Source: Nguyenibacter vanlangensis
GTDB lineage: Bacteria > Pseudomonadota > Alphaproteobacteria > Acetobacterales > Acetobacteraceae
Assembly: GCF_038719015.1 (NCBI RefSeq)
Contig: NZ_CP152276.1
Coordinates: 1,560,001-1,624,000, forward strand
DNA: 64,000 bases
Direction: 5' to 3'
Shown here in pieces: positions 1 to 64,000 of the stretch. A program made the position numbers and the translations under genes. Below the pieces are notes generated by a model. The model had not been told where the DNA came from. It was given only the letters and a program-made list of their open reading frames with translations, and made no database searches. Each line of letters starts with the position of its first letter. Within the stretch, counting starts at the first letter, position 1.

Positions 1-162
1 CGTGTCGTCCCCCGCCGCGCCGCCGATCCCCTGGGCCATGGCCGACCGGAAGGACGGTGCGAACAAGCCGAGAGCCGACGCGCCGGACACCATCAGCATA
101 TTGCGGCGGGACACCATACGGCCGCGCGCGCGCGGCGTCCCCCGCATTTCAGTATTTTCCAT
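1..162 (-). CDS. Tat-exported protein, N-terminus only (partial)
   Basis: The start of a minus-strand gene that runs off the left edge. The ATG at 162 is preceded at about 5 bases by GGAAAAG, a fair ribosome site. The first 54 residues show a twin-arginine signal (SRRNMLMVSG near residues 18-27), a short Ala/Leu/Phe hydrophobic stretch and a probable cleavage site after SAMAQG. This indicates export of a folded, possibly cofactor-bearing enzyme to the periplasm. The mature domain lies outside the window, so no function can be given. A second in-frame ATG at 117 would remove the first 15 residues but keep the twin arginines. Confidence 0.75.
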   Translation of the reverse strand, partial: MENTEMRGTPRARGRMVSRRNMLMVSGASALGLFAPSFRSAMAQGIGGAAGDDT

Positions 163-926
163 ATCTTTTCCGATTTATCGAAAGCGTGAATTTAAAAATT
201 CAAGAAATACGCAAAATCTTCTTCCCAGCGTCAGCGGACTTTACCAGAAGGGTGGACAATCCATAATCGCGGAAATTTGTGAGCGCAATGCGCCGGGACC
301 GCGGACGGGAGGGCGAACAGGTAACTTTTTTTTGACCACGAAAAGGAGAGCCGTTCATTTGGAAAAACAGCCCGTCAATTACATGATATCAGAAGAATAA
401 TTCCATAATTCACAGTTAATTATAAATATTTGAATGTTATTTCAAGTAAATACCGATCAAGACCGGCATATTGCCGGGATTTTACGAAATATTAACATAA
501 TTTTTATATAATATCAATTTTATTATATGATTTCTTAGGCAGGAATAAATAATTATTTATGTTATTTTATTTTCCCAGAAGCATTCACGGCACATATTAA
601 ACAGATATTTAATTTAGTAACCTAAGTATAAATTATTATTTAATCAGACGATACTTCCACGATTTTACGTTCTGTAGATTTTACACCGTATATTTTTTTA
701 AACGGACCTTTCCGAAAGAACAATTTTCCGTCTCGTGACCGGCGGCTCTCCTTGGACAACACGGACATCCATGGAGCGCAATAACGGAATCGAACAGTCT
801 ATGCTAAGCCGGGTCCCAGTGATCCATGCCCCGATACGAAAGAAGACTTGATGCCCCCATTCCCCTCATGAATCGAATGCCTCTTTTTCACAGATAAAAA
901 ATTTCGCTGTTTCCCATAGGACTCCA
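163..926. other. AT-rich intergenic region without a gene
   Basis: About 760 bases separate the divergent Tat-protein and porin genes. From roughly 395 to 710 the base composition is strongly AT-rich, with runs of A/T such as those at 490-530, in sharp contrast with the GC-rich surroundings. I see no ORF with a ribosome site and family resemblance; the short frame on the plus strand over 2-400 is antisense to the Tat gene and then runs through AT-rich filler. Likely roles are divergent promoters and upstream activating sequence, or a decayed insertion. Confidence 0.5.
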
Positions 927-2426
927 ATGGTTGGACGCAAGAAATGTCACCATTTACGTCACTTCATTGAAAGTGCCGCATGGTTCCTTGTCGCTTTTGT
1001 TCTGACGTCTTTCTGTCATTCGCACGGGGCGCATGCCCAGGCCCATGCCCAGACCCAGGCCGTCCCGCATGAGCTGATCGACCAGGGCGCGCCGCCGCCG
1101 GAATATCAGGGGATCGCCTATCCCATGGATAATGTCGGGGAATTCAATGTCGGCCCCATCATCCCGACGCTGGCGGGCGCGCCGCATCTGTTCGGCGACT
1201 GGCATGGCATCCAGCCCTGGCTGGTCAAGCGCGGCATTTTCCTGAATTTCTCTTTGAACGAGGAATATATGGGCAACATCACCGGCGGCAAGACCCGGGC
1301 GAACGTCCTGGCCGGCCAGGTCGCCGGAGAGCTGGATATCGACTGGCAACGCCTTGCCGGGGTGAACGGCTTCTGGACCCATATGCTCGTCGTCAATGGA
1401 CACGGCCGGAGCTTCAGCCAGGCCGTCGGCGATTCCGTTACCAACCCCGAACAGATCTACGGCGCGCGCGGCAACGTGGTCGCCCATCTCGTCGAACTCT
1501 ATGCGGACAAGACCTTTTTCAACAAACACGTCATCCTGTCCCTGGGCGACATCCCGACCGGCAGCTTCTTCTCCTTCGATTATACGGCCTGTTTCTTCAT
1601 GAACGTCTCGGTCTGCAGCAATTTCGCACCCGGGAAATACAATCCCGGAGGCCGCGACTGGCCCTCGGGGAATCTGGGCGGCGTTCTCAGGATCCGTCCG
1701 ACCGATCAGACCTATATCATGGGCGGCGTCTTCGCCGTCAGCCCGCACGCCTATAATGGCGGCATTTCGGGTTGGGCCATGGCGCAAAGCGGCCTTGGCA
1801 AGGTGACGTCGCAGTTCGAAATCGGATGGATGCCCGAATTCGGCCGGGACAAGCTGCGCGGCAACTACAAGATCGGCTATTGGTACGACAATTCGCGCTA
1901 TCCGAACCTGTACGAGGACATCAACGGCAATTCCTTCCAGGCCACGGGTCAGTCGCGCCGCTATGAAGCCGGCATGAACGTCGCCTGGCTGATGTTCGAC
2001 CAGATGCTTATGCGCAACGGACCGGGGCTGACCAACGGCCTGATCATCGAAGGCGGCGCAGGCTATGCGCAGGGCAACGAGGTCGCCATGCGCGACCGCG
2101 AATGGGTCGGCTTCGTGGACAGCGGCACATCCTGGCGCCGGCCGGGCGATTTCGTGGGCATCCTGTTCCAGCATGTCGACATGAGCCGTACCGTCAGCCT
2201 CCAGCAGGAATCCTCTCAAGCCCTCGGACAGCCCTTCCTGTCCAACCAGTGGGGCCCGGTTTACGGAATCCAGAACTGGGAAAACATGTACGAGGCGTTC
2301 TACAGCATCAACCTGGCACCGGCGACGAACCTTCAGGCCGATTTCCAGTATATGCAGCATCCCGGCGCCACGACGACCTTCAAGGACGTCGCCGTGCTCG
2401 GCGGTCAGTTCACGACGAATTTCTGA
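927..2426 (+). CDS. OprB-family carbohydrate-selective porin
   Basis: A 499-residue outer-membrane protein of the OprB family, which forms 16-strand beta-barrels for sugar diffusion. Residues 1-38 are a long signal peptide (KK near the start, hydrophobic AAWFLVAFVL, cleavage near AHAQ). The mature part has the OprB layout: LFGDWHGIQPWLVKRGI near the start of the barrel, then repeated aromatic strands, a YELADKTFF-like segment around residue 190, and a C-terminal QADFQYMQHPG strand pattern ending in Phe, the usual outer-membrane insertion signal. AGGA lies 8 bases before the ATG. In acetic acid bacteria such porins feed periplasmic sugar oxidation. Substrate cannot be read from sequence. Confidence 0.9.
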   Translation: MVGRKKCHHLRHFIESAAWFLVAFVLTSFCHSHGAHAQAHAQTQAVPHELIDQGAPPPEYQGIAYPMDNVGEFNVGPIIPTLAGAPHLFGDWHGIQPWLVKRGIFLNFSLNEEYMGNITGGKTRANVLAGQVAGELDIDWQRLAGVNGFWTHMLVVNGHGRSFSQAVGDSVTNPEQIYGARGNVVAHLVELYADKTFFNKHVILSLGDIPTGSFFSFDYTACFFMNVSVCSNFAPGKYNPGGRDWPSGNLGGVLRIRPTDQTYIMGGVFAVSPHAYNGGISGWAMAQSGLGKVTSQFEIGWMPEFGRDKLRGNYKIGYWYDNSRYPNLYEDINGNSFQATGQSRRYEAGMNVAWLMFDQMLMRNGPGLTNGLIIEGGAGYAQGNEVAMRDREWVGFVDSGTSWRRPGDFVGILFQHVDMSRTVSLQQESSQALGQPFLSNQWGPVYGIQNWENMYEAFYSINLAPATNLQADFQYMQHPGATTTFKDVAVLGGQFTTNF

Positions 2427-2470
2427 TGCGTCCCGCCGGGCCGAAGATGCCCTTCACACGACCCCCGGCG

Positions 2471-2525
2471 GCCTGCTTTATATGAAGCCTGCTTATATAA
2501 GCCCTGCTTGTATAAGCCCTGCCCG
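2471..2525 (+). repeat. Three imperfect ~15-bp tandem repeats
   Basis: Three copies of a unit close to GCCCTGCTTRTATAA follow each other just after the porin stop. The units differ by one or two bases. They end directly against the palindrome at 2528. The TATATAA/TGTATAA cores could also act as -10 elements for the following gene, but no matching -35 is evident. Confidence 0.6.
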
Positions 2526-2527
2526 AT

Positions 2528-2547
2528 CGGGACGGCATGCCGTCCCG
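2528..2547. terminator. Perfect 20-bp palindrome, hairpin candidate
   Basis: A perfect palindrome built on GGGACGGCATGCCGTCCC lies between the porin and the HbpS-like gene. It can form a 10-bp stem without a loop, or a shorter stem with a small loop, but no T-tract follows. It may be a Rho-aided terminator for the porin, or an operator for the next gene, whose start is 36 bases downstream. Confidence 0.4.
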
Positions 2548-2582
2548 CCCCTTTCCCACTCTCCCATCGACGGCGAACCATC

Positions 2583-3122
2583 ATGCGCTTTCTCTCCGGC
2601 CTGTCCCTCTCATTCGCGGCCTCTCCCGACGCGCGGCGCACGCCGGCGCGCGGCGCGCTGGCTGCGGCCTGCATGCTCGCCACGGGGCTGGTCCTTTCGC
2701 ATCCTGCCCTGTCCCAGGAGCGTGCCATGGACCTCGGCACATCGCTTGCCTTCATCGCGCACGCGGAGCACGCCGCCGAGGCCCGGCATGCGCATGTCGC
2801 GATCGCCATCGTCGATGCCGGCGGCAATCTCGTGGCGTTCCAGAAAATGGACGGCACGCAGCTCGGAAGCGTCAGGCTCGCGATCCTGAAGGCCAAGACC
2901 GCCGTGAACTATCTCCGCCCGACGGCGGACATGGAACACGCCTTGAACGCCGGCAACTACATGATCGCCACCCTGCCGGACACGCTCCCCGCGGGCGGCG
3001 GATATCCGATCATGGTGAACGGCAAGCTGATCGGCGCCCTCGGCCTCAGCGGCGGCGAAGGCGAAACGGATGCGACTCTGGCCAAAGAGGCCGTCACCCG
3101 GGGCGTCCAGACCATCAAGTGA
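2583..3122 (+). CDS. GlcG/HbpS (DUF336) family exported protein
   Basis: A 179-residue protein. An Arg-rich N-terminus and a hydrophobic stretch (ACMLATGLVLSHPALSQ, about residues 31-47) form a signal peptide, so it acts in the periplasm. The mature domain matches the GlcG/HbpS fold: VAIAIVDAGGNLVAFQKMDG, then a helical middle with LKAKTAV, and the Gly-rich GGGYPIMVNGKLIGALGLSGG close. Members bind heme or small oxidised metabolites; a few accompany glycolate and diol oxidation systems. The ATG at 2583 is chosen because it gives a proper signal peptide; an in-frame start at 2508 would read through the palindrome. No strong ribosome site is visible. Confidence 0.85.
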   Translation: MRFLSGLSLSFAASPDARRTPARGALAAACMLATGLVLSHPALSQERAMDLGTSLAFIAHAEHAAEARHAHVAIAIVDAGGNLVAFQKMDGTQLGSVRLAILKAKTAVNYLRPTADMEHALNAGNYMIATLPDTLPAGGGYPIMVNGKLIGALGLSGGEGETDATLAKEAVTRGVQTIK

Positions 3123-3180
3123 TGCAAACCGCCATGCCGCGTCGTCCCGAACGGGTGATGCGGCATGGCGGTCGCCGATG

Positions 3181-6100
3181 TCAGTGAAAATCCCTCGACC
3201 TGACGGAAATGGTCGCGGCCGCGCTCTCGAAACGCCCGGCCCCGGCGACGTCCCGGTTCCCGACATCGGCGAACAAGGGGGAAAGATCGGTCAGTTCCAG
3301 GGTGACCAGGTGGACGACGTCGCCCTCCCGCTGAACGCGCCCCTTCGCGGCCAGCATGGTCGCGGACAGGATGACCCGGCGATATTTCTCGAAAATATCC
3401 GGCCAGATGAGCAGATTGGCGATTCCCGTCTCGTCCTCCAGGGTCACGAAGCACACGCCCTCGCCTGACCCGGGGCGCTGGCGCACCAGCACCACGCCGG
3501 CGGCCTCCGCCCGGCATCCGTCGCGCATCGCCATGGCGGCGCGGCAGGAGACGAATCCCCGCTGCCGCAGATCCTCCCGCAGGAAAAATACCGGATGGGC
3601 GCGCAGGCTCAGCCCCACCATGTTGTAATCGTCCACGACCTCTGCCCCGGCCGGCAGCGGCGCCAGCGCGATCTCCGGCTCGAGGGTTTCCCGCTGCCGG
3701 TCCGCCGCCGCGAACAGCGGCAGCGGCGCGTCCCGCAGGCCCCGGATGGCCCAAAGCGCCTCCCGCCGCGCCAGCCCCAGGCCGGGGCGGAACGCATCGG
3801 CCCCGGCCAGTTTCACCAGGGCGGCCTGGGGAACCCCGGCCCGGCGCCACACGTCATCCACCGAGCCGAACGGCCGTTCGCCGCGCGCGCCGACGATGGC
3901 GGCGGCATGGGCGTTGGACAGCCCCTTGACCAGGCTCATGCCCAACCGCACCGCGCAGATCCCGTCCGCGCGCTCAGGCTCCTCCAGCGTGCTGTCCCAG
4001 CGCGAGGCATTGACGCAGACCGGCCGCACCGTGACCCCATGCTCCCGGGCATCCCGCACCAGTTGCGCGGGCGCGTAGAACCCCATCGGCTGGGAATTCA
4101 GCAGCGCGGCCAGGAACACATCCGGATGGCGGCATTTCAGCCATGAGGACGAATAGGCCAGGATGGCGAAACTCGCGGCGTGACTTTCCGGAAAGCCATA
4201 GGCGCCGAATCCTTCGAGCTGCCGATAGATCCGCTGGGCGAACTCTTCGGAATAATTGTTCCGCTTCATCCCTTCGATCAGCCGGGTCTGGAATTGCGAC
4301 ACGGTGCCCGTGTTCTTGAAGGTCGCCATGGCGCGGCGAAGCTGGTCGGCCTCCGAGGCGGTGAAATCGGCGCAGACCATCGCCACCTGCATCGCCTGCT
4401 CCTGGAACAGCGGCACGCCGAGGGTCTTTTTCAGCACCTTCTCCAGCGCGGGCGTCGGATAATCCTCGGGCTCCAGCCTCTCCCGCCGCCGCAGATAGGG
4501 GTGCACCATGTCGCCCTGGATGGGGCCGGGACGCACGATCGCGACTTCGATGACCAGGTCATAGAACGCCTGCGGCTTGAGCCGCGGCAGCATCGACATC
4601 TGGGCCCGGGATTCGATCTGGAACACGCCGATCGTGTCGGCCTTGCGGATCATCGCATATGTAGGCGGATCCTCGGCCGGAATGGTGGCCAGCGTATAAT
4701 GCTGTCCCTTGTGCGCGGCAAGCAGCTCCAGCCCCTTGCGCATGCAGGTCAGCATGCCCAGGGCCAGCACATCGACCTTCATGAATTTCAGGACGTCGAT
4801 ATCGTCCTTGTCCCATTCGATGATCTGCCGGTCGTCCATCGCCGCAGGCTCGATCGGCACCAGTTCGTCCAGCCGGTCGCGCGTCAGCACGAACCCGCCC
4901 GGATGCTGCGAGAGATGGCGCGGCACGCCGATCAGGCCCTGCGCCAGTTCCAGGGTCAGGCGGATCCGCCGGTCGTCCAGATTGATCCCGGTCCCGGAAA
5001 AATTCTCCGGATCGACAGTGCGCGACCATCCCCGGATCTGCCCCGCAAGCTGCCCGATCAGATCCTCGGGCAGCCCCATGACCTTGCCGACATCGCGCAG
5101 CGCGCCCTTGGCGCGATAGCGGATCACCACGGCGGTCAGGGCCGCGCGGTCGCGGCCATAATGTTCATAGACCCACTGGATGATTTCCTCGCGCCGCTCA
5201 TGCTCGAAATCGACGTCGATATCCGGCGGCTCTCCACGCGCCTCGGACACGAACCGCTCGAACAGCAGGGCATTGCGCGTCGGATCGATCGCGGTGATGC
5301 CGGTCACGTAGCAGACCGCCGAATTGGCCGCCGAGCCCCGCCCCTGGCAGAGGATCCCCCGCCGCCGCGCCTCCCGCACGATCGCATGCACCGTCAGGAA
5401 ATAGGGCGCATAACGCATGCGGCCGATCAGGCCGAGTTCATGCCGCAGGGTATTGCGCACAGTCTCGGGAACACCATCCGGATAGACCGATCGCGCGCTC
5501 CGCCAGGTCAGCGCCTCCAGCGCCTGCTGCGGGGTCTGGCCCGGCACGACGCTCTCGTCCGGATATTGATACGCCAGATCGTCCAGGCTGAACGCGCACC
5601 GCTCGACGATCTCCATGGTGCGGTCGATGGCCTCGGGATACCGGCCGAACAGCCGCGCCATCTCTTCCGGCGGTTTCAGGTAACGATCGGCATGGCGCTC
5701 CCGCGCGAAGCCCGCCGCGTCGATGGTGGTGTTGTGCCGGATGCAGGTGACGACATCCTGCAGGATACGCCGGTCATGGCTGTGGAACAGCACGTCATTC
5801 GTGACGACGGTCTTCACCCGGGCCTGCTGCGCAAGGCCGGCCAGTTCATAAAGCCGCATCTGGTCGTTCGGACGGCGGCGCAGGGTCAACGCCACATAGG
5901 CCCGCTCCCCGAATGCCGCGCGCAGCCTGCGCAGATGCAGCGCGCACGCATCATCGGCCCCACCCGGTGCCATTTCCGGCGCCAGTTCCGGCGCCAATTC
6001 CGGCACCAGTACGGCCAGCAGCCCCTCGTTCGATTCCGCCAGATCCCGCCAGGCGAGACTGCATTTCCCCTTCCCCGCCCGCGCCTTGCCCACAGAGAGC

Positions 6101-6375
6101 AGGCGGCATAACCGGCCATAGGCGGCGCGATCGGCGGGATAGACCAGGACGGGGGCGCAATCCGTCAGGTCCAGCCGGCAGCCGACCACCAGCCGCAACC
6201 CGCTTTCCCGTGCCGCGACATGGGCCTGCACCATGCCGGCCAGCGTGTTGCGGTCGGTGATGCCGAGCGCCCGGATGCCCAGCGCCTTGGCGCGTTCGAA
6301 CAGCTCGCGCGGGGACGACGCCCCGCGCAGGAAGGAAAAATGGCTGGTGACCTGCAATTCGGCATAGCGCGTCAT
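3181..6375 (-). CDS. dnaE2: Error-prone DNA polymerase DnaE2 (ImuC)
   Basis: A 1064-residue C-family polymerase of the DnaE2/ImuC type that works with ImuA and ImuB in damage-induced translesion synthesis. The N-terminal PHP domain begins at [19 protein letters not shown] and includes [12 protein letters not shown]. The polymerase active site carries [13 protein letters not shown] and [13 protein letters not shown], which supply the catalytic aspartates of the family. The C-terminal part has the helix-hairpin-helix and OB-fold regions ([14 protein letters not shown]). The ATG at 6375 overlaps the imuB stop by four bases (ATGA), so translation is coupled. Length is normal for DnaE2 and shorter than replicative DnaE. 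Expression is expected to depend on the LexA box upstream of imuA. Confidence 0.95.
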
Positions 6376-7922
6376 CCGAAGATCCCATGCAGGAACCAGC
6401 GCTGCGAACCGCTCTCGCCATGCTCGCCGTCGCCGGCGCGATAGATCCAGAACCGCGCGCCGGACGTGTCTTCCACGCGGAAATAATCCCGCACCGTGGC
6501 CAGTTCGGCGTCGCCCTGCCACCATTCGCCGAACACCCGCTCCGGACCGTCGGCGCATGCGACGCGCCGCCGCACGCCCCGCCAGACGAAGAACGCCGGC
6601 GGGTGATCCGGCAGCATCGCCATGGTCCCGATCGGCTCGGGATGCGGCAGCAGCCGGATCGGGCGCGGCCAATAACCGGGCCATTCCGCACGGGCGTCGG
6701 GCGCCAGAGCCGGGACGCGCGTGACCGACCGCTCGGGCACGTCGCTTTCCACCGGGGCGAGGCGATAGAGCGCCCGCATCCCCACCCGGTTGGCCAGGAT
6801 ATCGATCAGGCCGGAAAGATCGGCGTCCTCCTGCTCCACCAGCGCGGAGACATGCTGGCGGGTTTCGATCGGCTCGGTCAGCGTGGCGGTCAGCACCATG
6901 CGCTCGATGCCGAAGCCCGGATCGATGGTTTCGATCTTCTCGCACAGCAACCGGGCCAGGCGTTCTGCGTCGCGGACGGGCCGGCCCGTCGCGATCCGGA
7001 CGGCTTCGGCCCGACGATCCACCCGATGCAGCAGCAGGTCGAGCCGCCGCACCCCCAGCCCCCGCGCTTCCAGCCCGGAGCAGAGCGGCGGCACCAGCGT
7101 GCCGATCGCGCGCGCGATGGTCTCGGCCGCCGCAATCGGCTCGGCAAAGGCGCGGGCGGCCGAAACGGGATCGACCGGACGGACCGGCAGGATGGGTTCG
7201 TCGACGCGGCCGAGGGCCTGGTCCAGGCGCAGGGCGACCTCCGGCCCGAAACGCAGGGCCAGCGGCGCGCGGGGCGCATGGTCCAGGTCGCCGATCCGGC
7301 GCAGCCCCAGCTTGTCCAGGCCCGCAACGATGTTCTCGGGCAGGCGCAACGCCGCGATCGGCAGATCGGCGATCCTGTCGCGCAGGCCGCCGGCCGGCAC
7401 CACCACCGCCATATCCCGGGTCGTGCGGGCCACCGCATGGGCCGCGCCGAGCGTTCCGGCCGCCACGGCGCGGGCATGCACGCCCGAGGCGGCCAGCCGC
7501 CGGACGATATCGCGCAGCATGACCGTCTCGCCGCCATGCAGGTGATCGGCGCCGGTGGTGTCCAGCACCAGCCCGTCCGGCCGATCGAGGGCGACGATCG
7601 GCGCGATGCGCTGCTGCAGCCACAGCGCCAGCCGCTCCAGCGCGGCCAGGTCGGCCTCGGGCCGGGCGTCCATCACGGTCAGGCCGGGCACCAGCGCCTG
7701 GGCCTGGGCCACCGGCATGCCGGCGCGCAGGCCGAGCTTCCGGGCGGCGAGATCGGCGGCCAGCACGACGCGCCGGCTTCTCTCCCGTCCGGCCAGGACC
7801 AGCGGGACATCATGCGGAAGCGCGGCCTCGCCCAGATGCCGCCGCACCCGGTCGGTCGCCCAGAGCGGCAGGTACAGCGAGACGATCCGCCGCCCCGGGC
7901 AAAGCCAGTCTTCCCCGCTCAT
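6372..7922 (-). CDS. imuB: ImuB, Y-family polymerase-like mutagenesis protein
   Basis: A 516-residue ImuB protein. It resembles Y-family polymerases (DinB) but, as in other ImuB proteins, the N-terminal acidic metal-binding signature is replaced by [15 protein letters not shown], so it is thought to be a non-catalytic hub linking ImuA, DnaE2 and the beta clamp. The palm/finger part ([14 protein letters not shown], about residues 116-129) and helix-hairpin-helix segment are present. It ends in the four-base overlap with dnaE2 and begins 113 bases before the end of imuA, a long overlap. The start at 7922 is supported because conserved sequence begins about ten residues later. Confidence 0.93.
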
Positions 7923-8598
7923 CGCAGGCCTCCACTTCGAAAGCGGCGGACTCGCCGGCCCGCGCCCGCATCAGTTCCAGCAGCCAGCGTCCCCGCCCTA
8001 CCCCGGGCACCGGCAACGGCCCGGAAGGCAGGACCGACACCCGCCAGCGCGTCACCGCCGCCGTCGGCTGGCCGAAATCCGCCGCGTCCGCCTGGCGGCG
8101 CCAGCGGCGGATCGCGATGCCCAGCGCCCCGGATGTCTCGGCGGCCAGTTGCAGGCGGCGCGAGGCGGGCATGGTCAGCCGCGCCACGTCCGCCACCACC
8201 GCCCCCGGTCCGCCATGGCGCAGCCCTTCCTCGAAACAGGCCAGCCCGTCACGATCGGTGCCGGCCTCCACGAAGATCACCCGCGCACTGGACAGGCCGG
8301 CCTGCTGCAGGGCCGGGGCGAACAGATCGGCACGGGTGACGATCCACAGCACCTTGCCCGTGGCGCGCGCGGCGATGCCGGCGGCGAACTGCCCGGCGGC
8401 GGCACAATGCAGGGCATCGGCGCCGCCGCCCGCGACCTCATGCAGCGCGCCCAGCGCCAGCCCGCCGCCGGGCAGCCGGCGATCGATCTCCCCGACGCCG
8501 AAGGGCAGCACGGCGCGCTCGCGCCCCGACCGGCCTTCGAGGCGGCTGATCTGCGCACGTAGCGCCTCCAGTGCCGGGCGCGTGTCGGGTTGCGTCAT
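7810..8598 (-). CDS. imuA: ImuA, RecA-like SOS mutagenesis protein
   Basis: A 262-residue ImuA, first gene of the SOS mutagenesis cassette. The sequence PFGVGEIDRRLPGGGLALGALHEVAG (in two halves, residues 32-57) is the family hallmark, followed by a RecA-like core (VLWIVTRADLFAPALQQAGL). It lacks a canonical Walker A. The product is needed with ImuB for DnaE2-dependent mutagenesis. The last ~37 codons overlap imuB in another frame; the overlapping tail still shows the [12 protein letters not shown] pattern typical of ImuA ends, so the overlap looks real. A LexA box lies 46 bases upstream of the start. Confidence 0.93.
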   Translation of the reverse strand: MTQPDTRPALEALRAQISRLEGRSGRERAVLPFGVGEIDRRLPGGGLALGALHEVAGGGADALHCAAAGQFAAGIAARATGKVLWIVTRADLFAPALQQAGLSSARVIFVEAGTDRDGLACFEEGLRHGGPGAVVADVARLTMPASRRLQLAAETSGALGIAIRRWRRQADAADFGQPTAAVTRWRVSVLPSGPLPVPGVGRGRWLLELMRARAGESAAFEVEACDERGRLALPGAADRLAVPAALGDRPGAAASGRGRASA

Positions 8599-8643
8599 GT
8601 CGCGGGTCCGTCAGGGCTCCCGGACAAGGCCGGGCGCGTTCAT

Positions 8644-8658
8644 GTTCCCTTTTTGTTC
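8644..8658 (-). promoter_or_regulatory. LexA (SOS) box upstream of imuA
   Basis: On the plus strand GTTC-CCTTTTT-GTTC: an exact GTTC-N7-GTTC direct repeat, the known alphaproteobacterial LexA operator. It ends 46 bases before the imuA start, the right place to repress the imuA-imuB-dnaE2 promoter. Damage-induced loss of LexA would release the cassette. Confidence 0.9.
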
Positions 8659-8680
8659 CTGATCGGACCGTGGAGTCAAG

Positions 8681-8699
8681 CCGCGGAGTCAATCCGCGG
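8681..8699. terminator. CCGCGG hairpin after the aminotransferase gene
   Basis: Two CCGCGG hexamers around a 7-base loop form a GC-rich stem 17 bases downstream of the minus-strand aminotransferase stop. No T-tract follows. It also lies upstream of the imuA promoter, so it may insulate the two units. Confidence 0.4.
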
Positions 8700-8715
8700 C
8701 GTCCCGCCTTGAAGG

Positions 8716-9939
8716 CTACCCCTTGTCGTAGGACGCGCGCGCGGCGTCGACAGCATTGCCTTGCGGGAGGGAGAAGCCCTCGGCGCGAAGGGAGGCCTCG
8801 AGTGCGGCGAGGGTGATGAGCACCTTGTGCTTCATGGCGTTGTAGCCCATGGCGCCGATGCGCCAGATCTTCCCCGCCAGGGGGCCGAAGGCGGTGCCGA
8901 TCTCGATTTCGAATTCCGCGCGCATGCGGGTGCGCACCGCCTCGCCGTCGATGCAATCGGGGATGTGCACGCCGGTGACGTTGGTCATGCGATGCGCGTC
9001 CTGGCCATACAGGGCCAGCCCCATGGCGCGCAGCCCGGCGCCCATCGCCGCCCCGGCCGCGCGGTGCCGGGCGAAGCGGGCCTCCAGCCCCTCTTCCACC
9101 ATGATCCGCGCCGCCTCGCGCGCCGCATAGAGCATGGAGGTCGCCTCGGTATGGTGGTTCAGCCGCTGCTCGGACCAGTAATCCATGACCATCGCCAGGT
9201 CGAAATAGTTCGAGCCGATGCGCGGCCGCGCGCCGTCGCGGCTGCCGGCGGTGCGGATCCCGGCCTCGACATGGCGGCGGGCCATGATGTGCGCCGCCGC
9301 GCGGTCCGAGATCGTGATCGGCGCCGAGCCCGGCGGGCCGCCCATGCATTTCTGCAGGCCGCCCGTCACCACATCCACCCCCCAGGCATCGGTCGCCACC
9401 GCCATGCCGCCCAAGGTGGCGGTGGCGTCGACATAGGACAGCACGCCGTGGCGGCGGCAGATGTCCCCCACCCCGTCCAGCGGCTGCGCCATGGTGGTGG
9501 AGGTGTCGCCGTGGATGGCCGCGAAGATTTGCGGCTGGTGCTCGACGATCGCGGCCTCGATCTGCCCGCGGGTCGCGACTTCGCCCCAGGGGATGTCGAG
9601 GGTGCGGATGTCGGCGCCGATGCGCCCGGCGATTTCCGACAGCAGCAGGCCGAAGCGACCGGCGCGCAGCACCAGCAGCCGCGCCCCCGGTTCGACCAGC
9701 GAGACCAGCGCCGCCTCGATCCCCGCCCGCGCCGTGCCGTCAACCAGGAAGGTCCAGCGGTTTTCCGTCATGAACACATGACGATACAGCGCCATCGTCT
9801 GGTTCATATACCCCGTCATCTCCGGGTCGAACTGCCCCAGCATGTCCGCCGCCATCGCGCGCAGCACCCGCGGATGCACGTTCACCGGCCCCGGGCCCAT
9901 CAGCAGCCGGTGCGGCGGGTCAATCTGTCCGAACATCAT
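8716..9939 (-). CDS. Class V aminotransferase (ureidoglycine/alanine-glyoxylate type)
   Basis: A 407-residue PLP enzyme of aminotransferase class V, closest in pattern to (S)-ureidoglycine-glyoxylate and serine/alanine-glyoxylate aminotransferases. It opens with HRLLMGPGPVNVHPRVL and LGQFDPEMTGYM, both typical of the group. The PLP-binding lysine lies in VVTGGLQKCMGGPPGSAPI. The start at 9939 is preferred because AGGGA stands about 6 bases upstream; an ATG at 9954 has no ribosome site. It follows the TonB-receptor gene after a hairpin. A ureidoglycine role would fit the hydantoinase and M20 amidohydrolase of the same island, but no allantoinase or ureidoglycolate enzyme is seen, so the amino donor stays open. 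Confidence 0.85.
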   Translation of the reverse strand: MMFGQIDPPHRLLMGPGPVNVHPRVLRAMAADMLGQFDPEMTGYMNQTMALYRHVFMTENRWTFLVDGTARAGIEAALVSLVEPGARLLVLRAGRFGLLLSEIAGRIGADIRTLDIPWGEVATRGQIEAAIVEHQPQIFAAIHGDTSTTMAQPLDGVGDICRRHGVLSYVDATATLGGMAVATDAWGVDVVTGGLQKCMGGPPGSAPITISDRAAAHIMARRHVEAGIRTAGSRDGARPRIGSNYFDLAMVMDYWSEQRLNHHTEATSMLYAAREAARIMVEEGLEARFARHRAAGAAMGAGLRAMGLALYGQDAHRMTNVTGVHIPDCIDGEAVRTRMRAEFEIEIGTAFGPLAGKIWRIGAMGYNAMKHKVLITLAALEASLRAEGFSLPQGNAVDAARASYDKG

Positions 9940-9972
9940 GTCATTCCCTACCATGGGAGGATTGAATGCAAG

Positions 9973-9988
9973 GGGGCGGCTTCGCCCC
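9973..9988 (-). terminator. Hairpin after the TonB-receptor gene
   Basis: GGGGCG-GCTT-CGCCCC: a 6-bp GC stem with a 4-base loop, 10 bases past the receptor stop on the minus strand. No T-run follows, so termination would need Rho or be partial, leaving some read-through into the aminotransferase gene. Confidence 0.45.
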
Positions 9989-9998
9989 GTCCTGAGTC

Positions 9999-12548
9999 CT
10001 ACAGGGTGAAATTGACGCGCCCGTAGTAATATCCGCCGGTCATCGGCACTTGCGACGAGAACGTATCGTACGGGTTCCCGCCGAGCTGGTTCAGTTCGCC
10101 CGGAAGCTTGCGCGGACGCACGTTGAAGATATTGTTCGCCCCGACCGCGACGTGCCAGCGCGGGCTGATCCGATACCCGACCTCCAGATCCGTCAGCCAG
10201 CGCGGCGTATTCTTGAACTGCGCGAAGCAGACGCTGGACTGTTCCAACTGGCCACCGCCCGGGCACGTCGCGGCCGAAGGCGTCCAGTCCTGATAGGTCA
10301 TCATGTCGGTCGTTTCGCCATAGCGGGTCTGGCGCAGATTGACGTCCCACGCGCCGACGGTCCAGTAGGCATTCAGGATGAGCTTGCTGCGCGGGAAACC
10401 CGTCGTCAGGTAACCGATGTTCTGCGCATTGAGAAGCGGCGATCCCGTGCCGGACAGGCCATTATGCGTCAGGCGGGTACGGTTCAGGTCCAGCGCCATC
10501 GACAGGGACAGATTGCCGTAGCGGTGCAGATGCACCAGGTAATCCGCCTTGATATCCAGGCCCTGCGTCCGGGTGCTGGCGCCGTTCGTAAAGTAGTAGG
10601 TCTGAACGGCGTTCTCGGACTGCTGGGTCAGCGCCGGCAGCGAGACCCCCATCTGCTCGAGCGCCGAGACGGCCGCCGGGCCGGTGACGTTGCCGCCCTG
10701 CACCACGCGGTCGCGGATATTGATCTGGTAGACGTCGGCCTCGACATGGAATCCATTGACCGGTTCAAGGACGATGCCGCCGCTGGCGCTGGTGGACCGT
10801 TCCGGCTTCAGCGGCGAGGCGCCGGTCGCCGCCGCTTCCGGCGACGAGACGGGCAGCAGCCCCAGCACGGATGTCGGACCGACATTGATCGCGCTGTAAT
10901 GCTGCTCGGCCATGGTCGGGGCGCGGAAGCCGTTGCTGATGGTCGCACGCACCCCGACGCGGCGGGTGAAATCATAGCGCGTCGAGACCTTGCCGTTCTC
11001 GGTGTTGCCCACGTCCGTGTAATGTTCGAAACGCCCGGCGAAATCGAGGTCCCATTTCCGCGTGGGATGGAAATCCCCGTCCAGATAGGCGGCCCAGATG
11101 TCGCGGTTCCATTTCCCCGCATCCTGCGGCGTCAGGCCCGCCAGGGCGGACGTGCCGCCATATTCATAGGACGCGGGTTCGCCCGCAAGCACGGTATATT
11201 GTTCCAACCGCTGCTCGCCGCCGAAGGCCAGCGTCATCGGCACCGTGTTGAAGATCTTGAAATTTCTTCTGAAATCCAGGTTGTTCGTCCATTGCGCCAG
11301 GCGGAAATTCTCATTGCGGACGGTCGTCGGCGTATAGCCGGTCGCCGCGTACATGTTGGGGTTGGTCGTATGCCGGGTGGAGACCTTGTCCAGATCCTCG
11401 CCCCAGGTCGAACTCAGGTCCCAGTCGAAGCCGAAGACATGGCTCCCCTTCAGGCCCAGCGTGGCGGCATAGTCGTTCTCGTCGATCGTCTCGAGCGGCG
11501 AGTACCCGTAGGGAAAGAGTTCGGGATTGCTGGCGCTGGTGCCCGACGGCAGGCGATAATTCTCATACGCCTCGGCATGGCGATGCGCATAGGTGACCTG
11601 CCCGTAGAACTGGACGTCGTCCGTAATCGACTTGCCGAAATCGATGCCGAGATTCTCGCGCGTCTCCTCCGGCGTGCTCATGATCTTGTTCGAATTTTTG
11701 GGAACGTTCAGAGATCCCGTATACAGCTCGTTCGCCACGCCGGGCGGCGTGTATCCCGACAGGCGATGATCGACCGTGTCCGTCACGAAATGGTCGGTAT
11801 GATAGGTCTGGGCGGCGATATGCATATAGCCGTCATCGCCCAGCCTGAAGCCCCCATCGGCATTGAGCTGATACTGCCAGCCGTCGCCGTTATAGGCATT
11901 CGCGCCGGTCTGGGTGCTGATGTCCAGGCCGTGATCGCGCTTCTTGGTGATGATGTTCACCACGCCCGCGATCGCGTCGGACCCGTACATCGCCGCGGCC
12001 CCGTCCTCCATTACCTCGATATGGTCGATCATGTTGGAGGGGATCATGTTCAGATCGACCGGCGTCGATCCGAAATTCGGCCCTGCGTCGGCATTGATGT
12101 TCGCCGTCGTGTGGCGACGCTTGCCGTCGACCAGGACCAGGACCTCGTTCGGGTTCAGGCCGCGCATGCGGATGGCGGCCGTCAGTGCGCCCGCGTCATT
12201 GCCCATCGTGCTGACATTGATCGACGGATAGGTCCGGGTCAGGGCGTCCGAGAGGTTCAGCATGCCCGACCGGCGCAGCGTCGCGGCGGAAATAACCGTG
12301 ATCGGGCTGGTGCTCTGGCGCGCCTGCCGGTGCGACGCGTGCGTTCCGGTCACGATCACGGCTTCCTCGCCGCCGGCGAAATGCACCGGGGCCGGTCCGG
12401 GCTTTTTCGCGTGCGCCGGTTTCCTGGGTGCCTGCCTTTTGGACGCCTGCGCGGACCGGGTCGCATCGGCAGTCGCCGCGACGGCCGCCCCGTTCCAGAG
12501 TCCGAAGGACAGAATGGTCGAAAAAAGCGCAAGCTTTCTGATGTTCAT
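9999..12548 (-). CDS. TonB-dependent outer-membrane receptor
   Basis: An 849-residue TonB-dependent receptor. Residues 1-25 are a signal peptide (LALFSTILSFGLWNGAAVA), followed by a basic Lys/Pro-rich linker. The TonB box region is EEAVIVTGTH near residue 60. The plug has TSPITVISAATLRRSG, RMRGLNPNEVLVLVDGKRRH and MYGSDAIAGVVNIITKK, and the protein ends in the barrel strand YYYGRVNFTL. It energises uptake of a bulky or scarce substrate across the outer membrane. With two ABC importers and catabolic genes on the same strand, it probably brings in the island's substrate rather than a siderophore; no Fur box is seen at its start. Confidence 0.92.
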   Translation of the reverse strand: MNIRKLALFSTILSFGLWNGAAVAATADATRSAQASKRQAPRKPAHAKKPGPAPVHFAGGEEAVIVTGTHASHRQARQSTSPITVISAATLRRSGMLNLSDALTRTYPSINVSTMGNDAGALTAAIRMRGLNPNEVLVLVDGKRRHTTANINADAGPNFGSTPVDLNMIPSNMIDHIEVMEDGAAAMYGSDAIAGVVNIITKKRDHGLDISTQTGANAYNGDGWQYQLNADGGFRLGDDGYMHIAAQTYHTDHFVTDTVDHRLSGYTPPGVANELYTGSLNVPKNSNKIMSTPEETRENLGIDFGKSITDDVQFYGQVTYAHRHAEAYENYRLPSGTSASNPELFPYGYSPLETIDENDYAATLGLKGSHVFGFDWDLSSTWGEDLDKVSTRHTTNPNMYAATGYTPTTVRNENFRLAQWTNNLDFRRNFKIFNTVPMTLAFGGEQRLEQYTVLAGEPASYEYGGTSALAGLTPQDAGKWNRDIWAAYLDGDFHPTRKWDLDFAGRFEHYTDVGNTENGKVSTRYDFTRRVGVRATISNGFRAPTMAEQHYSAINVGPTSVLGLLPVSSPEAAATGASPLKPERSTSASGGIVLEPVNGFHVEADVYQINIRDRVVQGGNVTGPAAVSALEQMGVSLPALTQQSENAVQTYYFTNGASTRTQGLDIKADYLVHLHRYGNLSLSMALDLNRTRLTHNGLSGTGSPLLNAQNIGYLTTGFPRSKLILNAYWTVGAWDVNLRQTRYGETTDMMTYQDWTPSAATCPGGGQLEQSSVCFAQFKNTPRWLTDLEVGYRISPRWHVAVGANNIFNVRPRKLPGELNQLGGNPYDTFSSQVPMTGGYYYGRVNFTL

Positions 12549-12664
12549 GTCGGCTCCATCGGTCCGCCCCGGTGGGGGACCCGCGTTCCAGGCGGAGGGC
12601 ACCGGTTCAATGCGGCGCCGTCCGCAGAAGGATGTTTTCAGATCGTTGTTCGTTTCGTTGTTCG

Positions 12665-13924
12665 TTACGGCGTAAGCCCCTGGCGGCTCAGCAGCCGCCA
12701 CAGGGCCAGCGCCACCACTTTCGTCGCCCGGCGCATGTCTTCCAGGACCACGTGTTCGTCCGCCCTGTGGCCGTTGGCATCCTGAAGGCGGCGCGGCCCC
12801 GCGCCGTACAGGACGGTCGGGCATCCGGCATTGCTGTAGAGGCGGGCATCGGTGAACAGGGCCATGCCCTGCGCCGGGATCCGCTCGCCGATGACGGCTT
12901 CGGCCGCGTCCTGCAGCGCGGCGACCAGAGGGGCCTGGCGGGCCTCGGGCACCAGGGGAAGCGCCAGAAGATGGCGGCGCACGGCGCAGGTCACGCCGTC
13001 GACCGTCGCGGCCCGGGCGATGATGTCGCGCAGTTCGCGCTCCACCTCTTCCGGATTCTCGTGCGGCAGGATCCGCCGCTCCACCCGAAAGGCGGCCTGT
13101 TCCGGCACGACGTTCGCCGCCACGCCGCCGCCCATGGTGCCGATCACCAGGGTGGGCGCGTCGATACCGGGAACCGGAGACGTCCGAAGCGCCAGTTCCT
13201 CCCGGTGGGCATACAGCGCCGCCATCACACGGCAGGCCGCCTGGATGGCGTCGCAGCCCGTGCCGGGCCACGCGGAATGCGCGGATTTTCCCGTGAACGC
13301 CACGTCGAGCTGAAGGCTGCCGTTATGGGCGATCATCACCCCATAGGTGAAACCGGCGCTGATGACGTAATCCGGCCGCGTCAGCCCCTGGTCCAGCAGC
13401 CAGCCCGGCCCCGCGCTTCCGCCCGTTTCCTCGTCATAGGTGAAATGCAGCTCCACCTGCCCCTGCAGGCCGGCGGCGTGGGCGTTCAGGGCCCGCAGGG
13501 CAAAGGCATAGGTCGCGAAATCGGATTTCGAGACCGCGGCACCCCGTCCATACAGCCGACCGTCCTCGATCACCCCCCCATAGGGATCGTGCGTCCATCC
13601 GCCGCCGGGCGGCACCACGTCGCCATGGGCGTTCAGGGCGATGACGGGGCCGTCCCCGCTTCCGAAACGCCGGCGCACGATCAGGTTGATAACGCTGCGC
13701 AGCCCGCTGCGCGCCAGGACGTCCGCCGGCACCGCGTGCCGTTCGACCGCGAATCCCAGTTCCTGCAGGTGATCGGCGGCAAAGCGGCCATGCAGCGCGC
13801 AATCCCCCGGGGGATTGTCCGAGGGAACACGCACCAGTTCGCGCAGGAAGGCGACCTGCAGCGTATCGAAATCGCGATCGACGACATGTTCGATCCCGTC
13901 GCGCGGGATTTTTTCGTCACTCAC
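12665..13924 (-). CDS. M20-family deacylase (ArgE/DapE type), variant metal site
   Basis: A 419-residue zinc-dependent amidohydrolase of family M20. The first metal motif ALNAHGDVVPPGGG and the catalytic DEETGG are present, and the C-terminal histidine motif is ADEHVVLEDM. The second motif reads YGRGAAVSKSD, where the family standard GRGxxDxK has the metal-bridging Asp; here that position is Val and an Asp comes four residues later. This marks either a distinct subgroup or altered metal binding. Likely substrates are N-acyl or N-carbamoyl amino acids made in the same island. It has its own putative promoter and operator in the 187-base gap upstream. Confidence 0.88.
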   Translation of the reverse strand: MSDEKIPRDGIEHVVDRDFDTLQVAFLRELVRVPSDNPPGDCALHGRFAADHLQELGFAVERHAVPADVLARSGLRSVINLIVRRRFGSGDGPVIALNAHGDVVPPGGGWTHDPYGGVIEDGRLYGRGAAVSKSDFATYAFALRALNAHAAGLQGQVELHFTYDEETGGSAGPGWLLDQGLTRPDYVISAGFTYGVMIAHNGSLQLDVAFTGKSAHSAWPGTGCDAIQAACRVMAALYAHREELALRTSPVPGIDAPTLVIGTMGGGVAANVVPEQAAFRVERRILPHENPEEVERELRDIIARAATVDGVTCAVRRHLLALPLVPEARQAPLVAALQDAAEAVIGERIPAQGMALFTDARLYSNAGCPTVLYGAGPRRLQDANGHRADEHVVLEDMRRATKVVALALWRLLSRQGLTP

Positions 13925-13989
13925 AGTCTGAACTCACAGTCTGAGGCATCGGCAGGTCTTTCGCTCGGATCCGCGTCACGGTCTTCTTT

Positions 13990-14008
13990 GTATATTCGAT
14001 TTGTATAC
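13990..14008. promoter_or_regulatory. GTATA-N9-TATAC inverted repeat, putative GntR operator
   Basis: In the gap before the M20 gene, GTATA and TATAC arms are separated by 9 bases, and the right arm forms part of TTTGTATACCG. TGTATAC also occurs in the divergent promoter at 23268-23284. FCD-type GntR repressors commonly bind short palindromes with GT-N2-AC centres, so both could be sites of the island's own GntR protein. Assignment is inference. Confidence 0.4.
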
Positions 14009-14111
14009 CGTACGAATTCAGTCGTAAAGCGGAACAATGACGCAGCACCGTTTTTGTGTGTCCCATTTTGGATGCCCCCCTTTGCGTGCCACTGCCGGCC
14101 CGGGGACGTGG

Positions 14112-14834
14112 TCAGCAGACGCTGTTCAGGAACGCCTGCGCGCGCGGGCCGCACCTTCCCGCGAAGAAATCCACCGAGGAACAATCATCGACGATCTCGC
14201 CCCGGTCCACGAACAGGATCCGGTCCGCGACCTGGCGGGCAAACCCCATTTCATGGGTCACGCACATCATGGTCATGCCCTCGCGCGCCAGTTCGCCCAT
14301 GACGGCCAGGACCTCGCCGACCATCTCGGGATCCAGGGCCGAAGTCGGCTCGTCGAACAGCATGATGGAGGGACGCATCGCCAGGGCCCGCGCGATCGCC
14401 ACGCGCTGCTGCTGCCCGCCGGACAGGGCGATCGGATATTTCATCGCATGCTGCGCCAGCCCGACGCGCGCCAGCAGGCGCATGCCGTCGTCGCGCACCA
14501 TCCTGGCGGGGCGCTTCTGCACCAGGCGCGGGGCCAGCATGACATTGTCCAGGATCGTCAGGTGGGAAAACAGCTCGAAGCTCTGGAACACCATGCCCGC
14601 CTTCGCGCGCAGGGCCGGCAGGCTGACATCCGGCGAACGGACGGCCATGCCGTCGACCGTGATCTGTCCGCCCTCGAAGGGTTCGAGCGCGTTGATGCAT
14701 TTGATCAGCGTCGATTTCCCCGAGCCCGACGGCCCGCAGACCACGACGACCTCTCCCTGCCGGATGGTCGCCGAGCAGCCATTGAGGACACGAAAGCCGC
14801 CATAGGATTTCGTCACGTTGTCCAGGACGATCAT
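14112..14834 (-). CDS. Polar amino-acid ABC transporter ATPase (system 1)
   Basis: A 240-residue ABC ATPase of the GlnQ/HisP type. Walker A is GPSGSGKST, the signature LSGGQQQRVAIARAL and Walker B IMLFDEPTSALD, with the switch histidine in VTHEMGFAR. Its ATG overlaps the stop of the fused dehydrogenase gene by four bases. Together with the permease at 17713 and the binding protein at 18462 it makes one importer, although the oxidoreductase is inserted between permease and ATPase. The importer has a single permease gene, so the membrane part is presumably a homodimer. Confidence 0.93.
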   Translation of the reverse strand: MIVLDNVTKSYGGFRVLNGCSATIRQGEVVVVCGPSGSGKSTLIKCINALEPFEGGQITVDGMAVRSPDVSLPALRAKAGMVFQSFELFSHLTILDNVMLAPRLVQKRPARMVRDDGMRLLARVGLAQHAMKYPIALSGGQQQRVAIARALAMRPSIMLFDEPTSALDPEMVGEVLAVMGELAREGMTMMCVTHEMGFARQVADRILFVDRGEIVDDCSSVDFFAGRCGPRAQAFLNSVC

Positions 14835-17713
14835 GCCGAGCCTCCCTGAAAGCGCAGAGGGGAAAAGATGTCGAGATCCGCGCGCCGCCCGGTGCCGAGC
14901 ACCATGTCGGCGACGCCGCGCCCCATGGCCGGCGCCAGCGTGACGCCATTGGCCGTGACGGCGTTGTAGAATCCGGGGACATCCGGGCTTTCGCCCAGGA
15001 TCGGCGCCCCGTCGATATCGATGTTCATGGCCGCCCAGCTCCGCACCACGTGCACGTTTCCCAACGCCGGGATCAACCTGCGGGCCACCCAGAGATTGCC
15101 TTCCAGACTCTCCCGCACCGGCCGCGGATGGCGGTGCACCGCATCCAGCCCGGCGCTCCAGCCCCCGCCGATCAGCAGCGTGCCGTTGGCGGCCTGCTTG
15201 AGCGTCAGATGGCGGCTGGCATGGGCCAGCAGCGACCCGACCAGCGGGGCCACCGGTTCGGTCACGATCATCTGCAGCGGCGCGCCGAAGACCGGCAGGC
15301 GCCGGCCGACCAGGCCGGCGATTTCGCCGGCATAGGCACCGGCCGCGTTCACGACCGCGCCCGCCGACCAGGCCTGTCCGCCCGCGACGATCCGGAATCC
15401 GTTGGTCTCCCGCGTGATCGCCGTGACGGGCGTCAGGGGCCGGATCGCAACGCCTGCCTCCCTGGCCCGCGCCATGACCGCCAGCGTGGCCGCCATCGGG
15501 TTGATCTTGCCTTCCTCCGCGCAATGGGCGCCTCCGAGGAATCCGGCCCCCAGCGCCGGCTCGATCGCCCGCAATTCGCGGCTGTCCACCATGCGGGACG
15601 CCACGCCCAGCGACTGCTCGACGGCCACCTTCGCCCGCAGGCGCGCCATGTCGGCTTCGCTTTCGGCCACGGCCAGGCCGCCGCAGATCCTGATCTCCAG
15701 GTCGCGGTCGAAGAACGGCGCCATGGACTGCCACATCCGGATGGAATCCCGCTGCAGGGCGAGCGTCCGTGCCGGCAGCGACGGACCGTCCGCCCCCGCG
15801 CTGTCGTCGAAGGCCATGAGCTGGGCATGAAGACTGCCGGCATTGCCGCCCGACGCCAGGGCGCCCGGGCGCCCGCGTTCCAGCACGACGACGCGGCGCC
15901 CGGCCTGCGCCAGGAACAGCGCCGCGAACAGCCCGACGATTCCCCCGCCGATCACGACCACGTCCGTCACCTGGACGCCGGCCGAAACCAGGGGCACGGC
16001 CCCCTGCCCCGCCAGGGCGGACGGGATGTCCACACGCCGGTGCCCGCGCCATTCGGGCTTTTCCACCGCCAGGGCGGCCAGCGGGATCGGGCGCAGGGGC
16101 ATCTGCGGCGCGGCGAAATCCATCTCGCCGGTCGGGGCGGGCACCAGGGCGGCCAGCGCGGCCTGGCAGAACCGCCCCTGGCATCGCCCCATCCCGGCCC
16201 GGGTCGCCCGCTTCAGCGTTGCGATGTCCTGCACCGCGTCGCGGGCGCAATGCTGGCGGATCCCGCCGGCCGACAGGGCCTCGCAACGGCAGAGTATCGT
16301 GTCGTCCGCCGGCGCCGGCAGGTCCGCGACCGGCGCGTAGAGACGCCAGAGCAAATCCTGAAAGCGTCGCCCCTGCCGGAAGCGCCGCCGTGCCGCGCGG
16401 CCCGCCGCCACCGGGACCGTCTTCCCGAACAGGGCCAGAAGACGCCCGGCGCACAGCGCGCCCTGCGCCTGCGCGATGGCGGCGCCGCCGAACCGTCCGG
16501 CCTCGCCGATGATCGAGACGTCCGCCCGGTCGGTCCCCCCGTCCGCCGTCCGCCCCGCCTCGGGATGCGGCACGGGCCAGCCGGACACGTGATGCCTGCA
16601 GCCGAGAAGACGCGCCAGTTCGTTGGCCGGCACGAAACCGTCCCCCAGGCACACGGTCTCCGCGTCCAGGCGGCGCTCGCGCCCGTCCGGTCCGGCGACG
16701 ATCGCGGCCTGTGCCTGCCCCGCCCCTTCGATACGGACCAGGCGGCTGCTCCAGAGCACGGGCACGCCGGCAACCCGCAGCCGGGACAAATGCCGTCCCC
16801 CCGTCGCGGCGAGCGACGGGCCGGCGGCGGTCAGGCGGGCGGCCAGCGCGGGCCGCGTCCAGGGGGGCGGGGCGGCCTCGACCAACGCCGCGACCGCAGC
16901 ACCCCGTTTGGCGAGTTCGTCGGCCAGTTGCAGGTTCAACGGCCCGTTCCCCGCGATCACGATCCTGCCCGGCAGGGGACTGTCATAGGCCCGCAGCATG
17001 GTCTGCGCCGCGCCGGTCGTCATGACGCCGGGCAACGTCCAGCCGGGGCGCGGACGCGGCGCCTCCTGCGCCCCGGTCGCGATCACGACGTGACGGGGAA
17101 TGACATAGCCGACCCGCCCCCGCCGAAGAACGCCGACGCGCAGCTCCACCCCTTCGCGGAAAGCCCCCCAGACCAGCGTATCGGTCCAGATCCGCGCACC
17201 GCTGTCCTTCAGCGCCGCGATCGCGTCCCGTCCGTCGCGCGCCTGCGCGTCGGGGGGGCGGGTCCCGACCGCATCCTGCTTGAAATATTGCCCGCCGGGC
17301 CCGTGCCGCTCATCCACCAGCAGCACGTCCAGTCCCCCGGCCGCCATCAGGCGGGCCGCCACGATCCCGGCCGGCCCGCCCCCGACGACCAGCACGTCGC
17401 ACCGCTCCACGCCGATCGCGTCGGGCATGTTGCCCAGCGGCGCGGCGGCCCCGGCATCCGGCAGGGCCCCGGCGCGCCGGACCTCCATGCCCGCGCGCAC
17501 CGCCGTCATGCAGCCGCGCTGGGACAGCCGGCCATCGATCTCCAGCAGGCATTCGTGGCAGGCGCCGATCCCGCAGAGCGGCCCGCGCCGCGTGCCGTCG
17601 CGCGCCGTGCGATGGGCGACGACACCCTGCGCCAGCAGCGCGGCCGTCACGCTCTGCCCCGGCCGGGCCGTCAGGGTGCGCCCTTCGAAACGGAAGGCGA
17701 TTGCGTCGCCCAT
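14831..17713 (-). CDS. Fused three-domain amino/imino-acid dehydrogenase (HcnA-HcnB-HcnC-like)
   Basis: A 960-residue fusion of what are normally three subunits in hydrogen cyanide synthase, octopine/nopaline oxidase and D-hydroxyproline dehydrogenase. Residues 1-95 are a 2Fe-2S ferredoxin-like domain with cysteines 47, 52, 55 and 68 (CGIGACHEC). From about 105 comes a FAD/NAD Rossmann domain (DVLVVGGGPAGI), then a BFD-like 2Fe-2S unit (LCRCEALSAGG, GMGRCQGRFC) near 495-560. From about 580 a DadA/glycine-oxidase-type FAD domain begins (DVVVIGGGIVGLFAALFLAQ). It should oxidise a D-amino or imino acid at the inner membrane side. The gene is joined by one-base and four-base overlaps to the permease and ATPase genes. 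A split paralogue lies at 23313-26195. Confidence 0.9.
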   Translation of the reverse strand: MGDAIAFRFEGRTLTARPGQSVTAALLAQGVVAHRTARDGTRRGPLCGIGACHECLLEIDGRLSQRGCMTAVRAGMEVRRAGALPDAGAAAPLGNMPDAIGVERCDVLVVGGGPAGIVAARLMAAGGLDVLLVDERHGPGGQYFKQDAVGTRPPDAQARDGRDAIAALKDSGARIWTDTLVWGAFREGVELRVGVLRRGRVGYVIPRHVVIATGAQEAPRPRPGWTLPGVMTTGAAQTMLRAYDSPLPGRIVIAGNGPLNLQLADELAKRGAAVAALVEAAPPPWTRPALAARLTAAGPSLAATGGRHLSRLRVAGVPVLWSSRLVRIEGAGQAQAAIVAGPDGRERRLDAETVCLGDGFVPANELARLLGCRHHVSGWPVPHPEAGRTADGGTDRADVSIIGEAGRFGGAAIAQAQGALCAGRLLALFGKTVPVAAGRAARRRFRQGRRFQDLLWRLYAPVADLPAPADDTILCRCEALSAGGIRQHCARDAVQDIATLKRATRAGMGRCQGRFCQAALAALVPAPTGEMDFAAPQMPLRPIPLAALAVEKPEWRGHRRVDIPSALAGQGAVPLVSAGVQVTDVVVIGGGIVGLFAALFLAQAGRRVVVLERGRPGALASGGNAGSLHAQLMAFDDSAGADGPSLPARTLALQRDSIRMWQSMAPFFDRDLEIRICGGLAVAESEADMARLRAKVAVEQSLGVASRMVDSRELRAIEPALGAGFLGGAHCAEEGKINPMAATLAVMARAREAGVAIRPLTPVTAITRETNGFRIVAGGQAWSAGAVVNAAGAYAGEIAGLVGRRLPVFGAPLQMIVTEPVAPLVGSLLAHASRHLTLKQAANGTLLIGGGWSAGLDAVHRHPRPVRESLEGNLWVARRLIPALGNVHVVRSWAAMNIDIDGAPILGESPDVPGFYNAVTANGVTLAPAMGRGVADMVLGTGRRADLDIFSPLRFQGGSA

Positions 17714-18444
17714 CACCGCGCGTCCCGGCTGGCGGCGGCCAGATCCGGCAGGTCGGCCGAACCGGGCGCGGACAGGCGGCGGTACGGCCGTTCGGCATGG
17801 CGCTCGATATGGCGCTGCAGGAAATCCCACGCCGTGGTCATGAAAAGATAATACAGCGCGGCGACCGAGAAGAGTTCGAGCACCATGAACTGGTCCTGTA
17901 CCAGGATCTGGCTGCGCTGCATCAGCTCTTCCATCGAGATGACCGAGGTCACGCTGGTCGTCTTCAGAAGGCCGTTCACCGAATTGCCCAGCGGCGGAAT
18001 AATCAGGCGAAAGGCCTGCGGGAACGCGATGCGGCTGGAAATCTGCCATTCATCCATGCCCAGCGCGCGCGCGGCGGCGATCTGGCCCGGCGGCACGGCG
18101 TTCAGCCCGGCCCGGATGATTTCGGCCAGATAGGCGGCCTCGTTGAGGCTGAGGCCGATCACCGCGCAGGCCGTGACGCTGAGCCGGATATCCAGTTTCG
18201 GAAGCCCGGCATAGATCACGACCAACTGCACCAGCAGCGGCGTGCCGCGGAACAGCCAGACATAGAACCGCGCCGGAACCGACAGCACGCGCCGCCGCGA
18301 CCGTTTCATGACCGCCAGCGCCAGCCCGAGAAGACAGCCGAACACCATTGCCGCGAAGGTCATCCACAACGTGACCAGCGCGCCGCGAAAGATATAGGGG
18401 CTGGTAAGATAGGTGAAGAACCCGTGCCAGTTCCAGACCTGCAT
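17713..18444 (-). CDS. Polar amino-acid ABC transporter permease (system 1)
   Basis: A 243-residue inner-membrane permease of the HisM/GlnP family. Several hydrophobic helices are visible (LVTLWMTFAAMVFGCLLGLA near 24-43 among them) and the EAA loop is EIIRAGLNAVPPGQIAAARALG. It shares one base with the following fused dehydrogenase gene and starts 17 bases after the binding-protein stop. The Arg/Asp-rich C-terminal tail is longer than usual. Confidence 0.92.
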   Translation of the reverse strand: MQVWNWHGFFTYLTSPYIFRGALVTLWMTFAAMVFGCLLGLALAVMKRSRRRVLSVPARFYVWLFRGTPLLVQLVVIYAGLPKLDIRLSVTACAVIGLSLNEAAYLAEIIRAGLNAVPPGQIAAARALGMDEWQISSRIAFPQAFRLIIPPLGNSVNGLLKTTSVTSVISMEELMQRSQILVQDQFMVLELFSVAALYYLFMTTAWDFLQRHIERHAERPYRRLSAPGSADLPDLAAASRDAR

Positions 18445-18461
18445 GTCGGATACCCTGTCGT

Positions 18462-19337
18462 TCAGTAGCGGTCGGAGAGGCGGCCCGGGCCGGACGCCTC
18501 GATCCTGCCGGGAAGCGGGGAGACGCCATAGGGCGCCATGATCCGCGCGAGCGTGCCGTCGTCCTTCATCGCGTTCAGGACCGCGGCGACCCGGTCGGCC
18601 AGCGCGGCGTCGCGCAGGGCCAGCGCCACGGGCGTCGGGTAGAGGCCGCGCAGGTCCTGGCGCACGCCGCCCTGCGCCGCGCCGCGCCTCGCCACGGCGT
18701 CGATCGAGAAGACGGCGAACACCTGGTGCGCGCGCAATGCCGCGAAGGCGATGCCGACATTCTGGAACGTCTTGATGTCCAGGCCGGGCTTTCCGGCCGC
18801 CCGCAGGGTCCGGTCGATGTCGCGGGCATGGCGTTCCTCGATCCCGCCCATCTCGACGCCGACCGACCGGCCGGCCAGGTCGCCGACGCCGCGAACGGCG
18901 ATGGGCGCGTCGTCCGCCACGCTGACGCTGATGGCCTGGATTTCATAAGGCACCATCTCCATCAGCGTCGCCCGCTGGCGGGTGTAGAACATGCCGGTAT
19001 CGATGACGTCCCACCGCCGCTCCAGCAGGCCCAGCGTCAACTGGGCGAAGGACGTGGAGAGGAAGGCGGGTTCCAGGCAGAGCCTGCGCGCGATCTCCCG
19101 CCCCAGCACGATCCGCATGCCCGACAGCTTTCCGTCCACGCTCATATATTGCAGCGGCGGAAGGGTCGGATTCGTCGCCATCGTCAGGCGGCCCGGCGCG
19201 ATGAGGCCCGGCGCGATAAGGCCGGGCACCGCGGGACACGATGCCGCGCAGCAGGGGGCCGCGCGGCAGGGGGCGATCGCCGCCAGCAGCGGCACCGCCA
19301 TCCAGGCGCGGGCACGGGCGGATCGCGCCGCCTTCAT
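18462..19337 (-). CDS. Periplasmic amino-acid-binding protein (system 1)
   Basis: A 291-residue family 3 solute-binding protein. A signal peptide covers about residues 1-35 and is rich in Ala and Cys. The short repeat GLIAPGLIAPG around residues 39-49 reflects a near-perfect DNA duplication. The family pattern is seen in NPTLPPLQYMSVDGKLSGM, RRWDVIDTGMFYTRQRA (the site where ligand carboxylates bind) and the closing MKDDGTLARIMAPYG. Its ATG overlaps the DapA-family stop by four bases. It delivers the substrate to the permease/ATPase pair downstream. Confidence 0.9.
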   Translation of the reverse strand: MKAARSARARAWMAVPLLAAIAPCRAAPCCAASCPAVPGLIAPGLIAPGRLTMATNPTLPPLQYMSVDGKLSGMRIVLGREIARRLCLEPAFLSTSFAQLTLGLLERRWDVIDTGMFYTRQRATLMEMVPYEIQAISVSVADDAPIAVRGVGDLAGRSVGVEMGGIEERHARDIDRTLRAAGKPGLDIKTFQNVGIAFAALRAHQVFAVFSIDAVARRGAAQGGVRQDLRGLYPTPVALALRDAALADRVAAVLNAMKDDGTLARIMAPYGVSPLPGRIEASGPGRLSDRY

Positions 19338-20221
19338 GCCCCGGTGAAACGCAAGTCGAGATCGCGCACGATCTCAAGCGCCTGCGCATCCTGTGCGGGC
19401 GGCAGCGGCAGGCGCGGCGGACGGGGCATCCCCACATCGAGCCCCATATGCTTCAGCAGCGCCTTCGTGCCCGCGACATAGCCGCCGCCGCCCACGAAGC
19501 GGATCAGCGGCACGTGGCGCCGATAGATCTCGCGCGCCGCGCCGATATCGCGAAAACCGTCGCACAGTTCGAAGATCCGGCTCATGGCGCCGGGCGCGAC
19601 GTTCGAGGCCACGGCGACCCACCCCACGGCGCCCTCCAGGAAGCTTTCGAAACCCATGATGCCGCCGAACACGGCCATCCGGTCGCCGCACAGGCGGATG
19701 ATGTCCCGCACCCGCGTGACATCCATGGTGGATTCCTTGATCAGGCGGCAATTCTCGATCGCGCTCAGCCGCGCCACCAGCTCGGGCAGCAGGTCCACGT
19801 TGGCGGTCGCCGGATTGTTGTAGAGCATGATCGGCAGGCCGATCGCATCCGAAACGCGGCGATAATGGACGAACAATTCGTCATCGGTCGGCGTCGAATA
19901 GAAAGGCGGGATGATCATCACGCCGTCCGCGCCCAGCGCCTCGGCCTGGCGGCTGTAGCGGATGACGTCATCCGTATTCTCGGCGCCCGTTCCGATGAAA
20001 ACCGGAACCCGCCCCCCGGCCTGCCCGATCACCGTTTCGGCCACCAGCGCGCGCTCGTCGTCGGTCAGGGACAGGAACTCGCCCGTCGAGCCCAGGGGGA
20101 TCAGCCCGCGGATGCCCTGCGCGATCTGCCAGTCGGTGAAGCGCCGCAGCGCCGCCACGTCGACGCGCCCCCGCCCGTCGAAGGGCGTGATCATGACGGT
20201 GTACGTTCCTCGGAATTCCAC
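19334..20221 (-). CDS. DapA/NAL-family lyase or deaminase (copy 1)
   Basis: A 295-residue protein of the dihydrodipicolinate synthase/N-acetylneuraminate lyase family. The Schiff-base lysine is Lys162 (LIKEST), the catalytic tyrosine Tyr134 (MLYNNPA) and the carboxylate loop LGSTGEF at 43-49, so it should be active. In hydroxyproline degradation the related enzyme is pyrroline-4-hydroxy-2-carboxylate deaminase, which would act right after the flavoenzyme encoded two genes on. Start: a GTG at 20221 preceded by AAAGGAAA is preferred. A longer frame from the ATG at 20272 would reach into the palindromic repeat and has no ribosome site. Confidence 0.88.
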   Translation of the reverse strand: MEFRGTYTVMITPFDGRGRVDVAALRRFTDWQIAQGIRGLIPLGSTGEFLSLTDDERALVAETVIGQAGGRVPVFIGTGAENTDDVIRYSRQAEALGADGVMIIPPFYSTPTDDELFVHYRRVSDAIGLPIMLYNNPATANVDLLPELVARLSAIENCRLIKESTMDVTRVRDIIRLCGDRMAVFGGIMGFESFLEGAVGWVAVASNVAPGAMSRIFELCDGFRDIGAAREIYRRHVPLIRFVGGGGYVAGTKALLKHMGLDVGMPRPPRLPLPPAQDAQALEIVRDLDLRFTGA

Positions 20222-20256
20222 GATATTTTCCTTTGCTAGGCTGGCGGCGCGGCGGC

Positions 20257-20364
20257 CTAGAGTCGTATCCATTCACACTGGTTCACGGATACGGCTCTAG
20301 ATCATTGTTTTGGCGAGCATCTTTATCCGATCAGATGATTCCATCTGATCGGATGATGCTCTAG
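20257..20364. repeat. 108-bp double-palindrome repeat (copy 1)
   Basis: Two hairpins bounded by CTAG tetramers. One pairs AGTCGTATCC with GGATACGGCT around a TTCACACTGGTTCA loop. The other pairs ATCCGATCAGATG with CATCTGATCGGAT, flanked by GAGCATC/GATGCTC arms. A second copy, inverted, lies at 27782-27890. The edge CTAG provides the TAG stop of the minus-strand ATPase gene. It resembles REP/BIME-type intergenic elements and probably acts as a bidirectional transcription or mRNA-end structure. Confidence 0.85.
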
Positions 20365-21083
20365 CCATGGGCGTTCATGAAAGCGGCGATCAGGGGCTCG
20401 GCCGCGGCCTGCGGCCCGGCGCCGACGGCGCGGACCTGTCCCTCTTCCAGCAGCACGATGCGGTCGGACAGGGCGGCGACGGCGTCCATCCCGTGCGAGA
20501 CCTGGATGATCGTCATGCCGCCACGCGCCAGGTCCCGCAGCAGGGCCGTCACCTCAGACACCAGGCGGGGATCGAGGGCCGACGTCGGCTCGTCCAGCAG
20601 CAGCAGGCGGGGCCGGGTCATAAGCGCGCGCGCGATCGCCACGCGCTGTTTCTGGCCGCCCGAAAGCCGCGACGGCAGGGTATCGGCCTTGTCCGCCAGA
20701 CCCAGCGTCCGCAGCAGCCGGCGCGCCGCCTCCCCGGCCTCGGCGCGGGAGCGCCCGGCGACGACGGTCGGCGCCAGCGTCAGGTTGCGCAGGACCGACA
20801 TATGGTCGAACAGGCCGAATTGCTGGAACACGATCGCCGCATGGGCGCGCAAGGCGCAGCCGGCCGAAGCGGCGGTCATATCGATCACCGCGCCATCCAG
20901 CGTCAGCGACCCGCCGACGACCGGCTGCAACCCGATCAGCGCCCGCAGCAGCGTGCTTTTCCCCGAACCGGACGGCCCGATCAGGCTGACGATCTCGCCC
21001 CGCCCGACCTGCAGCCCGACATCGCGCAGGATGTCGTGCGCGCCATGGCGAACCGTCACGCCCCGCAGGTCAAGATATGGCAA
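20361..21083 (-). CDS. Polar amino-acid ABC transporter ATPase (system 2)
   Basis: A 240-residue ABC ATPase. Walker A is GPSGSGKST, the signature LSGGQKQRVAIARAL and Walker B LLLLDEPTSALD. It overlaps the end of the upstream permease gene by 14 bases. Its last two codons and stop lie at the edge of the palindromic repeat, so the native C-terminus may have been slightly altered by repeat insertion. It powers the two-permease importer encoded just upstream. Confidence 0.93.
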   Translation of the reverse strand: MPYLDLRGVTVRHGAHDILRDVGLQVGRGEIVSLIGPSGSGKSTLLRALIGLQPVVGGSLTLDGAVIDMTAASAGCALRAHAAIVFQQFGLFDHMSVLRNLTLAPTVVAGRSRAEAGEAARRLLRTLGLADKADTLPSRLSGGQKQRVAIARALMTRPRLLLLDEPTSALDPRLVSEVTALLRDLARGGMTIIQVSHGMDAVAALSDRIVLLEEGQVRAVGAGPQAAAEPLIAAFMNAHG

Positions 21084-21723
21084 GGCGTTTCTCCAGCATG
21101 CGGCTGAGGCGGGTCAGCGGATAGGAAATGGCGAAATACAGGCCCAGCACGGCCAGAAAGACCTGCACCGTCGGCAGCCCGCGGTTCGAGAGAATGACCC
21201 CCGCCTGATTCAGTTCCAGGACGCCGACCTGCGACGCCAGGGCCGTATCCTTGATGAACAGCACCAGATAGCCGACGGCCGGCGGCACGATCACCGGCAA
21301 CGCCCGCGGCACGATCACGTAGCGCCAGCGCGCCAGCAGGGGCAGGTTGAGCGTGACGGCGGCCTCGATCTGGTCGGCCGGAACGGAATTGAGACCGCCA
21401 TGGACGATCTCGGCGATATATCCCGCCGCGATCAGCCCGATGGCCCAGAGCGCCACGGTCGTTCCCGACACGTCCAGCCCGGCCATGCCCGTCAGGAAGA
21501 ACACGATATACAGCGTCACGATGAACGGGACGCGCCGCACCACCTGCACATAGCCCGCGGCCAGCCAGCGCAGGGGGGCGAGAAGCCGTCCGCGCGCCAT
21601 CCGCAGGCAGGCCAGCGCGACCCCGCCGGCCAGGCCGGCCACGCCGCCCGCGACGGACAGGACCAGCGTCATCCACAGGGCGCGCGACAGCAGCGCGACG
21701 TCATAGTGGGAAAAGGCGATCAT
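21070..21723 (-). CDS. Polar amino-acid ABC transporter permease (system 2, second subunit)
   Basis: A 217-residue HisM/GlnP-type permease with about five transmembrane helices and an EAA-loop segment EIVHGGLNSVPADQIEAAVTL. It overlaps the first permease gene by four bases and the ATPase gene by 14 bases, which implies strict co-translation of the complex. Confidence 0.92.
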   Translation of the reverse strand: MIAFSHYDVALLSRALWMTLVLSVAGGVAGLAGGVALACLRMARGRLLAPLRWLAAGYVQVVRRVPFIVTLYIVFFLTGMAGLDVSGTTVALWAIGLIAAGYIAEIVHGGLNSVPADQIEAAVTLNLPLLARWRYVIVPRALPVIVPPAVGYLVLFIKDTALASQVGVLELNQAGVILSNRGLPTVQVFLAVLGLYFAISYPLTRLSRMLEKRLAIS

Positions 21724-22379
21724 GCCGCGCCCTCGAACATCCTGCGCCCCAGCGCGAACGCTCCCGTCAGGGCGACGGACAGCAGGGCGTACAGCGCCCC
21801 GGCCACCAGCATCACCTCGAGGATACGGAAGGTGGTCGCGCCGACGTCGTAGGCGCGGCCGGTCAGGTCCTCGACCCCGAAGATGGACGCCATCGAACTG
21901 CCCAGGATCATGATCTGGAAATGATTGGCCAATGCCGGCGCCATCGTCTGCAGCGCATGGGGAAAGAGGACGCGCAGATAGGCCTGCCGGCGCGTCAGCC
22001 CCAGCGCCGCCGCCGCGTCGTGATAGAGCGGCGGAACCCGCCCCAGCCCCGCAGCCAGGATATCGGCGAGATAGGCCGCCGCATTCAGCGCCATGCCGAT
22101 GAAGACCGATGCGAACGGCGAGACCATGACCCCCAGCAGCGGCAGGCAGTAGAAGATCGCGAAGATCTGCGAAAGCTGCGGCGTATTGGTCATGATCGTG
22201 CTGTAGGCCATGCCGAGCCGCCGTCCCGCCCCCCGCCCTTCCGCGCGCAGGACCGCCAGGCCGGCGGCCAGGACCAGGCCGGCGGCGAAGGACGCGACGG
22301 ACAGCAGGACGGTCGTCGCGGCGCCCCCCAGCAGGAACGGCAGGCGCTGCAGGACCGGCTGGAAATGCAGCGCCGTCAT
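21720..22379 (-). CDS. Polar amino-acid ABC transporter permease (system 2, first subunit)
   Basis: A 219-residue permease of the same family, with DILAAGLGRVPPLYHDAAAA as its EAA loop. The start at 22379 is chosen because it overlaps the binding-protein stop by four bases; the open frame extends upstream but lies inside that gene. Unlike system 1, this importer has two different permeases. Confidence 0.92.
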   Translation of the reverse strand: MTALHFQPVLQRLPFLLGGAATTVLLSVASFAAGLVLAAGLAVLRAEGRGAGRRLGMAYSTIMTNTPQLSQIFAIFYCLPLLGVMVSPFASVFIGMALNAAAYLADILAAGLGRVPPLYHDAAAALGLTRRQAYLRVLFPHALQTMAPALANHFQIMILGSSMASIFGVEDLTGRAYDVGATTFRILEVMLVAGALYALLSVALTGAFALGRRMFEGAA

Positions 22380-23227
22380 GGCGCCGTCTCCGTCGTCTCC
22401 GCCGTTCCCGTTGGGGCCGCCGGGGGCACGCCGAACCAGCGGCGATAGATGCGCCCGATCGTCCCGTCCCGCCTCATGGCGGCCAGCGTGGCGTCGACCT
22501 GGCGCAGCAGGTCCGCGTCGGACTGGGCCACCCCCACGCAATCCGCGCCGGCGGCGGGGGCGAAGCCGCGCAGGATCGTCCAGTCGGCCTGGGGCTCGGC
22601 GGCCAGGAAGCGCCCGACATATTCGATGACGTCCACCATCGCGTCGCCCCGCCCCTGCGCCAGGGCACGCACCGCGTCCGGATAGCTGCCCAGCAGCAGG
22701 ACCGGCGCCCGCGGCGCGTGCGCGCGCAGGAACGCCACCGCCGTGGAGCCCCGGACCTCGACCATCCGGACACGGCCGGACACCAGGTCGTCGAACCCGC
22801 GCACCCGCGCCGCCGCCGGCGCGACGATGGCGAACGTTTCGGCATAGAGCGGCGTGGAAAACGCGATGGCGGCCGCGCGCTCGGGCGTGCGGGTCAGGCC
22901 GCCCAGCACCACGTCCACCTTGCCGGCCATCAGATAGGGAATCCGCCCGCTCGACGAAACCGGGACGAAACGCGGCGCCACCCCCAGGCGCGCCGCGAGC
23001 ACGGTCCCGACATCGACGTCGAATCCTTCGAGCGCATTACGGGAATCGTAGTCCGCCAGCGGCGGAAGGGCCGGATTGACGCCGATATTCAGATGGCCGC
23101 CGGCGCGGATGTCGGCAAGCGCGCGCGCCCGGGCCGCCGGGCCGGCGAACACGGCCGGGGCCGGCAGGACGGTCGCGGCCAGGACCATGCAAATCGCGCG
23201 CCGTTTCAAGTCTCGGGCTTTCCTCAT
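22376..23227 (-). CDS. Periplasmic amino-acid-binding protein (system 2)
   Basis: A 283-residue family 3 binding protein. A signal peptide ends near VFAGP (residues 1-29). NPALPPLADYDSRNALEGFDV is the start of the ligand fold and is close to the equivalent stretch of the system 1 protein, so the two are paralogues that may take related ligands. MAGKVDVVLGGLTRTPERA carries the usual binding Arg/Thr. It is the first gene of a minus-strand operon whose promoter faces that of the split dehydrogenase genes across an 85-base gap. Confidence 0.9.
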   Translation of the reverse strand: MRKARDLKRRAICMVLAATVLPAPAVFAGPAARARALADIRAGGHLNIGVNPALPPLADYDSRNALEGFDVDVGTVLAARLGVAPRFVPVSSSGRIPYLMAGKVDVVLGGLTRTPERAAAIAFSTPLYAETFAIVAPAAARVRGFDDLVSGRVRMVEVRGSTAVAFLRAHAPRAPVLLLGSYPDAVRALAQGRGDAMVDVIEYVGRFLAAEPQADWTILRGFAPAAGADCVGVAQSDADLLRQVDATLAAMRRDGTIGRIYRRWFGVPPAAPTGTAETTETAP

Positions 23228-23267
23228 CTTGGATATTGCGATCCCCGCGGCACTGCTCTAATGAACA

Positions 23268-23282
23268 TATACGCTCTGTATA
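23268..23282. promoter_or_regulatory. TATAC-N5-GTATA inverted repeat in a divergent promoter
   Basis: TATAC-GCTCT-GTATA lies 40 bases before the binding-protein start on one side and 30 bases before the iron-sulfur gene on the other. It shares TGTATAC with the site at 14002-14008. The position suits an operator that controls both divergent operons, presumably for the GntR regulator encoded at 27132. Confidence 0.45.
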
Positions 23283-23312
23283 CGATCAAAAACCCTTTCA
23301 AGGAAGAGTTTC

Positions 23313-23594
23313 TTGCCCGAACCGATCCCGTGCGAAAACGAAGGCCGTTCCGTCCGCTTCGTCTTCGAAGGCCGCGCGGTGCAGGGGGCCGAGGGCGAGC
23401 CTCTTGCCGCCGTGCTGCGGCGTGCGGGAATCGTGGCCCTGGGCACCTCCCCGCGCGACGGCGCGCCGCGCGGCGCCTTCTGCTTCATGGGCAGTTGCCA
23501 GGAATGCCGCGTGCTGATCGACGGCATCCTGTCCTATGCCTGCAGCACCCCGGTGCGGCCGGACATGACGGTCACGCCCTATGTCGCGTCCTGA
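23313..23594 (+). CDS. Small 2Fe-2S subunit (HcnA/LhpF-like)
   Basis: A 93-residue ferredoxin-like subunit. The cluster cysteines are in CFMGSCQEC plus a fourth Cys 12 residues on (YAC), the same spacing type as the N-terminal domain of the fused enzyme. The gene starts with TTG at 23313, supported by AAGGAAG seven bases upstream; no ATG is possible in the right place. It overlaps the next gene by 14 bases. With the following two genes it forms a heterotrimeric dehydrogenase. Confidence 0.88.
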   Translation: MPEPIPCENEGRSVRFVFEGRAVQGAEGEPLAAVLRRAGIVALGTSPRDGAPRGAFCFMGSCQECRVLIDGILSYACSTPVRPDMTVTPYVAS

Positions 23595-25038
23595 GCGCGG
23601 CGGCGTGGTCGTGGTCGGCGGCGGCGTGGCCGGCGCGACCGCGGCCCTGGCCATCAGCCGCCACGGCCTGCCCGTCACCCTGGTCGACGAGCAGCCGCAG
23701 GCCGGGGGGCAGATCTATCGCGCGCCGACGCCGTACGCGCGGCGGCATGTGCCGCCCAATCACGAATTTTCCGGCGGCGACCGCCTGCGCGCCCTGCTGG
23801 CGGCCTCCAGCGTCCGGACACGCTTTTCCACCCGCGTCTGGGGCGCCTGGGGCGCGTCGCCCGGAATGGAACTGGACCTGCTCGGCCCGGACGGGATCGA
23901 CCGGATCGGCGCCCGGGCCCTGGTCGTGGCGAATGGCGCGACGGAACGCTTCCTGCCCTTCCCGGGCTGGACCGATCCGCGCGTCATCGGGCTGGCGGGC
24001 GCCAGCATCCTGATGCGCAACGGCGGGACGCTGCCCGGCCGGCGCGTCGTCGTCGCGGGCGCCGGGCCGCTGCTCTTTTCCGTCGCCCATCAGGTGATGG
24101 AACTGGGCGGCCGGGTCGTGGCCGTCATCGATTCGGGGCGGCGCGGCGACTGGCTGCGGCTGGCCGCCACCCTGGCATGGGACCCGGCACGCCTGCGCCT
24201 GGCCGCGCAGTGGATGACCCGCCTGCGCCTGGCCGGAATCCCGATCCATCATCAGGCCCGCATCGCCGCCGTCCATCCGGAGGAAGACGGACTGTCCATC
24301 ACGATTTCGGGCACGATTGCGGGCACGGTCGCGGGGACCGGACGGCAGGGAACGCCGGTCCGCCACTACGGCGCGGATTCCGTGGCCTGCGGTCACGGCC
24401 TGAAGCCCGCAACCCTGCTGACCCGCACCCTGGGCGCGCGTCACCGCTTCGATGCGGCCGGCGGCTATTGGGAGCCGGAAACGGACCCGTCGGGCCGCAC
24501 CAGCCGGACGGGCCTCTATGCGACCGGAGACGCCGCGGGCATTCGCGGGGCGGCAGTCGCCCGGCTGCGGGGCCTGATCACCGGCCACGCCGTCGCGCTG
24601 GACCAGGGGGCCATCGCCGAGCGGGATTTCGCGTCCCTGACGCGCCGGCCGCGCATGCTGCTGCGCCGGCAGGAGCATGTGTCGCGCAGGATGCTGCCGC
24701 TTCTCAACGCCTCCGCATCGCTGTCCCGCGCCATCGCGGACGACGCCATCGTCTGCCGCTGCGAGCGGGTGGAGGCGGCGGCGCTGCGTGCGGCCGTGGC
24801 CGCGGGCGCGCGCGACCTCAACCAGCTCAAGGCCTGGACCCGCTGCGGCATGGGCCCGTGCCAGGGCCGCATGTGCGAGGACGGCGCGCGTGGCCTGCTG
24901 GCCGCGTCGTGCGGCCTGCCGCCCGAAGAGGCCGGCAGCTTTACGCCCCGGATGCCCTTCTTTCCCCTGCCCCTCGCGGCGCTGACCGGCACGTTCGCCT
25001 ATTCGGACATACCGCTGCCGAAGGCTGCCCCGCTGTGA
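23581..25038 (+). CDS. FAD/NAD oxidoreductase subunit with BFD-like 2Fe-2S domain (HcnB/LhpE-like)
   Basis: A 485-residue flavoprotein subunit. Residues 9-40 are the dinucleotide fold (VVVVGGGVAGATAALAISR, LVDEQPQAGGQIY). A second nucleotide fold is near VVVAGAGPLLFS. The C-terminal BFD-type cluster site is IVCRCERVEAAAL and RCGMGPCQGRMC. It matches the second quarter to middle of the fused 960-residue protein. The subunit passes electrons from the substrate-oxidising partner to an acceptor, probably the respiratory chain. It overlaps its neighbours by 14 and four bases. Confidence 0.9.
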   Translation: MSRPERGGVVVVGGGVAGATAALAISRHGLPVTLVDEQPQAGGQIYRAPTPYARRHVPPNHEFSGGDRLRALLAASSVRTRFSTRVWGAWGASPGMELDLLGPDGIDRIGARALVVANGATERFLPFPGWTDPRVIGLAGASILMRNGGTLPGRRVVVAGAGPLLFSVAHQVMELGGRVVAVIDSGRRGDWLRLAATLAWDPARLRLAAQWMTRLRLAGIPIHHQARIAAVHPEEDGLSITISGTIAGTVAGTGRQGTPVRHYGADSVACGHGLKPATLLTRTLGARHRFDAAGGYWEPETDPSGRTSRTGLYATGDAAGIRGAAVARLRGLITGHAVALDQGAIAERDFASLTRRPRMLLRRQEHVSRRMLPLLNASASLSRAIADDAIVCRCERVEAAALRAAVAAGARDLNQLKAWTRCGMGPCQGRMCEDGARGLLAASCGLPPEEAGSFTPRMPFFPLPLAALTGTFAYSDIPLPKAAPL

Positions 25039-26195
25039 CCGCGCTTCAGGACTGGCCCGACGGCTCCGTGGACGTCGCGGTCATCGGCGGCGGCGTCATG
25101 GGCGCGACCACCGCGCTGTTCCTGGCGCGCGGGGGCATGCGCGTCGCCCTTCTGGACCGGCAGGACCTGTTCCGGGCCGCGTCCGGCGTCAATGCCGGCA
25201 CGCTGACCCTGCATATGACGCGCGCGCAACTGATCCCCCATGCCATGCGCGGCCGCGAAATGTGGCTGGCCAGCCGGGACTGGCTGGGGGCGGATGTCGG
25301 CGCGCTGGCCGCCCCGGGCCTGTCCCTGGCCTTCACGGAAGCCGAGGAGGATTTGCTGCGCGCCCGCGCGCGGATCCGGCGGCAGGCGGGCGCGCCGATC
25401 GACATCGTCCCGCCGTCTCGCGCCGCGGCGATCGAACCCGGCCTCAACCCCTCGGTCCGGGCCGCGGCCTATTGCGCGCTGGACGGGCACATCCCCGCCT
25501 ACCGCGTCGGGCGGGCCTATGCGCAGGCGCTGGCCCAGGCGGGCGTGATGCTGTTCGCGCACCGCGCGGTCGAGGCGATCGTCCCGGACGGCGCGGCCGG
25601 CGGATATGCCGTCCACTGCGCGGGACATGCGCGCCCGCTGGCTGCCAGGCGCATCGTGCTGGCGGGCGGCGTGTGGCTGGAGAAGATGCTGGGCTGGTTC
25701 GGCCACGCCATCCCCATCCGGTGCCTGGTCAACCAGCTCGCCGTGACCGAAACGATGCCGCGCGTCATGGGCAGCGTCGTCAGCATCGCCAACGGCCTGC
25801 TGTCGCTCAAGCAATTCGCGAACGGCAGCGTCCTGATCGGCGGCGGATGGCAGGGCGAGGGCAATATCCATGAAGGCGGCACCCGCGTCATTCCCGAGAA
25901 CCTGCGCGGCAATCTGCGCCTGGCGCAGCATGTCGTTCCGCGCCTGGCCCAGGCGCAGATCCTGCGGGTGTGGCTCGGCCTCGAATCCGAAACGCCCGAT
26001 GCCATGCCGCTGATCGGCGCCCTGACCGCCCGCGACGACGCGTTCGTGATCGGATGCGTCCATTCCGGCTTCACCAGCGGCCCGTATATGGGCCGCCTGC
26101 TGGCCGAACGCATCCTTGGCGGCGCGCCCGACCTGGGCGCATTCGATCCCCGCCGGTTTTCCCCCTCGCCCAGCCTTCCGGAACACACGCCATGA
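25035..26195 (+). CDS. DadA-type FAD oxidoreductase, catalytic subunit (HcnC/LhpB-like)
   Basis: A 386-residue FAD-dependent amine oxidoreductase of the DAO family. The Rossmann motif is VDVAVIGGGVMGATTALFLA at about 11-30, and GLLSLKQFANGSVLIGGGWQ is characteristic of HcnC/opine-oxidase beta subunits. It begins with GTG inside the stop of the preceding gene (GTGA), the only start that fits the fold. It should bind the amino or imino acid and form the imine that the next gene's DapA-family product may act on. Confidence 0.9.
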   Translation: MTALQDWPDGSVDVAVIGGGVMGATTALFLARGGMRVALLDRQDLFRAASGVNAGTLTLHMTRAQLIPHAMRGREMWLASRDWLGADVGALAAPGLSLAFTEAEEDLLRARARIRRQAGAPIDIVPPSRAAAIEPGLNPSVRAAAYCALDGHIPAYRVGRAYAQALAQAGVMLFAHRAVEAIVPDGAAGGYAVHCAGHARPLAARRIVLAGGVWLEKMLGWFGHAIPIRCLVNQLAVTETMPRVMGSVVSIANGLLSLKQFANGSVLIGGGWQGEGNIHEGGTRVIPENLRGNLRLAQHVVPRLAQAQILRVWLGLESETPDAMPLIGALTARDDAFVIGCVHSGFTSGPYMGRLLAERILGGAPDLGAFDPRRFSPSPSLPEHTP

Positions 26196-27139
26196 TCCCT
26201 GCTTCCGCGACCCCCTTCCGGGGCGTCTACGCCGCGACGCTGCTCCCCCTGCGCGAGGACGGGACCATCGACGCGCCCGGCCTGGCCCGGCACCTGAAGG
26301 ACTGCACGTCCACGCCGGACATCGTGGGAATCCTCTGCAACGGCCATGCCGGAGAGAACCACCTGCTGGACCGCGAAGAGAAACGTCTCGTCGTCGAGAC
26401 CGCCCGGCGCGCGATCGGCGCGGAGAAGATCATCGTCTCGGGGGTGCTGTCCGAGGACGTCGCCGAAGCCTGCCGGCATGCCCGGGACGCGGTCGCGGCG
26501 GGGGCGGACGCCCTTCTGGTCTTTCCTCCCTTCTCCTGGGCCGTCTCGCAGGATGCCGAGGCGATCGTCGCCCATCACCGCGCCATCTGCGATGCCGTGG
26601 ACGCGCCGGTCATGCTCTACCAGTCCTCGGTCGGCAGCGGCGGCATGGCCTATTCCCTGCCCATCCTGGAACAATTGCTGCGGCTGCCCCGGATCGTGGC
26701 GGTCAAGGAAGGAAGCTGGGAGACCAACGCCTATGACCGCCACCGCACGCTGGCGGCGCGCGTGGCGCCCCATGTCGAGGTCATGGCCTCGGGCGACGAG
26801 CATCTGCTGCCCTGCTTCGCCATCGGGACGACCGGCAGCCTCGTCAGCCTCGCGGCCATCCTGCCCGGCAGCATCGGCAGATTGTGGGCCGCCGTCCAGG
26901 CCGGGGACCTCGGCACCGCCCGCCGGATTCATGCCGCCATCCAGCCCCTGGCGAACCTGATTTACGGCCGCCCGCCCGCCGGCCGGGCCACGCTGCGCCT
27001 GAAGGCCTGCCTGGTCATGCGCAAGAAATGGTCCTCCTGCCGCACGAAGAAGGCCGCGGACGTCCTGTCCGAACAGGAATGGCGGGAATTGTCGCAGGCA
27101 CTAGAATGCGCGCTGGCAATGGAACTGGAATGTGACTGA
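26192..27139 (+). CDS. DapA/NAL-family lyase or deaminase (copy 2)
   Basis: A 315-residue DapA-family protein that differs clearly from copy 1. Schiff-base Lys172 (VAVKEGS) and Tyr143 (MLYQSS) are retained; the carboxylate loop is CNGHAGENH instead of LGSTGEF. It overlaps the preceding gene by four bases (ATGA) and the following regulator by eight. Copies 1 and 2 may act on products of the fused and split dehydrogenases respectively. Exact reaction unknown. Confidence 0.87.
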   Translation: MIPASATPFRGVYAATLLPLREDGTIDAPGLARHLKDCTSTPDIVGILCNGHAGENHLLDREEKRLVVETARRAIGAEKIIVSGVLSEDVAEACRHARDAVAAGADALLVFPPFSWAVSQDAEAIVAHHRAICDAVDAPVMLYQSSVGSGGMAYSLPILEQLLRLPRIVAVKEGSWETNAYDRHRTLAARVAPHVEVMASGDEHLLPCFAIGTTGSLVSLAAILPGSIGRLWAAVQAGDLGTARRIHAAIQPLANLIYGRPPAGRATLRLKACLVMRKKWSSCRTKKAADVLSEQEWRELSQALECALAMELECD

Positions 27140-27785
27140 CAGCATGGTAGCCGAACGCGAACTCAATCTGGCCGAACTGGCCTACGGGCAGATACGGCGC
27201 ATGATCCTGGAACGGGAACTGCCCGGCGGCATGTCGGTCGTCGAGGGGCGGCTGGCCGACCATCTCGAAATTTCCCGCACCCCGGTCCGCGAAGCCCTGA
27301 TGCGCCTGGCCGCCGAGGGGCTTCTGACCAAGCAGGGATCACGCTCGTTCGCCGTCCGCCGCGTCTCGGCCGCCGAGTTCTTCCAGAGCATGCATATCCG
27401 CGAGGTCCTGGAAAGCGAGGCGATCCACCTGGCCTTCGGGAAGATCGACCGCAGCCGTATCGTCGATCTGCGCGGCAAGGTCATCGCCCTGGGGGAATGC
27501 CCCGACCAGACGGCCGCGCATTGGCAACTGGATGACCAGATCCATCTGATGTTCGCCCGCGCCTCGGGCAACATCGTCCTGACCAAGACCATAGACGAGC
27601 TGCGGACGCTGACGCGCCTGTGCGAGGTCACCTATCCGCTGGGGCGCGTACCGGCCTCGACCGTCGAGCATCTGGCCATCCTCGACATGCTGCTGGAAGG
27701 CGATGCCGAAGCCACCAGGACCGCCATGCTGACCCATCTGCGCAACGTCGCGACGGACTGCATGGACATTCTTCGCGGCGGCTAG
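27132..27785 (+). CDS. GntR-family regulator, FCD type
   Basis: A 217-residue repressor. The N-terminal winged helix spans about residues 15-78 (AYGQIRRMILERELPGG, EISRTPVREALMRLAAEG) and the rest is the all-helical FCD ligand domain with its metal-binding residues around LDDQIHLMFARASGN and VEHLAIL. The start is GTG at 27132 overlapping the previous stop; an ATG at 27144 is possible. As the last gene of the plus operon it probably senses the substrate or an intermediate and controls both divergent operons. Its stop codon lies inside the palindromic repeat. Confidence 0.9.
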   Translation: MTDSMVAERELNLAELAYGQIRRMILERELPGGMSVVEGRLADHLEISRTPVREALMRLAAEGLLTKQGSRSFAVRRVSAAEFFQSMHIREVLESEAIHLAFGKIDRSRIVDLRGKVIALGECPDQTAAHWQLDDQIHLMFARASGNIVLTKTIDELRTLTRLCEVTYPLGRVPASTVEHLAILDMLLEGDAEATRTAMLTHLRNVATDCMDILRGG

Positions 27786-27890
27786 AGCATCATCCGACCG
27801 GATGGGCGCATCCGGTCGGATAAAGATGCTCGCCCAAAACAATAAGCTAGAGCCATATCCGTGAACCGGTGTGAACGGATATGGCTCTAG
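27782..27890. repeat. 109-bp double-palindrome repeat (copy 2, inverted)
   Basis: Inverted counterpart of the element at 20257. One hairpin pairs AGAGCCATATCCGT with ACGGATATGGCTCT; the other pairs TCCGACCGGATG with CATCCGGTCGGA, with GAGCATC and GATGCTC as outer arms. The intervening CGCCCAAAACAATA spacer matches copy 1. The first CTAG holds the TAG stop of the GntR gene. Compensating base changes between the copies keep both stems, which argues for selection on structure. Confidence 0.85.
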
Positions 27891-27946
27891 TGTCCTGATC
27901 CTGATCCAGTGTCCTGCCCCGACTTTCCAATGCCAGGAGCCTTCTC

Positions 27947-29353
27947 ATGACTTTCGACGTGGTCATCCGCAACGGCACCATCGTGACGGCCGGCGATGTC
28001 TTCACCGCCGATATCGGCATCACCGGCGAGACGATCAGCACGATCGGGCAAGGCCTGTCCGGGCGCCAGGTCATTGACGCCACCGGTCTGCTGGTCATGC
28101 CCGGCGGCATCGACGGCCATTGCCATATCGAGCAGGAAGAGGCCGACGGTACCGTTCACGAGGACGATTTCGCGTCCGCCAGCGCGTCCGCCCTGCTGGG
28201 CGGGACGACAAGCGTGGTATGTTTCGCCTCGCATGTGCCCGGACGCGGCATGGTCGAGCAATTCGAGGCCTACCGCCGGCGCGGAGGCCGTTCGCGCGTC
28301 GATTTCGCCATCCACCAGATCGTCACCCGCACCGATGCCGGCACGATCGAACAGGATATTCCCGAAATCGCCCGCCAGGGCGCCGCGGGGCTGAAGGTCT
28401 TCATGACCTATGACGATTTCCACCTCACGGACGGACAGTTCCTGCGCGTTCTCGACGCGGCGAAGGCCGGCGGCCTGATCGTTTCGGTACATTGCGAGAA
28501 TTACGACGCGATCCGTCACGTGATCGACGCCCACCTTGCGGCCGGACGGACCGACGCCCATGCCCATGCCACCTCCCGTCCACCCGGACTGGAGCGCGAG
28601 GCAACCTATCGCGCCATGGCCCTGGGCGAACTGGTGGACCATCCCATCCAGATCTTTCACGTCTCCTGCCCCGAGGTCGCGGAGGAGATTGCGCGCGCCC
28701 GCCACCGCGGCGTCAAGGTTTCCGCCGAAACCTGCCCGCATTACCTTGCATTGACGGAAAACGATCTGAAGCGGGACGGCTTCGAAGGATCGAAATATAT
28801 CTGCAGCCCGCCGCTCCGGACGCAGGCCGATCAGGACGGCATGTGGAAATATCTGCGCGAGGGCGTGATCGGCATCGTCTCGTCCGACCATTGCGGCTAC
28901 ACGTTCGAAGGATCGAACGGCAAGGCGCGCCATGGCCGCGACGCGGATTTTTCCCTGATCCCGAATGGAATGCCGGGGCTTGGAACACGTATGCCGGTTC
29001 TGTTCCATACCGGTGTCAATAGCGGCCGAATCAGCTTGACCGATTTCGTACGCCTGACCGCGACGGCGCCTGCCCGGCGCTACGGCCTCTATCCCCGCAA
29101 GGGCACGATCGCCCCGGGCAGCGACGCGGACCTGGTGCTGTGGGACCCGGCACGACAGGTCAGGATCACCAACGATTTGTTCCAGGGCAATATCGACTAT
29201 ACGCCCTATGAAGGCCTTCACGTCACGGGCTGGCCCGTCATGGTCATGGCGCGCGGCGCAGTCGCGGTCCAGCACGGCCAGTTGCTCCGCGCGCCAACGG
29301 CAGGCCGTTTTCTTCGCCCCGAACACCCCACAGCGCATCCTGCCAACGATTGA
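27947..29353 (+). CDS. Hydantoinase/dihydropyrimidinase-family amidohydrolase
   Basis: A 468-residue cyclic-amide hydrolase. The full dinuclear metal set is visible: His58 and His60 (DGHCHI), carboxylated Lys150 (AAGLKVFMTY), His182 (SVHCEN), His237 (IFHVSC) and Asp313 (VSSDHCGY). Members open hydantoin, dihydropyrimidine or allantoin rings. An AGGAG stands 8 bases before the ATG. The palindromic repeat separates it from the GntR gene, so it may have its own promoter. Paired with the M20 deacylase and class V aminotransferase it could complete a route for ring-amide nitrogen; whether it serves the dehydrogenase pathway is inference. Confidence 0.9.
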   Translation: MTFDVVIRNGTIVTAGDVFTADIGITGETISTIGQGLSGRQVIDATGLLVMPGGIDGHCHIEQEEADGTVHEDDFASASASALLGGTTSVVCFASHVPGRGMVEQFEAYRRRGGRSRVDFAIHQIVTRTDAGTIEQDIPEIARQGAAGLKVFMTYDDFHLTDGQFLRVLDAAKAGGLIVSVHCENYDAIRHVIDAHLAAGRTDAHAHATSRPPGLEREATYRAMALGELVDHPIQIFHVSCPEVAEEIARARHRGVKVSAETCPHYLALTENDLKRDGFEGSKYICSPPLRTQADQDGMWKYLREGVIGIVSSDHCGYTFEGSNGKARHGRDADFSLIPNGMPGLGTRMPVLFHTGVNSGRISLTDFVRLTATAPARRYGLYPRKGTIAPGSDADLVLWDPARQVRITNDLFQGNIDYTPYEGLHVTGWPVMVMARGAVAVQHGQLLRAPTAGRFLRPEHPTAHPAND

Positions 29354-29395
29354 CGCAATAAAACGAGATCCCTCTTTCTTGTTGATACCATCTGA

Positions 29396-29866
29396 TCATA
29401 ATCGAGGATTGTTTCGACGAGAAAAAGAAACATTATTGTTTTTGATATCGATGCCACGTTGACGGACAGCGTAAGCGCACATCAGCTTGCATTCGAATCC
29501 GCTTTGCGGAACTTCCAGTTTCCTGATCTTCGAACCGAATGGAGCAGCTATAGGCATCATTCCGATAGTGCGTGAGCCTGTGGCCGCCGCCGAGAACGCA
29601 AGCGCCGGCCGCGCGAGATGGTCGCATGCATCCAGCGCGGCGACGTCCGTCATAAGATGCGTCAGGATATCAAAGGCTTCCTGATGCGCCTCCCATTGCT
29701 GGAGAGCGAGCCCGTCCGACCCGAGCCGTTCGAAGATGGCCTGGATTCGGTCCGCATGATCGGGGTGGTTGGACAGGCTGGTGATCCAGGCCCGGATGCA
29801 CCAGAGCACGGTCCGTTCCAGCTCGGGCAGATCGGCCTTATGGGCAGTTGTGCCGGATCCCGTCAT
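29396..29866 (-). CDS. Unknown protein, second gene of an iron-box unit
   Basis: A 156-residue protein that I do not recognise. The front part is helical and hydrophilic (LPELERTVLWCIRAWITSLS); the last 50 residues (from about SKIRKLEVPQ) are encoded by more AT-rich DNA and could be a replaced tail. No signal peptide or membrane segment is clear. The ATG at 29866 overlaps the stop of the upstream gene by four bases, so the two are translated together. The gene converges on the hydantoinase gene. Confidence 0.55.
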   Translation of the reverse strand: MTGSGTTAHKADLPELERTVLWCIRAWITSLSNHPDHADRIQAIFERLGSDGLALQQWEAHQEAFDILTHLMTDVAALDACDHLARPALAFSAAATGSRTIGMMPIAAPFGSKIRKLEVPQSGFECKLMCAYAVRQRGIDIKNNNVSFSRRNNPRL

Positions 29867-30411
29867 GACGGCACGCCGCACCGGGCATCCCCCGCCCATC
29901 TGACACCCCTATTGTCCGAAACCGGCCAGGCGACCGTCAGACCGGCCGGATCGGCGCCGCGCAGACGCATGAGGCGCAAGGCCGGGGCCGGCAGCGGCGG
30001 CGCCGACAGCCAGTGTCCGCACCCCGCAAGACTGCTCGCCAGCGTCGTGACGGCTTGCGCCAGGACCGTGCGCACGCGCGGATGAGGGGCAAGCTTGCAC
30101 AGGAAATTATCCACCAGCCCGTCCTCTTCATCCTGCGCCGCGCCCGTCGCCTGCAGCAGGCGACGCTCATGGCGCGTGGTTTCGACTGCGCCAGGTTGCG
30201 CCACGACCAGCCCCGCGCCCTGCCATTCCAGCATTGCCGCATGAGCGCTGCGGAAGCGCGCGCCGATCACTGCCAGCTCGCTCTCCCAGACGGTGATTTT
30301 CCGCTCCGACAGGAGGCAGGTCCGCGACCCATGGAAAGCATGCCGGACCGCACCGACGGTTTTGGCGGCAGCCTCGTTGGCGAACGGATCATATGCGAGC
30401 GTGATGGTCAT
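29863..30411 (-). CDS. Unknown protein, first gene of an iron-box unit
   Basis: A 182-residue protein without a family I can name. It starts TLAYDPFANEAAAK, has a helical Ala/Leu/Arg-rich middle (VRTVLAQAVTTLASSLAGCG) and no signal peptide. About 45-65 bases upstream lies a sequence resembling a Fur-type site. The GC content and codon use match the native genes of the window. Overlap with the next gene implies a two-gene operon. Confidence 0.6.
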   Translation of the reverse strand: MTITLAYDPFANEAAAKTVGAVRHAFHGSRTCLLSERKITVWESELAVIGARFRSAHAAMLEWQGAGLVVAQPGAVETTRHERRLLQATGAAQDEEDGLVDNFLCKLAPHPRVRTVLAQAVTTLASSLAGCGHWLSAPPLPAPALRLMRLRGADPAGLTVAWPVSDNRGVRWAGDARCGVPS

Positions 30412-30454
30412 CGGCCTGCTCCTTTGCGGGTGCCTTGCTTCTCGACCTCAATAT

Positions 30455-30476
30455 TAAGAATGACTCTCAATTGCAA
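30455..30476 (-). promoter_or_regulatory. Fur/Irr-like iron box (imperfect)
   Basis: Read on the minus strand: TTGAGAGTCATTCTTA, an imperfect version of the TGAGAATCATTCTCA-type iron boxes. It sits about 45 bases upstream of the unknown two-gene unit. The match is weaker than that of the site at 38851. Confidence 0.4.
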
Positions 30477-30703
30477 TAAGGAACATGATCATGCCATCGT
30501 GATGGTGCGGTGCGGGAGGCCGATGATCGCCGGTTCCTGCAGCGCCCTGTCCCATACCGAGGTGGTTGATGACCTAATCTGTTTCGTGTTCCCGGCCGCG
30601 TATGGCGAACTGCAAACCCGCGCTGCTCACGACGACGACGACCACCTTTGGTGGATCGTGCATTGGTCGTATGCGGTAGATATCGCCATCACCGAAACAG
30701 GGC

Positions 30704-30731
30704 CCCGCCGGAAACGGACGGGACTTTTTTT
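30704..30731 (+). terminator. Intrinsic terminator with GAAA loop and T7 tract
   Basis: CCCGCCG-GAAA-CGG-A-CGGG forms a 7-bp stem with one bulged A and a GNRA loop, followed after AC by seven T. It directly precedes the thrS-like remnant. The 290 bases upstream hold no gene I can support. Confidence 0.6.
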
Positions 30732-30908
30732 GTGATTCCCCGTTTGTCTCCGGCCTTAAGAATTATTGGCGGGCGATTACATCTCTGGCATCTGCAAGAA
30801 GATGCGCCCGGAATGGTCTTTTGGCACGAACGCGGTTATGTAATCTACCGCGTTCTGGAGGACTATATTCGTCGGGAAATGCGTCGTTTAGGATATAAAG
30901 AAGTCTAA
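30732..30908 (+). pseudogene. Threonyl-tRNA synthetase fragment
   Basis: A 59-codon open frame from a GTG. Its part from IIGGRLHLWHLQEDAPG through VFWHERGYVIYRVLEDYIRR to GYKEV matches the beginning of the class II catalytic core of threonyl-tRNA synthetase, covering the motif 1 helix. A TAA follows at once, whereas real enzymes of about 640 residues continue. No editing, zinc or anticodon domain is present. It is best read as a relic carried by recombination or transfer rather than an active enzyme; a short leader-like role behind the terminator cannot be excluded. Confidence 0.75.
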
Positions 30909-31000
30909 ATCTGCCTTTCGAAAGCTGCCATACTCACACGCAACCACGCGGCAAAATGGATGCGAATGAATATTTCAGATGGCACTTTATTTGTCCGCAT

Positions 31001-31996
31001 TTAACCGCATGCGCGCGTGCTGGAGCAGCCCAAGATCTTTTCATCATCATGCGATGATGATTTTGCGGTGCTGTGAAATGCTCCGACCGCCTTCACCACA
31101 CCATAAAGGAGCAGTGCGATGCCCAGAACTTCAAACGGCTCCGGCCATCTTAAATGGACCAGCAAGCCGAAGCAGGTAGCGAACACCATCTCGGTTGTCA
31201 GTAGTTGGCCCGCAAGCGCCATGGGTAGCCGCTGTGAAGCAACAGTCCAAGCCCAAGCGCCTCCGATTGATGCAATAATTGCCAACATGAACGCAGGTAG
31301 ATATAGATGAGCAATTGCCACTGAGCCGAAGCCAAGATTTTGAGCATTGAAGAGGCCGAGACCATGGCCGATTGGCAGGAAGAGCAGGGTTTCAATGCTC
31401 CCACCAATCATCATCATTGCCGTCCAAACCCACGCATTCATACTTGGTCGCTTGCTCAATGCTCGTTGATTGGCGATGCCAAACCATGTCCATAGTGCGA
31501 CCGCTCCTATAGCGGAGCACGTTCCTATGACGTGCGACGCATTCCACTCACCGTTGAATTGGATCAGACTACTTGCGTTGACGAGCAACAGACCTATTAC
31601 AGCCAGCGTGAAGGGAAGCCGCAACGCGGTCCATGAAATGCTTGAACTATAGGCATTCCCGGCGATAGCGAGGACTATCGGGACCAGCCCCAGGAACGCT
31701 GGTGGAATGATCGGTCCAGCATACACTGCCGCAACCATCACCGTAATGAAATAGCCGACATATCCGATAAAACCTAAACCGGCCGTTGCGATCCAGTCTC
31801 CTTTTGTCAGCCCGCGACACAGGTCACGATGCAGAAAAAGAACTATGGCGCCTATCATTCCAGAGAATACGAATCGCGTAGCTGCCAAATCTCCAAGCGA
31901 GTAATCTCCGATAAAAAATGGTGCGACGAAGTTGAGCGACCAAGTGAAAGCTGCCGCTACAGCGGCTATCACTCCAACCTTTAAGTACTTATTCAT
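31001..31996 (-). CDS. DMT (EamA) family transporter
   Basis: A 331-residue inner-membrane protein with ten predicted helices in two EamA halves (for example VGVIAAVAAAFTWSLNFVAP and ILAIIASIGGAWAWTVAS-like stretches). DMT carriers export or import amino acids and small metabolites. GC content is visibly lower than in the islands, hinting at transfer. Its ATG overlaps the stop of the truncated upstream hydroxylase gene by four bases. The last 20 residues are polar (STAKSSSHDDEK). Confidence 0.88.
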   Translation of the reverse strand: MNKYLKVGVIAAVAAAFTWSLNFVAPFFIGDYSLGDLAATRFVFSGMIGAIVLFLHRDLCRGLTKGDWIATAGLGFIGYVGYFITVMVAAVYAGPIIPPAFLGLVPIVLAIAGNAYSSSISWTALRLPFTLAVIGLLLVNASSLIQFNGEWNASHVIGTCSAIGAVALWTWFGIANQRALSKRPSMNAWVWTAMMMIGGSIETLLFLPIGHGLGLFNAQNLGFGSVAIAHLYLPAFMLAIIASIGGAWAWTVASQRLPMALAGQLLTTEMVFATCFGLLVHLRWPEPFEVLGIALLLYGVVKAVGAFHSTAKSSSHDDEKILGCSSTRACG

Positions 31997-32726
31997 TTTT
32001 TTCCTTCGGCCGAGTTCACCATGCTATGGAGGAGCTGAACACCAGGCGGCAATTCATAGTGCGGCATATCCGTATGAAGGGAAGATAGAACGAGGTATAG
32101 GCGTTGCTATTGGGATCTGCCTTCGATTGGACGTCGAAGATGTAGCCGAAGTTACTCGCCCGCACGACGCCGATTCGTTTGTAGTAGAACGCTTCGTCCG
32201 AGCCGATCAGTTCATCCCAGGACGCGTCCGGCATAGTGAGATATGCAGGCTGGATTGTCGCGACATTTTCGGCCGAGCTTGGGGGCGCTGGCGTGTACGT
32301 ATAGCAATGCGCGCGCAGCCACCCCGGATGAAAACGGCTCTGATGGTGCGCGGCCGAATCGGACTTGTCGGCCTCGTCCCACGTAACCAGCAGCGCACCG
32401 CTTCCATCGATTGCGATTTCCAACGGCCGGATAGATTCCGGTATCGAGAGCGGTCGGACAATACGTTCCCGGGCTCTGACATGCCGGGAGGAAGGATGGG
32501 GGCAATTTTCTCGCAACCATCCGTAGTGGAAGCGGCTGACGTGGCCATCCTCCCAGGTGATGACGACTTCGCTATCGTCAGCCGTCGCCTCAACGATCTG
32601 ATGCCGATTGCCATAGGGGCGAAGGTCGCTCATGTCGGCCGGCTCGATGGTCGCCGGACAGGAGAGCCTCTCATTGATAGCTTGAATGCCGGTGCAATTC
32701 GATTTCGTCACGCTTTGATTGAGCAT
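31993..32726 (-). pseudogene. Gamma-butyrobetaine hydroxylase-like gene, frameshifted and truncated
   Basis: The N-terminal domain (VITWEDGHVSRFHYGWLREN) and the start of the TauD-type dioxygenase domain (YIFDVQSKADPNSNAYTS) are clear. At about 32067, after FYLP, one base is missing; the shifted frame then reads HTDMPHYELPPGVQLLHSMV, the expected continuation with the first iron ligands H-x-D. Soon after, at NSAEGKK, the gene stops, about 150 residues short, exactly overlapping the DMT start. The distal iron histidine and oxoglutarate-binding Arg are lost, so no oxygenase activity is expected. ATG 32726 has GAGGAG upstream. It is transcribed divergently from the LysR gene. Confidence 0.85.
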
Positions 32727-32842
32727 GATCATCTCCTCGTATGGTTGCATCGGGAAGCTGCTTCGCGATCTTCACTTAGGTTGAAATCAAATGGTATTCG
32801 TGATCTTTTTCCAGCTATTGTGAATTCCAGGAACAAGTGGAG

Positions 32843-33760
32843 ATGCACATGGACCACCACTCCGACATGGCAATCTATGTGAAGGTGGTCGCGACCGGCG
32901 GCTTCTCCGCTGCCGCACGAGATCTCAAGATGACTCACTCCGCGATCAGCAAGAGAGTAAAGCGCCTGGAAGAGCGTTTAAAAACACAGCTCATAATAAG
33001 AACGACACGCGGCATGACTCTTACTGAGGCTGGGGAGCAATATTTTCATGAGGCAAAGCGAATAATTGAAAATATAGAAAGCCTTGAGGATGCTGTTGTT
33101 AATTCGTCCGGTACGCCGCGGGGGCAACTCCGCGTCTCGGTTTCGAACGCATTTGGAAGACAGCAAATCGTTCCGGCGGTCGTTGACTTTATGAAACTCT
33201 TTCCTGACGTAGCTGTCGATTTGACGCTCACGGACAGAGTTGTCGACCTAAAGGAGGAACGTGTCGACGTCGCTGTCAGAAGCGGCGTTTTGAACGATTC
33301 CGGCCTGATCGCCAGAAAATTGGCGTCAAATGACCGCATCATCTGTGCGTCTCCTGCATATCTCATGCAGTATGCTCGTCCGGCGCAGCCACAGGATCTG
33401 GCGAACCATGTGTGCCTGAAGTTGAATTTTCCTAGTAAGTTCGACGAATGGGAGTTTCGCGGAACGAAGAATAGAAAAATGAAACCGGGTGGTTCGTTCG
33501 TATGTAACAGCGTCGAAGCTTTGCATATGGCATGTCTCGCCGGGATTGGGATTGCCAGACTGCCCGAATTCCTGCTTGGAGCGGATCTCTCCAGTGGGCG
33601 GTTGATCTCGTTGCTGGACGATGTGAGGCTTCCAACAGGATCGAACATCTATGCCGTTAGACCAGCCGGAACTATCGTACCGGCAAAGTCCAGAGCATTT
33701 ATTGATTTCTTGGTTGCACGCTTCATGCCGAGGCCCCCGTGGTATGTTGGCGAGGGGTGA
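32843..33760 (+). CDS. LysR-family regulator
   Basis: A 305-residue LysR protein. The helix-turn-helix covers residues 9-65 (VVATGGFSAAARDLKMTHSA, SKRVKRLEERLKTQLIIRTT) and the effector domain follows with RGQLRVSVSNAFG. Start may be ATG 32843, ATG 32849 or GTG 32837; none has a strong ribosome site. It is divergent from the broken hydroxylase/DMT unit, the usual arrangement for the regulator of such genes. Lower GC than the islands. Confidence 0.9.
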   Translation: MHMDHHSDMAIYVKVVATGGFSAAARDLKMTHSAISKRVKRLEERLKTQLIIRTTRGMTLTEAGEQYFHEAKRIIENIESLEDAVVNSSGTPRGQLRVSVSNAFGRQQIVPAVVDFMKLFPDVAVDLTLTDRVVDLKEERVDVAVRSGVLNDSGLIARKLASNDRIICASPAYLMQYARPAQPQDLANHVCLKLNFPSKFDEWEFRGTKNRKMKPGGSFVCNSVEALHMACLAGIGIARLPEFLLGADLSSGRLISLLDDVRLPTGSNIYAVRPAGTIVPAKSRAFIDFLVARFMPRPPWYVGEG

Positions 33761-33967
33761 AGCGCTGCGACCACAGATAACTTTAACATCTTTGACAGGA
33801 TCAGAAATGTCAGCCCAGCGGCCCGGCACCCGGTTGCGTGCCGGAAGAATGCGGCCTTTACCTTGTAGCATTGCCGACCATAGCGCCTGGAGCTGCCGAT
33901 CGGTCTATTTTGCTGTTCGGCTATCAAAGTCCGGGTCACGCCGGCGGACAGCATTATACATCCTGCC

Positions 33968-34022
33968 TGTTAATTTCTACTGAGAATTAACCTGGGCTTT
34001 TCATCGAGAACTGACCCGGCCT
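33968..34022. other. Possible IS end remnant
   Basis: Two short motifs, GAGAATTAACCTGGG and GAGAACTGACCCGG, stand 22 bases apart. Repeated tGTCAGTTCTC-like motifs of this kind occur at the ends of IS21-family elements. No transposase is left here. Apart from this, the 280 bases between the LysR gene and the small gene at 34043 hold nothing I can support. Confidence 0.3.
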
Positions 34023-34042
34023 TTGGTTACCCCTGGAGGGTA

Positions 34043-34276
34043 TTATGCACATTGGATCATCTGTGTGGCGTGTTTGGACATGTATCCGACGAGTGCGATG
34101 ACGTGGAAGCCAGCGAGCGTGGTTGCGTATCTTTCGTCGTCCTTGACCAGTCTGCGGCACGCGTTGGTGGCGTCGGGAATGCTGATCCGCAGTTGCGCGG
34201 CGAACAGATAGATCTTTTCCAATGGATTGATGCCGCGCAGATCAGCGGGAAGGCTATCAGGATCGAACTGGCGCAT
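34043..34276 (-). CDS. Small protein of unknown function, 77 residues
   Basis: A short gene below usual size cut-offs but with a strong ribosome site (AGGAGAG, 5 bases before ATG 34276). The product is MRQFDPDSLPADLRGINPLE then a helical stretch and HVIALVGYMSKHATQ. I do not recognise the family. It lies 64 bases after the aldo-keto reductase gene on the same strand, so it may be the last gene of that operon. Confidence 0.55.
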   Translation of the reverse strand: MRQFDPDSLPADLRGINPLEKIYLFAAQLRISIPDATNACRRLVKDDERYATTLAGFHVIALVGYMSKHATQMIQCA

Positions 34277-34339
34277 GGCTCTCTCCTGTGATGGCGCGCA
34301 GCCGGGGTCGCGCGCCATCCCTGTTGCTTATGATGTGAT

Positions 34340-35323
34340 TCAGGCGCCGCCGGGCAGCGGTGCGAGCGGATTGACCAGACCGGCCTTGCGCAATTCGCGC
34401 CAGAAATCCTTGGGCACCTGTTCCGCCAGCGCTGCGGTGTCCTCGGCGATGCGGCCCGGGCGGCTGGCGCCGGGGATCACCGCCGCCACTGCCGGATTGG
34501 CCAGCGCGAATTGCAGTCCGGCGGCCTTCATGCTGATGCCATGGACATCGGCCAGCGCCTTGATCGCCGCCACCTTGGCCAGGATTTCGGGCGTGGCGGG
34601 CGCATATTCGAAGTTGGGGCCGCCCGCCACGATCCCCAGACCGCGCTCTGCCACCATCGGCATCAGCCGTTGCAGCGCGCGATCATGGTCGAGCAGCGTG
34701 TAGCGCCCTGCCAGCAGGAAACCGTCGGGGCGTGGCTCGTCGAGCTCCAGCAGCAGCTCGATGGGCTCCACGCGGTTGACGCCCAGGCCCCAGCCCTTGA
34801 TGACGCCCTCGTCGCGCAGCCGGTCGAGCACCTTGAAGGCGCCTTTGCGCGCGCTTTCGAACATGCCGAGCCAGGCATCGCCATAGAAATCCTGCGCGAC
34901 GTCATGGACCCAGACGATGTCGATATGATCGGTGCGCAGGCGCTTCAGACTGTCCTCGATCGAGCGCAGCGTGGCGTCTTCTGAATAGTCGTTGACGATG
35001 CGGTTAGGGCGACCGTAGCGGAAGACATCGCCCTTCTCGCCCAGATCGCGCGCACTGACATCCTCGATCTCGTCGAGGATCAGACGGCCCACCTTGGTGC
35101 TGATGACATAATCGCCGCGCGGCTTGTCGGCCAGCGCCTCGCCCATGCGGATTTCGGCCAGGCCGGCGCCATAGAAGGGGGCGTTGTCGAAATAGCGGAT
35201 GCCGTTGTTCCACGCCGCTTCCACCGTGGCTTGCGCCTCGGCCTCAGGAATGTCGCGGAACATGTTGCCGAGGGGCGCGGCGCCGAAACCGAGCTTGCTC
35301 GGCAGAATATCCTTGAGAGCCAT
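34340..35323 (-). CDS. Aldo/keto reductase (aldose/pyridoxal dehydrogenase group)
   Basis: A 327-residue NAD(P)-dependent oxidoreductase with the AKR TIM barrel. Catalytic Asp/Tyr lie in IRYFDNAPFYGAG, Lys in ISTKVGRL and His in DIVWVHDVAQ. The pattern is closest to D-threo-aldose 1-dehydrogenase and pyridoxal 4-dehydrogenase. It is 16 bases from the monooxygenase-like gene upstream and presumably detoxifies or interconverts a carbonyl compound together with the DJ-1 protein. Confidence 0.9.
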   Translation of the reverse strand: MALKDILPSKLGFGAAPLGNMFRDIPEAEAQATVEAAWNNGIRYFDNAPFYGAGLAEIRMGEALADKPRGDYVISTKVGRLILDEIEDVSARDLGEKGDVFRYGRPNRIVNDYSEDATLRSIEDSLKRLRTDHIDIVWVHDVAQDFYGDAWLGMFESARKGAFKVLDRLRDEGVIKGWGLGVNRVEPIELLLELDEPRPDGFLLAGRYTLLDHDRALQRLMPMVAERGLGIVAGGPNFEYAPATPEILAKVAAIKALADVHGISMKAAGLQFALANPAVAAVIPGASRPGRIAEDTAALAEQVPKDFWRELRKAGLVNPLAPLPGGA

Positions 35324-35339
35324 GGGTGTTGTCCTTTCT

Positions 35340-35636
35340 TCAGGCCACGAGCAGCGGAGTGAGGGCTACAGCCACGCGATCGGCCAGATCGCCGACGCGT
35401 GAGAGATAATGCTGGAAATGCGGCGTTGCGCGATGGGCGTCATTGGCCTTCGCATCGACATAAAGTTCGTCCAGCACGAAGCGGGCCGGGTCATTCTGGT
35501 CGATCCACAGGTCGTAGCGCAGATTGCCGCTTTCGGCCCGACTGGGGGTGATGAGCCCTTCGAGCAGGGCGCGCAGCTCAGCCGCCTTGCCCTCGCGGGC
35601 GCTAAGAATCGCCATGACTTTGACGTGACTGGACAT
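35340..35636 (-). CDS. ABM-domain monooxygenase-like protein
   Basis: A 98-residue antibiotic-biosynthesis-monooxygenase (YgiN-like) domain: VKVMAILSAREGKAAELRAL, then LRYDLWIDQNDPARFVLDEL and HFQHYLSRV. Such dimers oxidise quinols or act as small cofactor-free oxygenases. ATG 35636 is chosen for its AAAGGAG ribosome site 10 bases upstream; a longer frame to 35711 has none. Second gene of the operon 36505 to 34340. Confidence 0.88.
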   Translation of the reverse strand: MSSHVKVMAILSAREGKAAELRALLEGLITPSRAESGNLRYDLWIDQNDPARFVLDELYVDAKANDAHRATPHFQHYLSRVGDLADRVAVALTPLLVA

Positions 35637-35707
35637 GATGCCTGCTCCTTTGTTCTGCGGATTATCGCCGGGGCGCTGTCGTAGCGCCCCGCCGGTCATT
35701 CTGGTGG

Positions 35708-36505
35708 TCATGCGGTGGCCAGATGCCGGTTGAGCGCTGCCACGAAGCGAGCGGCGATCTGATGGTCAGAAGCCGGGTTCTGTCCGGTGATCAGCTCGCG
35801 GTCCTCGACCACATGGGGTGCGAAATCGGTGCTGTTGGTGATCACCTCGCCGCCTGCTGCCTCAAGCGCCGAGGGCATGTCGAAATGCATCTTGGCATGC
35901 AGGATATGGTCCTCGACCACCTTCTCCTCGCTCGCCGAAAAGACGGTCATGCGGTAACCGGCATAGGGCCAGCCCTTGGCGAGGTCCCGTGCCTTCGCCT
36001 TGTCCCCGACGATCAGTGAGGCACGGAAGGCCGGGGCCTGGTCCATGGCGGCGGTGATGGCGATCGGGCCGTGGCAGAGCAGGGCTGTGGGCTTGGCTTG
36101 CCCATGGGCATGGCGCAGAATCGTGCCCAAGTCGGCGTCCTGCATCAGATCGACCACCGGGGCTTGACCGCCCGGCACGAAGATCCCGGCGTAACTCTCC
36201 AGCCCTTCCTCGATCACCGAGCGAAGGCTGCGCACCGCATTCATCGCGGGATGTTCGGCCCAGAAGGCTTTGGCCGCGGCATAAGCAACTTCGTCACCCC
36301 CGAAATGCTGGGAGGAATCGGAGGCCGGATCGATGTGCGGCTTGGTGCCCTGCGGTGTGGCCAGTACGATCTCATAGCCCGCAGCCAGAATGGCCATGGC
36401 GGGCACCACGGTTTCGTTGAGATACTGGCCGGTGTTGCCCCAGCCGCCCTGGACTTCGATCCGCGTGGCGTTGGACCCGACGACGAGAACTTTACCCTTG
36501 GTCAT
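35708..36505 (-). CDS. DJ-1/PfpI family protein (glyoxalase III-like)
   Basis: A 265-residue protein. The nucleophile elbow is ALLCHGP with Cys144, and the Glu/His partners appear conserved. The insert and length resemble Hsp31/glyoxalase III-type members that remove methylglyoxal and related aldehydes. It leads the operon with the ABM protein and aldo-keto reductase, so a reactive-carbonyl or quinone stress role is likely. The promoter region faces the LysR gene at 36616. Confidence 0.88.
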   Translation of the reverse strand: MTKGKVLVVGSNATRIEVQGGWGNTGQYLNETVVPAMAILAAGYEIVLATPQGTKPHIDPASDSSQHFGGDEVAYAAAKAFWAEHPAMNAVRSLRSVIEEGLESYAGIFVPGGQAPVVDLMQDADLGTILRHAHGQAKPTALLCHGPIAITAAMDQAPAFRASLIVGDKAKARDLAKGWPYAGYRMTVFSASEEKVVEDHILHAKMHFDMPSALEAAGGEVITNSTDFAPHVVEDRELITGQNPASDHQIAARFVAALNRHLATA

Positions 36506-36615
36506 GTCAGCCTCCGATGCTGCGTGTCATTGTTGACGCAGCCAGAATGCTCGCTTCCAACACATTCCAGAACTTTATTTCTGTTATTTCAGATATCATC
36601 ATGGCATTATAAGTG

Positions 36616-37539
36616 ATGCGCTATGACCTGAACTTGCTGCCGATCTTCGTCGCCCTCTTCGAGGAAAAGAGCGTCACCCGCGCCGCCGAAAGGCTGGGCA
36701 TGACTCAACCGGCGATCTCCAACGCGCTCGCCCGGCTGCGCGCCATGCTGCAGGACCCGCTGTTTATCCGCGAGCGCTATGGCATCCAGCCCACGCCGAT
36801 CGCGCTGGAACTGGCCCCGGTGATCGCCGAGGCGCTGGCAAGGCTGGACGATGCCGTGTTGGGCCAGCAGGAGTTCGACCCCGCCACCGCTGAGCGGCAT
36901 TTCACCATCGCCCCCAACGGCTATGCCGAATTCGTGCTGGTGCCCGCGATCGTGGCGCGTTTGCAGAGCATCGCCCCGGGCATCCGTTTGCGGCTGACAC
37001 CCTATGGCAGCGATCTGGCCGAGACCGGCGTCACCTCGGGCACCACGGCGATGGTGCTGGGGCGCATCACCGATCCGCCCGACAATCTGGTGGTGCAGCA
37101 TCTGATGGATGAGGGGCTGGCCTGCGTTGTGCGTACCGGCCACCCAGGCATTGGCGAGACCATGTCGCGGGCCCAGTTCGAGGCGCTGCGTCATGTCAAT
37201 GTTGTGCCGCCGGGACGCCTGCGCGCAGGGCTGTTTCAGGCCCTGGCGCAGCAGCGACTGAAGCGCGACGTGGCATTGTCTGTCACCAATTTCTTTGCCG
37301 TGGCCGAAATGGTGGCCGTCACCGATTACTGCGCCACACTGCCCGCGTTGATCTGCCGCAGGCTGGCACATGATCCAAGGCTGCGGGTGTTGCCCGCGCC
37401 GGTCGATCTGGGCAGCTTTCCGGTCGAGATGGCTTGGCATGTGCGTTATCGCCATGATCCGGCCCATCGTTGGCTGCGCGCCACCGTCGCGGGGATCATC
37501 GCTGAGATCCAGGCCGGGGCGCGCAAGACCGACGTTTGA
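36616..37539 (+). CDS. LysR-family regulator of the carbonyl-stress operon
   Basis: A 307-residue LysR protein of the NodD/LinR-like group: YDLNLLPIFVALFEEKSVTR and AAERLGMTQPAISNALARLR at the N-terminus, and a ligand domain from about 90. The ATG at 36616 is chosen; a GTG directly before it is the alternative. It is divergent from the DJ-1 gene with 110 bases between, where its operator should lie. Confidence 0.92.
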   Translation: MRYDLNLLPIFVALFEEKSVTRAAERLGMTQPAISNALARLRAMLQDPLFIRERYGIQPTPIALELAPVIAEALARLDDAVLGQQEFDPATAERHFTIAPNGYAEFVLVPAIVARLQSIAPGIRLRLTPYGSDLAETGVTSGTTAMVLGRITDPPDNLVVQHLMDEGLACVVRTGHPGIGETMSRAQFEALRHVNVVPPGRLRAGLFQALAQQRLKRDVALSVTNFFAVAEMVAVTDYCATLPALICRRLAHDPRLRVLPAPVDLGSFPVEMAWHVRYRHDPAHRWLRATVAGIIAEIQAGARKTDV

Positions 37540-37681
37540 AGCCATGGTGGGAAAGCCGGCCGGGCGCCGGGCCCGGCCTGTGCCCTTTACTTCTTCGCCG
37601 TGGCGGCGGCTTCGATAAAGGCGGCTACTTCCTATCGCCGCGTAATTTGCCCAAACCGGTCCCCGCCAATCCCGGGGCGGT

Positions 37682-38836
37682 TCAGTCTGGGGTGCCGGAG
37701 GCGTCCGGCACGGCAGTTACCCGGGCCGGGCGGGCGGCGGCGCGGCGGCGCATGTCCCACATGACGCCGCCGGAGAGCGAGAAGAAGAACAGGGCGGCGC
37801 CGGCGAGGCCGACGGCGGTGCGCCACAGGCCGGCGATGACGGCGGGGCCGGCCAGTTTGGCCTCGTGTAGCCTGTGCAGCCACATGAAGGTCAGTTCGCC
37901 CGTGCGCTGCCGGCCAGGATCGCGGATGAAGCGCACCGTGTCGGCATCGGCATCATAGCGCACGGTGGCCGGGCGGTTGGGGCCGTAGAGGGGCAGGATG
38001 ATAGTGAAGGATTGCTCGGCCGGGCGGGCGCCCAGGCGGGCCGAGGTCAGTATTGCGTCGGGCATCTGGGCCCGCACGGCGGCCATGGCGGTGTCCAGCC
38101 CCTGCTCGCCGGGGGCGGCGGGCGTGTGGTCGGCATGGTGCGTGCGCGTGTGGGCCGGACGGTCGCCGCCCTGGACGCCGAAGAGGGGGCGGGCGAAGGG
38201 GAAGGCCAGGATCGTGCCGCTGAGGGCCAGGAACAGCGTCATCCCCAACGTCCAGAAGCCCAGGCTGAGATGAGTTTCGCGCCACAGGCGATACCCCCTG
38301 GCCCGGGGGGAGACGGTGATCGTGCGGCGCCATTTGCCCGATGCCCACAAGGCCGGATGCGGCCACCACAGGACCAGCCCGGTAATGGCCATCACGCTCA
38401 GCAGCACGCCCATCACGCCGGTCGCCTGCTGGCCGTAGGGCAGCAGCAGCAGGTCGGCGTGCAGATCGTGCAGCACGCGCAGGATATGCGGCACGATGCG
38501 GGTGCGCAGGATTGCGGCGTGGGTTGGGTCGACCATCACCTCGAATTCAGGGTGGCGCTCGCCGGCCCGACCGAAGGCGACGACCGCGCTGTCACCCGGC
38601 CAGCGTGGCGGGTCGAAACGCAGGGGCAGCGTGCCGGCGGGGGACGCGGTGCGAGCGGCGGCGATCATGGCCTCGGCGCCGACACCCGCCGGCGCGGTCG
38701 TCGCCCCGGGGGCCGGAACGGCGGGACGGCCTGCCAGCAACAGCGGCAGGACCACCAGCAGGAACCCGGTCAGACCCTGCAACGCGAACGGCAGGATCAG
38801 GGCCAGCCCGATCCAGCGATGAATTTTCCGAAGCAT
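37682..38836 (-). CDS. PepSY-domain membrane protein, iron-regulated
   Basis: A 384-residue inner-membrane protein with the PepSY-TM architecture: helix 1 (IHRWIGLALILPFALQGLTG), a periplasmic PepSY loop, helices GVLLSVMAITGLVLWWPH and LGFWTLGMTLFLALSGTILA, and a last helix near 355. Family members often serve as ferric-siderophore or heme-linked reductases and lie by TonB receptors. A perfect iron box overlies the promoter 14 bases before the ATG, so low iron should switch it on. No receptor gene is adjacent. Confidence 0.9.
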   Translation of the reverse strand: MLRKIHRWIGLALILPFALQGLTGFLLVVLPLLLAGRPAVPAPGATTAPAGVGAEAMIAAARTASPAGTLPLRFDPPRWPGDSAVVAFGRAGERHPEFEVMVDPTHAAILRTRIVPHILRVLHDLHADLLLLPYGQQATGVMGVLLSVMAITGLVLWWPHPALWASGKWRRTITVSPRARGYRLWRETHLSLGFWTLGMTLFLALSGTILAFPFARPLFGVQGGDRPAHTRTHHADHTPAAPGEQGLDTAMAAVRAQMPDAILTSARLGARPAEQSFTIILPLYGPNRPATVRYDADADTVRFIRDPGRQRTGELTFMWLHRLHEAKLAGPAVIAGLWRTAVGLAGAALFFFSLSGGVMWDMRRRAAARPARVTAVPDASGTPD

Positions 38837-38850
38837 GCACCACCATGATA

Positions 38851-38867
38851 ATGCGAATCATTCGCAT
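38851..38867. promoter_or_regulatory. Fur box (ATGCGAAT-C-ATTCGCAT)
   Basis: A perfect 8-1-8 inverted repeat matching the TGCGAATCATTCGCA style of Fur sites. It lies 14 bases upstream of the PepSY gene start, where bound Fur would block RNA polymerase. Confidence 0.8.
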
Positions 38868-38899
38868 ATAATCGGACAGACAAGATTCACGCAAGATGT

Positions 38900-39140
38900 G
38901 CGGCCCGCCGGCGTCCATTCGGATATGACGTCGGCAAGCCCATGGCGGTGGATGCGGGTAAAGCCCATGGCGGACCTGATGGCCGCATGGCCTTCAGGTC
39001 CGGGCGCCAGGGCCGGGTGATCCGGCGTGGTTCACTGGTGGGTGTGTCTGACCGGACGTCATAAGGGCCGATGGCGGCCGGCGGGTCCCTGCCCTGGTCT
39101 GCACCGTTTCGACGGCTTAGCCGCTGGCATAACCGGTATC
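38900..39140 (-). pseudogene. Decayed transposase fragment
   Basis: On the minus strand, broken frames give DTGYASG, VQTRAG and then YDVRSDTPTSEPRRITRPWR, which recall the C-terminal half of IS5/IS1182-type DDE transposases (GYxS followed by a RRITxPWR stretch). A stop follows DTGYASG and frames change, so it is dead. The rest of the 930-base gap between the PepSY gene and the VOC gene, including the open frame 39071-39541 on the plus strand, shows nothing I can support; from 39600 it becomes AT-rich. Confidence 0.35.
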
Positions 39141-39770
39141 GGCCAGGATGGTTCATGGCAGGCAAGCGGCGTGACGAGGGCATCGATTCCGTGCTGACCG
39201 TTCCGGTCGGGGCCGAGGTGACACGGGCCTTTCAACACGGGCTTGCATACACACCGTCACCGCCGTTCGATATCGGCCCGAGACGGCTCCGGCGGCGATC
39301 CTGGTGTGCTGTCGTGCGGGACTTGCGCTACGTCCCGCCAGGCGCGAAACGCAGGCACGCGGCGCCACAGCCTGCCTGTTCGTCAGGTTCTGAACCCGAA
39401 GGTCCGCCAATGTCCCGCCCGCCGTTTCCGCCCCTCGAGACTGAAACCGCTGCGCTGAAGGCGCGTCTGGCCGAAGATGCGGTACGCTGCACCTATAATG
39501 GTACGACAAGACGGGCCAGTAGTTCCGTTCCCACGGCCTGAAAACTGGGAGCGGCGACGTGCTTGCCGAACCACTCTGCGGGAGTCCAAAGGACTGGTAT
39601 TTATGAATTATATTGCAGCTTGGAATGAATGGGGAATCGGCGCTCGCAAAATTTCTCAACTATAGTTTAAATATTGATCTCACATATATAGTTTATGTTG
39701 AAATAAATAATCCCTTGATGCAACAAAAATTTTGTTTCATTCTACACCCCTTGGTAGTGGGGGGTGTCCT

Positions 39771-40241
39771 GTGGCAGATTTTTACCGTATGCCGGCGTTT
39801 GCTACGTTGGCTGTGAGTGACATCGAGAAGTCGGTTAAGTGGTATCAGACAGCTCTCGGCTTTAGTCTTGTATTCACGATGCCTAGTGCTGATGGAGGAA
39901 AACACCTTTGTCATCTTAGGTTATCAAAATATGCCGATATTATGCTAGTTAGTCGTCCGACTTCGGTTTCTGGAAGCGTTCCCAACGGGGTAATATTTCT
40001 TACTTTCGCGCTGTTCAATGAAAGTGTTGATGAGGTCGCTGAACGACTGTTGCGCCTAGGTGACACTCGGTTCGAAGGTCCCTTCGATCGACCTTGGAAT
40101 GCAAGAGAGATTATCATTACAGATCCTGATGGATTCAAGATTGTGATGACGGCTCCGATCGACAGCACTAGCACTATAGATGATGTCGTAGCCTCGGTTC
40201 AGGCGCTCACCACCCATCAGTTTTTATGGAGTCTGGATTGA
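39771..40241 (+). pseudogene. VOC/glyoxalase-family gene, 3' end split by an IS
   Basis: A VOC-superfamily protein (glyoxalase/bleomycin-resistance fold): LAVSDIEKSVKWYQTALGFS, CHLRLSKYADIMLV and REIIITDPDGFKIVM with the metal-type Glu/His pattern. GTG 39771 (G-rich ribosome site) or ATG 39789 may start it. The IS at 40206 cuts it near the end: the 9-base duplication GTTCAGGCG stands at 40197-40205 and 41399-41407. Rejoined, the native end reads SVQASNSTGSTST with a stop at 41435-41437; now it ends 12 codons inside the IS. The core domain is intact, so the altered protein may still work. Its base composition is more AT-rich than its neighbours, suggesting transfer. Confidence 0.88.
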
Positions 40242-41398
40242 CGTGCTGAATCTGGCTGTGATTCAAGGATTCTGCCCTTGTGAGGAGCGGATTTGGCATG
40301 ACCCCGGCTATTGTGGAAATGGCGGCTGGCATTGCGGCGGATTTGCAGCGTCGGTTGCCTGGACAGCGCAAGACCCAGCGTGACAAACTCGCGCTGCTTG
40401 TCGCCACCATGCTGGACGTTCGCAGCGCCAATCTGATGGTGTTGGCGGCTTCGTTGCCGCGCGCGGCAGAACGAGCGGACATGCGTTACCAGTGGATCGC
40501 TCGGTTCATCGACAACCCCCTCGTGGTCTGTGATGAAGTCATGGAACCGTTTGCGCGCGAGGTGCTCACCAAGGCCGCCGAAGACGGGCGTGTGGTGCTG
40601 ATCATGGACCAGACCAAGGCCAATGACCGCCATCAGATCCTGATGCTCTCGCTGCGTTTTGGCGAGCGCGCGTTGCCGCTGGCCTGGCGGGTCGAGGCGA
40701 CGGAAGGGGCGATCGGGTTCGCTGTTCAGAAGGACCTGCTCCAAGCGGTTGCCGGCTGGCTGCCTTCCCAGGCCGAGATTTGCCTGATGGCGGATCGGTT
40801 CTACGGCACGCCGGATCTGATCGCGTTCGCCATCGCCCGAGGCTGGGGTTATCGGCTGCGCGTGAGGTCCAATCTGCGGGTCGCCGCGGGCGGCCACAAA
40901 ACCTCCCTGGCCGAACATGTCACTGACAAGCGTCCCTATCTGACCGACGTCGCGCTCACCCATCGGCGTATTGTCACCAATATCGGCATCATCAACGCGC
41001 CCGGCCATGCCGAGCCGTGGATCATTGCGATGTCCGACACCCCCAGCTACCTGACAACACTGGATTACAGCGCACGATGGGGCATCGAGCCCATGTTCTC
41101 CGACTTCAAATCGCGCGGCTTCGGTCTCGAACACAGTCAGTTGCGTTCCCCCGAACGTCTCGGCCGGTTGGTGCTGGTGATGAGTATCGCTTTGTATTTC
41201 GCCGTCTCCACCGGCCTGTGCGACGCACAAACCAATCCATCAGCGGACGAAAAAAAGCCCCAGACGTCAACCCGCGAACATGAGCCGCAGCAGGCTCTCC
41301 TGGTTCACGCGCGGCGTCCGGCGCATTGTCAGGCTCCTCCAGTTCCGCAAACCAATGCCGCCATTATGGGCATCCGGATGAAACTGATGGGTGGTGAG
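40206..41398 (+). mobile_element. IS4-family insertion sequence, 1193 bp
   Basis: Bounded by perfect 18-bp inverted repeats (CTCACCACCCATCAGTTT at the left end and its complement at the right) and by 9-bp direct repeats GTTCAGGCG. It carries a single transposase gene. The intact repeats and duplication show recent insertion. Confidence 0.95.
40298..41381 (+). pseudogene. IS4-family transposase, C-terminal frameshift
   Basis: The DDE triad is Asp104 (LIMDQTK), Asp166 (LMADRFYG) and Glu264, the last within Y257-x2-R260-x3-E264-x6-K271, the IS4 signature. GAGG lies 13 bases before ATG 40298. At about 41217 the frame changes: the frame that reads RSRLSWFTRGVRRIVRLLQF and ends at 41381 looks like the proper C-terminus, while the original frame runs out through the right repeat into the VOC remainder (stop 41437). 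All catalytic residues precede the shift, so activity is possible. Confidence 0.82.
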
Positions 41399-41568
41399 GT
41401 TCAGGCGTCTAATTCAACTGGTTCAACAAGCACGTAGCTAATTCGGAAGGGTGCACGGCAAATCTTACGAACGACGTATATGAGCAAAGGTGGAGAGTTC
41501 GGAAAATCCAGTACTTGTGAATGCATTTCTGTAATTTCACGCTTCACTACCTGACTGGGGAGGGTGGA

Positions 41569-41682
41569 ATGAGACAGCCTGGGTTCTTTGAGGTTGATGA
41601 ATGACTTGCCCGTTTGTGCGGGCCGGGTGAGCAGGCACGAAGCGTTCTCCCGAACAGTGGATTTTGAGGTGTTCCGGCCTGA
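41569..41682 (+). pseudogene. IS5-family transposase N-terminal remnant
   Basis: ATG 41569 begins MRQPGFFEVDE, then a stop, then LARLCGPGEQ, and in another frame FSRTVDFEVFRP. These pieces match the start of IS5-type transposases (MRQPGFFD-, VDFEVFRP). It breaks off where the fic fragment begins on the other strand. The 130 bases before it hold nothing recognisable. Confidence 0.65.
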
Positions 41683-41896
41683 TCACCCTGTCCGATTTTC
41701 CGGGGCCACCTCTGTGGGGAGCGGGTCGGTGCCCTCGCTCAGGATAGCGAGATACCTCCGATAACTGAATACGCGGCCCCGTTTGCGGCCGGTGACTTCT
41801 TCGACGATGTCGAACCGCTCCAGATCAGCGAGCGCCGCATTGACCGTAGGGGCCGACAGGCCCGTCTGGTGAACGAGCTGGGTGGCCGTTAGATAC
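41683..41896 (-). pseudogene. fic gene, 3'-terminal piece
   Basis: The minus strand reads LTATQLVHQTGLSAPTVNA and continues to FSYRRYLAILSEGTD, the winged-helix C-terminus of Fic-family AMP-transferases. It is separated from the next piece at 45219 only by the IS66-family element; joining across the TTAGATAC duplication gives the smooth sequence FQQNPYLTATQLVHQTG. Confidence 0.85.
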
Positions 41897-42055
41897 GTAA
41901 GCGTGAGCTGATCCCCACATAGCATTTGTTCGGTTGCTGGGCGGATGATGCTGTCGATTTCCGCAGGGTGGGCGACGGTCATGACACACGATGATTTTGG
42001 CAACGACGGTTTCGAGCCAGATATTTCAACTACCACTGGTATTATTGATAGTCAT

Positions 42056-42469
42056 ATGACGGGTCGTAATGACGGTCATATGACCAGTTCTTACGGGGCT
42101 GGACCGCGCGAGGAAATTGAAATCCGGCGCCGCGTCATCCGTCGTCGTCGCTGGAGCGATCAGGAAAAGGTTCGCATCCTCGAAGAGGCCTTTGCGCCGG
42201 GAGCAAGCCGCAGGGCTGTCGCGGAACAGTATGGGATCGCGCAAGCCCAGCTTTATATATGGCGCAAGCAGTTGATGATGTTTCCTGCCGCCGAGGGATT
42301 TATGCCGGTTCATGTCGGGGGCTTGGCGATGACGGCACGGCAGCCGGGCGCGTCGTCGCCTGTGGCGGCTGTCGAGATTGTTCTGCCGAACGGCATCAGC
42401 ATCCGGACGGGCACGACGTTTGATCCCGACGCGGTGTGTCGGCTGGTTCTTGGCCTGGGACGGCCATGA
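42056..42469 (+). CDS. tnpA: IS66 TnpA (helix-turn-helix accessory protein)
   Basis: A 137-residue protein with a helix-turn-helix region RRRRWSDQEKVRILEEAFAP and VAEQYGIAQAQLYIWRKQL, as in IS66 OrfA. Start options are ATG 42056 and an upstream ATG 41981. Two copies of the palindrome GTCATATGAC (42051-42060, 42075-42084) cover the start. Its stop overlaps tnpB. Confidence 0.87.
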   Translation: MTGRNDGHMTSSYGAGPREEIEIRRRVIRRRRWSDQEKVRILEEAFAPGASRRAVAEQYGIAQAQLYIWRKQLMMFPAAEGFMPVHVGGLAMTARQPGASSPVAAVEIVLPNGISIRTGTTFDPDAVCRLVLGLGRP

Positions 42470-42813
42470 TCTGGCCATCGGGAGAGGTCAGGATCTGGCT
42501 GGCCTGCGGGGTGACAGACATGAGACGCGGGATCAACTCCCTGGCGTTGCAGGTGCAGACTACATTGGGCCGGGATCCTCACGATGGATCGATCTACATT
42601 TTCCGTGGGCGCAAAGGCGACACGATAAAAGTTTTGTTTTGGGATCGGCAGGGCATGTGCCTTGCGATGAAACGCCTTGAATCCGGGAAGTTCGTGTGGC
42701 CCCAGGCCAAAGATGGCTCGGTGTCCCTGACGACGGGTCAGATGGCGATGCTCGTTGAAGCCATCGACTGGCGCGCCACGGCCTGGACGGCAAGGCCGCA
42801 AGTGGTGGGGTGA
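42466..42813 (+). CDS. tnpB: IS66 TnpB (Orf2) accessory protein
   Basis: A 115-residue protein with the IS66 Orf2 pattern VWLACGVTDMRRGINSLA-like start and KVLFWDRQGMCLAMKRLESG. Length is exactly normal. It overlaps tnpA by four bases (ATGA). It is required for transposition, but its biochemical role is not known. Confidence 0.93.
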   Translation: MIWPSGEVRIWLACGVTDMRRGINSLALQVQTTLGRDPHDGSIYIFRGRKGDTIKVLFWDRQGMCLAMKRLESGKFVWPQAKDGSVSLTTGQMAMLVEAIDWRATAWTARPQVVG

Positions 42814-42862
42814 TGATGCGGTTTTTCTTGTACTGATCCCTTGCCTCCCTTACGATCGGGTC

Positions 42863-44457
42863 ATGTCCGACCCCACGACAGATCCTGCTGAGGAATTGGC
42901 TGCGTTACGTGCCGAACTTGCGGCGACCCGTGAGGCTCTGGCCCGCGCGGAGGACAAATGCACGGCCCTGCAGTTACAGATCGAGCGCACACGGGAGCAG
43001 CTGGCCCTGATGCGGCGGCAGAAATACGGGCAGAAATCCGAGCGTCACCAGAAGGAGATGGACCAGCTCGAACTGGTGCTCGACGAATTCGAGGAGACGC
43101 TGGCCGAGGCCAGTGCCGAACGGGCGGCCCGGGAACGCGAAAAGGGCGAGACATCCACGCCACGCCGCAAGGCCATCCGCCGCCCGCTGCCCGAGCACCT
43201 GCCGCGCGAAGTGATCGAACTGGCGCCGGCGGTCGTGTGCGACTGTAGACGATGCGACCCCGAGCGCCTGGTGCGCATCGGCGAGGACGTGACGGAAGTG
43301 CTGGAGAAGATCACGGCGCCGCTGAAGGTTTTGCGCTATGTCCGCCCCCGCGTGGCCTGCCGCTCGTGCGAAAAGATTTTCCAGGCGCCTGTGCCGGATT
43401 TACCGATCGAGAAAGGGCGCGCCTCCGCCAGCCTGATTGCAAGCGTGATTGTCGCGAAATACTGGGACGGCCTGCCGTTGCATCGTCAGTCGGCGATCCT
43501 CGCACGCGACGGCGTGGAGATCGATCGCAGCACGCTCGCCGACTGGATCGGACACGGCGCGTGGTGGCTGGAACCGCTGCGGGATCGCATCCAGGCCTAC
43601 GTCATGAACCGCGATGTCCTGTGGACGGACGACACCCCCATCAAGGTGCTGGCGCCGGGGCGCGGAAAGACGAAAGAAGCGCGGATCTGGTGCTATGGCC
43701 ACGATCCCGCCACCTGGGGAAGCAACGAGCCGCCGGCGATGTTGTATTGTTACAGCGCCGACCGCAAAGGTGAGCGGCCTCGAACCCATCTTGAGCATTA
43801 TGCCGGCTGGCTGCACTCGGACGCCTATGTGGGATACGAAAAACTGTTTGGCAACAAGGGCGGCAAGCCGTCACCGATCCGGCCGGTGGCCTGCATGGCC
43901 CATGCGCGCCGCTACTTTTTCGATGTCTACGCCACACAGCCGGCCCCTTGGCCGAAGAGGCTGTGGCCCGGATCGGTCTGCTCTATGACATCGAACGTGA
44001 GATCGGAGGACTGCCGCCGGAACAGCGCCTGGCCGTCCGGCAGGCCCGGGCAGTTCCCATCCTGAAGGATTTCCATACCTGGGCAACGGCCCAGAAAGCA
44101 CGGGTCTCCGGCAAATATGCTCTGGGCAAGGCGTTCCGTTACGCTCTGACGCGCTGGGATCGCCTGTGCGCCTATACGCTCGACGGCCGCCTCTCCATCG
44201 ACAATAATTTCTCCGAACGTTGTCTCAGAAATATTGCGGTGACACGGAAGAATTTTCTGTTTCTGGGATCGGACCGGGGTGGAGAGCGAGCCGCGATCTT
44301 CTATACTCTCCTGACCACGGCAGCCCTCAACGGGCTGAATCCGGAACGCTGGATGGCTGATGTAATCGACCGCCTCGCGCGTGGGCATCCGATCAACCGG
44401 ATCGACGAACTTTTACCCTGGAACTGGTCGCCACAGGCAAAGCAGAAACCCGCCTGA
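42863..44457 (+). pseudogene. tnpC: IS66 transposase TnpC with one-base frameshift
   Basis: The N-terminal coiled coil (ELAALRAELAATREALARAE), zinc-finger-like cysteines (VVCDCRRCD, CRSCEKIF) and the DDE core (LWTDDTPIKVL, LHSDAYVGYEKL) are in one frame up to about 43940. One base is missing near the run CCGGCCCC; the other frame continues PLAEEAVARIGLLYDIER through IDNNFSERCLRNIAV, with the final catalytic Glu, to the stop at 44457. Together about 530 codons, normal for IS66. Unless the shift is bridged by the ribosome, no active transposase is made. Confidence 0.85.
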
Positions 44458-44502
44458 AAAGGCTTGATCCTGGCTGCCGGGAATGCTGCGCTACTACGCA
44501 GC

Positions 44503-45162
44503 ATGCCGCCACAGACAAGACTCCCTCCCTATCTGCGTCAACTCGAACGCGTCCTCGCACGGCTCGAGACAGCCATGCTGTTGAGCGAACTGGACGGGTT
44601 CCTCGCCGGCGTCATCGTCTGTCCTGAGATGATCCTGCCCTCCGAATGGCTGCCCGTGGCGCTCGATCCCGACGAGGAGGGGGATCCTGTTCTCGAACAC
44701 GAGAACGATGCTCGGTTGATCCTGCGCCATTACAACGCCGTGCTAAGGGATCTCGATCGCGGGCGTTATGCGCCTCTGTTCGATATCGACACAAGGCATG
44801 ACGAAATACTCTGGGAACTGTGGATCGAGGGGTTCGAGCGCGCCATGACGCTGCGGCCTGAAGCGTGGGACAGCTTTTTGCTCGATCCCGACGAGGCGGT
44901 GCTCCGGGCCCTTGTCGGTCTACGCAAGCTCGTCGCCATGACCGATGCCCCAGCCGACAGCAGCGATGAACTCGGCGCCCTGCTGACGGAGACCGCGCCG
45001 GATCTCATCCCCGACTGGGTGCAGACACTCCATGCCGAGCGCCTGTCAAATTCCATGGACCACTTCTCGAACGCACCAGCCCTGTCGACAAAGGTCGGCA
45101 GAAACGAGCCCTGCCCCTGTGGCTCCGGCAAAAAATACAAGAAATGCTGCGGCATGAACTGA
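44503..45162 (+). CDS. IS66 passenger: UPF0149/YecA-like protein with SEC-C motif
   Basis: A 219-residue protein. Residues 1-150 resemble YecA/UPF0149 ([19 protein letters not shown]), and the last 20 are the SEC-C zinc site [17 protein letters not shown]. It lies inside the IS66 ends, 45 bases after tnpC, and genes of this kind are known as extra cargo of some IS66 elements. Its role in transposition or host fitness is unknown. An upstream TTG at 44464 would lengthen it by 13 residues. Confidence 0.85.
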
Positions 45163-45218
45163 GCCAATCCAGCCCATAGAATGATGGAATGCAAGCGTGG
45201 GGATCAGCTCACGCTTAC

Positions 45219-45540
45219 TTAGATACGGGTTCTGCTGAAACAGATCGTGGATGCGCAGCGCCGAGCCGGCCCGGTCGCTCTCCACCGTGATGCGCTCGCG
45301 GTCTTGCTTGAACAGTTCGACGATCCGGGTGGCCGCGTCGAACGCCCGATTGGCAGTGTCCGCGACGCCCGTCAGGAAGAAGTCGAGCCAAGCTTCCCAC
45401 GCGCCACGTTCGCGCACTTCCTGTAGCAGGCGATAATAGTCGGTGCGATGGGTTTTGAGATAGAGGCTCAGATAGAGCAGCGGCTTGCGCAGTACGCCGT
45501 TGACGCAAAGATACAGCGTGACCAGCAGGCGGCCGTGTGC
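45219..45540 (-). pseudogene. fic gene, middle piece next to IS1380 remnant
   Basis: Minus-strand sequence GRLLVTLYLCVNGVLRKPLL, YLKTHRTDYYRLLQEVRERG and WLDFFLTGVADTA corresponds to the part of Fic proteins that directly follows the HPFxxGNGR catalytic loop. The catalytic loop itself is missing, cut off where a truncated IS1380 transposase begins. It continues at 41683-41896 on the far side of the IS66 element. Confidence 0.87.
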
Positions 45541-45547
45541 CGCCGAT

Positions 45548-45859
45548 TCAGCCGGCCAGTGTCGCCAGAACTGGGCCATGCCGAAGATGATCATGGTCGA
45601 CCAGATCCTCATAACCCAGCGCAATCCCCGCAACGCGCGGTAGCACCAGTGAATGAACATCATGCTCGACAAGGTGGGAGGCGCGGGCATCCGTGAAACA
45701 CCGGGCGAAACGCTCCGTCAAGCCGAGCGCCCGGTCCGCCGCCCCGAGCAACTGCGCGCCCGCGTCCGAGATGATCGTCCCACCCCCAAAATCCGCAACA
45801 ACCTTGCGTCCGGAGACCTCTCCATATTTCATACGGCCTGCGCTACACTCGGTTTGCAT
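45548..45859 (-). pseudogene. IS1380-family transposase, N-terminal fragment
   Basis: About 103 codons: YGEVSGRKVVADFGGGTIIS, DAGAQLLGAADRALGLTERF and GIALGYEDLVDHDHLRHGPV, the well-conserved start of IS1380 transposases (normally about 440-460 residues). It stops at LATLAG where fic sequence begins. The junction suggests that IS1380 was involved in deleting part of fic. Confidence 0.85.
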
Positions 45860-45951
45860 CGGGTCTCCGATCTCGTTCGAATATTTTCCTTTTCTAACAA
45901 TAACTTTCTCCGATTTCAGAGCCCGGCGCCTATCCGTGTGAGATATCCGGG

Positions 45952-46731
45952 TTAGAACGCTTCGTCCTGCACCACGCGCGCAGCGTGCGCCAGAAAACCG
46001 GACCATTGGAGCGCGCCAGCGGACTCAGTGATCAGGTCCTGGCGAATTTCCACCAGACAGGCCGGAATGCCGCGCGCATCACCATGCACCGGCACGGCAT
46101 AGTCTTCGTCCACCTTGATCTGATAGGGATTGTTTTCCGCTACCTCGCTCCCGGAACTGGCGGAAAGCGCACGAATGAACGCCCGCCCATACGCGCCCGC
46201 CTGGCCGAAGAGAATACCCGCCGGCCATGGCCTACGCTCACCCTTGAAGACAGGCGTGAAGCTGTGAATCCCCACAAGCAACGTCCGTTGCCCAGTCGCC
46301 GCGCGACGATTGAGACATTCGCCGACCAGATCATGGAATGGATGGAACCAGCGCCTTTGCCGCTCCTGCCGCGCGTGGGGCGAGAGCGCCATATTGCCCG
46401 GAATCTCCGTCACCTCGCTGGATACGGGGATGGAACTGTCGCTATGCAGGGGCCGATTGAGGTCGATCACCAACCGGGACACCTTGCCCAGCACGAGGGG
46501 GGCGTCCAGATGCTCGGCAAGGGACAACGCGACCTCCCGCGCACCGATATCCCAGGCAATATGGCGTAGCCGCTCATCAGGCGGCAGACCCAGCTCACCA
46601 TATTCCGCCGGAATGAATGACGAGGCATGTTCGCACAGAAGCAGATAGGGTGAGCGTCCCGCGGGATTGACGATCTGTACGGCCTCGGCCGCCGACTGGT
46701 CATGCGTTTCCGCCGGGTATTTCTTGCCCAT
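45952..46731 (-). CDS. N-formylglutamate amidohydrolase family protein
   Basis: A 259-residue zinc hydrolase of the HutG/FGase family: LLLCEHASSFIPAEYGELGL, IAWDIGAREVALSLAEHLDA and LVIDLNRPLHSDSSIP, with LLVGIHSFTPVF later. The ribosome site AAGGA lies before ATG 46731, which removes an upstream extension of the open frame. Members deformylate N-formylglutamate or related N-formyl amino acids. No histidine-utilisation genes are nearby, so here it likely serves the island's own substrate. Confidence 0.9.
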   Translation of the reverse strand: MGKKYPAETHDQSAAEAVQIVNPAGRSPYLLLCEHASSFIPAEYGELGLPPDERLRHIAWDIGAREVALSLAEHLDAPLVLGKVSRLVIDLNRPLHSDSSIPVSSEVTEIPGNMALSPHARQERQRRWFHPFHDLVGECLNRRAATGQRTLLVGIHSFTPVFKGERRPWPAGILFGQAGAYGRAFIRALSASSGSEVAENNPYQIKVDEDYAVPVHGDARGIPACLVEIRQDLITESAGALQWSGFLAHAARVVQDEAF

Positions 46732-46786
46732 TTTTGTCCTTACGATCTTTTTCAGGTGACCGGATGCACGATGCCACTCGGCGGCA

Positions 46787-47635
46787 TCAGAATATCCCGT
46801 ACCTGTCGCGCGTCTTCTCGATGTCTTCCAGCCGTTCACGCACTCCGAACTCCGGGTCGGCCATCATGGCGGCCAGCAGCGTTTCGATCTGCACCAGCCC
46901 AGGGATCAGTGTGTCGAACGGCGAAACCGTCTCGATCGGCGCACTCAGCGTCACGTCAGCGAAATGCGCGATCGGCGATTGCCACATGTCGGTAAAGAGA
47001 ACGATCCGCACCTTGCGGTCTCGCGCAGCCTTGGCGAACTCCACCACATCGGTCTGGTAGCGCCGATAATCGAAGACGGCGAGCGTGTCGTTCTCCGTAA
47101 AATCAGCCAGCAGGTCGACCAGATCGGCCGGCCCGCCATCTATATGAAAGACACCCGACCGGGCCTGGATCAGGTGGCCACGCAACAGCGCGGCCAGATG
47201 TTTGCTCGACCGGCCCCCCAGACAATGGATATAGCGCCGCCGCCGCCCCAGCAGGTCCATCGCCGCGCGAAAGGTCGGCGGCAGATAGCTGTCGCGCATG
47301 GCGGTCAGGTTGGCGACAATCCCGTCGATGAACAGATTATGCACATTATCGGAGCGAAACGCCTCCGCATCCTTGCTCCGCAGCATGTGCAACGGGGACA
47401 GGCGGCTGGTATCCAACTCGCCCAGCATCGCCTGCTTCATCTCCTGGTAGCTGTCGAAGCCAAGCTTGGCCACCGCGCGCATCACCGTCGGATCGCTGAC
47501 ATGCGCCTGCCGCGCCAGGGCCGACATCGGTCCCATCACCGCCAGCGGATAATTATCGATCAGAATCTGAACGACTTTCAGTTCGGAGCGTGTAAGGTCG
47601 GCGCTCCGGGCGATCAACTGGTCCCGAATTGACAT
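46787..47635 (-). CDS. RpiR/MurR-family regulator
   Basis: A 282-residue regulator. Helix-turn-helix at about 1-80 (LTRSELKVVQILIDNYPLAV, HVSDPTVMRAVAKLGFDSYQ) and a SIS domain after 125 (YIHCLGGRSSKHLAALLRG). SIS domains usually bind phosphosugars, but RpiR proteins also control amino-acid and purine breakdown. It starts 12 bases after the M20 gene and ends 55 bases before the amidohydrolase, so it is encoded within the operon it probably controls. Confidence 0.9.
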   Translation of the reverse strand: MSIRDQLIARSADLTRSELKVVQILIDNYPLAVMGPMSALARQAHVSDPTVMRAVAKLGFDSYQEMKQAMLGELDTSRLSPLHMLRSKDAEAFRSDNVHNLFIDGIVANLTAMRDSYLPPTFRAAMDLLGRRRRYIHCLGGRSSKHLAALLRGHLIQARSGVFHIDGGPADLVDLLADFTENDTLAVFDYRRYQTDVVEFAKAARDRKVRIVLFTDMWQSPIAHFADVTLSAPIETVSPFDTLIPGLVQIETLLAAMMADPEFGVRERLEDIEKTRDRYGIF

Positions 47636-47647
47636 GTTCTCGTCCGC

Positions 47648-48958
47648 TCATTTATCCTGAAGACCACATAGTTCCATGATACTGTAAGCCAGAACTTTAG
47701 TCGTCTCAGTAATACTTTCGACAATGACGTGTTCGTCTATGCCATGTGCATTGTCGCCCGAACACCCGTAAATCGCGCAGGGAACACCATGGGCCGCGTA
47801 ATGGGCCGCATCCGACACCGCGATAAAGCCGGTCACGTCCGTTTCCAGCCCCAGTGCACTTCTTCCCCCGGCCAGCGCACGTACCAGCAGGTGGTCGACT
47901 GGCGTATTCATCGGTTCGAAATGCAGGCCACCGAGTTCCCAGATCACCTGCGGGGGATGCGCGCGCAACCAGTCATGGCTCTGGGCGAAACGATGGATGA
48001 ACGCCTCAAACGCGGCCCGTATATCGGCCGTCCGCTCGTGGGGCAGGAATTTCAGGTCGATATCGATGGCGCAGCAATCGGGCGTGATCGCCGGGTTCTC
48101 CATCATCGTCGGCACGCCGTTCGGACCGGGAAAGGCCCCCCCGCGAATGACACCGGCATGCAGCGTATTCATGCCCGGCGGCATCAGCGGATGGCTCTTC
48201 GTCATCGCCCAGTCACGTTCCAGTTCTCCCAGTGCCATCAGGAAGCGCGCCGCCAGGTCAACCGCATTGACGCCCGGCGTGCGCAACGCCCGGTCCGCCT
48301 GCGGATAGAGCGAGGTATAACGCCAGGCAGAGTGGGCAGCCCGGCCGGGAATGACAACCCGCACCCATTCCAGTCCGCCTTCGGCCGGCATGATGCGGCC
48401 GAAGCTCGTCTCGGTGATGATACCGGCACGGCATTTCGGGAAGCGCGCGGCCGCGTCGATGGCACCGAAGCCACCGGCTTCCTCGTCCACCACGCAATGG
48501 ATATCAACCCGCCCGCGCGGCCGCACGCCCGCCTTGAGCACGGCACGCAATGCGGCGATCATGGCAACGACCCCGCTTTTCATGTCCGTGGCGCCGCGTC
48601 CCCATAAGCGTCCGTCGTGAAGATCACCCGAAAACGGGTCCATGGACCAGCGGGCAGCCTCGCCGGCCGGGACCACATCGATATGCCCGTTCAGCATCAG
48701 CGAGGTCTCATCCTCGCCCGGCAGGCTGGCGATCAGGTTCGGACGGTCCGGGAAGACATCGTAGCGTTGCGTCCCCAGTCCAATGTCGTCCAGCAGCGCG
48801 GCCAGATAGGCCTGCACCTCCGCTTCGCGGTTCAGACCCTCTTGATGCTGGAATTTCGGATTGACCGAAGGAATGCGGACGATCGCCTGCGTATGACGGA
48901 TCGCCCAATCCCGCTCTGCGTCGATCACAGCGCAGACTGTCTCGAAAACCTCCCGCAT
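47648..48958 (-). CDS. M20-family deacylase, canonical metal site
   Basis: A 436-residue ArgE/DapE-type amidohydrolase. All metal motifs are standard: LNGHIDVVP, GRGATDMKSG, VDEEAGG and a C-terminal GIDEHVIVES. GGAGAGG precedes ATG 48958; the open frame extends further upstream without a site. It contrasts with the variant enzyme at 12665. It should remove an N-acyl, N-formyl or N-carbamoyl group. Divergent from the isochorismatase-like gene. Confidence 0.9.
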   Translation of the reverse strand: MREVFETVCAVIDAERDWAIRHTQAIVRIPSVNPKFQHQEGLNREAEVQAYLAALLDDIGLGTQRYDVFPDRPNLIASLPGEDETSLMLNGHIDVVPAGEAARWSMDPFSGDLHDGRLWGRGATDMKSGVVAMIAALRAVLKAGVRPRGRVDIHCVVDEEAGGFGAIDAAARFPKCRAGIITETSFGRIMPAEGGLEWVRVVIPGRAAHSAWRYTSLYPQADRALRTPGVNAVDLAARFLMALGELERDWAMTKSHPLMPPGMNTLHAGVIRGGAFPGPNGVPTMMENPAITPDCCAIDIDLKFLPHERTADIRAAFEAFIHRFAQSHDWLRAHPPQVIWELGGLHFEPMNTPVDHLLVRALAGGRSALGLETDVTGFIAVSDAAHYAAHGVPCAIYGCSGDNAHGIDEHVIVESITETTKVLAYSIMELCGLQDK

Positions 48959-49040
48959 CGGACCTCTCCCATCGAAGGCAGCGACCCGAACCGGAATCGG
49001 TCCAGTATCCTGCCGCGCCACATAATGTAAGATATCACAC

Positions 49041-49070
49041 ATTTTCCAATTTGATGTCTATAACGAAAAT
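49041..49070. promoter_or_regulatory. ATTTTC-N18-GAAAAT inverted repeat in a divergent promoter
   Basis: Six-base arms in the AT-rich stretch between the M20 and isochorismatase-like genes. A TTGACA follows at 49074. A site here could let the RpiR protein control both operons. The arms are short, so the evidence is weak. Confidence 0.3.
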
Positions 49071-49151
49071 ATATTGACATCGTACCAATCCCTGCGCCAT
49101 CGTCCACGGCATGAACAGCCGGCAGCAATCTGTGGCCGATTCCCGTCTTAT

Positions 49152-49784
49152 ATGGAAAAGATCCTGATGATTCATCGTGATTCACGGATGCGTTCGGGAC
49201 GCACGGCACTGCTCCTGGTCGATATGCAGACCGTTTGGATGCACCCCTGCGACAAGAACGATGCCGCGTATTTCACCACTCGCAACGCGACACTGGCGGT
49301 CCCGAACCAGCAGCGCCTGCTGCAAGGCGCGCGCAACGCCGGGCTGGACGTCCTGCATACGATCATCCGCAGCCTGCGTTCCGACGGTCGCGACCGGTCT
49401 CTCGACCACAAGCTGACGCCGATCCACATCGCACCGGACGATCCCGCCGGCGACATCATCCCGGAACTAACCCCCCGCCAGGACGAAATCGTTCTTCCAA
49501 AGACATCATCAGGCGTCTTCAATTCCACGAATATCGACTACATCCTGCGCAATCTCGGCACCGATCATCTCGTCATCGCGGGGCAACTGACCGACCAGTG
49601 CGTTGACATGGCGGTCCGCGACGCGGCCGATCGCGGCTATCGGGTCCTTCTCGCCGAAGATGCCTGCGCCACATACAGCCAGGATCGTCACGATGCCGCG
49701 TTGCGCGCATTTGGCGGGTACTGCGTCGTGACCAGTACATCGGACATCCTCGCCCGGATCGAGGAGATCGAAACCGATGTCTGA
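49152..49784 (+). CDS. Isochorismatase-family amidohydrolase
   Basis: A 210-residue cysteine hydrolase with the full triad: Asp24 (LLVDMQ), Lys117 (VLPKTSSGVF) and Cys150 (TDQCVDMAVRDAADRGY). Relatives include N-carbamoylsarcosine amidase, ureidoacrylate hydrolase and nicotinamidase. ATG 49152 or ATG 49167 may start it. It overlaps the ligase gene by eight bases. The neighbours point to release of ammonia or carbamate from a small amide. Confidence 0.9.
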   Translation: MEKILMIHRDSRMRSGRTALLLVDMQTVWMHPCDKNDAAYFTTRNATLAVPNQQRLLQGARNAGLDVLHTIIRSLRSDGRDRSLDHKLTPIHIAPDDPAGDIIPELTPRQDEIVLPKTSSGVFNSTNIDYILRNLGTDHLVIAGQLTDQCVDMAVRDAADRGYRVLLAEDACATYSQDRHDAALRAFGGYCVVTSTSDILARIEEIETDV

Positions 49785-51123
49785 AACCCCGCAAGCCCCC
49801 TGGCAATCCGTGGATCCCACCGGACTGTTCGCCCTTCTGACCAACGATCTGGTCGGCATCACACGCGGGCGCTTCTTCCCCCTTCCCCTTCGCGAGCGCG
49901 CCGTTCTGAAAGGGTGCGGCTGGGTACCGGCCAATCTGGGGCTGACACCGTTCGACGAGATCGCCGCGGACAATCCCTGGGGATGCGTCGGAGACCTCCG
50001 GCTGCGCCCCGATCCCGACACGGCCTACCGGACGACCCGCCTGGGAGAGGGTGCGTTCGCGGGTATGCTGTGCGACATCACGACACTCGATCACCAGCCC
50101 TGGTACGGCTGCGGCCGGTCGTTCCTCCGGGCGGCCCTGAAGGATCTGGAAACCGAATTCGGCCTCTCCCTGTTCTGCGCCTTCGAATCGGAATTCCAGG
50201 TCACCGGCGCGACATGGGCCCACGCGCCGGCCTTCTCTCTCCAGGCCATGCGCCGCGCCGACGATTTCATGAGGCTTCTCGTGGATGCCCTGGCCGATGT
50301 GGGCGTCGATCCCGAAATCATCCTGCCTGAATACGGACAGGATCAGTACGAGGTCCCTTGCGCCCCCAGGGATGCCTTGCAGGCGGCCGACAAGGCCGTC
50401 CTGTTCCGGGAAGTCACGCGGGAGGCCGCACGCCTGTCGGGGCTGAGGGCCACCTTCACCCCCAAGATGACACCGCAGGGCGTCGGCAACGGCATGCACA
50501 TCCATTTCTCCCTAAAAGACAGGAACGGCCGGTTCGTGACGTTCGATCCGCAGCACCCGGCCGGCGTTTCGGAACGCTGCGGCGCATTCGTCGCCGGGAT
50601 CATGAGGCACATGCCCGCACTCATGGCCTTCTGCGCCCCCACGGCCATTTCCTACATGCGGCTGCAGGCCCATCACTGGAGCTCCGCCTATGCCAGCTTC
50701 GGCCTGCACAACCGCGAAGCGGCTCTGAGGATCTGCCCCGTCGCCGCCACCGACCCCGCCACGACGGCTAGGCTCTTCAATATCGAGTTCCGCCCGCCGG
50801 ACGGCACAGCCAGCCCGTACTGGGCACTCGGCGCCCTGGTCCGCGCGGGGATCGAGGGGCTGCGCCACGGCCTGCCGACACCCGACCTGTGCCCTGGCGA
50901 CCCGGACAGCATGGACGAAGCCACACGCCGACAAATGGGCATCCGGCGCCTGCCGGGCTCTCTGCGGGAGGCACTGGACGCCTTCATGGCCGATTCCATC
51001 GTACGAGGCTGGCTGGACAGCGCACTCGTCGAGGGCATCCGGTCCGCGAAACAATGCGAGATCGATAAAATACAGGACTGGACCGACGACGAGTCGTGCC
51101 GGCGCTACGCGACGATTTTCTGA
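49777..51123 (+). CDS. Glutamine synthetase-like ligase
   Basis: A 448-residue protein with the glutamine synthetase catalytic domain: CAFESEFQV (metal glutamates), PEYGQDQYEV, GNGMHIHFSLKD and NIEFRPPDGTASPYWALGAL. The N-terminal part is short and divergent, as in gamma-glutamyl-polyamine, gamma-glutamyl-amine and related ligases rather than true GlnA. It probably joins glutamate, or activates another carboxylate, with an amine in the route started by the importer genes. Translation is coupled to the preceding gene. Confidence 0.87.
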   Translation: MSETPQAPWQSVDPTGLFALLTNDLVGITRGRFFPLPLRERAVLKGCGWVPANLGLTPFDEIAADNPWGCVGDLRLRPDPDTAYRTTRLGEGAFAGMLCDITTLDHQPWYGCGRSFLRAALKDLETEFGLSLFCAFESEFQVTGATWAHAPAFSLQAMRRADDFMRLLVDALADVGVDPEIILPEYGQDQYEVPCAPRDALQAADKAVLFREVTREAARLSGLRATFTPKMTPQGVGNGMHIHFSLKDRNGRFVTFDPQHPAGVSERCGAFVAGIMRHMPALMAFCAPTAISYMRLQAHHWSSAYASFGLHNREAALRICPVAATDPATTARLFNIEFRPPDGTASPYWALGALVRAGIEGLRHGLPTPDLCPGDPDSMDEATRRQMGIRRLPGSLREALDAFMADSIVRGWLDSALVEGIRSAKQCEIDKIQDWTDDESCRRYATIF

Positions 51124-51177
51124 AACAACCCTCCGGTACCCGCAACGAAAACTTCGACAAGAATAAGGAAGTATGCA

Positions 51178-53577
51178 ATGGCCCATATTGTTTTGAAACA
51201 GAAATGGAAACGGAGTTCCTGTTTCCTTGGGCTGGCGATCGTCACCCTGGGCCTTTCCGCCGAGACTGCCTGGGCAGAGGATCTCTCGTCGGCGCCCAAC
51301 GCCGTACCACGCCAGAAGGCGCCCGCCACGCCGGTGCGCGCCAATGGTGCCGGCGCCATGACGGCGAAGCCGAAGGCAGCCGCTCCGGGCGCCACGCCGG
51401 CGGAGGATATCAACGTCATGGGGCAGAGTCGGCAACGGCAACTGGTCCATGTCCCGCAATCCGTGTCGAGCTATTCGGGGGCGGAACTGAAACAGCTCAA
51501 CGTCACGCAAATGACCGACCTGCTCGGCATGACGCCGGGCCTGTACATGACGACCAGCAGCCTCTCCCCCACACCGGAATCCCAGCAGCTGGTCATCCGC
51601 GGTGTTGGCACCAATGCCCAGCTCGAAGCCGCGACCGGCACCTATGTCGATGGCGTCTACCTGCCGGCGCTGAATTTCGATGTCGGCTTCATGGACCCGC
51701 TGCGCGTCGAGGTCTTCAAGGGACCACAGAACACGATGTTCGCCCGCAATGCCGAGGCAGGCGTCGTCAGCATCACGACCGCCGCCCCTTCGGATCAGGC
51801 CGTGCATCGGATCGAGGTCGGCTATGACAGCTTCAATACCGGCAAGGTCCAGGCCTATGTCAGCGGGCGGATCGCCCGCAACCTGTACGGCTCACTGATC
51901 GCCGATTACAGTTACTCGGATGGCTACATAAAGAATAACGGCACATCCAAGCAGCCGCTGGTCGATCCCTATTTCCCGGGCCAGGACCTCGTCAGCGAGT
52001 ACGGCTCGCATGTCAGCCTCAATCGCTATACCGGCGTGGAACAGAAGGGCGGCTTCCGGGGGGTACTGCGCTACGCGCCACTCGAAAACCTGGATCTGCG
52101 ACTGATCGGCGATTATCATCGCGACAATGGCAATCAGGCCGGCTCGGGCCCGCTCGATAGCTGCAAATGCTACACCCTCAACGGCGACCTGGCCTATCAG
52201 GCCGATAGCGAGAATTACGGCGCCGCCTTCGTCGCGTCCTATACCTTTCCCTTCATGAAGATCTCGTCGATCACCTCCTGGCGGGAAGCCTACTCGAACG
52301 TTCCGGTCGATTTCGTCGGCAATTCCGCCTTGCAGAACAATCTCCAGGCACTCTATTCCGAGCAGCAATCCAAGATGCAGGAACTCCGGCTGAGTTCGGT
52401 CGATTCCGGAAAATTCACCTGGAATGTCGGTTTTTCGGCTTACAAGGACCGTGAATACACTAACCGTTTCTACGTCCTCTCCGATCTGGACTCTCCCGAT
52501 CACCAGGAGAACTCGCTGTATAGTGGCATATGGAATTCCCAGATCGTCTCCCTCCGCCGAACGGGTTACGCTGGCTATGGCGAGGTCGGCTACGCCATCA
52601 CCCCACGCCTGCACGTCGACGCCGGCCTGCGCTATGTGTGGGAAGATATTGCGGCCAACGGACTGGAGCGGTACGTGATCCCCGCTAACAACGTCCTCAG
52701 CGCGCCGATTTCCAGCCTGGGCTCTTGGTCATCCTTCGACGCGGGCGTCAACAGCCAGCGCGCCTGGCACAAGGCCCTGCCGTCGGCAACGGTGCGCTAT
52801 GACCTGGCGTCGAGCAGTTCCATCTATTTCCGCTACGCGCAGGGCTACAAATCCGGCAGCTACCAGAAGGCCCCGGTCGTGCCCTCCGACGTCAGCCCGG
52901 TCCTTCCCGAAAAGACGCAGACCTTCGAAATGGGCATCAAGTCTCAACTCACGAAGGCCATTCACATCGACCTCGCCGGGTTCGATACCGAGATCCACGA
53001 CCAGCAGGTCCAGTCCACCGTTGTCCGCAACGGCATCACCTCAAACGCCATCACCAACGCGGGTGCAAGCCGGATCACCGGCTTCGAGGCCAATCTGAAC
53101 TGGCACGTCACGCCCCGGTTCGAAATCAATGCCAACGCCGCCTACACACCGTCGAAATTCCTGAATTACGTGATCCACCCGGGCGTCGGTCTCGCCCCTG
53201 TCGTCCGGACCGGAAGCGCGCTGCCCAGCACGCCGGACTGGACCGCCGATATCCGAGGCGCCTACACCCTGCCGCTGGGCCGGGAGCGGTCGCTGATTTT
53301 CCAGGCCAATTTCCGATGGGTCAACAGCACCTACGTCGGCACCCACGCCACATCGGCCGATCCCATCCTGAATATCCCGTCCTGGAATCAGCTCGATCTC
53401 AAGGTCATGTATCGCGGAAAGCGCTGGTCCGCGTCTCTCTACGGCAACAACGTCCTCAATCGCTACATCATCCTTTCGAAATTCAATACCTTCTTCGCCC
53501 AGCCCGCCGGCAGCTACGTGCATGACGTGGTCGCCGCCCCCGCCAATGTCGGCTTCGACGTCACGGCCGATTTCTGA
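51178..53577 (+). CDS. TonB-dependent outer-membrane receptor
   Basis: A 799-residue receptor. Signal peptide about 1-32 (CFLGLAIVTLGLSAETAWA). A Pro/Ala/Lys linker is followed by EDINVMGQ, the TonB-box area, and the plug PQSVSSYSGAELKQLNVTQM with RGVGTNAQLEAATGTYVDG. The barrel ends in GFDVTADF with terminal Phe. AAGGAA lies 8 bases before the ATG. It sits between the ligase and the MFS gene, so it likely imports the island's substrate over the outer membrane. No Fur box is visible. Confidence 0.93.
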   Translation: MAHIVLKQKWKRSSCFLGLAIVTLGLSAETAWAEDLSSAPNAVPRQKAPATPVRANGAGAMTAKPKAAAPGATPAEDINVMGQSRQRQLVHVPQSVSSYSGAELKQLNVTQMTDLLGMTPGLYMTTSSLSPTPESQQLVIRGVGTNAQLEAATGTYVDGVYLPALNFDVGFMDPLRVEVFKGPQNTMFARNAEAGVVSITTAAPSDQAVHRIEVGYDSFNTGKVQAYVSGRIARNLYGSLIADYSYSDGYIKNNGTSKQPLVDPYFPGQDLVSEYGSHVSLNRYTGVEQKGGFRGVLRYAPLENLDLRLIGDYHRDNGNQAGSGPLDSCKCYTLNGDLAYQADSENYGAAFVASYTFPFMKISSITSWREAYSNVPVDFVGNSALQNNLQALYSEQQSKMQELRLSSVDSGKFTWNVGFSAYKDREYTNRFYVLSDLDSPDHQENSLYSGIWNSQIVSLRRTGYAGYGEVGYAITPRLHVDAGLRYVWEDIAANGLERYVIPANNVLSAPISSLGSWSSFDAGVNSQRAWHKALPSATVRYDLASSSSIYFRYAQGYKSGSYQKAPVVPSDVSPVLPEKTQTFEMGIKSQLTKAIHIDLAGFDTEIHDQQVQSTVVRNGITSNAITNAGASRITGFEANLNWHVTPRFEINANAAYTPSKFLNYVIHPGVGLAPVVRTGSALPSTPDWTADIRGAYTLPLGRERSLIFQANFRWVNSTYVGTHATSADPILNIPSWNQLDLKVMYRGKRWSASLYGNNVLNRYIILSKFNTFFAQPAGSYVHDVVAAPANVGFDVTADF

Positions 53578-54722
53578 TGACATCGGCGAAGGAAAAAAAA
53601 CCGGCCACCGGCCTTCTCATGATCGCGGCATGCGCGGGCGTGGCAAATGCCAGTCTGCTGTGCGCCCCGGTGCTCGCAACCCAGCTCATGGCAGAGCTGG
53701 GCTACGACGCCCGGCGGGCAGGGCTTTTCTTCTCGCTGGAATTCGCGGGCTACTGCCTCGCGGGGCTGTTCGGGCGCAAGGCGCTGCCCCAGTTCGGCTG
53801 GCCCCTTCTCCTGCGCGCGGCCATTTTCACCGCCATTGCCGGCAACCTGTTCGCCCTGGCGAGCCTGCATCACCCCGATATCCTGCTGGCGGCGAGATTG
53901 CTGACCGCCACGGGCAACGCACTGATGGGCATCATGGCGATGAGCTACGCCAACATTCATCCGCGCGGGAGGCAGGCTTACGGCGTCTACATCATGGGCC
54001 AGTGCGTCGCCGGCACGTTCGGCCTAGTCTTTCTTCCTACCCTCTTCACGCATACAGGCATCGCAGCCTATTTCCTGCTGCTGCCATGCCTTCTCACGCT
54101 CCTCCTGTTCGGGGTCTCCCGCCTACCGCCCGGCCGAACGCTCCGCGAAGCCGCTGGCTCCAGCCACCCATCTCCGACATCGGGCCGGCACGTCATCATC
54201 CGCCGTCTTGCCGTGCTGCTGTTCTATGTCGGGCTCAGCGGAATCTGGACCTTCTCCGGACAACTCGCACTGGCGGCGGGGTTCAACGCACAGCACAGCG
54301 GATATATGCTGGGCCTGGCAGCCGCGTTCGGTATCCTGGGGTCGTCGGCAGCCATCTGGCTCGGCAAGGACGCCTATTCCGATCGCAGCCTGACGCTCAC
54401 CGGTTATGGTTTGCTGACGGCGAGCCTGCTGTTGCTGCTATGGCCCTGGGTCCCCTCGTTCGTCGTGGGCACCTTGCTGTTCAAGTTTTCATGGACATTC
54501 GTCGTGCCGGTCCTGTTCGCCGTCGTCGGGCGACAGGACCGCTCGGGCGAAGTCGTCGCCGAAATCAACTTCATTGCCGGCCTGGGGCTCGCCGTCGCTC
54601 CCTGGGCGGGGGGCCAGCTCCTCTATTATGGCGGCCTGAGAAGCCTGACCGTAATTTCCATAGTCTTCGTCCTGATCTCCGCCTGGTGCGCGGCACGGCT
54701 TGCTTCGCAGGAGCAACGCTGA
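53577..54722 (+). CDS. Major facilitator superfamily transporter
   Basis: A 381-residue MFS carrier with 12 predicted helices. The A-motif equivalent after helix 2 is weak (LFGRKALPQFG). It overlaps the receptor stop by one base, so the two are co-translated; outer- and inner-membrane steps of uptake are thus paired. Substrate unknown. Confidence 0.88.
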   Translation: MTSAKEKKPATGLLMIAACAGVANASLLCAPVLATQLMAELGYDARRAGLFFSLEFAGYCLAGLFGRKALPQFGWPLLLRAAIFTAIAGNLFALASLHHPDILLAARLLTATGNALMGIMAMSYANIHPRGRQAYGVYIMGQCVAGTFGLVFLPTLFTHTGIAAYFLLLPCLLTLLLFGVSRLPPGRTLREAAGSSHPSPTSGRHVIIRRLAVLLFYVGLSGIWTFSGQLALAAGFNAQHSGYMLGLAAAFGILGSSAAIWLGKDAYSDRSLTLTGYGLLTASLLLLLWPWVPSFVVGTLLFKFSWTFVVPVLFAVVGRQDRSGEVVAEINFIAGLGLAVAPWAGGQLLYYGGLRSLTVISIVFVLISAWCAARLASQEQR

Positions 54723-54949
54723 ACCGATAAAGAACAGGATGGCACCGACTCGTCTGTAGTTTTCTGAGCATGATCCGGCCGGTTATCATCGCTGCCGGAC
54801 CGAGGACTATGGCTTGACCGAACCGCACGCGGAGTGACACGGCGACAACCGTCACTCGTGACGATTCACTCACGTCCACGGTGCTGGCGATCACAATGGG
54901 TGATCGCGATCCGTGGAATACGCAGAGAATACGACGTCCCGCCAACGTG

Positions 54950-55262
54950 GGCAGTTGCACCAGGTTCTTCGACCGGGCGGGCCGGGACTGGGGCTCGAGC
55001 AACACGCCGAAGCGTGCCAGCATGAAGGCATCGACCCGATCGGTCTTTACGAGTTTCCCGGTGGCCTCGGCGGAGCGACGGGCCTGTCGCAGGTTGACCT
55101 TGGCGAAGGGAAGGCCAGTCTTCTCAAGGCGCCGCTCCAGATCCCGATGATAGGTGCCGATCGCCTCGAACTCGATCCGTGTCACGACCCGCTTGCCGAG
55201 CCAGCGTAACAGGGCGGTGTGGCCGCTGCGGGCGTTGAGGAAACGCCGCGTCTCACGTCTTC
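54950..55262 (-). pseudogene. IS110-family transposase, N-terminal fragment
   Basis: The minus strand reads LLRWLGKRVVTRIEFEAIGT, HRDLERRLEKTGLPFAKVN and ARRSAEATGKLVKTDRVDAF, the RuvC-like DEDD part of IS110 transposases including the E in FEAIG and the D in KTDRVDA. The start and the C-terminal half are missing, and after about 54950 similarity ends. Dead remnant. Confidence 0.8.
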
Positions 55263-55421
55263 AGCCCGATACGAGCAGCCTGTCGTCAACGATCGTTATC
55301 TGGCACGCATACAGTTGAGCTATAAAGCCTGACGGCGACCGAGGTATCGAGGCTTCGGCAGTGACGAATGTCCCGAAGAACAAACTGGTGCCGGCCACTG
55401 AGACGACATTGAATGGAGAAG

Positions 55422-55447
55422 CCGGGGTCATTCGTCCCGGTTTTTTT
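55422..55447 (+). terminator. Intrinsic terminator with T7 tract
   Basis: CCGGG and CCCGG around a short loop, directly followed by seven T. It would end plus-strand transcripts coming from the IS110 remnant area and is convergent with the Lrp gene. The 170 bases before it show no gene I can support. Confidence 0.6.
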
Positions 55448-55490
55448 ATTCGATGGATATGACCGGCAATCGGTACCGGTAGCATGCCGT

Positions 55491-55910
55491 TCAGATCGTA
55501 CTCAGCATAAGGCTGGTTTCAGAATTCAGGATACCGTCCGTCATGCGGACTTCGCGCAGAACGCGGTCAAAATTCCCCAGCGTATCGGTGCGGATTTCGG
55601 CAATGAGATCCCATGATCCATTTGTCGTATGCAGGGCGCAGAGTTCAGGAATGGCCCGCAAGGATCGTATGACCGAAGTCGTGGATTTTCCGGCCACTTC
55701 GATCAGCATGATCGCTCGGATTTCGTCATGATGTTCGCGCGCGCGAACGGTAAATCCCAGAATGGTGCCATTTTCGACCAGGCGATCCAGACGCGACTGG
55801 ACAGTTGCACGCGATACACCCGTTATGCTGGCCAGTTTCGCAACCGGAGCGCGTCCATCCTCACGCAGGAGTGAAATGAGCTTCCGATCGAGAGCATCAT
55901 AAATGTACAT
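55491..55910 (-). CDS. Lrp/AsnC-family regulator
   Basis: A 139-residue feast/famine regulator: DALDRKLISLLREDGRAPVA and ASITGVSRATVQSRLDRLVE form the helix-turn-helix, followed by the RAM domain (AIMLIEVAGKSTTSVIRSL). It is divergent from the ornithine cyclodeaminase gene with 128 bases between, the normal layout for a substrate-sensing activator or repressor of that gene. Confidence 0.92.
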   Translation of the reverse strand: MYIYDALDRKLISLLREDGRAPVAKLASITGVSRATVQSRLDRLVENGTILGFTVRAREHHDEIRAIMLIEVAGKSTTSVIRSLRAIPELCALHTTNGSWDLIAEIRTDTLGNFDRVLREVRMTDGILNSETSLMLSTI

Positions 55911-56038
55911 ACGTCAATATTATCGGAATCGCTTATCCATATGAAAGAATATTCGACCTGAGACTGACAGATTGACAATTCAAACTGACCGATCGTGCAG
56001 GCACCATCCTGATCTCTGATCGGGAGGAAGAAAATATC

Positions 56039-57052
56039 ATGGTTCAGTATGTCGGCGTTGAGAATCTTACCGCACTAATCCGCTCCGTCGGTATCGAGAC
56101 GTTCCTGAGCGAACTTGCCGGATATATTGAGGACGATTTTCGCCGTTGGCCGGCGTTTGACAAGGTGCCGCGCGTGGCCAGTCATAGCAGCGAAGGCGTT
56201 ATCGAACTGATGCCCACAGCCGATGACATGTTGTATGGGTTTAAATATGTCAATGGCCATCCGAGTAACATCCATAAGGGGCTTCAGACCGTTACGGCGT
56301 TCGGTGTCCTGTCCGACGTCCGTTCCGGCTATCCTCTTCTACTCTCTGAAATGACCCTGCTGACCGCCCTGCGAACGGCGGCAACCTCCGCTGTCGCGGC
56401 ACGTTATCTGGCGCGTCCCGACAGCAGGGTTATGGCGATCATTGGACTTGGCGCGCAATCGGAATTTCAGGCGACAGCGTTCAAGGCCCTTCTCGGCATC
56501 ACGCATTTGCGCGTTTATGACTTGGCCCCGGCAGCCACCCTAAAATTTTGCCGGAACATGCGAGACAGCGGTCTGGACGTCATAGTGGCCGAGAGCAGCC
56601 AGTATGCGGTGCTGGGGGCCGACATCATCACGACCATTACTGCCGACAAACTCAAGGCCACGATCCTGTCCGACAACATGATCGGCGCTGGTGTTCATAT
56701 CAATGCCGTCGGTGGAGACTGCCCTGGCAAGACCGAGTTGCAGGCCGAAATCCTGCTCCGTGGCCGCGTTTTTGTCGAACTTCCCGAGCAGACGCGCATT
56801 GAGGGCGAAATCCAGCAGATGGCGGAAGACTTCCCGGTGACGGAACTCTGGCAGGTCGTCGCCGGCGAAGATCCGGGCCGCCGCTCGGCGTGTGAGGTCA
56901 CCATTTTTGATTCCGTCGGATTCGCCACAGAGGATTTCTCCGCACTTCGATATTTGCGGGATAAGGTGCAGGATACGAACTTTCATACGGAGATCGACCT
57001 GCTGGCCGAATTGCCGGACCCAAGGAATCTTTTCGGTCTTCTGAAAGCATAA
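56039..57052 (+). CDS. Ornithine cyclodeaminase family protein
   Basis: A 337-residue enzyme of the ornithine cyclodeaminase/mu-crystallin family. The Lys in YGFKYVNGHPSN, the NAD fold VMAIIGLGAQSEFQATAFKA and the catalytic Asp in GAGVHINAVGGDCPGK are present, as is DSVGFATEDFSALRYLRD. Length and motifs fit conversion of ornithine to proline with release of ammonia. GGAGG lies about 12 bases before ATG 56039. GC content is slightly lower than that of the islands. Confidence 0.92.
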   Translation: MVQYVGVENLTALIRSVGIETFLSELAGYIEDDFRRWPAFDKVPRVASHSSEGVIELMPTADDMLYGFKYVNGHPSNIHKGLQTVTAFGVLSDVRSGYPLLLSEMTLLTALRTAATSAVAARYLARPDSRVMAIIGLGAQSEFQATAFKALLGITHLRVYDLAPAATLKFCRNMRDSGLDVIVAESSQYAVLGADIITTITADKLKATILSDNMIGAGVHINAVGGDCPGKTELQAEILLRGRVFVELPEQTRIEGEIQQMAEDFPVTELWQVVAGEDPGRRSACEVTIFDSVGFATEDFSALRYLRDKVQDTNFHTEIDLLAELPDPRNLFGLLKA

Positions 57053-57097
57053 TTTCTCACGGACCGGCAGATGAGAATATTCCAGAATCCGGTCGAT

Positions 57098-57375
57098 TGA
57101 GTGCCCTCGATCTGGGACGAAAGGACCGCTTCCTTGCGCACATACATATTGCGCACATACATATAGAGAAACAGTTCTTGGCGCGGCAGCAGCATTATGA
57201 TGCCGTCCAGACGCCCCAAGGCGTGTTCCGCCAGACTCAGCCGTTCCAGAAGGCCCAGCACGTCGATCGACGGCTCGGGGGGCAGCGGCGGTGGCACAAA
57301 GGCGCGCACTATCTCGCCCGCAACAGGCGTTCCGACGAAGCAGCCCAGCCGGGGATTGCGCATAAGTTCGACCAT
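57098..57375 (-). pseudogene. fic gene, N-terminal piece with 15-bp duplication
   Basis: The minus strand gives VRAFVPPPLPPEPSIDVLGL, LSLAEHALGRLDGIIMLLPR and KEAVLSSQIEGTQST, the Fic N-terminal domain with its SSQIEGT motif. A perfect 15-bp tandem duplication (57134-57163) adds five residues, giving LYMYVRNMYVRKEAV. After GTQST the similarity stops and the frame runs antisense into ornithine cyclodeaminase. The catalytic core is absent. The missing part may be represented, in the same orientation, by the pieces at 45540-45219 and 41896-41683. Confidence 0.82.
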
Positions 57376-57886
57376 GAGCCGAATGTGGCGCCCCTCCGTT
57401 ATTTAAACAATAGCCCTTTGGCTTAAATAGGAAACAAGCCAAGGTAAATGCGCTTAAATTAAGGGGCGATCGCACCAAGGGCCGGTACACGCAGTGCGTT
57501 GCCTCGATTATTGACCTGCCGATCGATGCTGGCATTCGGCTGTTCCATTGGCCGCAGGTCATCCATGGTTCGGCCATTCCAGGCCGGTCCACCGTAGCGG
57601 TTCCTCGTTTTCCAAGGCCAAAACCGTGGCCTCCGGTAGGAAACAGGTGACGCACGACCTCCACAATGCCCCGACATCCGATCCAACGGCCCTCTCTAGC
57701 CCGCCCGCGATCTATGATCCCATTCGATCACGTTATGGCGTGCTGACGCCATATATGGAGGGGTCATGATTGACTATAATCAATAATCCTCGTTAGCGTC
57801 CGATTGTCGGTGCCCTCCCGATCGGGCGGCGCCGTCTCAACGCTGTGGGAACCATGCGCAGACATGGGCCACGAGGAGACAACATC
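57376..57886. other. Intergenic region between fic piece and sugar operon
   Basis: Some 510 bases. AT-rich near 57400-57465, then ordinary composition. I find no gene with a ribosome site or family pattern. The final 100 bases before 57887 should hold the promoter of the sugar transporter operon; no clear operator was found. Confidence 0.5.
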
Positions 57887-58870
57887 GTGAAGAAGCATTC
57901 GGCGGTGATCGCGGCGCTGGCGGCGGCGGGGATATCCTGCGCGGCCCCGGCACATGGCCGTGCGGAAACATTCCAGATCGGCTTCGTGCCCAAGGTGATC
58001 GGCATTCCCTATTTCAGCGCCATGCAGCAGGGATTCCTCAAGGGGGGCCGCGCGTTCGACGCCAGGATCGTCTATCAGGGGCCGACGACATCGTCGGTCG
58101 CGGCGCAGGCGCAGATCGTCCAGAGCCTGATCAACCGCAAGCTGGACGCCGTGGCCGTCGCCGCCAACAGCCCGACCGCCCTTCAGGCCCAGGCCAACCA
58201 CGCCCGGGAACGCGGCGTCACCTTCGCCTCGACCGACAGCCAGGTGGACGGCGACGCCGTGTCGCTGCGGGTCATGCAGGCCACGGACGAAGCCATCGCC
58301 CACACCCTGGTCGACCAGCTCGCCGCGCAGATCGAGGGTGGAGGACAGATTGCGTTCGTGTCCGGAGGGCCGATCGCGACCAACCTGAATCTATGGATTT
58401 CCCTGATGAAATCCTACCTGGCTGCCAAATATCCCAAGCTCGAGCTGGTCAGCGTCCAGTATGCCGGCGAGGATATCAGCAAGGCGACCGAGATCACGTC
58501 ACAGATCCTGTCGGCCTATCCGGGGCTGAAAGGGATCATCGGCGTCAACACCACCGCGACGCCGGGCGCGGCGCAGGCGGTGCTGCAGGCCGGCCTCTCC
58601 GGAAAAGTCGCCGTGACCGGCATCGACGACCCGAACACGATCCGGACCTACGTGCTGAACGGCACCGTCAAGAGTGCGGTCCTGTGGAATCCGGTCGATC
58701 TCGGATACCTGACGGTCTGGGGCCTGACGCAGCTTCTGCAGCACAAGGCGCTGCATCCGCAGAACGCCGTGCCCGGGCTGGGCACCATCGCGTATGACGC
58801 GACGACGAAGACGCTGCTGCTGGGCCAGCCGATGATCTTCACCAAAGAGAACATTTCCCTGGATTTCTGA
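57887..58870 (+). CDS. Sugar-binding protein of an ABC importer (RhaS/LsrB-like)
   Basis: A 327-residue periplasmic binding protein of the ribose/rhamnose/autoinducer group. Signal peptide 1-26 (VIAALAAAGISCAAPAHG). FQIGFVPKVIGIPYFSAMQQ opens the first lobe and IIGVNTTATPGAAQAVLQAG the hinge region of the second. The GTG at 57887 is preferred: it gives a compact signal peptide and has GAGGAG 8 bases upstream; a longer frame begins at 57845. First gene of a five-gene operon. Confidence 0.9.
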   Translation: MKKHSAVIAALAAAGISCAAPAHGRAETFQIGFVPKVIGIPYFSAMQQGFLKGGRAFDARIVYQGPTTSSVAAQAQIVQSLINRKLDAVAVAANSPTALQAQANHARERGVTFASTDSQVDGDAVSLRVMQATDEAIAHTLVDQLAAQIEGGGQIAFVSGGPIATNLNLWISLMKSYLAAKYPKLELVSVQYAGEDISKATEITSQILSAYPGLKGIIGVNTTATPGAAQAVLQAGLSGKVAVTGIDDPNTIRTYVLNGTVKSAVLWNPVDLGYLTVWGLTQLLQHKALHPQNAVPGLGTIAYDATTKTLLLGQPMIFTKENISLDF

Positions 58871-58878
58871 GGTGCGTC

Positions 58879-60446
<1,568 letters not shown>

Positions 60447-60450
<4 letters not shown>

Positions 60451-61466
60451 AAACTCCCGCCCTGAATATCGGACGGGCCGCGCCCGCCCTGCACCGCCCC
60501 GCGCGCGTCCCGATCGCCTGGCGCGCGCTGCTGGCGCGGCGCGAAACCGCGTTGCTGGGCGTCATCGTGCTGGTGGTGGCGGCCGTCAGCCTCGGCGCGC
60601 ATGCCGGGTTCTGGACCCGCGTCAACCTGGACGGGCTGATGGTCACCAGCGCCATCACCGCCGTGCCGGCCGCGGGCATGACGCTGGTGATCCTGACCGG
60701 CGGAATCGACGCCTCCGTCGGCTCCATGCTCGGGCTGGTCTCGGCGATCGGCGGATTGCTGTTCGTCGCGGGGTGGCCCGTCGCGGTGGTCGTGCCGGTC
60801 TTCGTGCTGGCAGGCGCGGTGCTGGGCTGGATCAACGGCCTGATCATCCTGTGCGGCCGCGTGCCGCCGATCGTCTGCACGCTGGGCACGCTCAGCATCT
60901 TTCGCATGGGCGTGTTCCTGATCATGGGCAGCGCGTGGATCACGGCGCTGCCGCCGGGGCTGACGCGATTTTTCGTGGCCGACCATCTCGGTCCGCTGCC
61001 GGGCGCCGCCGTCATCGCGCTGGCCGTCATGGCGGTGCTGGCGGCCTTCCTGCGGGTGCATCGCACAGGCCGCCGGCTGTTCGCGATCGGCAATAACGAG
61101 GAAGCCGCCCGCCTGGTCGGCATTCCCGTGCGGCGGCTGCGCTGGGCGACCTACGCGCTGCTGGGCGCCTGCGTGGGGCTGGGCGCGCTGATGCGGCTCG
61201 GGCAGTCCCCCATCGTCCAGACCACGACCGGCGGCGGCTTCGAACTGGGCGTCATCGCGGCGGTGGTGCTGGGCGGCACCGAACTGTCCGGCGGACGCGG
61301 CGGCATGGTCGGGACGTTCCTGGGCACGCTGGTCGTGGGCCTGATCGGCGACGCCATCGTGCTGATGCACATCCAGCCATTCTGGAGCGGCGTCGTGCTC
61401 GGCGTCGTCATTCTCGCGTCCGTGGGCGTCAACGAGGGCCGCCGCGCCCGGCAGGTGGTGTCATGA
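60447..61466 (+). CDS. Sugar ABC transporter permease, first subunit
   Basis: A 339-residue RbsC-type permease with about ten helices (MVTSAITAVPAAGMTLVILT, GGIDASVGSMLGLVSAIGG). The EAA-like loop is NNEEAARLVGIPVRRLRWAT. The N-terminal 35 residues are basic and cytoplasmic. Four-base overlaps on both sides. Confidence 0.93.
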
Positions 61467-62452
61467 GCGGCTTCCGTTCCGGCCGGGTCCTCATCCTGGG
61501 TCTCTTCGCGCTCCTGGTGCTGGGCGGTTTCGCCGCCGGCAACCCGACCATCCTGTCGGCCGACAATCTGTCGAGCATGGCGGTGTTCGCGGTCGAGCTC
61601 GGCATCATCGCCTTCGGGCAGGGGCTGGTGATTGCGGGGGGCGACGGCGCCATCGACCTCAGCGTCGGCGCCATGTCCGCACTGGCGCAGATCCTGGCCG
61701 CCCTGTTCATCATGCGCGGCCTGCCCTGGCCGGCGGGCGTCTGTGCCGGGGTCCTGGCGGGCGCCGCGATGGGGGGATGCAATGCCGCCGCGATCACGCG
61801 GTTCCGGATCCCGCCCATCATCGCGACGCTGGGCACGATGTTCGCGTTCACGGGCCTGGCGCTGATCGCATCGGGGGGCAACACCATCGACCTGACCGCC
61901 GCCCCCGCCCGCTTCCTGGCCATGGGACAGGGCAGCGTGCTGGGCGTGCCGTTCCAGATCCTGTGCCTCTACCTGCCGCTGCTCGGCCTCCTGGTGCTGA
62001 TCCAGCATCGCAGCCGGTTCGGCCGCGCACTGTACCTGAACGGCACGAACGCCACCGCGGCGTGGCTGGCCGGCATACACGTCAACAGGCTGCGGGCGAC
62101 GACCTATGTGCTGTCGGGCGCGCTGTCCGGACTGGCCGGGGTGATCGCGGCGGCGCGGCTGGGCACGGCGACGCCCGACGGCGTGCCGGAAGCGAACCTG
62201 ATCAGCATCGCGATCGTGGTGCTGGGGGGTGCCAGCATCTTCGGCGGCGACGGCTCGCCCGTCGGGACCGCGATCGCCACCCTCGCCATCGCAGTGGTCA
62301 ATTACGGCCTGAACTACAACGATTTCAACCCGACCCTGCAGGCCGGCATGATGGGCCTGATCCTCGTGCTGGTCGTGTTGGTCGAAAACCTCGTGCGCGG
62401 GCGCCTGCCACGCCTGATCGCCGCCGCGCGCAGCAGAAGGAAGATAGCATGA
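61463..62452 (+). CDS. Sugar ABC transporter permease, second subunit
   Basis: A 329-residue RbsC-type permease, paralogous to the first: ELGIIAFGQGLVIAGGDGAI, DLSVGAMSALAQILAALFI and NGTNATAAWLAGIHVNRLRA. Overlaps both neighbours by four bases. The pair of different permeases with one double ATPase is typical of rhamnose- and autoinducer-2-type importers. Confidence 0.93.
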   Translation: MSGFRSGRVLILGLFALLVLGGFAAGNPTILSADNLSSMAVFAVELGIIAFGQGLVIAGGDGAIDLSVGAMSALAQILAALFIMRGLPWPAGVCAGVLAGAAMGGCNAAAITRFRIPPIIATLGTMFAFTGLALIASGGNTIDLTAAPARFLAMGQGSVLGVPFQILCLYLPLLGLLVLIQHRSRFGRALYLNGTNATAAWLAGIHVNRLRATTYVLSGALSGLAGVIAAARLGTATPDGVPEANLISIAIVVLGGASIFGGDGSPVGTAIATLAIAVVNYGLNYNDFNPTLQAGMMGLILVLVVLVENLVRGRLPRLIAAARSRRKIA

Positions 62453-63336
62453 AGACCATTGCAAACAGGATCGGCATCCACGGCTCGGTCTGGTCCGGCC
62501 GCTGGGACACCGACGACGGCGTGCGCGCCATGCATGAAACGGCGGCGGCCGGATACGATTTCCTGGAACTGCCTCTGTCCAGCCCGGACGGGATCGCCGT
62601 TGCCGCCCTGCGCCGCGCGGCGCAGGCGGCGGGGATCGGCCTGACGGCATCGCTGGGGCTGTCGGCCGACACCGACATCTCGTCCGACGACCCGCAGGTA
62701 GTAAAGCGGGGTGCGGCGCTGCTGGATCACGCCGTGTCGGTCCTGCGCGACCTGGGCGGCACCGACCTGGCGGGGGTCATCTTCTCGGCCATGCGCAAAT
62801 ATGACCGGCCCGCCACCGAACGCGGCATCGCGCATTCGGCCGAGGTGCTGCGCGCCCTGGCCGAACGCGCGGCCCAGGCCGGCATCCGGCTGCATCTGGA
62901 GGTCGTCAACCGCTATGAAAGCAACCTCATCAATACCGGCGCGCAGGCGGTCGCCTTCATCGACAAGGTCGGACGGCCGGAGATCGGCGTGCATCTCGAC
63001 ACCTATCACATGAATATCGAGGAAGGCATCCCCTCGAACGCGATCGAGAAATGCGCTGACAGGATCGGCTATTTCCACGTGGGCGAAAGCCATCGCGGCT
63101 ATCTGGGGACCGGGACCGTCGCATGGGGCCCGGTCTTCCGTTCCCTGCGGCGCATTGCCTATACCGGGCCGATCGCCTTCGAATCGTTCTCCGCGGCCGT
63201 CGTGGACCCGCATCTGTCCCACACGCTGGGCGTCTGGCGAAACCTGTGGGAAGACGGCGCGGACCTGGCCCGCCATGCGCGCGCCTTCATCGCCGCGCAG
63301 ATGGTGGCGGCGGAACATGCCGAGGGCGCGGCCTGA
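62449..63336 (+). CDS. Ketose 3-epimerase (D-tagatose/D-psicose 3-epimerase family)
   Basis: A 295-residue TIM-barrel sugar isomerase. The metal residues fall at Glu151 (LHLEVVNRYESN), Asp184 (HLDTYHMNIEE), His210 (GYFHVGESHRG) and Glu245 (IAFESFS), one position from the Glu152, Asp185, His211 and Glu246 of the Pseudomonas cichorii D-tagatose 3-epimerase, so an active enzyme is expected. It is translationally coupled to the importer, which suggests the importer carries a rare ketose such as allulose, tagatose or a relative. No kinase is in the operon. Confidence 0.92.
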   Translation: MKTIANRIGIHGSVWSGRWDTDDGVRAMHETAAAGYDFLELPLSSPDGIAVAALRRAAQAAGIGLTASLGLSADTDISSDDPQVVKRGAALLDHAVSVLRDLGGTDLAGVIFSAMRKYDRPATERGIAHSAEVLRALAERAAQAGIRLHLEVVNRYESNLINTGAQAVAFIDKVGRPEIGVHLDTYHMNIEEGIPSNAIEKCADRIGYFHVGESHRGYLGTGTVAWGPVFRSLRRIAYTGPIAFESFSAAVVDPHLSHTLGVWRNLWEDGADLARHARAFIAAQMVAAEHAEGAA

Positions 63337-63356
63337 CATGCGGGATGCCGCCCACG

Positions 63357-64000
63357 CTACCAGGCCAGGGCCGGCAGGATATAGTCCGGCCGCGCCGCAT
63401 GGCGGGCGAACGCCGCTTCAAGCTGCTGCGGGGTGGCGTCGGCCAGGATGCCCGTCCTGACCAGCGCGCTGCGGGCACCGAACCCCAGCGCGCCCGCAAT
63501 GTCATGTTCCACGCTGTCGCCGACGCACAGCACGCGCTCGGGCGGCACACCGCAGAGCCGGGCGGCATGGGCGTAGATGGCCCGGTGGGGCTTGCCGATC
63601 CAGGTCACCATGCCGCCTTCCTCCTCGTACAGTTCCGCGATGCGGCCCGCGCCGAACGCCGTCCCGCCGGGCACCAGCATCCGCCGGTCCGGATTGGTGC
63701 AGACCGCGCGGACGCCGCGTCGGGCCAGGGGGGCCAGCATCGCGCGGTACTGCTCCTCGGTCCGCATGCCGCCCTGGCTTCCCGCGATCACGACCAGGTC
63801 CGCCCGCGCGGGCGTCGCATCCACCACCAGGCCCAGCGCGTCGCAGAAATGCGTGTCCTGTCCGCCGCTGTCGATCAGCAGGCAGCGCATCCCCGCCTGC
63901 ACCGGGATATCGCCCGAGCGCGCCAGCGCCAGCGCCGTGTCGCCGGAGGTCACGATCGTCTCGTACAGGCCGGGGTCAAACCCCAGCCGCGCCAGCCGTT
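63357..64000 (-). CDS. HAD-IIA family phosphatase (NagD-like), C-terminal part
   Basis: The last 214 residues of a HAD-IIA hydrolase whose start lies beyond the window. The cap region has CTNPDRRMLVPGG and the catalytic C-terminal motif is WIGKPHRAIYAHAA followed by VLCVGDSVEHDIAGALGFGA with the acidic pair near Asp and Glu/Asp. Members dephosphorylate sugar phosphates, nucleotides or phosphoglycolate. It converges on the epimerase gene, 20 bases away. Confidence 0.9.
   Translation of the reverse strand, partial: RLARLGFDPGLYETIVTSGDTALALARSGDIPVQAGMRCLLIDSGGQDTHFCDALGLVVDATPARADLVVIAGSQGGMRTEEQYRAMLAPLARRGVRAVCTNPDRRMLVPGGTAFGAGRIAELYEEEGGMVTWIGKPHRAIYAHAARLCGVPPERVLCVGDSVEHDIAGALGFGARSALVRTGILADATPQQLEAAFARHAARPDYILPALAW

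Follow-up and report, generated by a model that had tools for sequence, protein, structure and literature searches.

Does a flavoenzyme that appears twice at one locus, once as a single polypeptide and once as three separate genes, owe its fused form to the genes next to it, and what might the two copies do? We addressed this question in a 64,000-nucleotide stretch of DNA from Nguyenibacter vanlangensis (hereafter, the window), which covers bases 1560001–1624000 of the 4.75-Mb single-contig genome; positions below are those of the window. The fused copy is a single-chain variant of a known enzyme type, found in a widespread pathway.

Gene organization of the locus

The genes of the island fall into two modules, A and B. 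On the minus strand, the module B transporter comes first (23227–20361: binding protein, two permeases and ATPase) and is followed by module A (20272–12665: DapA-like gene, binding protein, permease, fused gene, ATPase and M20 hydrolase). The plus strand carries the remaining module B genes (23313–29353: gamma, alpha, beta, DapA-like, GntR and hydantoinase-like). The individual features are as follows.

Module A
12665..13924, minus strand: M20 family (ArgE/DapE-like) amidohydrolase (PF01546; TIGR01910 above cut-off)
14112..14834, minus strand: ABC transporter ATPase (PF00005; open frame from 14840, start read from the sequence)
14831..17713, minus strand: fused gamma-alpha-beta flavoenzyme, 960 aa
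17713..18444, minus strand: amino-acid ABC permease, the single permease of the module (PF00528; HEQRo_perm_3TM above cut-off)
18462..19337, minus strand: solute-binding protein family 3 (PF00497)
19334..20272, minus strand: DapA-like lyase (PF00701)

Module B
20361..21083, minus strand: ABC ATPase (PF00005)
21070..21723, minus strand: ABC permease 2 (PF00528)
21720..22400, minus strand: ABC permease 1 (PF00528; start uncertain, open frame to 22541)
22376..23227, minus strand: solute-binding protein family 3 (PF00497)
23313..23594, plus strand: split gamma subunit, 93 aa, TTG start (Fer2_4 12–88)
23581..25038, plus strand: split alpha subunit, 485 aa (Pyr_redox_2 9–328, Fer2_BFD 390–441, SO_alpha_A3 395–469)
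25035..26195, plus strand: split beta subunit, 386 aa, GTG start (DAO 13–359)
26192..27139, plus strand: DapA-like lyase (PF00701; start inferred, open frame from 25970)
27132..27785, plus strand: GntR/FCD regulator (PF07729, PF00392)
27947..29353, plus strand: hydantoinase/dihydropyrimidinase-like amidohydrolase (PF01979)

The reading of the locus as two parallel transport-plus-oxidation units is supported. A preliminary description of this DNA had placed the fused gene between a permease gene (17713–18444) and an ATPase gene (14112–14834). This position is correct, and both junctions overlap (TGATG between the permease and fused genes, ATGA between the fused and ATPase genes). The accompanying idea that the arrangement couples uptake with oxidation does not hold as a general device: in other relatives (e.g., L022 and L031) the ATPase gene directly follows the permease gene, and the fused gene occupies another site in the cluster.

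The two DapA-like proteins share 27% identity over 263 positions. The module A lyase retains the region of the Schiff-base lysine (IKES) and lacks the arginine of the DHDPS motif YNVPxRT, reading YNNPATA against YNVPGRT in P. aeruginosa DHDPS, with a threonine aligned to that arginine; the module B lyase, read from its own sequence, has YQSSVGS at the same site. We take the arginine of the YNVPxRT motif to be Arg138. According to a study of P. aeruginosa paralogues, Arg138 is a variable position among DapA paralogues, and PA0223 (3NA8), whose motif resembles that of the module A lyase, showed no DHDPS activity (PMC3281039). For the module B hydrolase at 27947..29353, the best PDB matches are the D-hydantoinase 1nfg and the dihydropyrimidinase 3sfw.

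Genes for a TonB-dependent receptor and a class-V aminotransferase (9999–12608 and 8716–10350, respectively, both on the minus strand) come after the M20 gene. Two transposase genes, DDE_Tnp_1 and IS66 (40280–41437 and 42755–44065), are found at a distance of 11–15 kb, as would fit a patchy island.

Domain architecture and cofactor motifs

The fused gene is encoded on the minus strand (the plus-strand open frame at 14831–17713 is not the gene) and has no internal stops. Pfam assigns to its product, in order, Fer2_4 (3–80), Pyr_redox_2 (106–378), Fer2_BFD (473–523) and DAO (584–937), all above the curated cut-offs, with Fer2_BFD scoring 28.6 bits against a cut-off of 26. These calls agree with the order of 2Fe-2S, FAD/NAD, BFD and DadA-type FAD domains described earlier. 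Full length is shared by 118 of the 120 listed protein relatives (at least 930 aa), which rules out an assembly or sequencing artefact as the source of the fusion.

Pfam likewise confirms that the genes at 23313, 23581 and 25035 carry the same modules in the same order, with the qualification that the FAD/NAD and BFD units share one gene, the BFD unit forming the end of alpha. The gamma and alpha genes overlap by 14 nt and the alpha and beta genes by 4 nt, the GTG start of beta lying on the alpha stop (GTGA).

The gamma motif C-X4-C-X2-C-X11~12-C is present in the fused chain as C47, C52, C55 and C68 (X12) and in the split gamma subunit as CFMGSCQECRVLIDGILSYAC (X11). The BFD-type motif C-X-C ... 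C-X4-C occurs in both window copies and in 118/118 fused relatives, with 33 residues between the cysteine pairs in the fused copy and 32 in the split one; PMC4575208 prints X15~20 for this gap. It also occurs in 44/44 fused frames from loci L009–L051, L064–L067 and the window, a set selected by the gamma motif. ADP-binding motifs lie at 111–116 (GGGPAG) and 589–594 (GGGIVG) of the fused chain, and the Arg-X-Trp motif reads RSW (891–893) in the fused chain and RVW in split beta. Across 118 aligned fused proteins, all eight cluster cysteine columns and R891 are invariant.

The linker that joins the alpha and beta parts of the fused proteins contains three invariant residues, E554, W555 and H558, in a 64-row alignment of the window protein and 63 of the 120 listed proteins. 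The string EKP occurs in 29 of the 44 fused frames and is missing from the Vibrio frame, so the linker is less uniform outside the aligned rows.

Relationship to characterized enzymes

The domains and motifs bear out the proposed kinship to the OpnDH/D-HypDH/HcnABC enzyme type. According to PMC4575208, enzymes of the OpnDH/D-HypDH type are dehydrogenases that act with artificial acceptors or cytochrome c and not with NAD or oxygen; they contain two FAD, one FMN between alpha and beta, and one 2Fe-2S cluster in gamma, and they are known as multi-subunit, membrane-associated complexes that are hard to purify. The make-up of three separate subunits (alpha4 beta4 gamma4) is found at the gene level in the split trio and not in the fused gene, which encodes a single chain. 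Such a single-chain form of a multi-subunit enzyme type could make the electron relay easier to study by structural and kinetic methods.

Among the named systems, the flavin-containing opine dehydrogenases OdhABC, OoxAB and NoxAB resemble the window copies in their gamma, alpha and beta modules, in the C-X4-C-X2-C-X11~12-C motif and the cysteines of BFD type, and in having two ADP motifs as well as the Arg-X-Trp motif, a proposed FMN-binding site (PMC4575208). They differ in that one window copy is a single chain and in that neither window copy falls within the OoxB clade; each window copy is linked to a DapA-like gene. The best PDB sequence match of the fused DAO part is the archaeal L-proline dehydrogenase PDH1 (1y56), also the only match for fused residues 2–257 among the PDB matches listed. 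The N-terminal ~120 residues of PDH1 alpha correspond to gamma (PMC4575208). Unlike the fused chain, PDH1 has beta as a separate subunit, and it is far in sequence. Closer relatives are the two-gene forms of Paracoccus aminophilus and Roseicitreum (L143, L144), which are among the nearest kin of the fused clade and have gamma fused to alpha and a DapA-like gene nearby; they differ from the fused gene in their separate beta and in the sugar-type ABC genes and GcvP near them. The alpha and beta parts also show weak similarity to sarcosine oxidase SoxA/SoxB, but membership in that family is ruled out by scores of 98.8 against a cut-off of 1164 and 80.5 against 529.45.

Distribution of the fused gene

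Of 8000 candidates scored in a protein search, at least 2228 proteins matched, and these are not exclusively fusions. We fetched 44 genome loci, and 39 of them contain a full-length fused frame; the other five are contig fragments (L036, L042 and L045), a two-gene form (L044) and a distant DAO protein (L052). L045 is a contig of Nguyenibacter vanlangensis LMG 31431 whose fused fragment is 99% identical. The hosts of the fusion, several of which are metagenome bins, include Acetobacteraceae, Devosia, Thalassospira, Lichenibacterium, Xanthobacteraceae, Rhodobacterales, Kaistia, Granulosicoccus, Halieaceae and Vibrio. This spread over many families shows that the fused form is no local accident, and it is part of the outcome that the preliminary description had itself named as refuting its view. 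On plasmids, the first 14 matches listed are single-piece and cover 98–100% of the query (Rhizobium, Aureimonas, Agrobacterium, Azospirillum and Variovorax); those below are partly split genes joined together.

Within the host family, a fused match was found in 97 of 397 genomes and 39 of 102 genera (E 1e-60), counts that take in fragments and some two-gene or lone-beta relatives. Within the genus, the fused gene is present in 3 of 13 relatives. An even draw over the class gave 2 of 289 genomes including our own (E 1e-100). With only 1 of the 288 others positive, the fusion is widespread yet sparse at the class scale.

Phylogeny of the two copies

The preliminary description had explained the two copies by an in-operon fusion followed by divergence. 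In its recent form, this explanation derives the fused gene from the adjoining trio, and it gains some appeal from the equal module order and from the 4-nt overlap of the alpha and beta genes, which a small indel could join. The fused and split copies, however, are only 31–32% identical, and the tree of the DadA-type part that had been suggested as a check places the window copies in separate clades that are not sisters.

In a quick tree of the DAO part (76 rows), the fused proteins form one clade (support 98) and the split proteins another (100). In a careful tree of 60 rows, from which 16 of the 76 were dropped as long branches, outgroups or near-duplicates, the fused clade is supported at 98/97, the split clade at 100/100, and a clade of fused, two-gene and lone-beta kin at 100/99. 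Forcing the fused and split clades to be sisters costs 21.65 log units and is rejected (p-AU 0.00102). The middle part gives the same separation: the split proteins (98) stand apart from the fused and two-gene forms (96) in a 51-row tree, and sisterhood is rejected with p-AU 7e-6 (28 rows). For the fused forms alone as a clade, the middle part gives neither a rejection (p-AU 0.177, 28 rows) nor a demonstration of monophyly. Closest to the fused clade are the two-gene forms (gamma-alpha fused, beta apart), which fall outside it by the DAO part and inside it, unstarred, by the middle part. The deeper node that unites the split clade with the fused-plus-two-gene clade has weak support (82/46 for the DAO part; 92 with 28 rows and 72 with 46 rows for the middle part), and both clades may have a remote common origin within the enzyme type.

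The protein ends point the same way. Split-clade alpha subunits share a C-terminal tail of their own (DIPLPKAAPL and alike, in 4/4 examined) with no counterpart in the fused proteins, and the fused-type linker is absent from all 18 alpha tails of split or two-gene forms. Together with the occurrence of fusions in many families, this makes a recent origin from the adjoining trio highly improbable. The fused and split copies are old separate clades of distantly related paralogs, and this host did not make the fusion locally; the trees thus correct the idea of a recent local fusion. Given the clades and the rejected sisterhood in both trees, the simplest reading is a single fusion after the copies had parted: the fusion would have arisen once, in a lineage already apart from the module B trio, and then spread widely. 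We also considered P0199, a 468-aa beta relative with a BFD part, as an alpha-beta fusion of the split lineage, but it reads like a misjoined prediction.

Conserved gene neighborhoods

We compared 8 kb on each side of the fused-type gene in 40 loci whose flanks reach 5 kb or more upstream and 3 kb or more downstream (39 carry the fused gene and one, L044, is a two-gene form; 8 of 48 loci were excluded for short flanks, and ten of the 40 are close acetic acid bacteria). A DapA-like gene is present in all 40, an ABC ATPase in 38, a family-3 binding protein in 36 and a permease in 36, followed by M20 (31), GntR (27), DUF3830 (22), PTE (18) and hydantoinase (8). M20 or hydantoinase occurs in 37 of the 40 loci and neither in three. 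On Agrobacterium vitis and Aureimonas plasmids, the order is GntR, GntR, binding protein, permease, DapA-like, fused gene, ATPase, dihydropyrimidinase and DUF3830.

The split module is kept in L068 and L145–L148; in Acidisoma, L146 and L147, the split trio follows the same recipe with no fused gene. DapA-like genes also accompany 5/5 two-gene loci (L133, L134, L143, L144 and L044) and 3/3 epimerase-linked loci examined (L129–L131). Each copy thus belongs to its own conserved module with an amino-acid-type ABC transporter, a DapA-like lyase, an amide hydrolase and often a GntR regulator. These neighborhoods point to a recurrent pathway composed of an ABC importer, an amide hydrolase, a flavoenzyme and a DapA-like lyase, for which we found no assigned substrate in the literature. 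No paper on this fusion or neighborhood was noticed among titles and abstract beginnings of the open-licence literature, where we also found no biochemistry of any close member.

DUF3830 (PF12903; e.g., L031:12860–13273), which accompanies 22/40 fused-type loci, is a family of unknown function, and no paper with this name was found in the open-licence literature.

Co-occurrence of the two modules

The two modules are adjacent in ten acetic-acid-bacterial loci (L009–L017 and L040), among them that of Gluconacetobacter diazotrophicus (L009), and lie near each other in different layouts in Marinibacterium (L037) and Roseomonas (L050/L148). M20 and aminotransferase matches accompany the cluster in most of these ten loci. 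In the family draw, genomes with the split copy have a fused match more often (30 of 42) than genomes overall (97 of 397; Fisher p 9e-12), and so do split-bearing genera (15 of 21 against 39 of 102; p 8e-4). Neither test corrects for kinship, genome size or detection thresholds, and the fused counts also contain fragments as well as some relatives with two genes or a lone beta. Among the 30 genomes that carry both copies, the two share a contig at a distance of 7–9 kb in nine and of more than 250 kb in three, and they sit on separate contigs in 16; in the remaining two, G554 and G326, the nearby "fused" match turned out to be a lone beta or one and the same gene.

The clustering might mean that one enzyme follows the other in a reaction series, or that each takes a different stereoisomer of a single compound class; two substrate or stereo-specificities, as suggested in the preliminary description, would be compatible with the data. 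The adjacency in the ten loci, the proximity in Marinibacterium and Roseomonas and the co-occurrence across genomes and genera favor this idea. Against it, 12 of the 42 split-bearing genomes have no fused match, the copies lie within 10 kb on one contig in only 9 of 30, and the congener G532 has the split module without the fused gene. We regard such cooperation as possible but rather doubtful; it would be compatible with the best explanation given below.

In G532, the split module, M20 and aminotransferase are kept and the fused gene is absent. All that is left of the DapA-like gene of module A is a remnant of 216 bp, so module A was probably lost in this genome. The fused module is reduced to this remnant at 4836–10526 of the corresponding locus (L145), where permB2 is also broken by ~1.4 kb, perhaps an insertion.

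Proposed function and alternative pathways

Both copies are best read as putative dye-linked dehydrogenases that serve the breakdown of an amino or imino acid in a DapA-coupled pathway. On balance, we find it rather likely that the locus holds two ancient paralogous catabolic modules head to head, each with an importer, a dye-linked dehydrogenase, a DapA-type lyase and an amide hydrolase. In each module, the family-3 ABC transporter would import a small amino-acid-like compound, and the amide hydrolase (M20 in A, hydantoinase-like in B) would probably free an amino acid from a cyclic or N-acylated precursor. The amino or imino acid would then be oxidised at the FAD of the DAO part, with electrons taken from a C–N bond and passed through an OpnDH/D-HypDH-like relay (FMN, a further FAD and 2Fe-2S) to a presumed non-NAD acceptor. 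The 2-oxo or imino product could be handed to the module's own DapA-type Schiff-base lyase. In module A, the three subunits are one polypeptide.

The domains, the intact motifs, the separate clades and the conserved neighborhoods are observed; we infer the reaction order, the acceptor and the precursor type in this scheme, as we do the single origin of the fusion. A common type of precursor is a guess, because the hydrolases differ between clades and three of 40 loci have neither M20 nor hydantoinase. More broadly, and tentatively, the fused genes may mark a new DapA-coupled pathway for cyclic or N-acylated amino acids in many Proteobacteria, with a single-chain oxidation step, to which acetic acid bacteria would add a split paralogous pathway for a sister compound or stereoisomer.

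Could both copies instead belong to the trans-4-hydroxyproline pathway, as D-hydroxyproline dehydrogenases that work with DapA-type deaminases? D-HypDH is built from the same three subunits, and a DapA-family deaminase takes part in its pathway (PMC4575208 and PMC4113996). The epimerase-linked loci L129–L131 hold DapA-like genes too, so DapA coupling alone would also accord with a hydroxyproline-like use. That pathway, however, consists of DAO, DapA-type and aldehyde dehydrogenase proteins plus an epimerase, with hydantoinase, PTE, M20 and DUF3830 outside it, as drawn in PMC4113996. The N. vanlangensis genome encodes no full-length 4-hydroxyproline epimerase: the sole PF05544 match is partial (28.6 bits against a cut-off of 27, positions 55–123 of 325) and lies ~430 kb away. 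Aldehyde dehydrogenase, a family not specifically searched for, is not among the named neighbors; hydantoinase or M20 genes are. In the middle-part tree, the epimerase-linked enzyme (L129) is a distant row, which was also the row picked as root, and its beta part, too short after trimming, is outside the DAO-part tree. For want of a full-length epimerase, we set this pathway aside as the favored reading and judge it unlikely.

Opine dehydrogenases of the nopaline or octopine type match in enzyme type and transporter family, and the OoxAB operon (L136) has adjoining ABC genes. In the DAO-part tree, OoxB and the other beta parts of B-C-A gene order nevertheless form a separate clade (100/100), and the C-A-B-order and B2 kin form a third clade (97/92) that also excludes the fused and split copies, in a tree whose rows do not include the type-2 reference BjOdhB2. 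Eight loci of opine type or similar (L136–L142 and L062), where flanks are mostly shorter, showed no DapA-like gene. We consider it quite unlikely that both copies are opine dehydrogenases, and we retain the DapA-coupled amino or imino acid pathway as the preferred reading.

Two further three-part sets were noted. One lies elsewhere in the N. vanlangensis genome (L062, bases 2604000–2622000, with the trio at ~6689–9473 of this segment); it has the C-A-B order, and its nearest relative in the trees is a trio on a Paraburkholderia plasmid (L139). The other, in Gluconobacter potus (L012:19111–22637), lies ~6 kb past the fused gene together with a further beta fragment, and its beta groups with one of a Ti plasmid (L137) in the DAO-part tree.
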